DNA of 64,000 nt from Paraphysoderma sedebokerense (taxonomy: Eukaryota > Blastocladiomycota > Physodermatomycetes > Physodermatales > Physodermataceae). A program made the position numbers and the translations under genes. The first letter of the stretch is position 1. Each line of letters opens with the position of its first letter. The notes below the pieces were generated by a model. The model was not told where the DNA came from. It saw only the letters and a list, made by a program, of their open reading frames with translations, and searched no databases. Where the stretch lies: assembly GCA_025602915.1 (NCBI GenBank), contig JAHLJZ010000094.1, positions 29,238-93,237 of the forward strand. The letters are read 5' to 3'. Below, piece after piece: positions 1-64,000 of the stretch.

Positions 1-107
1 TGATATAACCAACCCCTGCAATATCCAACTTTTCATAAACCAACTGACAATAATTTGGATCCTTGTACTATAGACAGAATGAAATAAATTCGTTTCTCGG
101 CGGACAT

Positions 108-203
108 CACCTGATTTGACGAACCGCGGAATTGCACAACGCGTTCTTTGAAATTCCCTGCTTTGAATTCCAGGATCGAGTCAAAGAGGTGAACTCCGCA
201 CAT
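108..203 (-). CDS. Possible first exon of a divergent gene running off the left edge
   Basis: On the minus strand an ATG at 203 opens about 30 codons (beginning MCGVHLFDSILEFK) that end at a GTGATG sequence which could be a splice donor. It lies only some 15 bases upstream of the LRRC43-like start, so it would be a divergently transcribed neighbour. I do not recognise the peptide and the rest of any such gene would lie mostly outside the window. This could equally be chance coding potential. Confidence 0.2.
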
Positions 204-217
204 CAAACATTGACAGG

Positions 218-2419
218 ATGAGTCCAAAATTCTATACAGCAACAGAGGCATTTTCTGGCATACTAAATGCTACAAGTGGATTGAAATTGCGGGATTGTGC
301 CAGAAAATCTACGACAAAATGCATAAACAGCGAAATCGAAGAAACCTCAGACGATGAAATTGATCTCTATGACCCTGGTACCTGCAATTCTTTCCAATTA
401 CTTTCCAATTATCTATAGATTATTGATTTTGTACATTCCATGATAGATACCACATGGAGTTCTGAATCAGTCGCTTTTAAGCAATTTTTGAAACGATTAA
501 ACTCTCAGCGTCAGAAGCCGTCACGACAACAAATCTACTCTTTCTTCACTTCGCTGCGTTTGAACGACAGAAAGATCAACCAAATTGATTCTGAATTCCT
601 TAATTTGAGTGATCTAATTGAGTTGTCTCTAACCGGAAATTATCTTGACTCTGTCCAATCTCTACCATCAAACATTGAGGTATTACATTTGAATGCAAAC
701 AGGTTAAATATAGTCATGTTATTCAAGAATCAATACTTTTGAAGCTTATGACTGAATCAATGTTGAATTGTGGTTCATAGATTGACATTGCTTCCTCATT
801 TGGGAGTTCTTAATCGTCTTGTTCATCTGGGTTTATCTCACAATTTCATTTCCTCTCCGATGAATGGTACAGCAAAAGTACAGATACCAGACTCGTTAAT
901 ATCTGTTGATCTATCTTACAATTCTATTTCGAACCTGTATGAATGGACTGAAACCTTGAAGGAAGCTAAAAATCTGCGTTTACTAACTTTGATGGTTGTG
1001 ATCACCTGTTTCGATTCAGTCTGAGAATGTAGGAAAGATCACTCAAACTTTGCCGGTTTTAGGGAAATCCGATCTCGTTGATGAGAAATTATCGGAATAA
1101 CGTAGTTAATCGTCTTCCACAGATTCGCATTCTTGATGATATCCCGATATGTGACAGGGACCAGGAACATAAGAACGAAATAACAGCGATTAGTTTAGTG
1201 TCGACTTCCCGGTGTCAAACTATGTTTTAAGCGACAATGACTAATGCCTTTGATTTACAGCACCGTCAGCAGACGTTCTGTTCAAAGTTGGGAAAGTCAG
1301 AAATCTCCCAATGCCGTCTCGAGCTGACGATCAGCGACATTCTCAGTCAGCAATGCCCGACGAGTGTGTTGAAGCCATTCAGTTTTAATGACAGCGAATT
1401 TGTCGTTTCGGTATACTGATGAAGTGTTCATTCTAGATGCTTTTTCGCGATAAGATTTTCATTTTTAGGCAACGGTGACTCAAATTCGATTATCTCCGAC
1501 GACAAGAAGTATTCTTCGGAAGTAGATTTTGAATTCGAGAAGATCGTTACGTTCGATATTTCAGAAAAATTGCGAGACTCCTTGCAAAGTATTTGTTCCT
1601 CATCGCTGAGTTTATATCTGGTAAAGCCAAGCCAAAATGCTGACACTAAGTTATTTCTTCCGTTAGAGGGAATACTCCTAACCATTGTTCGGAGAAAGTA
1701 TAACTACGTTTCGAAGCAATCCACTGACAGTAGTCCAGGCGTTCACAATATTGACATCGAACAAATCAACAAAGGGTCGGCGAAAATCAAGAATAACAAG
1801 AAACCGGGAAAGAAAAGTCATGCAGAAGGTTCAGGTTTTTTGGGAGATTTAACAGACATGCGCAGGCTTATGCTAAATGGAATTTGTATGACAGATATTG
1901 CTACCCATTACGATCGTAATCTGTGTGAAGAATCGAAAGTCGCAGAAACCGTCATCAATGTATCCAAATTCTTAGAAAGCGAGGTACCTAATAATCATTG
2001 TTTCTAACGAAGAACGAACAGCATGGGCATACCTCATACCTTTCGCGTAGCATGTTCTCAAACAAACTGTGAAATTGCCGGTCACTGTAACCGGCAATTC
2101 GAATTCGTTGCAAGTCCAATCAAAAATTTCATCCGAATCAACACTGGACTCCCGAGTTCCTAACTCTTCTGAAATTTCCGTGTCGCTTCTAATTGCATTG
2201 AATCCAGATGTAGGTTTTGGGGGCTTTGATCTGACGGATCTCGAGGCCGATGTGGCCGTTGGGAAAAATGGTGATAAGAGGTATTTAAATTCATTAAATC
2301 ACCTTGATGAGACTGCAGCTCATAGTGGCTTTCAGAGGTGGCAAAAGCAAGTAGATCTATTGAACTTTGATTTCCCACCACTTGAGTTTTTCCCGGTGTC
2401 GCTACGACTCTTATTTTGA
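218..2419 (+). CDS. LRRC43: LRRC43-like leucine-rich repeat protein (cilium/flagellum-associated family)
   Basis: Spliced gene beginning at ATG 218. Exon 1 is acidic near its end (ETSDDEIDLYDPG). Introns of about 60-75 bases start near 379, 708 and 993 and join in frame. The joined exons give at least three leucine-rich repeats (IELSLTGNYL, VLHLNANR, HLGLSHNFIS, SVDLSYNSIS) and then an LRR-capping segment after 1060 with the pattern GNPISLMRNYR...LPQIRILDD. This order, including the lead-in FFTSLRLNDRKI, matches what I know of LRRC43, a protein of ciliated organisms. The stretch from about 1205 to 1470 is hard to model: two frames look coding and a frame change is needed. From about 1480 the frame is clear again, with an acidic linker and a Lys-rich segment. 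An intron near 1984-2050 leads to a last exon ending at 2419. The family is clear; the exact exon structure of the middle is not. Confidence 0.6.
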
Positions 2420-2599
2420 TGTTTGGTTCGAAATCTGAACTCATCTGCATCACCGAGAATAGTTTTGTGCCGTGATGATTCATTCCTTTTCCATCTCCGA
2501 CGTTGCCTGTCGAGTTCTCAATTTATTTTGCAAATAAATTATCCAATAAAATTATTGCTCCTTGTATTTTAGAACATATTAGCATTCATTCAATCCAAT

Positions 2600-4990
2600 C
2601 TACCCAGTCCACCACCACCAGGACGCAGATTCTGCCGATCCACCTGCACTCATCGCCTTTCTGAAGTCCTCCATTTGTTGCTGTGTTAACTGCAAGACAG
2701 TACCGAGAACAGGTATCAAAGACTAGACGAATAACCAGGTGAACCATAATTAGCTATTGTTTGATTTCATACGACATTGATGTATGAAGTTTGAAAGAAG
2801 CATATACCTCTCGACCTGTTGGTTCCGACGTAACAAATTTGAGGACTACGTTTTTTAGATATTCCAAGTTTGCAGAGTTGTTATTGTTCAACAAATTCTC
2901 TTTGGCTTCTGCCTTTTGAAGCTCTTCTTTTAATACCTACGTGAATATTCGAGATGATGTTAACCATAACAAGAGAAAGATTGGGTATATTCAAGAAAAA
3001 GAATGTAAATTGAAACCTTAACCAATTTTTTCAACCTGTCAATTTCACTTTCACTCTCATTTAGTAGCTCTTGAAGTTGTTCTATCTGAAATTGATATTC
3101 TTTTTCTTTGATTATAATGTTACTACTATTTATTCCCGTCGACCTGTCGCTATCGATCGAGAACTTTGGTAGAGAAATTGAACCAAGGAGACTGGATAAT
3201 GCATCATCCTCCGCTAACGTATGATCCCTGCTATCCGCTTTGTTCGTGTTGGAAATATCTATTCGTAAGTTATTAGAGGGTTTAGAATCTGCTTGCTTGC
3301 GAAGTTGTGAGATTTCTTGGTTCAAAGTCTAATCATTAGATTTCAAAGAGAAAAAAATTGACAAGTCAATAAAGGACAAAGTCAAAAAACGATATGATTC
3401 ATTGAAAATACCTTCAGCATTCGTTCTAACTCTTCACACTGATCTTCCTTTCCTTTGAGCATTTCTCTCAGCATTGATACCTCGCCACTGGAATTCGTAT
3501 TTTTCGATAACTCAACCAAATCATTATCCTTAATTTGCGATCTTAATTTTTGGATTTCATCTTGTAGTTGGGTTAATTCGCTATTGTGTGATTGCTTCAA
3601 CGAAGCGATTAGCTCTTCCAGTGTGGTGACTTTTTTAACGGACTCGGTATGAGATGAAGCTGATTCTTTCAGCTTTTCAGACGTTTCTGCGAACGACTTC
3701 TTGAGCGACGAAATTTCAGACTGCTGTCGCTCTATACGCTGAGAAGATTTAGACAGAGATAGTGTTAAATTGCTACAGAAAAGATGGTGGTAGCTCCTTT
3801 GTTAGTACGAGATCCATATTTTTTGGGGTGAATGATAAAGTTTTGGCACCTGATTTCGTTTCTTAAATTGGCCACCGTTCTCTCGTATTCTGATATTTGA
3901 GTAAGATATTCTGAAAAATCAGTATCTGATTTCGAAGGTTGCTGTTGTGAAGGCTGCTGTTGTTGGAGTAATGCATGGGCACGGAGTTTGTACTGCTGGA
4001 ACTCTGCCTTCACTTCCTCAGACGCAGATTTGTAATGATTAACTTGAGATGACTGGGGCCAGAATCAAGAATGTATATGGGGGAGGTTTCTCAGTTACTC
4101 CGGCCAGAGAGCCATGATCGATCAGTCTACACGTACCAATTCCTGAATCTCCTTCCTTAGAGAGATTTCACGATCTTGCTGTTCTAGAGATGATTTTTGT
4201 AAAGTTTCTGATTTAAAAAAAGGGTAATAAGATGGCGCAGAATGCTCCTTAATAACGGGTAGGGATGCTCAAAAAATTGGAAGTGAAATCCCTACTTTGA
4301 CTCTCTTCTCTACTCTTTCTTAGATTCTCCAACTCCAGTTTCTCTTTTTCCAAATCATTCTTATATTTCGTGATTACTGAATCTTTCTCAGTGACTGCCT
4401 CTTTCAACTCCTTTATTGTTTTATCTGCGTTGGCAAAATGTGTTTTCATTTTTTGGAGTTTAGTAGCAGTACTCGATCGCAAAGCCGCGAGCTCAGCTGG
4501 AACATTAAAATACAAGTCACAATTAAAATATATCAGATGCCGAATGTGAAAGACGGAAGGTATGAAGAGTGAGAATCTATCGAACCTTCGGTATTCGAAA
4601 GCTTTGTCTGTAATCCCTGAACCTCATTTGAACGGTTTGCCAACTGAAGCTTCAGATCTTTTGCCTAAAAATATAGGAAACAGGAGCATTATTGTTAATC
4701 GATTTAATTTAGTGCCTGAATTTATCGATTGATTTGGGGGTTCGTACCTCTTCCTGCAAAATGAAGTTTAACCGTTCCAATTCTTCGAGATTTGTCTTCA
4801 GCAACGGCAGAAAATATGAACACAACGGTTAGAGAGGTGATCAGGGATGCCGCACAAGTTCGTCGGAGTTCTACAAACGATAAACTTACCATTCCAGCGA
4901 CATCAGAAACATTGATGGGACCAAGTGAATGATAATTTGAAGAAGAACGGAATGTGCGAGGGGACGCGGAACGATGGAGGCCTCAGGACA
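2600..4990 (-). CDS. GRIP-domain golgin (coiled-coil trans-Golgi tether)
   Basis: A minus-strand gene of many small exons. Most encode charged heptad-rich coiled coil, for example ELAALRSSTATKLQKMK and the Leu/Glu-rich exons at 2960-3320 and 3400-3600. The C-terminal exons give YLKNVVLKFVTSE, then SLIPVLGTVLQLTQQQ, which is the GRIP domain that binds Arl1-GTP on trans-Golgi membranes (family knowledge). The splice between the two halves of GRIP, GAG|GTATAT at about 2808 on the plus strand, joins in phase 0. Translation ends at TAG 2600 after an unusual SASWWWWTG tail. The 5' end is unresolved: the most upstream exon I can support (RSASPRTFRSSSNYHS) has an in-frame stop just before it, so an unseen upstream exon must supply the start codon. 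A minus-strand ATG at about 5182 opening 26 codons is one possible source, but its phase does not match. Could be a GCC1/GCC2, golgin-97 or Imh1-type golgin. Confidence 0.75.
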
Positions 4991-5040
4991 AAGTACAATT
5001 CCGCCATTCCTTCAGCTTGCCACATAGAATTGTGTACTTA

Positions 5041-5383
5041 CGTTGATGTAAATTTGGTATTGCATATATGAATTTTATTTTGAGTTCATGGGCAATCATA
5101 CCTGCTCAGTGCCCTTACGTATTTATATTCTTCCCACATTTCTGCTACAAACCGATGGTAACCTTTGCGCAGGTTCATTCCCTATGATTGGCAATAAGGA
5201 TACGGATATAGCTTCCTATTAGTTCTCTCTCTCTCTTTGATGTCCTCAGTTACCATCATGAAATATGTCGGAAATGACCTGAAAATTTCTGCACATGTCC
5301 GCGTCCGGATGACTCGATGACTCCAGCAGACAATCACATTCTTGCTATTACCTTCTTCGCAACATCGAGAATTGCTATTAAAG
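5041..5383. other. Intergenic region between divergent genes
   Basis: About 340 bases between the golgin (-) and the thioesterase (+), presumably holding both promoters. It contains a short CT-rich run (TCTCTCTCTCTCTTT near 5223). An open minus-strand stretch at about 5182-5105 (MNLRKGYHRF...) ends at a GTATGA and could be a 5' exon of the golgin or an unrelated small gene. I see no TATA-like element I would defend. Confidence 0.4.
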
Positions 5384-7504
5384 ATGATGAGAACAATTTC
5401 TCTTCCGTCACTTCTTGGGAACCATCTTTTAAGGCCTGCTGTTGGGCGCTACCTTTCGAGGCCCGCACATTCGTCGAAAGTTGTCTGTCCGGGCACCCTT
5501 CGCAAGTTCTCCATATCAGTCGCAAGATCGGCAGATTCAAAGTCAGAAAACCACTCAGAGTTAAATGAGTTTGAAAATTGCAAGTATATATTTCTCAATT
5601 AAAAAGAATGATGTCGCAGCTATAAGGTTACACTATGTCTAGGTGATATTTGAATTGGGTATTAAACAAGACAATTTTTAACCATTAGACACTCCGTCAA
5701 CCTCGACTTCGACTTCTCAATCACCGCCTGACCAGAGCATTCCTTCAGTATTACCACATAATCCTCATGCTCCGCGACGATGGGTTCGCCGTTTTGCACA
5801 TCCAAAACAAACCAGCAATGTCAAGACATCGAGCCCGTATAAAGTAGTATTGCGACGAATGAAAGACAGTTTTACGGAGAAATACCTATTATTTAAAAGT
5901 GATGAAAACACCAGAGAAGAATACATCAATTTTTATGGTGGTCTCAGGTCCGTCTTCACAGTTTTTATCCCGAATCGCATTCACTCTATGTTCTATAATC
6001 GTCCCATTGCTCTCGCGCTCATACAAGGGGTTTCTTTTGGTATGGCTCAATAGATTGGCAAAAATATTAGAAGACTTGGATGATTTAGCAGGTATTATTG
6101 CGTACAAACATTGTGATGATGGAAGTGGCCAGAGTCCGATGGATTCTTCTTTGATGATCGTGACTGCGTCCGTCGATAGAATTCATTTGATTAAGCGACC
6201 AAGTCCGGACAGTGATATAAAATTAAGTGGTATGCATTGATTGATTGCTAGAACTGGATGCATGCGATTTAATATTTAAACTTTTCTTTAGGCCATGTCA
6301 CCTATGTTGGACACTCTTCGATGGAAATAACAATCAACATGGAAAACGTTACATCAATAGCACTAACCGAAAGCGACAATATTCCCCCATCAAATTTCAT
6401 TGATACAAAGATTTCGGATCCCATATTAACAGCCAAGTTTACCATGGTCGCTAGAGATCCCAAAACCAACAAAGCAGTTCAAGTAAATCCTTTATTACTG
6501 GAAAGTGACAACGAAAAAAAACTTTTCCAAGCCGGGGCAGGTAATATACCACTAACAGTTTCGCATATACATACATGCTGTCATTGCAATGTAACTGAAA
6601 AGTACTGTTCATAGATTTGAAAGCTCGCAAGAAGCTATTGGCTGAACAAAGCCTGCAAAAGTCACCCCCGACCTCCGACGAACGATTAATTATACACGAT
6701 TTGTGGCTTGAATCTAAGAAGTATCTAGACAACAGGGTGCAGCTGCCGAAGGGACTTGTTTGGACCAAGGACACGGGTTTGGAAAGTGTGGTGTTGACAC
6801 AGCCGCAGGACCGCAACATACATGTACGTGTCCCAATATATGACGCTGCCATTTTCGCTAAACTACAATAGTAACTGGGCATCAGAATTTCATTTTTGGT
6901 GGTTATCTAATGAAACTGGGGTTCGAATTGGCATACTCTACCGCATCCATTTTCTGTAAATCACGTCCACTATTTTTAGCCATGGATGATATTTGGTTTC
7001 GTAAACCGGTTCCAATCGGAAGCATTTTGAGTTTGAAGAGTTGCGTCGTGTATTCTAGTACCGAACGAGAACGGTCAAAACCTTTGGAAATCTCTAGAGA
7101 AGGAAAGAAAAAGAGAATCGGAGGCAAGAGTGTCCAGATTCGTGTACGTATGACTTTTATTTGGTTTTGCTATATCGTTGAGTAATTTAATCTACGTGCA
7201 AACGCTAATTTTTTGGTGTGAATAGGTCGTGGCAGATGTGATTGATCCTAATACTCATGATCGGGATACGACAAATATTTTTCATTTCACATTTACTTCA
7301 TCGCCCTGTCAGCTGCCTTCTTCAACCTCCACTGATTCTTCAAACGCAGAGCACTGGGTTCTGCCGCCGCGGATTATTCCCGAGACGTATGAAGAAAGCA
7401 TGTCGTACCTTGATGGGAAGAGGAAATGGGAAGTAGGATTGGCGATGGCTTTAGAAGCCCAAGCTAGCAGTGGCACTGGATGTAGTGTTTTGGAAGAATG
7501 GTAG
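5384..7504 (+). CDS. ACOT9: Acyl-CoA thioesterase, ACOT9-like, mitochondrial
   Basis: Hydrolyses acyl-CoA to free acid and CoA. ATG 5384 was chosen because it opens an Arg-rich, acid-free leader (MMRTISLPSLLGNHLLRPAV) typical of a mitochondrial presequence. After a first intron (donor at 5582) the exon ending at about 5948 reads RRMKDSFTEKYLLFKSDE...REEYINFYGGLR, and the next contains ILEDLDDLAGIIAYKH and SLMIVTASVDRI. This is the first hotdog domain of the ACOT9 family. It continues as GHVTYVGHSSMEI. A second hotdog half begins after 6880 with IFGGYLMKLGFELAYS and FLAMDDIWFRKPVPIGS. The tail ends SGTGCSVLEEW at 7504. At least six introns of about 50-110 bases join in frame. The double-hotdog order and leader match the family well. 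Confidence 0.85.
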
Positions 7505-7940
7505 TTGTTATTCTTGGCTAATCGCGCGGGGTATACTTTTTGTTGACACGGAGCGGAATGGATGCATGCATTCGGTCGAATTTAGAAGCACGGGATTGTA
7601 AGAGAGAAGATTATGAATATCATATATGCTTTATGCAACTTCTGAACTTGCATCGAACATAGAATTTAACTTTCTTTATATGTGATGTATGTTTATCGTA
7701 AACATCAGAGGCAATTGTTTCAAGCTACAAAGTCTTCCAAATCAAGGAGTCTAATCAATCATCGCACAGCCCTTCTGTTCTTTGGCTCCTTTCCATTCTC
7801 ATCTCCCAATCCGCAATTCTTTAGTTGTATTTCCTCCTCTGTGAACACACTCAAGAATTGTTCTCGGATAAGTCACACCACGAGAAGAAGCCAATATCAA
7901 CACCACTAGGTATTAACACGACCACAGCTATCAGTCCGCC
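7505..7940. other. Intergenic spacer
   Basis: About 435 bases between two plus-strand genes. It is AT-rich, with one unsupported plus-strand open frame (7682-7909) of Ser/His/Arg-rich composition that I read as chance. The stretch before ATG 7941 (CAGCTATCAGTCCGCC) has a favourable C at -3. Nothing else seen. Confidence 0.4.
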
Positions 7941-10900
7941 ATGGACACAAACGAGCTAAAACAAAGACGTCCAGCAACGAATGGATACCATACCGACGAA
8001 TCGAATCACATAAACGAAGAAACCCATCCTTTGATTGATGGCAACGCAAAAGAACTAGTTAAAGATGAACTGGATAGCGGGGAGGTGTGGGGCAAGAATA
8101 AAAGTGTAAAAGCAACTCAGGTGTGGATTACTTCCAGTTTTTCTTGTTCGTTGTTGCTATTCAAGCCAGATTATATGGCCGATGAAGTGGGTTCAGATTG
8201 AATTCATTGTCTTGGGAAGGAAAAAAATACAAATCTTTTCAGCTTTTGCATCATTTCGGTTAACGCTACATCTCATGTAACTTGTCATTCTTTGTCTGCT
8301 TTCATTCTCTATGCTTGCAACTTTAAATAGCCCAAGTCATCGTTTGCATTTATCGACAACAATTTTGATACAATTTTTCTATATGTCTTAACCTTCCTCT
8401 CGTTCTTTACGAGATATTACAACATCGGATGGAGCAATAAAGTCGTGTACGTTTCTTTATTTACATGAGCTCTCCTCTATCAAAGAAAAGACTGTCTAAC
8501 TTATTGCTACGATCGTTTTGATTAATAAGTTGGGATGAAGGTGTGTATTTTAATCAATTATGATATCGGGCTCTGAATGTACATTGACAATTGGTGCTGG
8601 TAATTCTTTGGCGGCGCCGCCATGATGGATATTAGCTCACTTTGGGTACGTTTATATGCCAACGCTATTCTATCTTGACAGCATAATTATCAAATCTTTG
8701 ACTGATCTTCCCAATGCAAATAGCAAATTCGGTTCTCACTATCTGAAGCGAGAGTTCTACTTCGATGTTCACCCCCCTCTCGGCAAGATCCTTGTCGGTG
8801 TTTCGGGAGCACTAGCTCGTTACAATGGCTCCTTTGAATTTAAGTCTGGCGAAGCTTATCCCGCGGATGTGAATTACAGTGTGATGAGACTATTTTGTGC
8901 CACTTGGGGCGCCTTGATGGTTCCGTTGGCTTACATGACCGCGAAAGAATTGCAATTCAGCAGATGGGCCAGAGTAGCTACCGGGCTGGCCGTTTTGTGT
9001 GGTAGGTTGCGAATGCGATTTTTACTTATTTTGGAGGGGATTAAAACTAATCAAATGAATGCTTATAATCCATTCTTGAACATCAGACAATGCATATCTC
9101 GTCATCAGTAGATTTATCTTGCTTGATTCGATGCTCTTATTTTTTACTGTCCTGGTTGTCTATTTTTGGACTCGATTTCACAATGAACGTCAATAGTTCG
9201 TATGAAACGATTGTTGTATGTTTTTTATTATTGGTTGTTATTGACCTCGGTACTCTATTTTCAATAGCCCGTTTACTTTTGAATGGTGGTATTGGCTCAC
9301 TTATTTAGGGATATCGCTTGGTTTGGTGTCGAGGTAAGTTTTAATGTTACCTCCTGCACGGAAACCACTGTTACTCATTGACCCTGTTTCTACAGTGTTA
9401 AGTGGGTCGGATTATTCGCTGTTGCGTTAGTCGGATTGTACACCATCGAAAACTTATGGGATTTATTTGGTGATTTATCAATTCCAAAGGTTCGGCCCAC
9501 CTTTGCAATAGCTAATTTTCTGCCCTAGTTAACTGTTTCTGTTCTTTCTGAAAATAGCGAGCATACGCACAGCATTGGATTGCTCGAATCATTTGTTTGA
9601 TTCTTGTCCCCATATCTGTCTACGTGTTTAGTTTCGCCCTTCATTTCACAATATTATCACGCAGTGGACCAGGAGACGCCCAAATGAGCAGTCTTTTCCA
9701 AGCAAATCTTGAAGGAACGAATCTTAAAAACAGTCCACTAGGTAATACATATTATCCGCAGTAATTTTGGATTCTAAGCCTAACCTATACTATATCGGTA
9801 GAGCTCGCATACGAATCCAAGTTCACACTGAAGAACAATGGATATGGTGGTGGATTACTCCATTCCCATGTACAAACTTACCCGCATGGATCAAAACAGC
9901 AGCAAGTAACCTGTTATCATCACAAAGATTCCAATAATGATTGGATTATCCGTAAACCGTGGGTTATAGTCAATGGGACCATCAATTATGAAGATTCTGC
10001 TGGAAATGATACTGAGAGTAAACCGGTCGAATTCGTAAAACACGGTGATGTGGTTAGACTTGTTCATGCTCAGACCGGCAGAAACTTGCATTCTCATCCA
10101 CTCGCAGCTCCGATCACGAAAACCATGAATGAAGTCAGTGGATACGGTAAATTAACCAGGAATTTTAATCTTAGCGATTCGTGATTCAGTTGGTCGCTGA
10201 TATATTTGAAAATTTACAGGTAACACCACGATCGGAGACGAGAATGACCACTGGCTTGTTGAAGTGATAGATGACATCGTTACCGGCAGCACTGATAGGA
10301 TCAAGACATTGACCACTCGAGTACGACTACGGCATAAACTTAGTGGCTGCCTTTTGAGATCTCATAATGTGATTTTGCCTCAGTGGGGATTTAAACAAGC
10401 TGAAGTTGCGTGTGACAAAAGAAATCGCGTAAATGATGTTTATAATATCTGGAACATTGAAAGTCACTGGAATGATAGACGTATGTATTTTGATATTCAT
10501 GACTTATTCGGCACTCCTTCATCTTAATTAATTATGTGACTGTCGTTCTTTCATAGTGCCTAAGGCTTCTCCGGGTGCTTTTAAGTCGAAATTCTGGCAC
10601 AATTTCATTCATCTAAACGTCGCTATGTGGACTTCCAACAATGCGCTTGTTCCTGATCCAGATAAAGAACCTGACGGTTTAACGTCATCCCCCTGGGACT
10701 GGCCGCTGATGCAAGCCGGTATCCGGATGTGCAGCTGGGGCGATAGTGATGTGAAATTTTACATGATTGGGAACCCTATAGTTTGGTGGCTTGGGACTGC
10801 AAGCTTGGCTGGTTTTGTATTGGTTTGGGCCGTTTACATGGCACGATGGCAACGAAAATATAAGAATTGGAATGCCGGTATGTATTGACTTTTATTTGCT

Positions 10901-11288
10901 GTCTTCGTCGTTCCCCTTGTGACCGCCTTCAATTTTTTCCTATTGCTTTTAATCAGCCGATTGGAACTATTTTACATTCACCGGCAAATATCTACTCCTC
11001 GGATGGGCTCTTCACTACATTCCATTCCATTTAATGGGTAGAGTTACCTACGTCCATCATTATTTCCCTGCTCTTTACTTCGCTATTCTTTCCACTGCGT
11101 TCTTACTTGATCACGTCACGAAATTTTTTTGCCGGGCCGTGGTATTAAAAGTGTTTGTATGGTCACTATATGTTGGATCGGTCGTTGCGGTGTTCGGATT
11201 CTTTGCACCCTTGTCGTTTGGATTTGACGTGCCTAACCGAGAACTACGAAATAGAAAATGGTTGTCGTCGTGGAATTTGGCGGATTAA
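7941..11288 (+). CDS. PMT2: Protein O-mannosyltransferase, PMT2-type
   Basis: An ER membrane enzyme that moves mannose from dolichyl-phosphate-mannose to Ser/Thr of secretory proteins. The start at 7941 gives a polar cytosolic N-terminus ([17 protein letters not shown]) as in PMTs. Spliced exons near 8530-8680 give SWDEG, AHFG and [20 protein letters not shown], which carry the catalytic Asp-Glu motif region and the [11 protein letters not shown] signature. [10 protein letters not shown] follows. The luminal MIR repeats run from about 9800 to 10500 ([37 protein letters not shown]), each with the Leu-His/Arg-Ser-His core. The C-terminal membrane half includes [15 protein letters not shown] near 11040. 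The loop [15 protein letters not shown] resembles the Pmt2 branch more than Pmt1 or Pmt4. At least ten short introns. Confidence 0.88.
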
Positions 11289-11814
11289 GAGCGAGAGTCC
11301 ATTATAAAGACGGAGCAAATCAATCTGGTTGTATTTTGAAGCATTGCTATGTACTTCTTCCTGACCTGAATGATGTCGCTTAGCGCCTTTCTCTTTAAGT
11401 TTAAATTGACATGGAATATCTGAAATGATGATAAATGTGCTTAGTATATGCACTGGCCACTGGGTGTGCTTTTTCATCATAGAGATCATGTACTGATCAT
11501 GTTAACTCAAATCGTAGATCGCCGATTGTTGGCTTTTGCACTTGAGAAGTTTGACTGAAATTTGAGATCATGGAAGGTCATACTCATGGTGACGTGTGAA
11601 ACGCGAGACATTTGTGACTTTTTATAAACCTCCTTAAATCTTAATGAATGCGCGACGCTTGATAGTTGATACTTGCTTGATTCGCTCCCGCACACGCTGT
11701 AGTGTGTACAGCATATAGATTATAAAGCTGAAAGCATTAAGACAAATCCTCTTTGTTTCGCTTAAAACAGGGTTCTGCATATTCAGAATTCGGGATACGG
11801 CAAATTGTTCGATA
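11289..11814. other. Intergenic spacer before the tandem receptor array
   Basis: About 525 bases between the PMT stop and copy A. No coding signal, repeat or RNA gene that I can support. It presumably holds the PMT 3' UTR and the copy A promoter. Confidence 0.4.
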
Positions 11815-14800
11815 ATGAAACGAAATTGTGGGTCTTCACTGGGTCTGCTCCTTATCTTCTATATTTTGATAGCTGTAAGCTACAGTCTTGCGCAATCAGT
11901 TCCATCTCCTTGGTATATCACAGATTATGTTACTACCGGACACCCATATTCGGCAAATTGGTTCCCGAACGACACAACGATTGTCGATTCGGTGGTTACC
12001 GAAAATGGCAGCGTTTATATTTTAGATTCCAGCCAAAACCTTTATAAATTTGAAAATTTCTCGAATGGAATTATGAAAATACAACTAAAACCCCCTGGTG
12101 ATTCTAATAGCGATTGGTATAATGTGAAGTAAGTTTAGATACATCACATGGTGAGTCACCGGCGACTTGCTAACCAAACTTTGTAGCTTTGATCAGTTGT
12201 TTCGTCTCTGGATCCATCCACAAACGCATGATCCGTACATATTTCGCTTGCGACAACCGCATGTAACGACCACCGAGAATGTATTGTTCGATATTATTTG
12301 GTACCCTACCCTTAATTTCACCTCTGCGGTGACTCCTCCGCCACAGTATATTACATTCAACACGAATTTGCCGGCTCAATATATAGATGATCCGGGCAGG
12401 TGCTTTTGCTCTTTAAAAAAAGCATTGATTATCTCTTCTTTGAAGGCTAAGAATTCATTTATTCTAGATTCGCTTTTCTGGGACGAGAGCTATTATCGAA
12501 CGTGCATCTTCAACTTACATTTTATCAAGGAAACAGCTACTACTTAGCCTTACTGGACATGAAATCAGGAATTCACGCACCTGAAATCCTTCAATATTAT
12601 AGTGATGTCTCACCTTTAATACAAGGGGAAGTGATAATATTGGGTATAGTTTTGGAATGCGGAGGGCATTTCGATCTGGCATGCCTGGTTTCTACTGAAT
12701 CACTGCGGTCGATCAATTTTTTGATGTCGCCGTCAGGCATTCAGCCTGTATTTTGGCCGTCATGGTCATTCATTGGGAGGGCGAAAATATTGCACTATGA
12801 CAATTATCCCGATTTTACTTTCATTGTTACCGCGTATTCCTTTCATATGGTTCAGGTGGAACTATACGATGTTACTAGGATTCGTTGGGACTTTTTTTAT
12901 TGGGAACCATTCATTTATCGAGATTATAGCCATCAATTCTACGAAAGCAATAATATTAAATCCTTTGTCATTGCGCAGACTTTCCACGGCCTTTCGGATT
13001 CGAGAATTCAAATTGAACGCTATGATAAAAATTTCTATTCAGTTTTCGCATTGACGGGGGCGTTGAATTTTGACACTCTGCAAAACGAAACAGTCTCGAA
13101 ACTGATGTTAAATATGGATGAATCTATTACGGTAATGGGGAAGACTTGGGGCAATTTTTTGATTCCGAATAGTCTTACCGGTTTAGTTGATACCGCAGGA
13201 TTACCTTATCAATCACTGTTTATAATGCGCCTTCAGACTATTAGCATACGAAATCAAGTTTTGGAAGTCATCGATATCGCCAATGATATGATTAAAGTGA
13301 TATTAGTGCTTGATGGCGTCTCACAAACCGATTGCCCCAACGTAAATGCTTCAATGGCGGATCATACGGTGTCACCACATTGGCTGAATGCCACAAGTTT
13401 GGCAATCAACGTCACTGGGGCCGCTTGCGGTATTCTATTTTAATTAAGATTTCGATCGCTTTATAGATTGATTTAATTGATTATAGGAGCGCGATGGTTA
13501 ATCGTTAGTTTCCCGGATATTTTTGGTAATCCGTCTGTCGGAGAGATTATTTCTGTTCCCCCAATTATAGAATCTGTTTTTCCCCTTGAAGGAAACCACG
13601 GTATGCAATTCTCAATTCTTCTGTATTCGAGAAAATGTAGGTTCAACAAATTTTATGCCAAATAGAAACGATAATTACAGTAAAAGTATCAAACTGGAAT
13701 GACAAGTATAACAATTGGTACTCTATAAACATAGGCGAAAGCTTCGGTGTCGCTCTGGATTTGCCTGTCAACGGTAGTTTTAAAATCAGCCCTTGGGGGG
13801 GAGGATACAATCAACCTATAACTGTCACTATTAAGGACATGTCGGTTGAAATAAGGTCCCTGGGTTCATTCAACTTCAGTCACTACCCTCCTGAAGTAGA
13901 TTCAGTACTCCCTGTTACGGCGTCCACATCGGGTCCAATTGATTTTACTATTTTTGGACAGAACTTTTGGACCTGCCTTGGAATGACCTTCCCTCCATGC
14001 AACCAGCCCATCGGCATCCCAAACATTACCGTCACTGTTGGTGATAAAAATTGCAGTGATATTCGCTATAGCTCAGTATCTTTGTCACATCAAAGCACCT
14101 TGACATGTACCGTTAGTGATGGTCTTGCTGGAGTTGATCTTGATGTCGTTGTCAATTTCTTCGGACAAAACTCCTCGATCAGTAGTACTGCAAAATTTTC
14201 CAGTTACCCGCCCTCTATTGGATCGACTTCGCGCGTGCGAATTTTGTTGTTCCCAGACAACACCTTCGCTGATGATTTGAGCATAGAAGGTACAGTGATA
14301 ATTTTATTCGCCAGGCTAGCTATTGGTTCCCTGAATCTGTTTCCTCAGGTCAAAGCTTCGGCCCTCCAAGCACTGCAGCACACATCATCTTTACAGCGAT
14401 AAACGGCCTCAATTATACAGCCTGCAGCTCGCCGGTATTATTGAACCACACCTTGGCCACTTGGTAAATATTCTGATAATGTCCTCCTGATGAAGAAGTG
14501 CTAACGCATATTTTGTTATGTAATTAGTAACCTTTCCCATAATCTTCCGTCTCCTGCGATATATAATGTTTCAATTTTAGTATCGGGGCAGTATTCAAAT
14601 GCGGATAAGCAGATCAAATATGGAAATTATCCTCCGAATGCGAACTCTGCGGAGGTCAGTATGGACGAGGATACCATGTATCAGGTTGTGTTAAGTGGTA
14701 GTGATCCCGATGGAGACCCCATCGAGGTGCTTTTGACAGAGCTCCCGGAGAATGGGAAGCTCTTTCAATTCGACATCAGTAAACGGAACGCATTGGGCTT

Positions 14801-17800
14801 TGAGGCTGATCTCGGCGGCTTGACGCTAGGAAGAGTTATGGATAATGCCGGTCGTATGATATACATTCCAAACCCAGATTTCAATGGCAGGGATAGCTTC
14901 TCCTACATAGTTGCAGATCGTGCACTCTACGGCGGTCAGTGATTTCATGTTTTATGTGAAAGCCCGAAAATTAGCTCATATATTTTTTGAAGTCATGACG
15001 AATTCAACCCCTGCCATCTATTCTATGATTGTTAAATCCGTTCCAGGTAAACCTCAAATTAGAGCAGATGTGTTAATATAGCGCTGACATGATGGAATGA
15101 CAGACGCTCCCATTGTTTCGACTGTGCGAATTCAAGTCCAAGAAGATTCGAATGAAATTATAAACATTGCAGTCACAGATATTGACACACCTTTGGCTGA
15201 TATCTCAATCGTCATAGACAGTTTACCCGGCGACGGTAGGATCGAGTACATGTTAGACTCATTAAACTCAGTGAACGTAACGGCGGTCCCTTCAACTACT
15301 CCTCCCGGCTATCACTCCTTTAAGTACATACCTAATTTGAACTACTTTGGCATCGACCAATTTACATATTATGCTACCGATGGTTTAACCAATTCGACCA
15401 CTGCCACCGCAGTAATTACGGTTCAATCTATGAACGACAAGCCCATCGCGCTTTCAGACTTCGTAATAACGAATGAAGATCAAGGATGTATAATTCGCCT
15501 TCAAGTCGAAGATGTTGATCAGCCAGCGACAGTCAAACAACGCGTGAAGATACTATCCTGGGATGATACATTAGGCAACTTACACCAAGTCGATGCGAAC
15601 GGTCTCAAATACGGGGCTTCCATTGGGCCAAACACGGAAGTTCTAGACATGTTGAATAGGATATGGTTTGAGCCAAAACCGAATGAGTCTGGCTTAGTTA
15701 ATCTCACCTTCTCTGCAACGGATGCGCAGAATGCCATGTCGAACCCTGCCACAATTATGATTCAAATTACATCGATCAACGATGCACCCTTTACTTCAGA
15801 ATGTAATAAAGATATTATTCTTGCAGGGAAATCCAATGTGTCTTTCAGTTTAACTGCATCCAATTATGACAACGACGATGTGTGAGTATTAGCGCTAGTA
15901 CTCTTTTTTCCCCGCATTCTGAGTTATTGTCTGATGACGCTACACTAACCGTCCATCAACAGACTCACCTTTCAACTTACATCGATTCCGAAAAAGGGTC
16001 GGCTCACTCACTTGGGCTCAGAGCTGTTTTTATATGATACTATTCGAAAAGCTACATTTGGAAATTCTGATGTGTCGATCGCGCTTCAATTCGAGGGTTT
16101 AAATATGGGTGGAGGGTACTGTAACAGTATGTCGAATGTTTGGATACTAGACTAATACATTTTGTTTTGCAGGAACCCGTTCGATAATTTCACGTATGTA
16201 GTGTCTGATAAAGCTGGTGCACGAACAGATCAATGTATCGTTCATCTAAAAATCCGATGTCCACCACCACTCGTAAGTATTTTTCCAATCTAATGCGGTA
16301 AGGCGAACAGGATGATTGATTTTTCGTGACTCAGGTCAATAATGTATTTGCGAAGAAGGGTGATATTTGCGAATTATGCCCTAAAGGGGCGATATGCAGG
16401 TAATGAAGAATTTTAGCTTGCTGATTTATTCTGTTGTTAACTCGAATACCTCACAGCCAAGACGGAAGTTCCCCGATATTTGCTGATCGGGGCTACTGGC
16501 TTCATCCAAATGATAACATGACACTGTTAACTTGTATGCCGGTAAATAGCTACTGATATTTCTTCCAGACAGTACTTAAGGCTGATTCAGTCTTTGTTAG
16601 GAATCTGCTTGTGTGGGACAGCAGGAACAAATCTGCGCTGACGGCTACGAAGGAATACGTAAGTTCAGGATTCTTAATATTTGACGAAGCAAAAAAAGAG
16701 TCAACGTTTTTCACCCACAGGATGCGGCACATGCAAGAAAAAATATTACCGAAGAAATTTAGAATGCATCCCATGTACCCAGGATCAAGCCATCTTCATT
16801 GGTGTTGTAGTTACCGCGTTTGTACTCGGACTCATGGGTTTATACGTCATGATCAACTTTTCAACACAGGCGTCCAGGTACATTCATGTTCTTATGTCAT
16901 GGGGGTCAAAAAGCAACTGATAATTTGCATCTTAGCCTCGCACTTATAGGAATTGGAATCAATTTCTTCCAAACAATTCTGATCCTTCGAGACTTCCACA
17001 TAAAATACCCCCCAGAATTTCACGCGTTGATGGATGCATTGTCAATTATCAATTTAAATATTCAGTTGACTCCTCCAGAGTGCGTTTTGCTAGAGGGGAG
17101 TCTTGGATATTCACTGAAGCTGCGAATAGCCGTTGCGTTTCCGTTGCTCCTGATACTTTTATCTCTACTTATTTCTGCTGCGGGCAATCGTTTCATTCCG
17201 GACAAAGTTGCTGCTTACTTGCGAAGTAGGGGCAATACTCCTCAGCAAAAGCTATCGGCTCAATATATTTTGATACGAATGGTTAATTTGATTTTGGCGT
17301 GGATATTCATGAGCGTAGCTACAAATTCATTGGCACTTTTTGATTGTACAGCTGAAGCGGATGGCAACTCTTATTTAGGTTTGTTTCTAAGATTCCTTAA
17401 CTCTCTGGTTTCCATCGGGCTTATCTTGTGGTTCTGCCAGATGCCGATCCGAGTGTCAAATGCTGGGTAGAGCCCATTTGGTGGGCGGACGTACCGTTGG
17501 CTGTTGCCGCGTGCATGTAAGACTACTAATTCTGCGTTAACGCTGTGGAACAGGAAGAGAAGCTTATCTTTTTCTTTTCTCATCAGAATTTATGTGGCTG
17601 GCATTCCCTGCTACTTTCTCTTGTTACTCGTTGTGCTTCACCAAAAACGTCGAACCGGTCCTTTTTGGGAGAAGGCCCGAGAAATGAGTCACCATATTAT
17701 GCGAATGGATCGTAGCTTTAAACCGGAGAGCCAATACTTTACATTTGTTCAAATATTACAGAAATTGATAATGGTTCTAATTAATATGTTTTTTACCAAG

Positions 17801-18231
17801 TAAGTTCTTTAGGCGGTATGCATCTTGAGCTCTCTAAACTAACCTTCTTGTGTATAATAAGATATACGGCTCTTCAGGTCGCACTGATGATAATGATTTT
17901 GGTTGGGAGTTCCCATATATATTCAAAATATCAACCATATAAAGTACGGCAACTGAACAACGTTGAATTGCTTTCCGGCGTATGCTCGATTCTCGTACTA
18001 CTGCTTGGTCAGGTGTATTCCAGCTCATCGACCCAAGAAAATCAAAAACAAGTTATAACTGTCCTGATCCTACTTGTCATATCTACGTTCATCTTCGCTT
18101 TCTGGATTGTTGGTTTTACGACTTCATTTCAGTACCTTCGAGATCTTGCTCGTTCGTTCAAAAGAAAGATGGGGAAATTGGACCATAAAATTGAAGTATC
18201 TCAAAAATCCGCTGTTCAAACGGACATATGA
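11815..18231 (+). CDS. Giant surface protein, IPT/TIG plus tandem-95 ectodomain with multi-pass membrane region (copy A)
   Basis: First of three tandem paralogues; about 1,800 residues by analogy with copy C. From ATG 11815: a signal peptide (LGLLLIFYILIAVSYSLA), a conserved N-terminal module (SPWYITDYVTTG...NWFPNDTTIVDSV...GSVYILDS) and a long beta-rich region in one large exon at about 12466-13440. An IPT/TIG domain lies at 13880-14220 (PPEVDSVLPVTAS...DFTIFGQNFW...GVDLDVVVNFFGQNS). Tandem-95 repeats lie at 14660-14940 and 15110-15880 (VSMDEDTMYQVVLSGSDPDGD; VQEDSNEIINIAVTDID; NEDQGCIIRLQVEDVDQP). A Cys-rich juxtamembrane stalk follows at about 16200-16800 (GCGTCKKKYYRRNLECIPC). The membrane region has about nine hydrophobic helices from 16800 to 18140, with the motif ALFDCTAEADGNSYL...DADPSVKCW between helices. 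Stop at 18231. More than fifteen short introns. Function unknown; a surface receptor or TRP-like channel is my inference. Confidence 0.8.
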
Positions 18232-19299
18232 GCAATTGGAGGGTTCTTACAGATACTGGTAGCTTCTTTACTAGAAATCTTGTTTAGGATTACAGTAGTA
18301 CGGATTACCATTATGTAAATTATTAATCAAACAGTGATGCCTTGCGCCAAAGTCAATTCGAATTTATAGCGGTTACATGGGTATCACAAATCACGACGAA
18401 TTCACAGACACAGAAAATAGAATTTTGTATGTTCAAGAATTCAAATATGTTGTTTCGTTTATTTTTTGAATATTTTGAATAGAATGTTGTCGTCCAACCA
18501 AGTCAATCATGTTTGAGTTTAATGTATTGCCCAGCTAGCGGCTTTCATTGATGCAACTTATGGGATCCACTGATGAAAAAATTTAAATTGGGCTGTGATT
18601 TTTAGCTTCTGCTCTAATACCCCGGGAATATGTTTCTAAACCTACTAATGATAAATTGTTTAAGGACACGCTAGATTCCGCAGTCGATTACAGAAAGGGG
18701 AAAGTGGTCCAAAAAAAATTGACAATGAATAAGAACGATAATTTTGCCAATCATGCCATGCAAATTTGGAAGGTGGTGGATCAGGGTTATTTAGTGTCAT
18801 GCGTACTATATATACACTTGCACACAACTTCCTTTTGGTTCTTACAAAGAAAATGAGTTTAAGTGCAATGCAGCCAAGCAATCCATACTGACCTGTTTAA
18901 AATTAAGACAGTGTTGCCAGAGTGACAAATTCACCATATGAGCAAATGGACACTTAATTGACCGCGTTTGTCTCTCACGGTTCCACGGTCCAAGAAACTA
19001 GAAAGTAGAAACCATCGCGAGTCGGGAGTCGGGACATGGAGTCGGGCCAGTCGTGAGTGTGACCCTTCGCTCCCCTCGTTCGCTCACTTAGCTGAAGTGA
19101 CCAGCGTTGGTAATTGGGATTGCGGGGATAAATACAGACAGGATAGAATAACTACATCGTGAGCATCGTCCCGATTGGAGTTTCAACAACATACATGTTT
19201 CCCACCTGCAGGCTTCAATGTAGGCACTTCGCTTTCCCTAACGCTCTGCACCTATTCAACTTAACCTAGATTTAAATTTCCTACGAGGAATGCTTTCTG
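18232..19299. other. Spacer between copy A and its 3'-end duplicate
   Basis: About 1 kb without convincing genes. It is AT-rich except for a more GC-rich island at about 18965-19160 (repeated GTCGGGA-type words and CTCCCCTCGTTCGCTCAC), which looks like inserted sequence of another composition, possibly a small non-autonomous element. I could not find its ends. Confidence 0.4.
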
Positions 19300-19832
19300 C
19301 CGAGTTACAGCACCCTTTATTCAAATGTTTTTATTCAGATATTACAAAAATTGGCCATGGTCTCAATCAATATGTTCTTTACGAAGTAAGGCTTTCAGTC
19401 GGGATTCATCACCTACAACCAGGCACTGACCCAATTTCTATGAATAGATACCCGGCTCTTCAAGTCGCTTTGACCATTGCGGTACTTATGACTATTTCTG
19501 GTGTATACCTTAAATTGGAGCCATATAAATCGAACCAGTTGAACAGAATCGAATTACTGTCTGGTGTATGCTCTATTCTAGTGTTGCTTCTCGGATTAGT
19601 TTATTCCAGCCCATCCACTCTCGAGAATCAGAAACAAGTCATGACTGTCTTGATTCTACTTGTCATTTGTACGTTTATAACCGCAGTCTTAGCAGTTGGA
19701 TTTGTCAATGCGTATCTGTACATAAAAGACTTTTCGGATTCATCAAATGGAACAGCAAAAGGTAATGACCAAGGGGCCCCGAAATTGACCATCTATCAAA
19801 GTAATGTCATGAGTAGTCGAGGTGCACCGTGA
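19300..19832 (+). pseudogene. Truncated 3'-end duplicate of the receptor family (copy A-like)
   Basis: Matches the last two exons of copy A (17736-18231). The first part (near 19330-19385) aligns with the exon reading FVQILQKLIMVLINMFFTK, here in frame as FQILQKLAMVSINMFFTK. It is followed by a conserved donor (AAG|TAAGG context) and a 62-base intron ending TGAATAG. The last exon reads YPALQVALTIAVLMTISGVY and LNRIELLSGVCSILVLLLG, close to copy A, but with a different charged tail (NGTAKGNDQGAPKLTIYQSN) and stop at 19832. Everything upstream (ectodomain and most helices) is absent. The last exon is fully open, so this is either a young fragment or an exon still used in some transcript. Confidence 0.7.
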
Positions 19833-20291
19833 TAGAATTAATTATTTTTCTTTCAAATTAATGTGAAACCGCTAGTGATACTATATATGAATATCCTACT
19901 TTGAATTGATTTTATGTAACTTGCCCCCTTGAGTTATTAATGATCTATGTAGTTTAATGAAATAAATCTAATGTGTCTAACCTCCAAGCCAATGAAGTAG
20001 TAAATATCTTGAAATTAGGCAAATTGGAAAGCAAATTGTAAAAACCTAGAACACTAAAACTAGGTACAAAGAAGCAGTTTAGAGATCTCATGCGCACTTG
20101 CAATTACATCAGCGTGTAGAGTTATCTATTGCCATTCAATCGAAGCAGTCACTAAATCTATTTCCCGTCGCTGCATTATAGTCTGTTGTTCCATTCAATT
20201 TAATTGCAGACCTAATCGAGGCTGTATGCATTGGAAATCAATGAGGAGAAGAAGGCAATGTTACATCGCACGATTAATAATAACCTATATA
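19833..20291. other. Intergenic spacer
   Basis: About 460 bases between the 3'-end duplicate (+) and a convergent minus-strand gene. AT-rich. I see no gene, repeat or RNA here. Confidence 0.4.
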
Positions 20292-21434
20292 TTATATACA
20301 ATGAATTGCCCCAAAAGCCCTTGCCTCTTCCCATAAACTCGAAATCGGATCTTCCTCGTCCATCTCAACGTCGTGAAGGTCTGTCGAGAGAACTACAATT
20401 GGAAGTTGCAGAGGCTCCCTTTCCCTTATATCTAAATCCGTATACCCGCATACTTCTGAACAATTATCCTCCTCTGAAACGATTGGGTAACAATTGCAGC
20501 TATATACGATATCATTCCCGACAATTTTCCCTTCTTCCACAGGGAATCCGCTGACATCTAATGCCCACTTCGTCATATTCGACACATACTTGTATCCGCC
20601 TTTCGTGGGTCGGTAACTCCCTTTGTTTTCCATATCTTTTGATGCCGACAACAAAGGAAAGTCTCGGTCATACGATTCAACCGACATGAGTTCATTCTTC
20701 TCGGAGAGTTCATCAGAATTTTTGCCAGTGGTCTCAACGGTCTCACTGTCATCCAACTCCTCCATTTCCTCCTTTCGCTGTTGAATCAATTTATCTAACC
20801 GCTGCTTTTCACATTCGGGTAACTTTAAGACCGGATGCGTCGCACTACTAATGTCGCTAACAACCACCATCTGAGCACATAAGCACAAGTATGCTGGTGT
20901 CCGGTCCCAGCCATGTTTGTAGTGGTTTATGATGGTTATGTGAGGGAGTTGGATGAAGAGCGATGAAGTTCTCTCTTTTCTCGGGATGGTCGGCGAATTG
21001 TTTCTGGATGCATTTCGAGTCGAATGTGGTGAAAAAGTGAAGTGAATATACGTCGTTTAAAATGCCATGAACGTAGCATAGTCGAGACTTGACGGTTGTT
21101 GCCCTGCCCGTAGCGGAGTTGTTTGTCGAGGATGAATGTTGACAGTAGTCCGCTGTCGAAACTCCCCCAGGAATTCGGATTCTCGCAGCACAGAACGTCC
21201 CAACAGCTGGTATTTCTTGTGTCTCGTTCGATGCATAAATCTGTATATTTTTGTCTGTTAGAAAAAAGTTACGAAACTATCTGTGAGTATAGAGGCACTT
21301 ACGTACGGAAGGAGGAAGAACAAGCTGGGAGATGGATGAATCCTCCCATCAGGATAGCCGGGAGGATATTTTTTGGGAGTGAATGGTAATTCGTCGATAC
21401 AATCAAACCGAACGCTCATTTGATAATTGGACAT
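20292..21434 (-). CDS. Protein of unknown function with a GWDRTP motif
   Basis: Minus-strand gene starting at ATG 21434 (MSNYQMSVRFDCIDELPFTP). Exon 1 ends TAC|GTAAGT at about 21301. The next exon (TKIYRFMHRTRHKKYQLLGR) joins in phase 0. A second intron, from a GTTCAT donor to a CCAG acceptor near 21020, brings in a frame that reads LFIQLPHITIINHYKHGWDRTPAYL and then a charged coiled segment (CEKQRLDKLIQQRKEEMEEL) to a stop at 20292. A short intron of about 34 bases may exist near 20490. GWDRTP after a hydrophobic strand resembles the P-loop of myotubularin-type phosphatases, but the position of the catalytic Cys is Tyr (TAC). I do not recognise the protein with confidence. It starts 185 bases from the selenophosphate synthetase start on the other strand, so the two probably share a promoter region. 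Confidence 0.45.
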
Positions 21435-21618
21435 TTTAACATTTGTTTCATGGACGTCACTTGAGGCCCGGCCTGACCGAACAGTTGAAGCCAATTGATA
21501 AAACGTTCAAGTCACAGAACATCTCGATCCAGAATAATATCAGATCCACTAAAGTACATTTAAACTCTTTACAGTCGCATTTCTTTCATTCGGGAGCTGA
21601 TATCTCGGTTTTACCGAA
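21435..21618. promoter_or_regulatory. Short divergent promoter region
   Basis: Only 184 bases separate the ATG of the minus-strand gene (21434) and the ATG of the selenophosphate synthetase (21619). A shared bidirectional promoter is inferred from the spacing; no specific element is seen. Confidence 0.35.
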
Positions 21619-23635
21619 ATGAAACCGAAAATAAAAAAATTTGTGCCCAAGGAGCACGGCCTCGCACCTTCTTTTCGTTTGACAAACTACTCTGATTTGA
21701 AAGGGTGAGGATGTAAAGGTATTTTCAGATAGTTCTTTCTACCCAGAAATGTGTTTTACATCTAATCCAATGTTGGCGCTGGTTAATATTAACAGTGCCG
21801 CAAGAAGAACTTCTTCGATTGATTGCGGCAATACAGCCATCATCCTCCCCTTCCAACCTCATCACATCTCCTTCTTCCTCATCACCCTCCATCTCCTCCT
21901 CCTCCTCCGCACCCCTTCAAATAAATTCAAAGAACTTTTTGCCTGACGACGAAAATAATGATGCCAACGAATTGATGACAAAACGAAAAGATCAAGAAAG
22001 AGCTCTATCGAATGGAAAAATTGGCATGGATGCGAGTATCATGCCCACAAAGTATCCTGATATTAAACTCGTACAGACAACTGATTTTTTCTATCCCCTC
22101 GTTGGTAAGTCATTCATGATTTACCGTTAGTGGCATTAGGCTTCGCCACCGCCACCCTTTGCTACATCTTTGACTCTTGCGGTTCTGCAAATAATCATTA
22201 ACTTTTGTTCGAATTCTTGCTTTTGTTTCTGAACTTTGATCATATACTACAGATGATCCGTATATGCAGGTTCGTTACTTGCCATTATTTTTTAGTGCAT
22301 GCTATGTTGCTGGTTTCTGATTGATCGGCCCCAAAATAGGGAAGAATTACCTGCGCCAACGTTTTATCTGATCTTTACGCAATGGGAGTAACAGATTGCG
22401 ATAACATGCTTATGTTGCTCGGAATTTCTAGAAAGCTAGAGCCTGATGAGAAAGAAATAGTCACGAAATTAATGATGCAGGGATTTAACGGTATAGTTCG
22501 ATGTTTAGGCTCTTCGTTTCAGAGGGAAGGGGCTAAAACTCTGTCGCTTAAAAATAGACTTAGCTATCGAAGCTGGAACCATGGTAACTGGCGGACAGAC
22601 TGTAGTTAATCCGTGGTATGTGGTTGGCGGCGTCGCATCAGCTGTTGTGAAGGAGTCTGAAATCATCTAGTAGGTGATCGTGTTCCCTCGAAATAATTAT
22701 GTAGTTTTCTCCTATACTGAGTGACCGGCATTAAACTTTTTTCAAATTTTTCCAATTGATTAGCCCTACCAGTGCTGTACCCGGTGACGTTCTTGTGCTG
22801 ACCAAACCTCTCGGAACGCAAGTTGCAGTCAATGCACATCAGTGGTTGGGAAACGAAGCTAAGTTTGACCGAATTAAGCATGTCATAAGCGAAGAAGATG
22901 GTAAATATCCAGCATTCATGGTTTTTTCTCCGCCCTATTCCCGGATTATGCTCATTAGGCTACTTAGTGATTAAGGTATACGACACTGCGACACTTAGCA
23001 TGGCCAGATTAAATCGACAAGCGGCTAGATTAATGCATAAATACGGTGGGTACCAATCTACTTATCAATCTCTGCCAGCGCTGCTTCGTAATCTGATAGA
23101 TTGTAATATGTGTGTTCTGCTGGTTGGAAATTATAGGTTGTCATGCATGCACCGACGTCACGGGGTTCGGCATCATGGGACATGCAAATAATTTAGTATC
23201 CACACAACTTCATTCAGTTTCTTTCCGTATTCATACCTTACCGCTGCTTAAAGCTATGGATAAGATTGTGAACGCATTGGGCGGCGCATTTAAACTGTTA
23301 CAAGGTCGAAGCGCCGAGACTAGCGGTATGCAACCATGAGATGTCAGCGGATTGGTCGTTTCCTAACAATACGTTTATTTTTCGTAGGTGGTCTATTACT
23401 TGCCCTGCCCAAGGAGAATGCCCAAGACTATATCGACGAGCTTCAGCGGTTGGAGGGGTGGCCAGCTTGGATTATCGGAGATGTCACAGAAGGTAGCGTT
23501 GTCCGATGCTGAGGTTAGATTTCAATTGCGACAGAAATTTAACTCTTCTTTCCAGGACCGCGAATTGCAACTTTAATTGAAACACCTAAAATCGTTTATG
23601 CCCAAAACAGAACGTATAAGGACATCTATGGATAG
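21619..23635 (+). CDS. SEPHS2: Selenophosphate synthetase (selenide, water dikinase), predicted selenoprotein
   Basis: Makes selenophosphate, the selenium donor for Sec-tRNA, from selenide and ATP. ATG 21619 is the first Met after an in-frame stop at 21598. It reads [14 protein letters not shown], then [11 protein letters not shown], then TGA (codon 30, 21706-21708), then GCK. An intron from 21719 to 21795 splits the next Val codon and [12 protein letters not shown] follows. The Gly-[Cys/Sec]-Gly-Cys-Lys-Val-Pro-Gln motif is the catalytic N-terminus of this family. A Ser-rich insert follows (about 21845-21920). Later exons show [79 protein letters not shown] and [11 protein letters not shown], all family signatures. 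It ends [16 protein letters not shown]...DIYG at stop 23635. All inferred splice junctions join in frame and I see no other disruption, so the TGA is best read as selenocysteine. Eight introns, one flanking a 17-base exon. Confidence 0.88.
21706..21708 (+). other. In-frame TGA, predicted selenocysteine codon
   Basis: The codons read GGG TGA GGA TGT AAA followed by a split Val codon. This places TGA at the position that is Sec in many animal SPS2 proteins and Cys or Thr in others. The frame upstream (29 codons) and downstream (the full enzyme) is intact and family-like. Confidence 0.85.
22253..22269 (+). other. 17-base microexon in selenophosphate synthetase
   Basis: Flanked by TACTACAG and GTTCGT. 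It joins the exon ending LVG(at)|(donor 22105) to the exon at 22340 and supplies DDPYMQ, giving [14 protein letters not shown], the family sequence. Confidence 0.8.
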
Positions 23636-24235
23636 ACTGAGGGGAAGAGTCTTTTAACCTAAATCACACAACGAGTGACGAATGGCCATTCCCTTCTTTG
23701 ACATCACAGGTCTTCTATTGCAGGGACTCCTCGCTGGAATTTTCCATTTAATTTGAGTCAGCTAAATCAGATTTTCGTTGTAACGACCGATTCAACTCCC
23801 TGCTGAAACCGTACGGATTAAACTACCATCCTTATCGGCGGAACTGAGTATTGCGGTTTGAATACCGATTCATCGTGAAATCATGCTATTTGTATATATC
23901 GCATATTTTTGTCCTGTACACGTAATGTCAACGCACGATTTGATGCTATATCAGTATAACCATCTGCTTTGCATTTTATATTCAATCATAGTGATGCTGT
24001 ACGGATAAAAATTATTGAGTTTGTGCAGTTGAAAAAATTAGTATCATCTGATATGAATATCGATGGTATCGGTTGAAAATATTTTTGCTATAGGGTGTCA
24101 GAATATGGGCGAATACAAGCAAGATTATTTCGATGAACACGTTGTGAGGCATGAAGCGCCGTATTCAATTATGGCTTTTGCCCCGAAGTTTATATTTCGC
24201 TCACATCTAATAATCGGAATCAGCGCTATAGCTTA
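23636..24235. other. 3' flank of selenophosphate synthetase (expected to hold a SECIS element)
   Basis: About 600 bases with no gene. If the TGA is Sec, a eukaryotic SECIS hairpin should lie here. The best hand candidate is weak (about 23804-23862): TGAA on both sides, an AACCG/CGGTT pairing just inside and AAA about 12 bases after the first TGAA. Longer pairing is poor, so I do not annotate it as a SECIS. Confidence 0.35.
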
Positions 24236-24368
24236 TGATTAATTTGCAGTCTTGGCTGTTGGATTCATAAGCTTATTCCGATATATCAGATAGTTTATGT
24301 GGCTTAGGAGGAACGGAGAGAAAATGGACGGTAAAATTGACCGATTACAGAAATTTCCGCTACTCTAA
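24236..24368 (+). pseudogene. Second relic of the receptor-family 3' end
   Basis: CAGTCTTGGCTGTTGGATTC aligns with the last exon of the family (copy A-like fragment: CAGTCTTAGCAGTTGGATTT at 19683). It then reads LAVGFISLFRYIR, a TAG, and NGEKMDGKIDRLQKFPLL. The second part resembles the copy A tail (KRKMGKLDHKIEV). The in-frame stop and lack of any upstream exon mark it as a decayed fragment. It lies just 5' of copy B. Confidence 0.5.
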
Positions 24369-24947
24369 ACAGCAGTATTTTCGCCGACAATTCCTGACTC
24401 ATGTTATTCAAAGTAATTCGAAATCATAACTTGATTCACCGTTGGAGAACTTATCACTTATGCTCCGAAGGCAATATTGATTTTTTAAGGCAGATTTTAC
24501 ACAATATCGCCGGGGACGAGAATGACGTTGCATTGAATGATAAATGTATTCTACCGATGGATTGGATCTGTGCAATATACCTGAATATGTCACTTGAATG
24601 GGTGATTAGATTATTGCTCCATATATGCTTAAGTCACCGGCTGTGTCAGGGACCCTAGGGACTGTCTGCTGACTATCTGCTGTCAGTTGGAGAATCGGAA
24701 ATTCGCGAATCGTGACTCCCGAGCCTTAAAGTGGGAGACGGCCTTGTCACCCAGCTAGAAATTTGCGGGTTCCGACGACGGACATAACCCCTGAACCCCA
24801 TCGTGCCACTGCAAGTATAACTAATTCAAGATTGCAATCTACCGATAGATTACATATTACACAAGTAAATATACAATCGCTACCTCATTCTGGAAGAACC
24901 CGCGGCACTTTATCTTGCTAGTTGCATACACCCAACGTCGCGCCAAA
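24369..24947. other. Spacer upstream of copy B
   Basis: About 580 bases. A somewhat GC-richer patch at about 24640-24790 differs from its AT-rich surroundings but I see no terminal repeats. No gene supported. Confidence 0.35.
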
Positions 24948-27900
24948 ATGCCTTGCGTGCAAAGCAGATTTTTTAGCAGTGCGCCGATGTTGCTGTTCGT
25001 CTTGTACTTTCTGCTAGTCTTCAATAACAGTCTCGTATCATCAATTTCCTTTCCTTGGTATATTACTGAGTATATCACAACTGGAATACCAAGTTCCGAA
25101 AATTGGTTCCCCAACGACACCGAAATCGTGGACACTGTTGTCGCTCCGAACGGCAGCGTTTATGTACTTGATTCCAATCGGTCCTTGTACAAATTCAACG
25201 GCTACTCCTATTCGGTTCAGAAAACACAATTAACTCCACCAGGTTCCCCGGTTTCGTCTTGGTATGGTGCAGAGTAAGTGAATTTCGCAGTCCTGTTATG
25301 TTTCCCCTACCTAGCTAACAACCTCCACCAGTTTTGATCAATTGTTCCGCCTTTGGATTCATCCAGAATCATACGACCCATATCTATTTCGCTTGCGTTG
25401 GTCTAATATATCAGCTGCAGAAGATGTGATGTGTGAGATTGTTTGGTATACTGATGTCGATTTCGGCAATTCAACGACATCCCTCCCACAGAATGTTTCT
25501 TTTAGCACACACATACCGGTCACAAACGTAAGCGGTATAAATCGGTAATATTGATATTATGTCTTATCGTTATTTCTGGATTGCTTTTACCGTTGTTAAT
25601 GAAATGTGGCCCGCCAGATACCTCGATCTAGGACGAGAATTCGGTCTGCGGCCTCCCTTCAGCTTGCCTACCATCAACAGAACACCTTCTATTTAGCATT
25701 GTTGGATATGAAAGGTGGAATTCATGCACCCACAATTCTACAAGAATATAATAATAGTATTGCCCCGCCACCCTCAACGACGCTTGCGGGTATTATTCTA
25801 GAATGTGGAGGACAAAATGGACTCGCCTGCCTTGTTTCTGATAACGTTACGGAATCCAAAAATTTTATGATAACACCGTCGGAGATACAGCCTATTTCAA
25901 ATGGGAGGATGGAATGGGGCTTCTGGCCGGGACAAAAGATACAGCAATATCGAAATGTTGCCCCAAATCTGACTGCCTTGATGATAAATCCCAAAGGCGT
26001 GATCGAGTTGTATCATGTATCTCAGACGAGCTCCTGGCTGAAATTTTTATATTTCTTTCCGCCTCCAGGGGTTGACCTTCCGTATGAAATTGCTGCTCAA
26101 CCAGGATATCGTGACTTCGTGCTAACGAAAAATGGAGAAGGCGCTCTGTTTGCCAGGACAGTAATTACTGTTTGGAATATCGGAATCTACAGCTATCGGA
26201 ATACGGAGCTCACGTCCAATGGGGCTATACAACTTCAAACCATGCAAAACGAAATAGTATCCCGCATTGCATTACATGCAGATGATTCGTTCACTGTAGT
26301 CGGTACAACTTGGGGTAATTTTTCCACACCAGAAAGTCCGACTGGTTTATTAGATCCGAGCGGCTATGCGTATCAAACCTTGTTTTTTGTCCGCTTCCAA
26401 AGCATAAATATTCTCAGCCAAGCTTTGAATTTCGTTGATATTATAAATAATATATTTCAAGTAATACTGGTACTTGGTGGAGTTAAGGAAGCGGATTCAC
26501 CCAGCGTAATTGCCACGATGACATCGAAATACGGTCTAAATATGACGGCCGGATATGGCATTCCCCTTTGGTTGAATGAAACAGTTGTTAGAGTCGAATT
26601 CACAGGAATCGGTTGCGGTTTGTTTTGTAATTTTGAAGAATTATTGATTGAGACTGCGCACTTATCTCTAATGGGATAGGACCGAAAATTCTGAGTCTGG
26701 ATTTTCCGGGAATTCCATCGAATCCCTCAATCGAAGTCGTGGTCAATGTCCCTCCAATTGTTACTTCCATTTTTCCACTCTCCGGAACAGTCGGCATGTT
26801 GATTGATTGTAATTAATGACTCCGTCTGCATCCTAACTCTCTAATTTCTGTTTCTTCAAATAGGAATGAGCTTAACCGTATCATTACGAAACTTTTACGA
26901 CGATTCAGCGCCTGCGGTGTGGATTGGTGATTTTCCGTGTAGTTCTGACACACCGGCAATTGACGGTATTTTTCATTGCCCAATTCCTGAGGGCGGAGGT
27001 GCCAACCTGCCTGTCATTATTGAACACTACTCGGTACCATCCTTCACTTCATTCAACTTCAGTTATGAGCCTCCAGTTGTGGATTCAATATCACCCACAA
27101 CTGCTTCCACCGAAGGCCCAATTACTTTCACTATAGTGGGGAGTAAATTCGGATATTGTGGAACGCCGTTTACTTCACCATGTGGTTCAATCATCTATTT
27201 TAAGCTTATCAACATCACTATAGGTGACAGAGCATGCCTAAGAATTCGCCATACCAATACTTCGCTATCATGTACAGTTCCAAGAGGTGTTGCTGGGATG
27301 GATCTCGACGTCGTGGTCGCTTATTATGGACAAAACTCCTCAACCAATAGCTCGCCAAAGTTTTCCAGCTTCCCCCCTGTCATTTCTAAGACTTCCAAAC
27401 GGAGAATCCTCCTCTCTTCAGATGATCCGTCGAGTTCCCTTTTGGAAATAGAAGGTACGAGGAGATTGAATTAATTCAGCAATGTATTTGAGGAGATTGG
27501 TGTTGTCGATATCTTTTACTGATTGTGAATTCTTTTCAAACCATCTAGGTCTAAACCTCGGTCCTCCAAACACAAAAGCGTCCGTTATTTTTATTGCGAA
27601 CAATGGCACGAATTTTCCAGTTTGCAATACTTCGGTATCAATGAATCACACGTGGTTAAGATGGTATGTCGTTTCTTAATTGCCAAATACGCGAAAGTTG
27701 CTGGGTTAATTTAATCAACATGTAGTGAGATACTTCGTAATCTTCCATCTCCGCACCTTTATAATGTTTCTGTACTTGTGGCGGGACAATATTCCAATTC
27801 TGACACACAGATATTCTATGGGAATTTCCCTCCAATCCCCAACCCCACAGATATTACTACAGACGAAGACAATGTGTATCAAGTTGCTTTGGCCGGCATG

Positions 27901-30900
27901 GACTCAGATGGTGATCCCGTCGAAGTGTTTTTGACCGAGCTTCCATTGAATGGGACGTTATATCAATTTGATGCACGGTATCCTAATGCAAAAGGCATTC
28001 CGGTGGACTTTGACGGGGCTATGGATGGAAAGGTCATCGATCATCTGGGTCGTGTGGTATACGCACCCAATCCCAACTTTTGCGGCTCCGACAATTTCTC
28101 TTTCATTGTAGCTGACCGCGTCAATAACGGTAATAATCGGTGTCTGATTTTCATGTCAAAACTACATACTTACACATCCACGATTCCTTTAGTTTATACA
28201 AATTCGACCCCCTTGACTGTTCCTATCACTGTTAATTCGATACCTGGTATATTTTTCTTTCCATTTGTTTATGTCAATTGCCTATTATTCATTGCGATTG
28301 ACATTTTTCAATCGCAGACCCACCTGTCGTGTCCAATATCGCAGTCTCTGTTCAGGAAGATTCGAACGTAATAATTAACATTGCGATCACCGATGTTGAC
28401 ACCCCTTTGCCAGGCGTTTCCGTCGTCATCGATACCTTACCCGGTCATGGCGAGATATCATACATGCTGGACAGCACAGCATCTGTATATATCACCGCAG
28501 TCCCGTTTACGATTCCTCCTGGCAACCACTCAATTAAGTACGCGCCGCGACCAAATTATTTTGGGGCAGACCAATTCGCATATTACGTCAATGACGGCTT
28601 GAATGATTCGACTATTGCCGTAGTCACAATCTCTGTACAATCTGTAAATGACAAGCCGGCATCACTTTCACAATCCATCACAATGATGGAAGACCAAGGC
28701 TGTACTATTCCATTTAAGGTCGATGATGTCGATCAACCGGCGACAGTGAAACAACGAATCAAGATAACGTCCTGGAACCATACGTTGGGAAATTTATATC
28801 AAGTTAACTCCAACGGACTCAAATACGGAAGCCCTCTAGGATCCAATGTCGATGTCACAGACAATTTCAATCGGCTCTGGTTTCAACCAAACCCTAATGA
28901 ATACGGAACCGTTAACCTGGAATTCACGGCTACTGACGAATTGAATGCCGTTTCGGATTCGGCGTCTATTTCTATCACTATTGAACCCATTAATGATGCT
29001 CCTCACATTTTAGACTGCAAGGGAGAAATACTGTTAAATTCTACTCTCAAAATCGGTCCTACAATCATTGATATTACCTCGGTGGTTAAGGATGCCGATG
29101 TCGGCGAACAGTAAGTTGCGACGTCTTCGCCTCTTCCGTTTTAGGTAAAGGAATATTGTTTGACATTTATAAATAGATTTAGTTTTGAGCTAGTAGAAGC
29201 CCCGCAAAAAGGCAAATTACTGCTTGAAGGCAATACTGTTGATGTCGGGACTCGATATCTCATTAATACCTCGGCATTAGCCAACGGCGAAGTTCCTATT
29301 GTTCTGAATTATCAAATCTTACCGCAAGGAGGAGGGTAAGCCTAAATGAGTCTCACGACGCTTGTATGATGATTCACTGACATAGCTGTATTATGTCTAA
29401 TAGCAATCCTTTTGCCAATTTCACCTACCGGTTATTTGATAATGCGGGAGTGTCGACAGAGTTGTGCACTGTAAAATTTACTATTAAATGTCCTCCCCCA
29501 TTAGTAAACAATGTCTTTAAAGAAAACAGCGGCGATATTTGCGAACCATGGTTAGAGTTTTCATAGCTTACGTTTCAATTAATTACTCTCAAAATACTGA
29601 AACGAATACATTATAGTCCGTCTGGCGCAATGTGTAGTGAAGATGGCAGATATCCCCCTTATGCTGCCCCGGGTTATGTACGTTCTCCTATTAATTGGTT
29701 CTTCGACACATAGTGTCTAACAAATTGTTACCCTTTACAGTGGAAGAACGAAAACACAAATGGTCTCAAAATATCGAAGGGGGCTTTCTCCCTTGTTCGC
29801 CGGTATGTATAGAAAATCATCTCTTCACTGCCGTCACCTTTCTAACAAGCACGGTAGCCTTCTTCCTGCGCCAGTGATCAAATGAGTGGTTGCGCTACAG
29901 GATACGCCGGAGTCCGTAAGTTATAAGTTGTTCAATTTCTGGTTCTGAGCAGAAGATATAGTAACCTTACATTAAAAAGGATGCGGACAATGTTCAAAAG
30001 GATACTACAGATTAGGACCAAATTGCGAAAAATGTCCCGACAACACAGGCCAAAATGTACTGGTATTCATGGCTTGCATTGCTGCCTGCTGTATCGCGGT
30101 CTTCCTTCTGTTTAAATTCGCTGCTCGCGGCCCACGGTAACATTGCATTGGACTCGAATCTAAGCAAGATGTGACATCTAACATCCATTCACCACAGTCT
30201 TGGTTTCGTATTACTCCTGGTCAATTTCCTTCAAACGATTCTTATTTTAAACGATTTAAAGTTGAGATGGTCGCCTGTCTTTCAAACGGCCATTAATAGT
30301 CTCAGTTTCTTCACCCTTAATATTGGTGCGTTCTTTCTTTATTATTTCACAAATCGTAATGTGTCCTAAAATACTGTCCCTAGAATTGACTTCACCCGAG
30401 TGCATGACCACTGATTATGAGTTTCATTTCGCCATGAAAAATCGAATTGCGTTGATGGTTCCGCTTCTGGTTCTCCTCTTACTTGGAGTTGTCCCTTTGT
30501 TCGGGTGGTGGAGAATTCGCGTTCTCGGGTTATTTATCAAAGGACTGTTTTCTGGTGGATGCAACATCAAGATTGGAGAACTAAAGCAGCATCAGAGGCG
30601 TATTTGGTTATTGTGTCTCAAAGTTTTTAATATGATTTTGAATATCGTGTTCGTCCCGGCGGCGTCTCAGGCGTTGGAATTGTTTGACTGTACCATGGAA
30701 GCGGATGGAAATTATTACTTGGATGCTGAGCCCAGTTCCAGATGCTATACTCCGAAATGGGAAGAGGTAATATTCGGGGTTATATAGCAACTGAGGTGAT
30801 TGATAACAAATTTTCCATTCTAACTGGCCAATCTGATTTTGTGTACAGAGCAAGTTGTATGCAATTGAATTGGTTTCCAATAGCATCATGCGAATTGACA

Positions 30901-31183
30901 TATATTTTGCATCCATTGTAGTAATCTTGAGTTGATATGCACTGTCGCTTCGTTTCTCGTTCTCAACATCGGTTTACTCTTCTATACCCAGAATTTCACT
31001 ACCCAAAGTCAAATCGAATCATTGACGGCAGTCGCATTCGTTCTTGTTTTTGGATCCTTAGGTTTGATTGCTATTGCTGCATTCTATGAATTTAGGCGTA
31101 GTATTCAAGATTGGCAAAAATCGCGAACGAATTCTATTCTGGTAACTCAAGGAGAGAAAGCGAAAAGCCTGCAATTAGCATAA
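24948..31183 (+). pseudogene. Giant IPT/TIG plus tandem-95 multi-pass surface protein (copy B), 3' end damaged
   Basis: Same architecture as copies A and C. ATG 24948 opens a signal peptide (APMLLFVLYFLLVFNNSLV) and the N-terminal module (FPWYITEYITTG...NWFPNDTEIVDTV). IPT/TIG lies at 27070-27370 (PPVVDSISPTTASTEGPITF), tandem-95 repeats at 27790-28130 and 28330-29110, a Cys-rich stalk to about 30030 (GCGQCSKGYYRLGPNCEKCP) and membrane helices from 30055. Two lesions stand out. Near 25618-25655 it is one base shorter than copy C, which breaks the frame unless a second acceptor (CTAG at 25628-25631) is used. After CYTPKWEE (donor at 30767) the two exons that encode about 120 residues in copy C are missing; the next exon (30922) has the wrong phase and would read TAA at once. 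So the protein likely ends near 30787, without its last helices. It may be a pseudogene or a truncated gene. Confidence 0.7.
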
Positions 31184-31476
31184 GTAGCTATCATACTATC
31201 GTATTTTAAATAATTTATACACATTATATTTCCCTGATGTGTGCTTGTTTAAGTAAAATGTTATCTTTTAACTCGTATGAGTTCTTTTGCCAGGATCCTG
31301 TGATCCTTGCCTCCGTTCATCGTCCGTCTCAGAACTCAGACAATATATATTCTCAATTGCCAGGGCTTTCGACATGCCTCGACCAAAGCTGTGTGTTCCC
31401 AAGTTCTCAGTCATTCGTGTCTGCAGATCGTCAGCATTACATGTGTTTAAGAGTTAAGACTGTAAAAGACTGTAAA
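31184..31476. other. Spacer downstream of copy B
   Basis: About 290 bases of 3' flank with an unsupported open frame. Nothing else seen. Confidence 0.3.
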
Positions 31477-31915
31477 CCGTTCACTGATGGTTCACTGGCT
31501 GTTCACAGTGAATGGTTATCCCTGAGCGCACAGGAACGCGTCAAGTGTTTCGTGTCACAGCGTGCCAATGCGAACACCGACTGAACTCGGGAACTGAATC
31601 TGCAAGCATACTGGATCCCTGGAAATAACTTCGGGAAGTAAATAGATTAGATTTTAAAAATTAACGACAGCATATTGATCTTGTATCTTCTCTATCAACA
31701 GGTTCAATTCCGAAGGTTGGAATTTAGCAGCCTTGTCAGCGCTCTTACCCGGTCTCTCCTGCACAATGAATAATGTTGAATCCGAATCGTACCTATTTCC
31801 ATCCATGGCTCCAGTGACTTCCATCAATATTTGCAAACCCGTTATAACAGTGATTTGACCACGAAGCTGCCATTGATTGTTGAAGTGTTGACGGTTCAGA
31901 CTTCGGAGCCTGAGT
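31477..31915. repeat. Dispersed repeat, copy 1
   Basis: Aligns in direct orientation with 33959-34504. Shared blocks include AACCGTTCAC, GAGCGCAC..CGCGTCAAGTG, CGTGTCACAGCG, CCTATTTCCATCCATGGCTC and GTGTTGACGGTTCAGA. The minus strand carries a short coding-like piece in this copy (PGKSADKAAKFQPSELNLLI), which has the look of a Myb/SANT-like helix start, and an upstream piece ending VTGAMDGNR. Both are too short to name. The two copies differ by many substitutions and indels, so they are old. Confidence 0.6.
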
Positions 31916-32201
31916 CACGGGTACCAAAAAGTTCTGGTTAACTCTTGATAAGATCCAGTTTCAGTATCCAAATTTAGCGAAACTGGGAAATATATATCTG
32001 CTTCTCCCTATCTCTTCAGTCGATGCAGAGAGAGGATTCAGCGCAATGGGGAGAATCAAAACTAAGTTACGCAATTCCATGAATAATGACTTGCTCAATG
32101 CTCTGATGTTTATTTCTGTTAATGGCCCGCCCTTAGAAAGTTACGACGCAGTCAAAGCAGTAACCAGATGGCATCGCATGAAGAAAAGACGTCCATGTTA
32201 G
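31911..32201 (+). mobile_element. hAT-family transposase C-terminal remnant
   Basis: An open frame of nearly 100 codons reads KKFWLTLDKIQFQYPNLAKL, IYLLLPISSVDAERGFSAMG and RIKTKLRNSMNNDLLNALMF, ending at TAG 32201. This is the hAT dimerisation domain: the YPNL...LPISSVDAERGFS...IKTKLRN core is diagnostic. There is no zinc finger or catalytic core attached upstream; the sequence before it is the dispersed repeat. It is therefore a broken element. Confidence 0.8.
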
Positions 32202-33958
32202 CTTTAAAGGGCGTGATATGTACTGATAAATGCTATATATACACTATGATTTGATCATTTGCCCATAAAAATAGGTATTAGCCATTGCCACTATTTTAAA
32301 AGCTTGGGGTCACGAAAAAGTCACAAAGGCCACCGATTTTCATTTCAGAACATGGGGCCAGGGAGAACCCATGTGGCTCCGGAATGGAACCCCCTAGGAC
32401 CCCGGAATGCCTTGTAGATGTTTAGTATGAAAAAATCAAGATTCCTTCATTTTTCAGGAGACATTCCCATACTTTTCAGAATATAGAGATACTAATCGTT
32501 TTTAAATGGCCCAGTTTTCAGAATTTTATACTAATCATTTTCAAGAAATTGTATATTGTTTTTTTTTTATTGATTCTATCAATTTAGTGACCTTGAGCTT
32601 TATCAAGCCATACTACAGGATGCAGAGATTGCTCTATCGTTGTGTAGACGAAGTTATCTGTTGCTCCATGTGTCTCAACACTGTTTTATTACTAAACACT
32701 TCGGCTAACATCCTAATAATGTCCGATGGAAAGCTGATACTTCCATCTGGAAAGTCACAAATGCGGTGGGACTCCGTTGGTGGAATCACATACACAATTC
32801 GGGAAATTGGAAGATGAGTGAAAGGGGGCTGGCCGGGTATCGCTTGAATCGGGGATGCGGTCAAGTGGCACCCGGAGTAAAAGAATGTTTGAACCGAAAC
32901 ATATGATAACTTCGACTGGTCACTTGAACGAAGTACCCAGCATTTTTTTTTACCAATGTATTCAAATACTGCCTTGACTTTGACAACCTACAATTTCTAA
33001 TGACAATATTATTGGTCGATTCCAATGAGTAGTCAACAAATTTTACATACCTCTCCCATAATAAAGAGGCAAGATTTTCCATTTTCTATCTTGTTGTTCT
33101 CACTAATTGCCCCGGCTCCATCGTTTCTTAGCAAATCATACACGAAAGGGTTATTCACCCGAATACTAGTATTCTTTGAGACGACATCCAATGGAACTTT
33201 GACTTGTATGTTCCAATGGTGCATTCGTGCGATGGCGGTATCTAAGTTTGCATCAATTCCGGTTCATCCGCATCAGCGGTCTTTTTGTTAAAAAAGGACT
33301 CGATACCGCCGCCGGCCGCAGCTTTGTTTAAGGTCTCGGATTTGCAGAATTCTTAAGAAAAAGCGTCCATCGGGCACGAATTAAGCGACAGAGCTTGAGA
33401 ATAGTAAAATGATACCCACTGCTCGACCAATGCGATAGGGCATTTTCTTTCCTCGATATATCTGCTTCTCGTTCACAATGGCATAGCAAGACTGACGTCC
33501 CGTCAATATTTCGGACCTTGCTATACTGGCACTGAGATTTATTCAGTTTCGCAGCAAGAGGGCAATGTTTGCGGATATAGGAGGCCTTTTAGGTGTAGCT
33601 TTTGTCAGATGGGAATAAAGTGGACGATGTCGAGGACATTTGAGGACTGCGAAAGTAGTTAAAGACGCAGGAATGAATCAAATTTGACTGAACACCGACT
33701 GAACCAGCTTGAAGCCTTGAACCAGACGTGTCAAGAGGAGAAGTTCTCAAGTTTGCCAGCTGATTTTAGGAAAAACTATCGCCAGAGTTGCGATTGACAG
33801 AGTCTACTCTTGGGAGACACCTGCCTCAGATTCCTCAAAACTCAGTAATACCCCAACTAATCAATTTTGGCCAAGCAAAATTGTTCAGACCGACCCATAT
33901 CAATCAATGTTTAAAAACCAAAGAAATTCAGAAAAATTCATACCGTAAACATATACTG
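32202..33958. other. Repeat-rich spacer with decayed reading frames
   Basis: About 1.75 kb. A plus-strand frame at 32506-32817 and minus-strand frames at 32634-33224 are open but I cannot join them into a protein I recognise. Near 33280-33330 the minus strand reads GGIESFFNKKTADADEPE before a stop, similar in style to the N-terminus of TTF-zinc-finger hAT transposases, so this may be debris of a second or the same hAT element in the opposite orientation. Otherwise nothing supported. Confidence 0.35.
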
Positions 33959-34504
33959 TAAACCGTTCACAAGTGGTTCACAAACTGGTTCACTCAGGTT
34001 CACTGTATGGTTATCCTTGAGCGCACGCGTCAAGTGTGTCGTGTCACAGCGCACCAATGCAGTACCACTATACCAATGCGAACACGGACTGATCACTGAT
34101 GACTGAACAGTGAACACTCAGTCACTCACTGAACTCTGGAACGGGAGACTGGATTCCTGGAAATGACTTAATCGGGAATGGGATACAATCATACATTAGA
34201 ACCAACAACAGTACTAATCTTGTGAATTTTTTATCCTCAATTTCGTCAGATTGCGAACCGTTTCAAACTGAGCTGCCTCTTCAGCGCATTGGCCTTTACT
34301 CCCATACAGTTTGTATAAGAAAAAATGCACAGATTCTATAAATCATACCTATTTCCATCCATGGCTCAAGTGACTTCCGCCAATATTTTTGCATACTCAT
34401 TATAACAGTTATTTGAAGTTGAACATGGTGCTGCCACTGAATCACTGATTATTGATTGTTGAGTCTGCTAGTGTTGAGTGTTGACGGTTCAGAGTTTGAG
34501 ACCT
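33959..34504. repeat. Dispersed repeat, copy 2
   Basis: Direct-orientation partner of 31477-31915, starting AACCGTTCACAAGTGG and ending GTGTTGACGGTTCAGA. Contains extra short duplications of GTTCAC and CACTGA words. Ends about 230 bases before the start of copy C. Confidence 0.6.
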
Positions 34505-34734
34505 TTCATTTTATGCGGGAGACGGACGACCGCTGCACCGTGCACACATTCCTGCCCCTGGTGCTCATCGTCTCACTGACCGAATCCTCTCCTGTTTACC
34601 TTGTTTACCATCCAACGCAGCAGTACAGTATTTCGCAAAAATCAACTTATCCATAGCGAAAACCAAGATACTTTTTCCATTCCCTGGAAAGAAACACGGC
34701 CACAGAACTCGCATACAATTGAGTCGCGCCGACG

Positions 34735-37700
34735 ATGCCCGGCATTTGGAACAAATTCTCGGGCTGTTTACAGTGCGCACTGCTTATATTTTATATTTCG
34801 CTCGTCTTCAACAGCGCTGTCGTCTTCTCGATTTCATCCCCATGGTATATCACTCGAGATGTCACAACTGGAGACCCATCCTCGACAAATTGGTTCCCCA
34901 ATGATACAACCATTGTAGACACCGTGATCGCCCCCAACGGCTCCATTTATGTGCTGGATTCCAATCAAACACTATACAAATTTGACGATTACACCAGTCC
35001 AATTCAAAAAGTAGCATTACGTCCTCCAGGTCCTCCGGGTCCTCCGCCTCCATCTTGGTATAATTCAACGTAAGTCGATATTCTCAGATAGAGCAGTACC
35101 TAAATATTTAGGAATGAACTAACAAAATCTGCCAGCTTTGATCAACTGTTCCGACTTTGGATTCATCCGCAATCGTACGACCCTTATATTTTTCGATTAC
35201 GTTGGTCAAATATGAACGCTTCCGATTTTGTAATGTGTGAGATTCTTTGGTATAACGGCGTTAATTACGGCAATCCATCGTCACCTCCGCCAAAAAGTGT
35301 TTTATTCAGCACTCGCACAATAGTAAAGTATATACCTGATAACAAACGGTAAGGCTCTTTTGATTGTAATCATACTCAACGTTTATTTTATTTTATTAAT
35401 CAAACTGTTCAGATACCTCCATTTGGGTCGCGATCCGGGATCAGCTGCATCTCTTCAGCTTACTTACTATCATGACAACATGTACTATTTGGCCTTGCTG
35501 GACATGAAATCTGGAATCTCAGCTCCTGTAGTTCTGAAGGATTACAATGACTATATACCTGTCGCAGGCGTGGGACTTATTGGTATCGTTTTAGAATGCG
35601 GAGCACAACCCGACCTTGCTTGCCTTGTGTCCGATAGCATGGCGGAATCGAAAATTTTTTGGATGAAATCAACAGGCATTCAACTAAATTTTACTGGTCT
35701 CAACTGGGGGAGTATTCCGTCTTCTTACATGAAATTTCAACAATACCAGAACTTTGCTCCAAACATCACTGCCCTCTTTTTTCCTAATATTGCCGCTTTG
35801 GGCCGGCGCGTTGTACTATATCAAGTAAATCCAACACTAGTATCCAGACAGTATCCCGAGTTTACTCTACCTTCGACCGGTAACTATCAAGACCGCTATG
35901 ACAATTTTCAGTTCACAAAAAATGGCGACGCTGTGCTCTTCGCCGAAACTGAAAATATCAATGCCTTTTCCGGATATGAATCGAAAATCAACATCTACGC
36001 TTACTATACGAGCAAGAATACTGCGAGCGGTGGTAGTTATTCAGCTTCCACAGTACTTCAAACTTCTCAAAACGACACAGCATCGCTTCTCGTACCACAC
36101 GCCGATGGATCTTTCACCGTCGTCGGAACGACTATGGGAAACTTCTCGAATGTCGATAGTCCAACTGGGTTATTGGATGCCAATAGATTTACGTATCAGG
36201 CGCTCTTTTTTGTCCGTTTTCAAGGTATCAGGATCCGGACTCAAGCACTCGAATTCATTGATGTTGTGAACAACAAATTTCAAGTGACAGTGGTGCTGGA
36301 CGGAGTCACTGAAGCCGATTCTCCTACAGTGCTACCCTCAATAAATGCGCAAACAGGCTTTAATCCGATTTGGATGAACGGAACTGTATCAGTTAACTTT
36401 ACCGGAATCTTTTATGGTATGTTATCTTCTCATTGGCTTCATGCTTTGCTTTGGACGGTATGTTGATTGTCTAGGTTTACAGGTCGACAAACGATGACGC
36501 TTTCTTTTCCGAATATTCCATCTAATCCATCCATTGAAACTGCAGTTGATGTTCCGCCACTCATTAGTTTGGTTTCACCCCTCAATGGAACAATTGGTGC
36601 GTATGTTTTCAGTCGTTTAGCTTCTTTCGACGTTAATAATGACACATTCATTTTCTGACGATTAGGAACGCCTCTCGTAATCAACGTTACAAATTCAAAT
36701 GACGTTGATTGGCCTGAAATCCGAATTGGCAACTTCTATTGCGCAAATACGCAACCACCATACAATCGCAGCTTCCAATGTAATATCCCTGAAGGCGGAG
36801 GTGCAAATCTGCCCATCAATTTGACTGTCAAAGGCGTAAGTGCCTTGTACTCATCGAACTTTAGCTATAATCCACCGACCATAGATTCAATATCACCAAT
36901 GACGAATCCTACAATTGGACCGATAACTTTTACTATCACCGGAAGGAATTTCGGGTTATGTGGGCCAAAGCCCTTTTTCCAATGCGGCTCATTCATCAAT
37001 TCTCCAAACCTTACAATCACTATTGGAGATAGAATGTGTCAGGACATGCGTCATTTCAATACTTCTTTGACATGCACCGTTCCGCAAGGTGTTGCTGGCC
37101 TTGAGATTGATGTTATTGTAAATTATTTCGGGCAAAACTCTTCAACGAGCAGCGTGACGAAGTTTTCGAGTTACCCACCTCAAATCTTTTCACTGTCGTC
37201 CAACAGAATTGTGTACTCTTCCAACAATCCTAATGCATATTTTTTTTCGGTTAATGATAATTCGTTGATATAATTGAAACGAACGTGCATTTACTGACGG
37301 CAATTGTTTAAGGTCAAAACTTCGGGCCCCCAAGTACGAATGCCTCCTTAATTTTCACTAATATCAATGGAACAAATTTTACGGCATGTGATTCATCCCT
37401 TATTGTAAATCACAATATGGCGAGCTGGTGGGTAATTCTGAGATGTCAAATGCACCGAAAAAAAATACTGAAATGCGGTTGTTTTTATCTAGCAACCTTC
37501 TTCCGAATCTTCCATCGCCGCAAGTCTATAATGTTTCCATCTTTGTCGCTGGACAATATTCGAATGCAGACATGCAGATCAGATACGGCAATTTCCCCCC
37601 GGTTGCAAATCCTACGAATGCTACCGTATCAGAAGATACTATGTCTCAACTAGTTCTCTATGGCAGTGACCCTGATGGGGATCAAATTGAAGTGATCTTG

Positions 37701-40700
37701 ACAGCGCTTCCAATAAATGGAAAGCTATACCAATATGACCCAAGTAAGCCTAACGCTTTGGGATTTGAGGCTGACCTTGGCGGGATCATTCAGGGGAGAG
37801 TCATCGATTCCATGGGCCGCATTGTATACGTTCCCAATGCCAATTACTTCGGCGTTGACAGTCTCTCATTTAAGGTAACCGACCTTATATATAATGGTGA
37901 GTACTAATCGATAATTTCTCTTCTGGCTCAATATAGACTCACTCATCCGTTTATTTAGTTATCACGAGTTCGGCCGAGGTCATTGTCCCCATCACCATTA
38001 ATCCCGTGCCGGGTAAGTTTATGTTGCCTTCATTGAATTCGCTGATCTATGCGAACATCGGCTGACATTTTCAAATGCCAGAACCCCCTATGGTTTCCAT
38101 TGTGCAGATTACGGGTCAGGAAGATACGGTTTTTACCTTTACTATCGCCATTGCTGATGTCGACACCCCACTGTCGAACATTTCTGTCGTTATCGATACA
38201 GTGCCCAGTAATGGAAATATCGAGTACATTTTAAACAGTGCAGCTTCTGTCTATATATTAACTGCGCCTTCTACAATTCCTCCCGGCTATCACTCCTTGA
38301 AGTACACACCTAATCCAAATTGTGCTGGGCAAGACCAATTCACGTATCATGCTAACGACGGGCTTAACAATTCTAACGTTGTCACCGCCACTATTTTTGT
38401 AACCCCTGTTAATGACAAGCCTGTTGCTCTGTCGGATGCCGTTTCGACAATGGAAGATCAAGGATGCATCATTCGCTTCGCCGTCGACGATGTTGATCAG
38501 CCCGTTTCAATTAGACAACGTGTGAAAATTCTATCTTGGGATGATACGTTGGGGAATTTATACCAAGTGAATCTTGATGGAGTTAAATATGGCAGTCCGG
38601 TTGGGCCCAACACCGAAATTACTGACGACAACAATCGGTTATGGTTCGAACCTAAACCCGACCAATCCGGAACTGCTCGAGTGAATTTCACTGCCACTGA
38701 TAACTCTAATGCCATTTCTGACCCAGCATCTATTGACATCACGGTTACACCTGTCAATGATGCGCCTCAAATTGTGAAATGCGCAGAAGAAATACTGTTG
38801 ACCAGTCCAATTAGAAATGGTTTCTCAGTTATACCTGTTACTTTGAGGGTCAAAGATGCCGATAGCAATGAAAAGTACGTTGCGCTCTTTACTTCTATAT
38901 CCTAAATGGCTACTGACGCAGTAAATATAGTCTTAGTTTTCAGCTTGTGGAAGCTCCTCAAAAGGGCAAATTATTGTTGGACGGAAAGGATGTCGGAGTT
39001 GGAGTTCGCTATTTTGTTGGCTCATCGGTTCAACCTAATAGCGAGGTCATTATTATCTTGAACTATCAATTGTTATTCCAAGGGGGAGGGTAAGAGTTCC
39101 TTCAGAATGATACATGCTTGATGATGTTCTTAGATTGTGACCTGTATCTTATTGTCTACAGCAATCCCTTTACAAATTTTTCGTACCGTATATTTGATCG
39201 GATGGAATCTTCTTCTGCTACATGTACTGTAAAATTCACAATCAAGTGCCCACCACCCTTGTACAACAATAATTTTAAGGAAAGAGATGGTGACATTTGC
39301 GAACCCTGGTTGGTGTCTTCTATTCTCAAATTTCAACAATATTGCCTAATCGTAATTCAACAGCCCAATTGGAGCAGTTTGTAGCGAAGATGCAAGATAT
39401 CGGCCTTTTGCTGCCCCCGGTTATGTACGCGTTTTAAATTACTTTTATTTTTTTGCTAATATCTGTCTGACATGTTGACTCTGCCCAGTGGAGGAATGCT
39501 GAAAGTGGAAATGGAACTGAGGCTACGCAGGCGTCCTTTCTGCCTTGTTCACCAGTATGTTTGAAAAACTTTTTATTCCTATTACTCAATCTAACCGGAT
39601 TGTATAGCCCTCCGCCTGTGTTAGTGATCAATTGTCGGATGGATGCGCCGTAGGCTATACTGGAGTCCGTAAGTTTGACTTTCTTTGTCTCTTTGGATGA
39701 CCTTTGTTGTTGACATTGCCATCCCAGGATGCGGTACCTGTTCAAGAAATTACTATAGATTGGGCTCAAACTGTGAAAAATGTCCCGATAACACATGGAA
39801 AAATGTATTGATATTCATGGCTTGTATCGTTGTTGGCTGTATTGTTCTTTTCGCGCTGTTCAATTTTGTTACTCGAGGGCCAAGGTAACTTTACCTTGCA
39901 ATTTTGTCTTATTCAATCCATTTACTAAATTTACTTCGTACTAGTCTCGGTTTTGTATCAATTGTTGTCGGTTTTCTTCAAACTATTCTTATTCTTAATG
40001 ACTTGAAATTGAAATGGTCGCCATCCTTCCAAGCCGCAATTAATAATCTCAGTGTCTTTACTCTCAACATCGGTTCGTCAACGCTTCATCATTTCTAACT
40101 CTGATTATATCTGCTCATCCTAGCTCTTCTAGAGTTGACTTCACCTGAATGTATGGCAACCGAATACGAGTTTGACTTTGCTATGAAAAATCGCATTGCT
40201 TTGATGGTCCCGCTTTTGTTCCTCCTATTACTCGCATTTGTCCCTCTTTTTGCGTGGTGGAGAGTTCGGGCTCTTGGACAGTTCTTAAACGCATTAATAT
40301 TTGGTGGATCCAAAGTTTCAATTGGTGAACTAAAGCAAAATCAAAGACGCATTTGGTTGTTGTGTCTTAAAGTTTTCAACATGTTCTTAAACATTATCTT
40401 TGTACCAGCGGCATCTCAGGCGTTGGAATTGTTCGATTGTTCAATTGAATCAGACGGGTTTTATTACCTGGATGCGGAACCTAGTTCAAGATGTTATACC
40501 CCCAAATGGGCTGAGGTAAGATACATTATTAGATCATGCGACAATGAGATCAATGGAATCTGATGTTTTTGACTGATTACTGCCAATTATGCGAACAGTC
40601 TCTCCCTATCTCCGGTATGGCGTTAATATTCTACGTCGTCGGCATTCCTACATACTTCTCCTTCCTGTACTACTCTCTCTATCAAACTACGAGAACGTCT

Positions 40701-41320
40701 TCATTTTGGATGAAACGAAAACAAAACGCCGAAGCCATCGTCGATAAAGGAAGCAACCATTTGAAACCAGAAAGTCAGCATTTCGTCGTTGTTCAGATCA
40801 TTCAGAAGTTATGCTTCATTACTGTGAAACTGTTTTTTACCAAGTGCGTAAAAGTTTTAATAAGTTAGCTATACATGAAATCTGAAACTGACTTTTGTTG
40901 CATTAGGTATATCCCTTTGCAAGCGATTTTGATTAATCTCATTTTAATTGGTTACCTTATGTTCGTGGTCCGCCATTTTCCGTATAGATACACAACATTA
41001 AAGTAAATAGTTTCCTTTCGAAGCTGGGCCGTTGAAGTTGTATTAACATGATTACTGTTTTCAGCAATCTCGAATTGATTTGTACTGGAGCATCTATTTT
41101 TATTCTGAACATCGGTTTACTTTTCTATACTCAAAATTTCACTACGCAAGGTCAAATCGATGCCTTGACTGGTGTCGCATTAGGATCCGTTTTTGGATCG
41201 TTGATACTGGTTGGAATTGCTGCTATTTATGAATTTAAACGGAGTGTTCAAGAATGGGATTTATCGAGAAAAAACTCTGTCGTTCAAGGGTCAAAGCGTA
41301 CAAGTATGCTCGTGGCATAG
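34735..41320 (+). CDS. Giant IPT/TIG plus tandem-95 multi-pass surface protein (copy C)
   Basis: The most complete family member; exons sum to roughly 1,800 residues. Signal peptide LQCALLIFYISLVFNSAVVF, then SPWYITRDVTTG...NWFPNDTTIVDTV and a Gly-Pro-rich linker (RPPGPPGPPGPPPPSW). A large exon at about 35412-36420 encodes a beta-rich domain (YYLALLDMKSG; ADGSFTVVGTTMGNF). IPT/TIG at 36870-37190 (PPTIDSISPMTNPTIGPI). Tandem-95 repeats at 37600-37893 (VSEDTMSQLVLYGSDPDGDQ) and 38085-38880 (three units with EDT/EDQ and ND.P motifs). Cys-rich stalk to about 39785 (GCGTCSRNYYRLGSNCEKCP). The membrane part has nine or ten hydrophobic helices; the loop ALELFDC...DGFYYLDAEPSSRCY is conserved in all copies and recalls TRP-like multi-pass proteins of lower eukaryotes. 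Stop at 41320. About twenty short introns. Role inferred only: calcium-binding adhesion or sensing at the cell surface. Confidence 0.82.
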
Positions 41321-41654
41321 TGGAGCCCAAATTAATTAATCTGTATATATTATCACCTATTCTGTATATGCTTAGAGAAAGGCGTGCTATTTGTTCATTG
41401 TGATATTAGTCCGACGGGCGGGAGGATGGATATTAGATAAATATAGGCGGGAGGAGTATTAGAAATCATGTATTGATATTCCTCTGAAAATATATTTATA
41501 TTTTTAAATTATTCGACATGTGTGGTTCTATTGTATTTATCGGATGTCGGTGGAATTAGTCAGTTCCGCGACGCCGGTTTCAAGCGATTGTCGCAACGCC
41601 TGGAAAAACTTTGCAACACCAGCACTGTCGCAAAGATATAGATATTTAAATTGC
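41321..41654. other. Intergenic spacer
   Basis: About 330 bases between copy C and the thioredoxin reductase. AT-rich, with short GGCGGGAGGA duplications near 41415 and 41448. Nothing else seen. Confidence 0.35.
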
Positions 41655-43470
41655 ATGCTCCCTCTCGTCCAGTCCATCGCTCTCGTTCGAACTCACATCG
41701 CAAAGGTTTCTGCCCCATCGTCGTCGTCGATTAAGTCACTCGCTCTTGTCCGATCTTTTTTTTCTTGCTCGTTTGCTTCGTCCGCTCAACAATCAACAGC
41801 TCTTAGCAAGTTCACTTCCACCTCGAGAATAGCTACTTTCTCCACTTCCGTATTGTTAAATCAAGTATCTAAAGAATCCAAGAAGAAAATGGAAAACGAA
41901 TTGGCTCAAGTTCAAAAAGTTGTCATTATCGGCTCCGGCCCCGCTGCCCATACTGCAGGTATTTTTCAGTTTTCACACGTTCAAGTTTTGCACAGATCGG
42001 TCATCCCGTTTAATCAACTTGAAGATATTGCAAAAAGCTTCGTTTAAATTTGAAGGCCTTTTACTGATTGTGTTCTCTCTTATCCTTGCGGCTGTGTTGC
42101 TGTGGTTTGCCTCCCCTATTTTGGCGCGATTGATTTCCGTACCCACAATGTTACCAAAACAAATAAAATTTTTCCAGCAATCTACTCTGCCAGAGCAAAC
42201 CTTAACCCTGTCTTATATGAAGGATTTATGGCCGGTGGTGTCGCTGCTGGTGGTCAATTAATGACAACGTAAGTGCAATCATAGTTGATTGATTCTGATT
42301 ACTAAGTAGCACCGAGCACAGTGGTTGACGGTTATTGTTCTCTGTTTAGAACCGAAATCGAAAACTTCCCTGGTTTTCCTAAAGGAATCAGTGGTCCTGA
42401 ACTCATGGATAGAATGAGAGAACAGTCCGTTCATTGTGGAACTAAAATTATCACTGAAACAGTTGCTTCAGTTGATTTGTCGTCTCGTCCGTTCAAGTTG
42501 TGGGTCGAAGGTCAAGATCCTTTGAAAGACAAACCAGTATTGACAGTCAGTGTCTTATCTATACTTTAGCCTCGTTCGGGCTCTTACTTAGTGAATTCTG
42601 ACGTCTTGGTTGATATTATAGGATTCTTTGATTGTTGCTACCGGCGCCACCGCCAAACGATTGTTCATTCCCGGAGAAGACAAATTCTGGAATGCTGGTA
42701 TGTCTGCATGCGCTGTATGCGATGGACCCGCCCCAATTTTCAGGAACAAACCACTTGCTGTAATTGGAGGTGGTGATTCCGCGTGCGAAGAAGCGACATT
42801 GTAAGTTCCCTTCCCGTTCCTGTTTTGCCTTGTAATTATCATCACCCTTATTTTCTATCTCGTATTAGTTTGACCAAATACGCCTCAAAAGTGTTTATGC
42901 TTGTCCGCCGTGATCAGCTTCGTGCTTCAAAAGTAATGGCTGAAAGAGCTATGAAGAATCCGAAAATCGAGGTAAAACTTACTCAATTTATTGTCGATTG
43001 CTCATTGTGCTAATCGTGTTGTCATTTCCCTCAGATCTTGTGGAACACTGTCCCGGTTGAAGCTCATGGTGACAGATTGCTCTCCCACATTACCATTCAG
43101 TCCACTGTTGATAAAACAACCAAATCGCTTCCTGTGAATGGTTTCTTCTACGCTATTGGTCATCTTCCGAATACTTCATTCTTAATGCACCCGGAGACAA
43201 AAAAAGGTCAGCTTGAAGTCGACAGTGATGGTTACCTTATTGTTAAAAAAGGTGGAACCGAAACCAATATCGAAGGTGTCTTTGCTTGTGGTGATGTACA
43301 AGATAGAAAGTATAGGCAGGCTATTTCTGCTGCTGGAAGTGGTTGTATGGCTGCATTGGACTGTGAAAGGTTCGTTACAATACTACTTTGCAACTTATTT
43401 CTTCCCGCATGCATACTAAATATATCACTGTAGATGGCTCGAAGGTCAAGAAGCAGCCCATAAGAATTGA
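41655..43470 (+). CDS. TRR1: Thioredoxin reductase, low-molecular-weight type, with mitochondrial leader
   Basis: Reduces thioredoxin with NADPH through FAD and a Cys pair. ATG 41655 opens a leader of about 78 residues rich in Ser, Arg and Ala and free of acids at its start ([20 protein letters not shown]), typical for mitochondria. A second in-frame ATG at 41889 ([20 protein letters not shown]) would give a cytosolic form. Domains: FAD-binding [25 protein letters not shown], the redox site CAVCDG, NADPH-binding [19 protein letters not shown] and the C-terminal FAD motif [16 protein letters not shown]. The last exon ends [11 protein letters not shown] at TGA 43468-43470. Both active-site residues are Cys, so unlike the nearby synthetase this is not a selenoprotein. 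At least six introns. Confidence 0.9.
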
Positions 43471-43641
43471 ATACTTATATCCAAAATGTAATACTTTAGT
43501 AGTTTTTAGTTAAGAATTCTGTATTTAAGAACACAAATATATTAAAGGGTCGCGTGCTATGACGTAATTGTCTGATTGCGGAGTTCGGCTCGCATAAACT
43601 GACAAAACCGACTACGGACTTACTTGCATTCGTCCCATTTT

Positions 43642-44601
43642 ATGACCAATTTCGAAATAGCTAACATGAAGCGACTACATGAACCCTTAAATCCATTTTC
43701 CACGACTTCCTCATTGCCGAATGAAACGTCTTCCGACGAACCCGTGAAATCAGACAGTTCACAATTAGCTTTAACTGATGCACCATCGCCCTCATCAGAT
43801 ACGTCGTCTTCAGGTATAGCTGATAGCGCAATGAAGAGCGCCCAGCAACTCCTTGGCACGGGCCAACGAACCACGACAAGCGCAATCTCGTCCGCTACTA
43901 ACACTCTTCATTCGGCGGAAATTAAATCTCGTGAAGCTGCTCAGGCATTGAATGAAAATCCAACAGTTCAACACATGAAAGAATCAGCGAAAAAGGCGGC
44001 AGAAATTGGAATACAAAAGACAGGCCAACTATTTGAAACTGTAAAAGATTATACCGGAGATGCGCTCCAAAAAGGAGAAGAATACATGAACATCGGTATG
44101 AAAAAAACGGGTGAATTATTAGAAAACGCCAAATACGTTGCGGGTGATAACTTGAAAAAAGCGGCCGAGATGATAGCAGATACAACTGTGGAAGGAAAAG
44201 ATACTGTTAGCGCTATTAGTTCTAATGTCGCGGAAAAGACAGCCTCTGCCGCCCGAGAAGCGATTAGTAAATCGGAAGAATTAAAGGATGTTGTTTTATC
44301 AAAGTCGGAAGAAATTGGTGAAATTGTGAATGATAAGATTAATTATTCCAAGTCTATTACGGAAGCGGTATACGACAATCGTCAAACGGATAGGCAAGAG
44401 ATGGACAGAGATCAGGGTGTCTTGACGGGTGAAGTCGGTATGGAAGAGACAACAGATAGGATAAGAGGACCGGTGACCCATGGTATGGGTGTTAGAGAAG
44501 AAACAACTGACGAAGAATATCCAGGTAGTTCAATTGATAATGCCCAGGATGTAGAATTGGTCGAGAAGAAGAAAAGAGAATGGAAAAAAAGTAAATTGTA
44601 A
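43642..44601 (+). CDS. LEA-like hydrophilic repeat protein
   Basis: Single-exon gene of 319 codons starting at ATG 43642 (MTNFEIANMKRLHEPLNP). An Ser-rich acidic N-terminus is followed by a long Lys/Glu/Ala amphipathic section (about residues 90-240) with 11-residue-type repeats such as KKAAEIGIQKTGQLFETVKD and MKKTGELLENAKYVAGDNLK. This is the composition and spacing of group-3 LEA proteins or of yeast Hsp12-like stress proteins, which are disordered in water and fold on drying or at membranes (family knowledge). No membrane segment or signal peptide. The tail is acidic then ends EKKKREWKKSKL. It is one of very few intronless genes here. Desiccation or spore stress function is inferred from the pattern alone. 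Confidence 0.65.
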   Translation: MTNFEIANMKRLHEPLNPFSTTSSLPNETSSDEPVKSDSSQLALTDAPSPSSDTSSSGIADSAMKSAQQLLGTGQRTTTSAISSATNTLHSAEIKSREAAQALNENPTVQHMKESAKKAAEIGIQKTGQLFETVKDYTGDALQKGEEYMNIGMKKTGELLENAKYVAGDNLKKAAEMIADTTVEGKDTVSAISSNVAEKTASAAREAISKSEELKDVVLSKSEEIGEIVNDKINYSKSITEAVYDNRQTDRQEMDRDQGVLTGEVGMEETTDRIRGPVTHGMGVREETTDEEYPGSSIDNAQDVELVEKKKREWKKSKL

Positions 44602-44866
44602 GACGGCTGGGGACAGGGGTGATGGCACTTCATGAACTCGAATGCCGAATTCATGTTATAATATTTTAAGAGCATGAAAATCCGTTTTTTTGGATACGTA
44701 TGGGCAGATTGTATTGGATTGAATACCTTTGTGATGAATGAAAATCCCTATAAAATTAAGGGTGGCGGTGATGATGTGAATGGTTTATTGTAAATCCATC
44801 TTTAGTCACAATCTCAATACAACACCACCAGTCGTCTCTAGCGACAAAAACTATACACATAAGGAT

Positions 44867-46261
44867 TCACACAGTCACCAAATGAGGTTTATTACCCAAA
44901 ACCCATTTCTCTAGTTCTGTCCAAAACTGAATCACGACTGGTTGATCTAGATGTCGTTTGTTTCGGTCTACGTTTAACATATGAACATTCCAAAACGATA
45001 CGGGCGTTGGGGGAGGGGCATCATGGTATTTGACATAAAAGCCACGAACTGAAAAATAGACAATGGTAAGGTATCATCAGAAGCTCATGAAAGGCAATTC
45101 AACATACCATGACTAAACAAGCTAACCGGATCTTTCCATTTCCAGTCTCTAAATTGCCATTCTGCATTATTCGTAAAAACAGCAACTACCCTGTCCCAAT
45201 CATCAGATCTAAATCTCTCAACATTATCCACCACAACACACGTGAAGTTTTTAATTCTACCGGACCCACCGACGGCAAATTCTTGCTTTCGCTTCACCTG
45301 AACAGATGATGGTTTCTTCATATTGGCGTTCGGAACTTCAAAATGTGCGTCTTCCAGAAAAGACTTTACATTGTGTAGAGTAAGGAGAGTAGATAAATTT
45401 GGTGGAACAATGATAATAGGGGGTTTGGTAGAGCCTGGTTTGGATGATGACGGGGCCGGTCTAGACATATTTGGTCGAGATCGGGAGTCTGGTTTGGTGG
45501 CGGGATTAGAGACAGCTTCTGATGCGGGTATTTTGTTCTTGTAGAAAATGTCGATTCCAATTTTTTGGATATTTGTGAAGTCCTGGATTCCGAAGTGTTG
45601 TCAATTAGAGTTTAATTTGGAATAAAAGGTTTGGCTTTCCTCATATAGTTTGCCTGATCGATCAACAAACCTTTGCACTTCCTTCCGATAAATATGTTTT
45701 CCTATTCCGGCCGGTATACTCTCTTGATTGTATTCGTTGTACAGCGATTTCATCATTCATGCTCAGATCCATTCTGTTTTCATCAGTTTTCTGTCTCTTC
45801 CTTTCTGCCTCCTCCACTTCCGCAACCCTTTTTTCACCAACTTCCCCAGCCTGGTCTTCAATCTCAATAATGCTTCCAGCACCGTCTGTATTTCCTTTTA
45901 AGTATTCTAGCAGAGGATTAAGTTCCACGAATGACACATTTGGGATTTTCTGTTGAGCTGAGGCGTAAATGTAGTCACCAAAACTAAGAGTTCTGTTTAG
46001 CCACACAAACACTAATGATTCGAGAGAATGACAATCGGTTGGTTGCGAGTAATGTGACTTTTTGTATCGAGTGAGCATCGCTTTTGGAAAGCGATGACCA
46101 TCTAATACGACATGTGTTGCCGACGGGAGGTCATCTACTTCAGAGTTTGATTCCTCGTTGAAGTATGTGATAGGAGTTGAGGCGGTTGTGTGATGACGGA
46201 GAGCTGTGAGCGCATCTGGCAGGTTCTGTTGATTTTGTTTATCTTGCGCTGTTTCCTCCAT
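44867..46261 (-). CDS. CDC73: CDC73/parafibromin, Paf1 complex subunit
   Basis: Nuclear factor of the Paf1 complex that travels with RNA polymerase II and supports histone modification during elongation. Starts at ATG 46261 (MEETAQDKQNQQNLPDALTALR). The N-terminal domain shows the family pattern FPKAMLTRYK and LESLVFVWLNR. A charged middle follows (RKRQKTDENRMDLS). The C-terminal Ras-like domain has PPIIIVPPNLSTLLTLHNVK, DDWDRVVAVFTNNAEWQF, WKWKDPVSLFSHVRGFYVKY and NKRHLDQPVVIQFWTELEKW, which is decisive. Stop at 44867-44869. At least three short introns, near 45050, 45560 and 45640. Confidence 0.9.
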
Positions 46262-46977
46262 ATCGATTTAAGCACTTATATAGCGATTGGTGTCAAGATG
46301 TGTTTGGGTGTGGATTGTAAACAAATTTGTTCAGAACCGAAAGGCATTCAACCAAAGGTCGCGGCAATAAATTGTGTACAAAATCTTGAAAGCGGAATGA
46401 TTGTCAACTATCACACTTAACTATAATTTTTCTTTAACTTGATTATAAGCACCACATTCCAACTTAAATACTTGTCCTATAGTGCGGCATTAATGGATCG
46501 GCTTTGAGGTTGACCATCTCGAACGGATCTGGAAATCTTGCAGAAACAAGGAATTGGAATATGTCGCCACATTTTCATGAGAAAAAAAAAATAAAGCCCT
46601 ACGGACATTGAGCGTTGATGCAGCCTTTGAGAAAGTCACTGTCGTTTTTTCCGCGCTATATATTGAGGAATCGACCAATGTCAAAATCAAACATGGTAGG
46701 CCCACATAATTAATATGCACACTACAAGTAGCTTTGATAATCCTCCAAGAAAGGCACCATTGTATAGCATTGGGTTAAGTCAAATTATTGGGAGCAGTTT
46801 GATATAAAATATATTGCGACTTGATTATATTACCGGGAAGACCACTACTTTAATCCCCTAGCGCGGAATAAACTTTAAGATTGCATGGTTCATTTGGAAA
46901 ATCTTTTGGGCTTGTAATAAATTGGAATACATTATATTAGATAGAATTATTACAATTTAAATAAATCTCTTTTGATT
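46262..46977. other. Intergenic spacer
   Basis: About 715 bases upstream of CDC73 and downstream of the next minus-strand gene. AT-rich, with short unsupported frames on both strands. Nothing else seen. Confidence 0.4.
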
Positions 46978-48018
46978 TCATTTCCAATCATCAGACGTAT
47001 AGTGCAGCATTTCGTTGACATCGTAATGTTCGTACTCCCCAACAATATCAATTCCTAACACATTCACAAATCTTTCTCTCAGCCATGTCTCGAATTTCCC
47101 TTCGGAGAATCTGTGATGTTCGACCATTTTCTCCTTATCATTGCATCCTATTCTTATTAAAATCAGTCCCATTTCGCCTATAGTGAATTGACATTTGGGT
47201 TGCGGCCCGGTTCCATTGCTGGTAGAAGATATGCAGTCTAATTTCCCTGTTGAAGATGCTTTTGAACAAAATGTCTGAAAATGAATTGATTCCGAATGTA
47301 TCTCTGAGTTAGCCATTCGAATTGCGTTGGCCGATTTGTTGCTAGCGAATTCACCAAGAAAAGCTAACAGATTTACAGCATCAGATATGAACGCAGTTGC
47401 TAGAAAAATATCTAGTAAATCAAATAGTGTGGTTTCAAATATCCGCCAATTGTTAGTTAATAATTAATTTTGAATTGTTGACAAAGACCGAAAACTCACA
47501 ATCATCCTTCCATTTAACATCGCTGTTGTATTCGTAAACTGACAAACTCTCAAAGCCAAAATCCGGCTGTGAAAAATCAGTTATGCAGTCCATCAAATGA
47601 TGTGCCCTAAAACATACGACAATTCGAAATCCGGCATTAGTGATAATCCTCCTGCAGTCACTCAGAAGGTCGTTTATAGCTCAACTGATATCTTCTGCGA
47701 TATCAAATCATCAAAATTCGAAACGCTAAAGTCTGGCGGCACTTACCTAAATTTTGTTTCGTATTCTTCGGTGCCATTCCTCATTGCGTTCACCACCTTC
47801 TCTGCATCCGGTGCTTCAATGTAAATAACCAGTGACATAATGCCCATCGTACTGTAACTAACTACCCAATGAACCTCTTTCTGAATATTCAATTTTTTGC
47901 GAGACCTTACGAATGACTCGTATAACCGTGGTGTACCCAGGACCAACTTTCGAAAGTCGATGGCAGAGTCTCGGTGGAATGAAGATGGAAAAGGCAGCGA
48001 GAAGCAAATTGGTGGCAT
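46978..48018 (-). CDS. Protein of unknown function
   Basis: Minus-strand spliced gene, ATG 48018 (MPPICFSLPFPSSFHRDSA) to TGA 46978. Exon 1 encodes RKKLNIQKEVHWVVSYST and a short hydrophobic stretch MGIMSLVIYI, then EAPDAEKVVNAMRNGTEEYE. A middle exon near 47500-47610 gives HLMDCITDFSQPDFGFESLS. The last exon (about 46978-47430) is soluble and ends GEYEHYDVNEMLHYTSDDWK. Introns are AT-rich, about 50-130 bases. No signal peptide or known motif. The conserved-looking composition and correct splice signals support a real gene; I cannot name a function. Confidence 0.5.
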
Positions 48019-48782
48019 TTCGGTTAAGTGTGATTATAAATTACTAGAAAAGTCCTGGCAATATCTCTTGTTTTGATTAATTATCTTTGTCCCTATTGAG
48101 CCGCTCGATTGAAGGGGTTATGGGGCCAAAGCTGCTTTGCTAAATGAGCTATGTTTAATACCAAGGAAACGCAATCAGAGAAGATGGTGGAAAGGAGAGT
48201 CCGCTACGTATTTTTCCCCCAAAGCAATGATGTATTCAACTCGATTGTCCGTTGATTGGCAATGGAGCGTGAAGTGATTAAAAGGTGGCTTGGATACGTG
48301 TTGGAGGCGACAGTAATTTTAAACCAGCCCGCCCAGACGAGGATTGTAGAGGGTGAGCATAGTGGCACTACCCATATTAATCAATTGTCACTGAGATGCC
48401 TCTATTGCACCACTTGTTGCACTTTCTCATCTGGGATAAGGTCAGCACTTCAGTCATAATACATCTAGTGGCGTTCCTTGGCTCTTGAAAAGTCAAGTAA
48501 AAAATCTGCGGTCTTTTGTATTAGCGATATGATATCAAAGAATTTTGTTATGATTTCTTCTGTTTAAATAAAATGTCAGCAATAAATAAAGAGATTAATT
48601 ATTATCGGCGCACAATTGGCCCAGTGATTTGGCCCCTGTCGGGTTTTCAGTTCAACGCTCCCTCCGTCATTAAAATTGGTGCGCTTAAAAATTGCATCTC
48701 TCATCTACAAAATAAAAGCACCGTACCTTGCATCTTTTATAGTACTCTTGTTCATCTTTTTCTCTCTCGAGACTGATTAAAT
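48019..48782. other. Intergenic region between divergent genes
   Basis: About 765 bases between the unknown minus-strand gene and SEY1. It should hold both promoters. Short frames on both strands lack family features. Nothing else seen. Confidence 0.4.
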
Positions 48783-51700
48783 ATGTCCGACTATCCGACT
48801 CCTCCTCCGATATCTGACCTTCATCATGATAATCAATCTCAACCCGCCAACTCAGAAACTGCAGCCCCAACTGCCCGTCTTCAGATAGTTGACGAGAATA
48901 AAGAATTTTCGTATGTATTGCGACAATCGTCAAATTCACTCAAAATATTTACAAAACAATGAAATGTAAATTGAAATCGTATCTAACGTGTTTATTTACA
49001 CGATATTTGACTTCGTCGGAATTTGGATGTACATATACACAGGAGCCAGCTAGATTCTTACATGAAAAATAAATGGGGTCTGACCGACAAAGGATTTGAC
49101 TACAATGTTGTTGCAGTTTTTGGCTCTCAGAGTACAGGAAAGAGTATGTTGGTGAACTGTGTTCTTTCGTTAAGGATGGTTAATTTTGTCAGACAATTTC
49201 GATAATTGACCTGCAATTGATACAATAGGTACTTTACTCAATAGATTATTCAGGACAGACTTCCAAGTGATGAATGAAGATAGCCGTAGCCAGACCACTA
49301 AAGGTATTGCTTTCCGCTACTTCAAGATGAATGATATTAAGGTATTTGACGAAAATACATCCCAAGGTATTTGGCTTAGTCAAGCCAAGGGACATAATAC
49401 TCTGGTTATGGATGTTGAAGGAACTGATGGCCGTGAAAGAGGAGAAGATCAGGTAACTATACTCTTTGCTCTGTTGATGACTGGGATGAGTTTCTAACCT
49501 TGTGTATCGCCTCTAGGATTTTGAACGCAAGTCTTCGTTATTTGCTATCTCGATAGCCGAAGTCATTATCGTCAACCTTTGGGAAAGTATGGTTGGACTA
49601 TACCATGGTGCCAACATGGGATTGTTGAAAACAGTATTGGAAGTGAATCTTCAACTCTTCCAAAGGCAAGGGTGAGTTACCAATGAACTTAGAAGTGGAC
49701 GAATTTGAAATTCAGTTGTTGATGATTGTGAATCTGCCAATTTTAGTTCACCGAAAACGCTTTTATTCTTTGTCATCCGTGACCATATCGGTACAACATC
49801 GCTGGAGAGCCTCTCCAAAATCTTACAAGCTGATTTAGAAAAGATTTGGTCTAGTTTATCCAAGGTTGATGACGTTTCCTTTTCTTGTTATTCGAACTAC
49901 ATATCTAAAAGTTTAATGCAGCCAAAAGATCACGAAAATAGCAAAATATCTGAATATTTCGATTTTCAATTCTCGGCCCTCCCTCATAAAGTCTTACAAC
50001 CTGAAAAGTTTGAAAGCGAAGCCGAGCGTTTGCGTGAAAGGTATATCTCGAACAGATACCCGTACATAACAATCAACCTAACTTGTTTGCGCTAGATTCA
50101 CTGTCACTGCACATCCCCAGTTTGTCTTTCAAGAACGGTACAGAAAAGGAATTCCAGCTGATGGTTTCCCCAAGTTCGCCCATGACATATGGGTTTGTAC
50201 TTTATTTTTTAATCCGTCATAAACTAACGCATTAACCTCTGCCGTTGCTTAGTCGACGATTTTGTCGAACCGAGATCTCGATTTGCCAAGTCAGCAGGAA
50301 TTATTAGCGCAGTTCCGATGTGACGAAATATCTGCTGTATGTTCTGGGATATGGATCGCCTCGGCGCTATTTTATTTAAACTAACGGGTTCCCCTCCAGA
50401 CTGCATTCTCTAAATTTGTAGAGGAAGCAAAGCCAACTAAGCAACCAATTGATGCTGGCAACGTAGTAGAAGATTTGGGCACCACTTTGCAATCACTGAG
50501 AGACAACTATGTTGGTTCGTAATCGCTCCTCTCTCTTGAATTGGCGGATATAACGGTGCCGTACACGCAGTCTATTAACGTTGGCTACTCTTGTCAGCTA
50601 AATTTGATCAGCAAGCAAGCCGGTATCACCGTGACGTGTACAACCGAAAACGAACAGATTTACAAAGCAAAATGCACACTTTTTTGAACGTCTACTTTGT
50701 CGAGCAAATTCAAAATTTGCATAAGAAGTGTTTGACCAAGTTAAAATCTGAACTAGAGGTATGACCGACGGCGGAATTTATAGTTGCTTTCGTATTCTTG
50801 GGTCGGTTATTTTACTGATTTCATGTATATGTAGACAAAATTGAAAGCCACAGATGCGGATTTCCATTCCGTGGTGGAGAGTGTTGTTACCGATGTCAAA
50901 TCTTACTTCACTCGCGTCGCTAATGGTACAGTTCGGCCTCCTTTCACTCGTCGTGCTTTTGATATTCAGTAATCTTAATTCTTTCCAATTCAATTTCATA
51001 GACTCCAAATTATCAGGCACAGATTGGTCTTACGAGGAGTCTTTTAAAACTTTTGTGGATGAAGTTGATGATGTCGTCGCTAAGAAAAGGGAGGAAGAAT
51101 TACACAAAATGATTAAGGCATTGGAGGTGTGTTCCCTTTCTCGCACTGCTACTGGTATCTTTACCGTTAATGATATCTGTTAACCAACGTACTCTTAGAA
51201 ATACATTAAAAGCAACCTGTCCGAACCAGTTACAATGTTGTTAGGAGAGGCAAAACCTGACATGTGGAAGAAATTGGGAAAAGCCTTTACAGAAGTTGTT
51301 GAAGCTGTTTCTGCCGAGTTTATCAAGAAAGCCCAAGGTATACTTCTTATTAGTCCAGGCAAAAGCGAGTTACGGTCCTAACGAGTATTTCACCGCCAAA
51401 TGAAGCCTTCAACATGACGCCGGAAGAAAAACAACATCATTTGACATCACTCAAAGCTCAATGTCTCACCCATTTAAAATCAAAAGTTACAGAACAAACT
51501 TCCGATACTATGTTACTTTCCAAACTTCGTCATCGATTCGAGGAGGCATTCAAGTACGATTCAAAGGGTATACCGCGAGTTTGGAAACCAGAAGACGATA
51601 TCGACAAATATTATGAAGAAGCCAAAACCTCGGCCGAAAAGCTTTTCACATTGTTCAGCAAAATTGAACTTGACGTGTCCGAGCTTAAGTTAGATGACTT

Positions 51701-52199
51701 GAAGAACTCAGAATCACATTCTCAACTTGTTGATGAATTCCTCGGAACATCTCTCTTGCCGGCTTCAAAATTAGCTGATCTCCAGACAAGATTCAAGCGT
51801 GAGACAGACACCATCTACATTGAAGCAAAACGCTCTGTTGTTTCGACTACTGCCAAAATTCCTCAATGGGTTATCATTGTGCTCATCATTTTGGGTTGGA
51901 ATGAAGCAATGACAATACTGACTAATCCTATGTACTTTTTCGGATTCTTTTTGGCCGCTGGAGGTGGTTACTTACTTTGGGTGACGGGAATGTGGGGCCC
52001 AGTTAGTATTGTACTTGGTAGAGTCGCCACCGAAGTAGGGAAGCAGGCAGGTGACAAAATCAGAGAGTTAACCGAAAGTCAGAGAGCTGCCCGAAATCCT
52101 TATCTTCGTGCTAACGGGACGGCTACAGTCAGTGGCTCAAGTAGCCAGGGAAACTCAAGCGCTCAGAATCAAGACATTGAGATGAAGAAAAGAGATTAA
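48783..52199 (+). CDS. SEY1: SEY1/RHD3 dynamin-like GTPase, ER membrane fusion
   Basis: Fuses ER tubules by homotypic tethering (atlastin analogue of fungi and plants). Starts at ATG 48783 ([17 protein letters not shown]). The GTPase domain shows [15 protein letters not shown] split by an intron from [11 protein letters not shown] (P-loop), [10 protein letters not shown], then [16 protein letters not shown] (switch/G3) and [12 protein letters not shown] (the RD motif of the family). A long helical bundle follows (for example [21 protein letters not shown] and [14 protein letters not shown]). Two close hydrophobic helices near 51870-52030 ([30 protein letters not shown]) form the membrane hairpin. 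A cytosolic tail ends DIEMKKRD at 52199. At least ten introns. Confidence 0.93.
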
Positions 52200-52619
52200 G
52201 GATTAGACGGCTGCTGCGGTTAGAGTTGTGTTGAATTGCTGATGCCATTTTAGCGGGGATAGAATGATTCAAGCGATTTTTTAAAGTAGTGGCAGTAAAT
52301 GCACGTCCTTTTTCAAGCGATTTTATCAGTACGCCGCTGCTATGAATAACTTTGTTGTAACATGAATAATTATCTCTTAGTACGGATATAAATCCTATAT
52401 TTTCAACTATCTTGTAATAATTTGGCTTGGTCATGTGCGAATGTGAATTCAATAATATTCTTTGATCAATTGATTACATATAGTAATAATGTTTGAATTA
52501 ATCACGTTTTTGATCTCTTCCGGTGAGGGAGTCTACATAATTCACGGTTGATTGTCTTGTAGAGGCGGCCGTGGTCGGAGGCCACTGGCAAACATCTCTT
52601 TACAAGGTTAATTTATTCG
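52200..52619. other. Intergenic spacer
   Basis: About 420 bases between two plus-strand genes, with SEY1 3' UTR-like AT-rich sequence. Nothing else seen. Confidence 0.4.
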
Positions 52620-53895
52620 ATGTCAAAAACGGCCACCACATTTATTACAAAAGTGCGAAATTCATTCGACAATGCTCTCAAAGCAGGGCATTTGATCTTC
52701 TCTGAAACTTCGGTGGAATATATTCTTGATCATGGAGTTAATGTAGGTTCTGCCGTTGGCTAATTCTGGTTATCACGTTGAGGAATACTTTTCAAAGGAA
52801 GATGTACGGAGCATATTATTCAGTGTTGATTAATTTAACAATTCTTGAATTAGTTCCAAGTACGACTAGCTCCCTCACTAGCGAAGAAACCCGAAAAAGC
52901 AGATACCAAAGCGCCGGAAAATACAAATGGTAACAATGAAAACAACAATTTGAAGAAGCGAAACCCATTTTTACCGTATGACGAGAACATGTTTGTTGAT
53001 TTGTTGGGGGACCGTCATGTCTGTCTGTTGAATAAGTTTTGTATCGTTCGAGATCATTTGTTAGTAGTTACGAAAGGTTCGGTCATTGTTCATTATCCTA
53101 CGTTGACACTTTCAACGTATAAGGGCAACATTTGGATACTGACACGAATCAAATCAGATTTTCAGAGTCAATTGGATCCTTTGAATGAAAGCGATTTCTC
53201 TGCTATCTATGAATGTTTGAGGAGGGTTGAACGTGATGGTGGACAACCGTATCTGGTGTTTTTCAATGCCGGAGAATTGTCCGGGGCAAGGTAATCTTAT
53301 TCAATTATACCACAACCTACAAGTAAGTATTAAAAATCGGCCGATGTAGTCAACCTCATAAACATGCCCAGATAATACCGATCACGGAAGAATTGCCGAT
53401 AGAGAGACTGATACGCAGTGATTTCAAGGCAATGGTTGGGTCCAAACATGGTTGTGTATTTTCTTGTGAGCCCGATTAAAAATACATGATTTTTTACAGT
53501 CTAATACAAATTTAGAGCCGATGTCGTTGCCCTCACTAGCGGTCGATAATTATTTCCACTTCATTCCTTCCTTATTCACCCAACACAATCCATCCCAAAC
53601 GCTATACTCCATATACTCATGTCTTCTGACGAAGATGAACTCCAATTATTCTCCACCATACCCTCATCATCATCCGTACCTCTCCTATAATTTTATTATG
53701 ACCTCATCGTGGATGTTAATGGTTCCAAGAAAAGAAGAAAAATATGAAAACGTTTCGGTAAACTCTGTAGGATGGGCAGGAATGTTCTTGGTTAAAACTG
53801 GCGCAGAGAAAGATATCGTTAAAACCGCAGGACCAATGGGAGTGTTAAAGAACTTAGGTTTTGAAAGGAAGATTGGTGAACAGAGTAGCTTTTAG
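52620..53895 (+). CDS. APA2: Ap4A phosphorylase (ATP adenylyltransferase)
   Basis: Splits diadenosine tetraphosphate with phosphate to ATP and ADP. Starts at ATG 52620 (MSKTATTFITKVRNSFDNAL). Later exons show NKFCIVRDHLLVVTK, then the segment SDFQSQLDPLNESDFSAIYE and the nucleotide-binding motif SGASQPHKHAQIIPI, whose first half (FFNAGELSGA) is split from the rest by an intron at about 53291. HKH is the HIT-like catalytic motif. YNFIMTSSWMLMVPRKEE and SVNSVGWAGMFLVKT follow, as in yeast Apa1/Apa2. Between 53075 and 53145 the exon carries an extra-looking segment (VIVHYPTLTLSTYKGNIWIL) that may be a retained intron rather than protein. Stop at 53895. Confidence 0.88.
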
Positions 53896-54359
53896 ATACA
53901 GAGTGACGCAGCCACCTCAACAACGCTTCAATGAAAGGCCGTATCCCTTCGTTTATGATAGAATTCATGAAGACAAAATTAATATAGCCTACTACCCTAG
54001 AATGAAGGATCTCCGTCTTTTGGCATTGTATTACAACATAATTAGATACCATGAGAAGCTTAGGGATGAATTGGCTCCTCTTAATAGATAGCCCCGATGA
54101 ATGGCACGATCTTCGTAAGTCTTATACCAGAAGAAAATGGCGAAAAAGCCGTTCAGAATGGTATCAACTCTAAACATTGTCTGAATTGATTTCGCTTTTT
54201 CCTTTACTCGATTAATATGTCGATTGAGCTTGAAGATTGCTGCATTCATAATCCAAGTAGTATCCATTGTACACTTTGACATTTGTTTCGCGTCTCAACT
54301 CCACTTCCTCATTTTTTCCACACCGTCACCTTCCTGCATCTATATCCAGCATCTTTGCG

Positions 54360-54390
<31 letters not shown>

Positions 54391-54403
54391 GGTACAGAAA
54401 AAG
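53896..54403. other. Spacer with two small overlapping open frames of uncertain status
   Basis: A plus-strand frame runs on to 54091 (PYPFVYDRIHEDKIN...LRLLALYYNII), overlapping the end of the Ap4A phosphorylase in another frame. A minus-strand frame from an ATG at 54282 to TAA 54031 encodes 83 residues (MSKCTMDTTWIMNAAIFKLN...GFFAIFFWYKTYEDRAI). Both look helical; at most one is likely real. I favour the minus-strand one as a possible small membrane protein, but neither is supported by a family match. Confidence 0.25.
54364..54390 (+). repeat. (AT)n microsatellite
   Basis: About 13 uninterrupted AT units just before the start of the next gene. The last unit creates an ATG with the following G (54389-54391), in frame with the likely true start 15 bases later. 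Confidence 0.9.
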
Positions 54404-56083
54404 ATGAAGACTTGCGTCTCGCTGATGTTGGGCATATTAGGGTCCCTTGCGACCCTGGCCTCCTCCGCCGACATCATATCGGACGGTGAGTACCTTTATC
54501 TGCCGACAAGCACCGTCAATACTGTATCGCTTCGTCATTGACTATATCATTTGTACCATACTTTTCGCTCACGAATAGGACTAAACATGCTTCCCACTAC
54601 TGGAGACTATTTCCTGTACGATACTCTTAAAGAGGCTGTTGCGACTGCCTCCCCTTTGCTTTCATTTCCATTGCGACTATCACCTGGTTTATTCCGTTTT
54701 ACAGGGGAAATCTCGACAGTTGGAATGAAATGTCCTGGCGTAGGAGTTAAATTTAGACTTATTCTGAAAGACTTGTCCCCTGATGTATGCACATTGCAAG
54801 GCTATAATCTTCGACAGAAGAGAGCTGTTATTATGCGCGAAATGGAGCTGGATAATGGGCAATACGAGGTTTTAAATTCAAATGATGCGAATGTCTTCGA
54901 ATTGCCCATTTCAACAGACGGTTTTCGCTCATCATTTAGTACCGTCATAAAAATAGATGGTGTTGAAGATGAGCAGAGAGAAGCAACATTGGAATTGGTT
55001 GCGGAACCTGAAGCGTGGAAGGAAGGAAATGAATGTTTAAGCAGTGAAAGTTATCCTATAGTATCACTGGGGCATTTACGGTTTTCAGAAGTTGATGAAG
55101 GTTTGTTTGCCTTAATTTATTCTGCGACCTATTCGAATTCGTAATTGCCGACTTGTTAACGATTTCGGTTTTGGGTCCCAGCATTATCAGATATTCCTTG
55201 CGGTCAATCGATGATTTCGTTCCAACACGATCCAACCAAACATATATTACCGTTTAGATTTGGAAAGACTCTCCTTGGAGGTTCTCGCCCTACCATCCTC
55301 AGTAAAGATTCTCTGCTGCTAAAAGAAACGGAGCCTTATCAGATACAGCTTGTTGTTCCAGTAGTTCCCAAACGTTTGTGAAAACGATCCCTTACGATAC
55401 ACTGCTTCGTGGAGACTTTTTTCTAACTACAAATCTCAATACATAGGCAAGTATCAAATCTCATTTTTGGCAGTTTTTCCTTCATTGTCGGAGGACGAAT
55501 TAGCTGCCGTTGGCATAGCAGATTACTACACTATATCGATTCCCAATATCAATTTCATCAGACGAATCATTCCTTCTTCAAGTCCCGTGAAGATATCAGC
55601 AGAGTTTGAGGTGGACTCAAAATTTGAGTCATTAGTGATTACGCTAGGTCATGCATGGAGACAGGGCCAAACTGGACTTGAAGGCACGGAAATGAGGATT
55701 GAGAATTTCCAATTCGTCGAAGTATGCGGTAAGTTTGATCTCAACATGCTACATACGCTCCCCCCGCGAAGGTTCTTTCAATTAACCCGCATGAAAAAAC
55801 TATACATCCTTGCGTGACCAATGTAGACACTCGAATGTATCTTCCGCGAACTGTTCGAATCCCCGCGTGTAAGGCAAGAATGACAGAAAATTCGAACCTG
55901 CCAACAGAATCGTTCACGGCCAGCGAAGAGAATAGCGGCAATAGTGGAAGCCCACAGCTTTCCGTCCGAACACATTTAACACCTGTCCCTGAACAGGTAG
56001 ATTTGCGAGATTCTGATCGTATCGGTGTGCGATCTGTTAATGAACAGTTAGACCATGACGGTTTGGAGAAGGAAGAGCTCTGA
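54404..56083 (+). CDS. Secretory-pathway protein of unknown function
   Basis: ATG 54404 was preferred over the in-frame ATG at 54389 because MKTCVSLMLGILGSLATLAS gives a clean signal peptide. The rest is a beta-rich, soluble-looking luminal or extracellular protein with scattered Cys: FPLRLSPGLFRFTGEIS, GVGVKFRLILKDLSPDVC, then two related-looking repeats near 55195-55375 (ILPFRFGKTLLGGS) and 55445-55735 (PVKISAEFEVDSKFESLV). Introns near 54486, 55096, 55375 and 55730 join in frame. The C-terminal exon (55832-56083) is polar and disordered with no GPI or membrane segment, ending DHDGLEKEEL. No family recognised. The terminal EEL is not a standard ER-retrieval signal. Confidence 0.55.
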
Positions 56084-56567
56084 TCACTCATGCGATATAT
56101 ATGTAGAATAATTGCGCGGTCATCATCACTATAGAAGGGAATACATCTGTTTCATCGCGATACGAATAAAGTAGGCAATATATTTAAAAAAATCTCTCGT
56201 TTGATACTTTGCATTTGAATTACGATAATAGTCGATTATGTCGTGGACAAAAAGTGTTGCCTTCATTTGAACCTTATCAAACTTCCTCATTCCTCACCAG
56301 GGTTTTCCTCAGCAAAACAACTCATGTTCCAGGAAGCTTAATCCTCACACGAATAGAACATACCGTTTGATGCAATATATAACCCTGTTGACCCAGCAGG
56401 ATGATCCCAATCGCTGACTTATGTAATTCCGTATTTACGCCGACATGACCAGCGTTGCAATTTGTCTTGATTACTAACGCGGCAAAGGACATAAAAGTCA
56501 AGTCAATCTTTTTTTTCGAATTGCCACATTTGAATATATTCGTATCGCACTGTATAAGTTATCCAAT
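56084..56567. other. Intergenic spacer
   Basis: About 485 bases between two plus-strand genes. Nothing supported. Confidence 0.4.
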
Positions 56568-58264
<1,697 letters not shown>

Positions 58265-58964
58265 TATGTGAGTAGTGTATCCAATTATGTGAATCACAAG
58301 AATTCTCCAAATTGTTCCGTCAGCTGGGTGATTCTAGACAATCATTTATATTGTAATCAAAGAACAATAAAGAGTTGTCCGTTGTAAGAATGTTGAAATT
58401 ATCAGACTAGCAAAGTGCCAATTCGAGCTTCGACAGCAGCCAAACGGAAGAACAGGATTATGCGGGATCAGGCGCGAGGCTGGAGGCAAGGAAAACGCGG
58501 GCACAACGGGGATTGTGTCGGATCATGATTGTGGTGTTGCGGGGTTGCTGTAACACCGTATTGGGCATTGCATGGATGATATCGGGGCGAGGAGATTGTG
58601 GATACATTCTTCCAGTGATTCGATGCAGACGAACGCCCTCATTCAGGCTGCAGAAAGGGTGAAAAATTTTCAACGGAGACAGGAACAAGCCAAAATATAG
58701 AATTTGCACACATTAGCCACTCATATCTGAATTGTTGTTGCTTTTATTGCTGATTGGAAGTGCCGGAGAAAGCCTCGATTGCACAGTCGTATTTAATTCT
58801 TATTCGGACAGTGCAGTGTGCTTTTCTGTCATCCAGAGTTGAAACTATTAAATACCATTACGCCAGCGTCATTCTCGTTGCTGCACATTTATTACATATA
58901 CCCTCGATTGTAACCCCAAATTCGACCTGCCGTTATCATTATTATTTTACGTCAACCCTCAACC
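58265..58964. other. Intergenic spacer
   Basis: About 700 bases. A GC-richer open frame on the minus strand (58458-58709) has no ATG near its start (only one internal, at about 58609) and no family match; it may be a small gene but I do not annotate it. Otherwise nothing seen. Confidence 0.35.
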
Positions 58965-60431
58965 ATGGCACCCACTGCTGAACCAACTGCTGAACCGACT
59001 ACATTTGCAAAGAGAATCGCTTCAGCAGAGGAATATGTGAGTGAAAAATTGGGAGGTTCGTCAATTGCTTCAAAGGTAAAGCTCAATGGCCGTTCTCCCC
59101 AGGAATAGTTTATCCGGTATATGCAGTTGATGGTAACTAAAACATATATTGCTTATCCAGATGAAGGATTTGGAAGATGTGATGTCGAATGTAAAGCAAT
59201 CAATGAACTTACAAAATACATCGTTGCAAGATTTGCAAGGGCAATTATCAGGGTAAGTTATTTATATTAACTATGCGCCGTTAACAATAGATGTCTAACA
59301 ATTTATGTTTGCTTTCAAAGACTCAGCGAAAAATTATACAACTTCTCGAGTTCCACCGGTACTTCACCAATTTCAACTCCGGTTGACAGTGTAATAACTG
59401 ATGCGAGTGACAATGAAAGTTTTCAAAGCCCAACAATTTCACCAAATATAGCCACTAGAGATATCGAAATAATCAACCAGTCCGTTGAGGAATCAGAAGA
59501 ATTCGATATGCAGTTTCATCGGTTATCTAAAACTTTGGAAAATTTGATATCGGATGGCCAGTCTGCGTTAACTTCTCCGCTCACATACGACGATGACCTG
59601 AAACCACTCGAGATGTATAATTTTGACGAATCTTCTTCAATATATTCTGGTAAATCTAGCCCTCTTGCTCGCAATTCGTTTCCTTCCGGTGTCGCATTTG
59701 ATGAATCGGTAATTCCATACGATGGAGATACTGGTCTCGACGTATCCAATTCACACCAAAGTACAATCAATCAATTAAATGGCAAGCGTACTCTAAAATT
59801 TCGACGAAGGATAACTCCTTTGTCTCCGGTTGACACAGACAGCCCCCAAGATTATCTTCGGCGCAAATATTCCAAATCCCCCCCTCTTTCTCCGTCGGCC
59901 CACACCGGTTCTCCATCATTTGATAACTCTCAAAATCGTAATAATCGCAACGCTGCCATAACACCGCAAGGCGGTGCTGTTCCTGATTTTGCCAATTTAC
60001 CATCCGACGTGCCCTTTAATCCGGAAACTCAACGACTGATGAACCGAATCCCGTACCAACCTCGTTCTAATAGTAATGACGATGAGCCTGAATTACCTGA
60101 ACTATCTGATATCCTTCATATTAAATTTCTCGGTCTTACACTGAAATCTTGGCTTTATATTTGCCTTTTCGCATTCTGGTTTGGACATCTGAGGGCTTTA
60201 GTCATGACTATATTTGCTATGGTCACACTTAAATTGGCTTCAAAGAAAATTATTGGATGGGTCGCCGAAGTTAGCGGGGATATTGCTGAAATGATTATAA
60301 AGGAGAACGAGTTGGAATTACAGAGAAAGATTAACCATCAACAGCAGCAATATCAGAAGCGAAATCGACCCACTGGAGCTCGGAGGAATGTTCAACCGAA
60401 TGTAGCTCCGATTAAGACAGTTCAGATATAG
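58965..60431 (+). CDS. Membrane-anchored, mostly disordered protein of unknown function
   Basis: Starts at ATG 58965 (MAPTAEPTAEPTTFAKRIAS). Introns near 59077-59160 and 59253-59320 join in frame. The long middle is Ser/Asp/Pro-rich and disordered (SPPLSPSAHTGSPSF; RRRITPLSPVDTDSP), with several Ser-Pro sites that suggest phosphorylation by proline-directed kinases (inference). A hydrophobic stretch near 60130-60235 (LKSWLYICLFAFWFGHLRAL, VMTIFAMVTLKLA) could be one or two tight membrane segments, possibly a hairpin. A charged helical tail (ENELELQRKINHQQQQYQKR) and basic end follow. The layout recalls lipid-droplet or ER-shaping hairpin proteins, but I have no specific match. Confidence 0.5.
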
Positions 60432-60884
60432 TCTGCCGAAAGAGTGAACCGATTTTAGTGATTCCCTACACGTGCTGCGTAAAAACCGTTCATTCTTCCT
60501 TCTTGCTTTTTTGGACGAATAGGTTGGCTATTATAGTCAATGGTACTATGATTGTTAAGTATAAATATTCTATACCATAATGTAGAAATTTATTAAAATA
60601 TAACACTATTCAGAAGGTTAACTACTAAGTGAAACATTGCATAAAAGATACCTCGTATTTGCCTTGTGGAACAATTAGAGAATTTTCGAAACTCTGTACC
60701 CAATTCTCAGACCACCAACGAGACTTTAAAGAAAAAAGCCCCACATGAACTTATGCGTATAAATAATCCGGTTCTTTATTTATCTAACCCATACAAAATA
60801 AATAATACTTCATACATATCTGTTTGCCACAAGTAATAATATGCTTATACAATAAAAACAAAGACAACATGTACGGCAACTCTG
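60432..60884. other. Intergenic spacer between convergent genes
   Basis: About 450 AT-rich bases between two convergent genes; contains AATAAA-like words near 60800-60855 on either strand that could serve as polyadenylation signals. Nothing else seen. Confidence 0.4.
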
Positions 60885-63210
60885 TTATGAGTCTACTGAA
60901 GATTCCATTTCAGCGTTTGCCGCATCTATAGCTTTGGCATCATCAGTCGCATTTGTAGGGTTTCTATTTATAGCTTCTGCAGCATTTGTATCACATGTAT
61001 TATCCGCCGAATTGGCACTATTCTCAAATTTGACAGTACCTCCTTCTGTAACGGTGGGGATCGCAGTATTCGGAACATTAATAGCATCCTTCGCTTTCGG
61101 AGCGTTCGTCCCATCATTAGCATTGGCGGTTTTTTCAGATTTGCCTGCCCTGTCTTCTGCCTCGAATGTGTCAATCGAGTTTAAAGCGGCGGCGGCCATT
61201 GTCGTATTGCCGGCCATTGCAACTTCCGTAGCCTTCGCTATAGCGGTCTTTTCAATTTGGGCTGCACCTGCTTCGGCGTCTTTAATCTTGGAATCGGCTT
61301 CATTCTGATCGGTTCCTTTGGCATCGGGTTTGTTGGCTTTAAAAAGCTTCAAGAGTTTCCAACCAACAAGGGCCAGCAAGATCAACTGAACAATTACTTG
61401 AAATGCCATAGCAAAGCCAGCAAACACCGCCTTCGCAGTGGCGCCGATGTCGAAGACGCAAAGAAATACCAGAAAAGCGACCGCAGTGCGGAGAAGCGCC
61501 ACCTTCTCTAAAAAGTACCCTTTGACGCTGTCGTTGTATGGAACAAATCTCCGCATACAGTACCAAAATACGCCTTCATTGATCATCACGAATGTCACCT
61601 GAAAAATAGGATGGATGCCTCTAAAGGTTCCAGCAGCAAGACCTTCGAAGAAAATATGCGCCAAGTTGATTTTCAAGAATGTCAAGGTATCAGGTTTAAA
61701 TTCTTTAATAAGTGGCCCGTAGAGAACAGCGTTGTCATTTTTGGGATCATACAGTTGCTGAGGCGGTGATACCAGGCTGATATTACGATAGAGGTAAACG
61801 GGTAAAGCGATACCCAGAATTGCGAACATGAAAAGCGCGAATGGGAGAGCCACCCAGATTGGTGATGTACCGAGACTGGCGAGAAGAAACTCTGTGGAAG
61901 ACACTTGGACTATGTAGTAGTAAGTGAAAAGATATACTTGTAGATGTATGCCTATTATGGAAAAGTAGACTTTCGTGAGCATCATTCATGAGTGGAAGCT
62001 GAATGGAAACGAATGAGTTTACGTTTTCTTTGGAGGCCAAAATTTCCTTTGAAGTCTATCGCAGTTTCCTTTAATTTGGCAAACCATTTGGCGGAAATTT
62101 CCTTCTTGCAAATTTGAGGAATGATAACCTCGGTGAATAACACCAGACATAGGTTGAGGAGCAGCAAAATGAGAAGGATTTGAAACAAAGTGCCTAGGAA
62201 TTCGCCACCAGTAGCTGCGACTGCCGCCCCTCCGCGTACGATACTTGACCCAAGGTTAACAAAGGCGGTAAATGGGGAGATAATATTGGAGAATGACATT
62301 GCGTTTGTGAATGAGCGATAGAAAGACGGCAAATCGGCAGCAAGGACACCAGTGAAGTAGGTAAACTGGAAGAACCGCAGGATATCAAACATCGACGGTG
62401 CCCAACCATTTTGAATATAAGTTACTGGAGTGCTGTGGACAGCGGCAGAAGGATCAATGCCGCCCACTGCCTGTGAATATACAGCAGTAGCACCTCCAGC
62501 GGCGACGGCTCCTGCAACGGCTGCCCCAGCAGCAACTTGAGCGAAGCTGGCAAATCCTTCACCGGCGGCATCATCTGTGGAATCATTTACGTTGTAAAAC
62601 TTGCAAGAAACTACCATGCTGTCCATAGCGAAATAAGTACTTCTCCACTGTAGGTTAGATGTAAGGTTTTCGTATTTAGATATTTCGCTAGGATCCTGTT
62701 ATTCAAAGACTCTTTTTAGTTGCACATTTCTGATAATAAAAGAAAATGAGCTATAAACTTCACCTTTGTTGGTATCCGTTGATAGCCGTAAGTAGTCCCA
62801 CAATTCACACAGCTATCGTAGCTCAACATCGCATTGGATGAACAGACGCAATCAACCACCTCCTTTATCGCGAAGATGTCCGCAGATGATGTTTCGATTA
62901 GATTCATGTACTCCTGGAACTTTAAGAAGAACGACGAGCTAAAAGAAAACGTTCGTAAATCCTGATGTCAAGCGTAAACATTCATTTTTATCTTTCCATA
63001 CCATTCTGGTAGTTGCCTAAGAGTCGAATTCAGACTATACATGCCATACTGGCAAGGTGAGCGGCAGGGCTCCATATCCGGGGGGATAACAGGCTTTGGA
63101 GGCAGAACCGGCTCCTGCGGAGGAATCGGTGTTTCAATAGGATTTTGTGTCGTCTGAGCGAAGGCAGCCGTTGACAAGAAGAGCAAGCCGAATATTAGAC
63201 CGTAATTCAT
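60885..63210 (-). CDS. FLC/TRP-like channel family membrane protein
   Basis: Start at ATG 63210, giving a clear signal peptide (MNYGLIFGLLFLSTAAFAQ) and a Pro-rich segment. A Cys-containing luminal domain follows (EYMNLIETSSADIFAIKEVV, CVCSSNAMLSYDSC). Membrane helices begin near 62540. RFFQFTYFTGVLAADLPSFY is the conserved TRP/FLC family motif. An intron at about 61937-62010 (CRGTAAAC donor context on the minus strand) restores the frame between KGNFGLQRKR and IHLQVYLFTYYY. At least six further helices include WVALPFALFMFAILGIALPV and FLEKVALLRTAVAFLVFLCV. The C-terminus (60885-61310) is an unusually long Ala/Asp/Asn-rich tail. Fungal FLC proteins act in ER/Golgi or plasma membrane calcium and FAD/haem handling (family knowledge). 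Stop at 60885. Confidence 0.75.
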
Positions 63211-63901
63211 CTCAATAATCGTGACACTGTTCTTCTGATGGATAAGCAGGGAAGAAACTGAGAAAGCTATTTTAAATGATATTATTCTGACTTTTTTCTT
63301 CTGGCTGTCAGTAAAAGTACACAGGGGAGTAAGTAATTTGTTGAGATTGCGCAAACCCCAACGTAGTTAATCCAGGGGCACTTCCTGACATTCCACTGTT
63401 CAGTGTTCACAGTTGTGATTTGTGATACATGACCTCTCAAAGCGGTCAACATACTGGGTTTGCCGATTGTGCGCTGTCCGCGAAATCAGAGTTCAGACAG
63501 AAAAGACGGCATGATAAAGAAATGTGGAAATGGTCTCGATCATCGTTTGACCCTCTGCAATAAGTCCTCGGCAAGCCTCGGCAGTCGACGACTCGACATT
63601 ACCTCGACTTATAAAGCTTTCTTGAACAGATTTAGAGATAGCGCAAATGAAAAATCCAAAATGCGTGCGTCGTTGTGGGTGGAATAACCATGCCCGGAGG
63701 GAGAACCCATTCCGGCAGTCACATATAGAAATCGTTCACTGACGTTGTCACATTGGCTATATGTCCTAACATAAATGATTCCGCGATTCATTTTCTTTAA
63801 TACGAAACAATCCAGGAAATAGAAATAACATAAATATGGAGTGAAAATATACAAAGTCAGATTATTAAAAGACCAAATTATTATTCACTTTAAGAAGCCA
63901 A
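63211..63901. other. Intergenic spacer
   Basis: About 690 bases upstream of the FLC-like gene. Near 63383-63412 a run of GTTCAGTGTTCACAG resembles, in inverted orientation, words in the dispersed repeat at 34095-34130; this is too short to call a third copy. Short frames here are unsupported. Confidence 0.3.
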
Positions 63902-64000
63902 TTAACTATTTGCACCGTGTCCACCATCAGGAATACTTGAGTTATTGTCGGTGGTTGAAGTATCTGGAGCATTCAGAGAATGCGAGGTATCTGTAGCGCT
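63902..64000 (-). CDS. C-terminal end of a gene cut by the window edge
   Basis: The minus strand is open from the right edge to TAA at 63902-63904 and reads a Ser/Thr/Asn/Asp-rich tail (SLNAPDTSTTDNNSSIPDGG...ANS). Its composition recalls the tail of the neighbouring FLC/TRP-like gene, so it could be a tandem paralogue; this cannot be settled from 32 codons. Confidence 0.35.
   Translation of the reverse strand, partial: SATDTSHSLNAPDTSTTDNNSSIPDGGHGANS

Follow-up and report, generated by a model that had tools for sequence, protein, structure and literature searches.

The 64-kb stretch of DNA analysed here, which we refer to as the window, carries a ten-exon selenophosphate synthetase (SPS) gene with an in-frame TGA at its catalytic site, and we estimate a probability of roughly 85% that it is a genuine selenocysteine (Sec)-encoding SPS2 (selenide, water dikinase). 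The Sec reading is favoured by the position of the TGA at the catalytic site, by a frame that is intact on both sides of it, by the TGG tryptophan codons and TAG stop of the gene, and by two predicted RNA structures, a SECIS-like element in the proper place and an SRE-like stem-loop over the UGA; position, frame and both predictions likewise support the proposal of the initial annotation that UGA is read as Sec here and that SPS is itself a selenoprotein. From the DNA we infer that Sec is inserted, that the source has the Sec machinery and belongs to a fungal phylum, and that the enzyme is active. In the mechanism that we propose, the ribosome would reach the UGA at codon 30 of the SPS mRNA, and the SPS enzyme would then supply the selenophosphate that the same cell needs to make Sec.

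The gene occupies positions 21619–23635 of the forward strand, from the ATG at 21619 to a TAG ending at 23635, with exon borders placed by hand from the sequence and the exons joined by script. Exon 1 (21619–21718) holds the start codon, the N-terminus and the catalytic DLKG-U-GCK, exon 2 (21796–22104) contains a long Ser-rich linker and exon 3 (22253–22269) is a micro-exon of 17 nt; these are followed by exons 4 (22340–22490), 5 (22558–22669), 6 (22764–22900), 7 (22968–23045), 8 (23137–23325), 9 (23388–23492) and 10 (23556–23635), the last ending in the TAG stop. All nine introns are GT-AG, measure 62–148 nt and keep the frame throughout, intron 1 (21719–21795, 77 nt) beginning 10 nt past the TGA. 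The joined frame comprises 426 codons including the TAG stop, its sole internal stop is the TGA at 21706–21708 (the predicted Sec codon, residue 30), and with this codon read through the protein has 425 residues. The string GGG TGA GGA TGT AAA, which had been assigned to the catalytic motif, was located at 21703–21717, where it lies within DLKG-U-GCKVPQ, and the open, family-like frame and clean junctions claimed for the gene were borne out by the nine GT-AG introns, the single internal stop and a score of 244.7 bits for the read-through protein against NCBIfam TIGR00476 selD (cutoff 125). The nearest upstream in-frame stop before the ATG is at 21598, and the first in-frame ATG downstream of the TGA is codon 94, a start at which would yield a product that lacks the catalytic loop.

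Both AIRS domains, N and C, are present in the protein (PF00586, PF02769), and the PDB entry 'Selenide, water dikinase 1' matches it with an E-value of 1.1e-120, the aligned motif reading LKGTGCKVPQ with Thr at the Sec site. Core identity is 60% to this PDB SPS1, 52% to 5l16 and 35% to 2yye, which we take to be human, Leishmania and Aquifex proteins, respectively. Bacterial relatives were obtained when archaeal SelD genes with SECIS-like elements were sought as a scan control: the first contig scan gave no relatives, and the best 80 of the 587 relatives from the second were all bacterial by title and share 31–37% core identity with SPS. The 60% identity to PDB SPS1, set against 31–37% to bacterial SelD, indicates that SPS is, by sequence comparison, a selenophosphate synthetase of eukaryotic type. 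The codon aligned to the SPS TGA is itself TGA in 63 of these best 80 relatives and a Cys codon (TGC or TGT) in the other 17. A widened pattern gave 60 TGA and 15 Cys, the remaining five loci were read separately (3 TGA, 2 Cys), and a narrower first pattern had caught only 18 of 80 loci (9 TGA, 8 Cys, 1 other) because the residues after the site differ in most of them. TGA in 63 of 80 bacterial SelD genes at the aligned codon argues that the TGA in SPS is not due to chance and, judged by this alignment, it occupies the homologous Sec/Cys catalytic site. A passage of PMC4561486 defines SPS2 by Sec or Cys at the catalytic site, and here codon 30 is TGA followed by G-C-K, which places the gene in SPS2 provided that TGA encodes Sec; the same passage describes SPS2 and selenoproteins as co-occurring perfectly in eukaryotes. 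Sec, Cys and Thr, which the initial annotation gave as the residues found at this site, do occur there, but its list was incomplete, with Arg, Gly and Leu also described in animal SPS1 in that portion of PMC4561486.

Two PDB-aligned blocks of SPS are separated by 58 residues, compared with 16 in the PDB chain, and the first half of this insertion is Ser-rich. The Ser-rich linker (21838–21915) is a CT-rich coding tract, and its start gives one strand of the UGA stem-loop.

Of all stem-loops in the spliced SPS mRNA, the most stable is predicted to sit over the UGA, and it is SRE-like in form. Its helix is made of a 5' strand, AAGGG-U-GAGGAUG, at 21701–21713, which includes the UGA, and a 3' strand, CAUCCUCCCCUU, at 21841–21852 in the first part of the Ser-rich linker, with an inner hairpin at 21796–21830, all on the forward strand. 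In the spliced mRNA this stem-loop folds at -32.1 kcal/mol with a z-score of -4.93 (0 of 200 shuffles as stable; stretch chosen by hand), and a shorter stretch that omits the second helix strand gives a z-score of -2.18. A scan took in the spliced mRNA together with flanks of 60 nt (5') and 615 nt (3') and moved in 12-nt steps, with 40 shuffles per scan window. When 156 scan windows of 84 nt were ordered by z-score, ranks 1–3 lay over the UGA, ranks 4 and 7 over the SECIS candidate described below, and rank 5 began 9 nt past the UGA; among 153 scan windows of 120 nt, ranks 1–4 lay over the UGA, ranks 6 and 8 over the SECIS candidate, rank 5 elsewhere in the coding region, and rank 7 again began 9 nt past the UGA. 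Protein-preserving synonymous shuffles were as stable at the UGA in 4, 5, 2, 7 and 21 cases per 1000 for five stretches. SRE stem-loops are reported, in the relevant portion of PMC4561486, for every UGA-containing eukaryotic SPS gene, and the stem-loop predicted here (2 to 21 per 1000 synonymous shuffles) is what would be expected of such a gene. Pair probabilities in the UGA helix are 0.85–1.0 in spliced RNA and 0.72–1.0 in unspliced RNA. The idea that the helix needs removal of intron 1 was dropped, as it is predicted in unspliced RNA too; the unspliced fold had first looked different because the folded stretch stopped short of the second strand. Like the SECIS-like element, this structure is a prediction from the folding of one sequence with controls.

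The second predicted structure lies in the 3' flank, where a SECIS-like upper hairpin (23991–24033, forward strand) begins 355 nt past the stop codon and consists of GUGAU, an 11-bp stem with no mismatches and five G-U pairs, a 12-nt apical loop, AAAAAUUAUUGA, which begins AAAAA, and UGAA. Assuming that it is present in the mRNA, the hairpin has the core features of a SECIS, namely [A/G]UGA...GA, an upper stem of 7–15 bp and an AA loop. The candidate was spotted by eye before a scan was written, and the shuffled-flank controls of that scan are to be read as a measure of specificity only; the scan follows the SECIS model of eukaryotic type that a part of PMC11227280 sets out, with a score of our own (the number of pairs, less 2 for each mismatch and 0.5 for each G-U). 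The hairpin was the top site in the 1212 nt 3' of the SPS stop and, in a strict scan of both strands of the window, the sole site with a score of at least 6; a looser scan gave three sites of at least 7, with this one the highest (8.5) and the others at 16313 (forward strand) and 53672 (reverse strand). Shuffled flanks equalled the candidate in 7 of 2000 cases under the strict model and 10 of 1500 under the looser one. Folded by itself the hairpin has a z-score of -3.59 (0 of 200 shuffles as stable), a 92-nt fold that includes it has a z-score of -2.18 (7 of 200 shuffles equal), and four neighbouring 92-nt stretches range from -0.58 to 1.17. A possible whole SECIS extends over 23978–24061 on the forward strand, with a lower helix of ATATTCAATCA and TGAT-A-TGAATAT that is not significant, being equalled or bettered by 143 of 1000 shuffled flank pairs; the minimum free energy fold contains this lower helix but pairs part of the SECIS core otherwise, and the 3' internal loop is long. 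Type II SECIS are said to be usual in SPS genes in the same part of PMC11227280, and a type II form can be drawn by hand here with a 7-bp stem, an AA bulge and a 5-bp ministem. An excerpt of PMC3473315 describes GUGA_AA cores in green algae and in a sponge, whose SPS gene is among those that have one.

Searches of the window with Rfam at gathering scores gave no matches of any kind, and the 64 kb contain no tRNA according to ARAGORN. Permissive Rfam scans of the 3' flank did not recognise a SECIS and returned only sub-threshold snoRNA, lncRNA and miRNA models, which we treat as chance matches. The flank has no AATAAA, and an ATTAAA at 23817, upstream of the SECIS candidate, could mark a transcript end ahead of it.

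The neighbouring genes suggest that the window probably derives from a fungus or a close relative. Ten chained queries from these genes were compared with Pfam; four gave no match and six matched PMT, CDC73, Sey1 together with Ap4A phosphorylase, Oxidored_FMN, TRP (PF06011) and, in one case, only the generic Pyr_redox_2. This last neighbour encodes a low-Mr thioredoxin reductase, whose top five PDB chains (217–206 bits) we take to be fungal and whose sixth (197 bits) is presumably from a plant. The PMT neighbour is closest to PDB PMT2 (503 bits), the Sey1 piece has PDB matches to SEY1 only, and the Ap4A piece matches Ap4A phosphorylase weakly (E-value 5.2e-5); PF06011 TRP and Ap4A phosphorylase genes are mainly fungal. 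The description of the genome as fungal-looking thus stands as far as the neighbouring genes go, as a label that is probable rather than proven.

Several further features of the window were observed alongside these genes. Directly upstream of SPS lies a 254-codon frame (20292–21056, reverse strand), which has no Pfam match at an E-value of 0.01. Tandem copies of one very-large-gene family, alike by eye, occupy about 11800–18300, 24900–31300 and 34800–41400 on the forward strand, with a partial further copy near 19240–19830. Of these the first giant copy was scanned, piece by piece; it has TIG, Ig-like and cadherin-like domains followed by hydrophobic stretches, and these genes may perhaps encode receptors. 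A hAT transposase C-terminal dimerisation region (31914–32198, forward strand) is situated between two of the giant genes, and a 332-codon frame (43603–44598, forward strand) in which Ala, Lys and Glu are abundant and KTG-E/Q-L recurs, and which is LEA-like by eye, adjoins the thioredoxin reductase gene.

Alternative accounts of the locus differ in what they ask of the source organism and of the TGA itself. SPS could be a real Sec-encoding SPS2 in a non-fungus, such as an amoebozoan, a nucleariid or another protist, in which Sec use would be ordinary. The window has no rRNA at the Rfam threshold that would speak to the point, and it encodes large TIG and cadherin-like proteins, which to our knowledge are not a typical fungal trait; against this stand the best PDB chains of the thioredoxin reductase, Sey1, the PF06011 TRP gene and Ap4A phosphorylase, and we regard a non-fungal source as unlikely. 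Contamination by bacterial or animal DNA was also considered and is unlikely, given the short introns and the fungal-looking neighbours in the same window. A non-standard code with UGA as Trp was rejected, as the four Trp codons of SPS are TGG and the gene ends in TAG; five reading-frame pieces of PMT contain 25 TGG and no TGA, a count that adds little, since the pieces are open by construction.

The remaining accounts deny that the UGA encodes Sec. In one, which we consider very improbable, the UGA would be read through as a standard amino acid in an organism that has no selenoproteins, as proposed for SPS1-UGA of hymenopterans, in which, according to a section of PMC4561486, a stronger stem-loop (HRE) is present and the UGA is thought to be decoded without Sec. 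The UGA stem-loop found here is of a kind that also promotes Sec-independent readthrough. However, the hexanucleotide GGG-UG[C/U], which that section describes as ultraconserved after the UGA in hymenopteran SPS1-UGA and as promoting readthrough, is absent, GGA-UGU following the UGA instead, and a SECIS-like hairpin is predicted here, whereas SPS1-UGA has no SECIS. Alternative splicing might otherwise remove the UGA, starting either from GTGAGG at 21705 or from a donor that precedes it: GGGTGAGG looks like a good donor by sequence, and 15 donor–acceptor pairs bypass the TGA while preserving the frame and running without a stop to the end of exon 2 (for example, 21677 to the normal acceptor, or 21705 to 22000 or 22036). 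Yet joining the 21705 donor to the normal acceptor breaks the frame, hence its absence from the 15, and all 15 pairs remove the catalytic U-G-C-K, of which GCK also occurs in SPS1, and we hold this explanation to be highly implausible. The Sec codon overlaps this splice-donor-like GTGAGG (21705–21710), and the predicted UGA helix covers it in unspliced RNA too. A pseudogene or a sequencing error that turned TGT or TGC into TGA is scarcely credible to us; TGA differs from either Cys codon by only one base, but the rest of the SPS gene is intact across ten exons, an error would need to strike the single codon where TGA is normal in the family, and the SECIS-like and UGA stem-loop structures would then be coincidental.

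If the gene is a Sec-encoding SPS2 from a fungus, it is an unusual one, since loss of the ability to use Sec is presumed for the majority of fungi. Consensus SECIS elements are reportedly missing from most fungal selenoproteins (2019 abstract of Mariotti and colleagues), and a near-consensus SECIS in a fungal SPS would be of interest in that light. A tentative extension of the Sec reading, which we put forward as a possibility, is that a fungal lineage beyond the nine reported keeps Sec and that two cis signals decode the SPS UGA: a near-consensus GUGA-type SECIS and a UGA helix whose second strand comes from a lineage-specific Ser-rich linker, this helix covering GTGAGG and perhaps also blocking its use as a donor. 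Sec use has been reported in nine early-branching fungi (Mariotti et al. 2019, PMC6551623, as described in papers that cite it), seven of which are Harpellales, and an excerpt of PMC12611240 describes selenoprotein genes and machinery as expressed in one of these, Zancudomyces culisetae, based on RNA-seq. A 2015 survey, in the part of PMC4561486 that deals with it, found neither SPS2 nor selenoproteins in 284 fungi, and passages of two 2021 papers (PMC7988114, PMC8559351) deny Sec in fungal proteomes on the grounds that predicted protein files contain no U; Sec use by fungi is a matter disputed in print. A standard gene caller would halt at the TGA, which suggests that U-free predicted proteomes could arise in this way. 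The SPS locus bears on fungal Sec insertion by bringing together, in one well-bounded gene, a UGA, a predicted UGA-side stem-loop and a SECIS-like element, and its source is probably an early-branching fungus.

Compared with eukaryotic SPS2/SEPHS2, the latter taken by description, the gene is alike in family, motif, UGA codon, a SECIS-like element in the putative 3' UTR and a predicted UGA stem-loop. It differs from them in that the catalytic loop is followed by a longer, Ser-rich linker (58 residues versus 16 in PDB SPS1), which would supply one strand of that stem-loop, and in its GUGA core, AUGA being the commoner. With the nine Sec-using early-branching fungi, which are known to us by description, it shares probable Sec use in a fungal-looking genome, and unlike most fungal selenoproteins, in which consensus SECIS elements are reportedly missing, it has a predicted near-consensus SECIS upper hairpin. 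Hymenopteran SPS1-UGA with its HRE, as portrayed in a portion of PMC4561486, resembles the gene in that a stem-loop overlies its UGA, which stands at the corresponding codon, and is set apart from it by the GGG-UG[C/U] that SPS is missing and by the SECIS-like element, absent there and present here.
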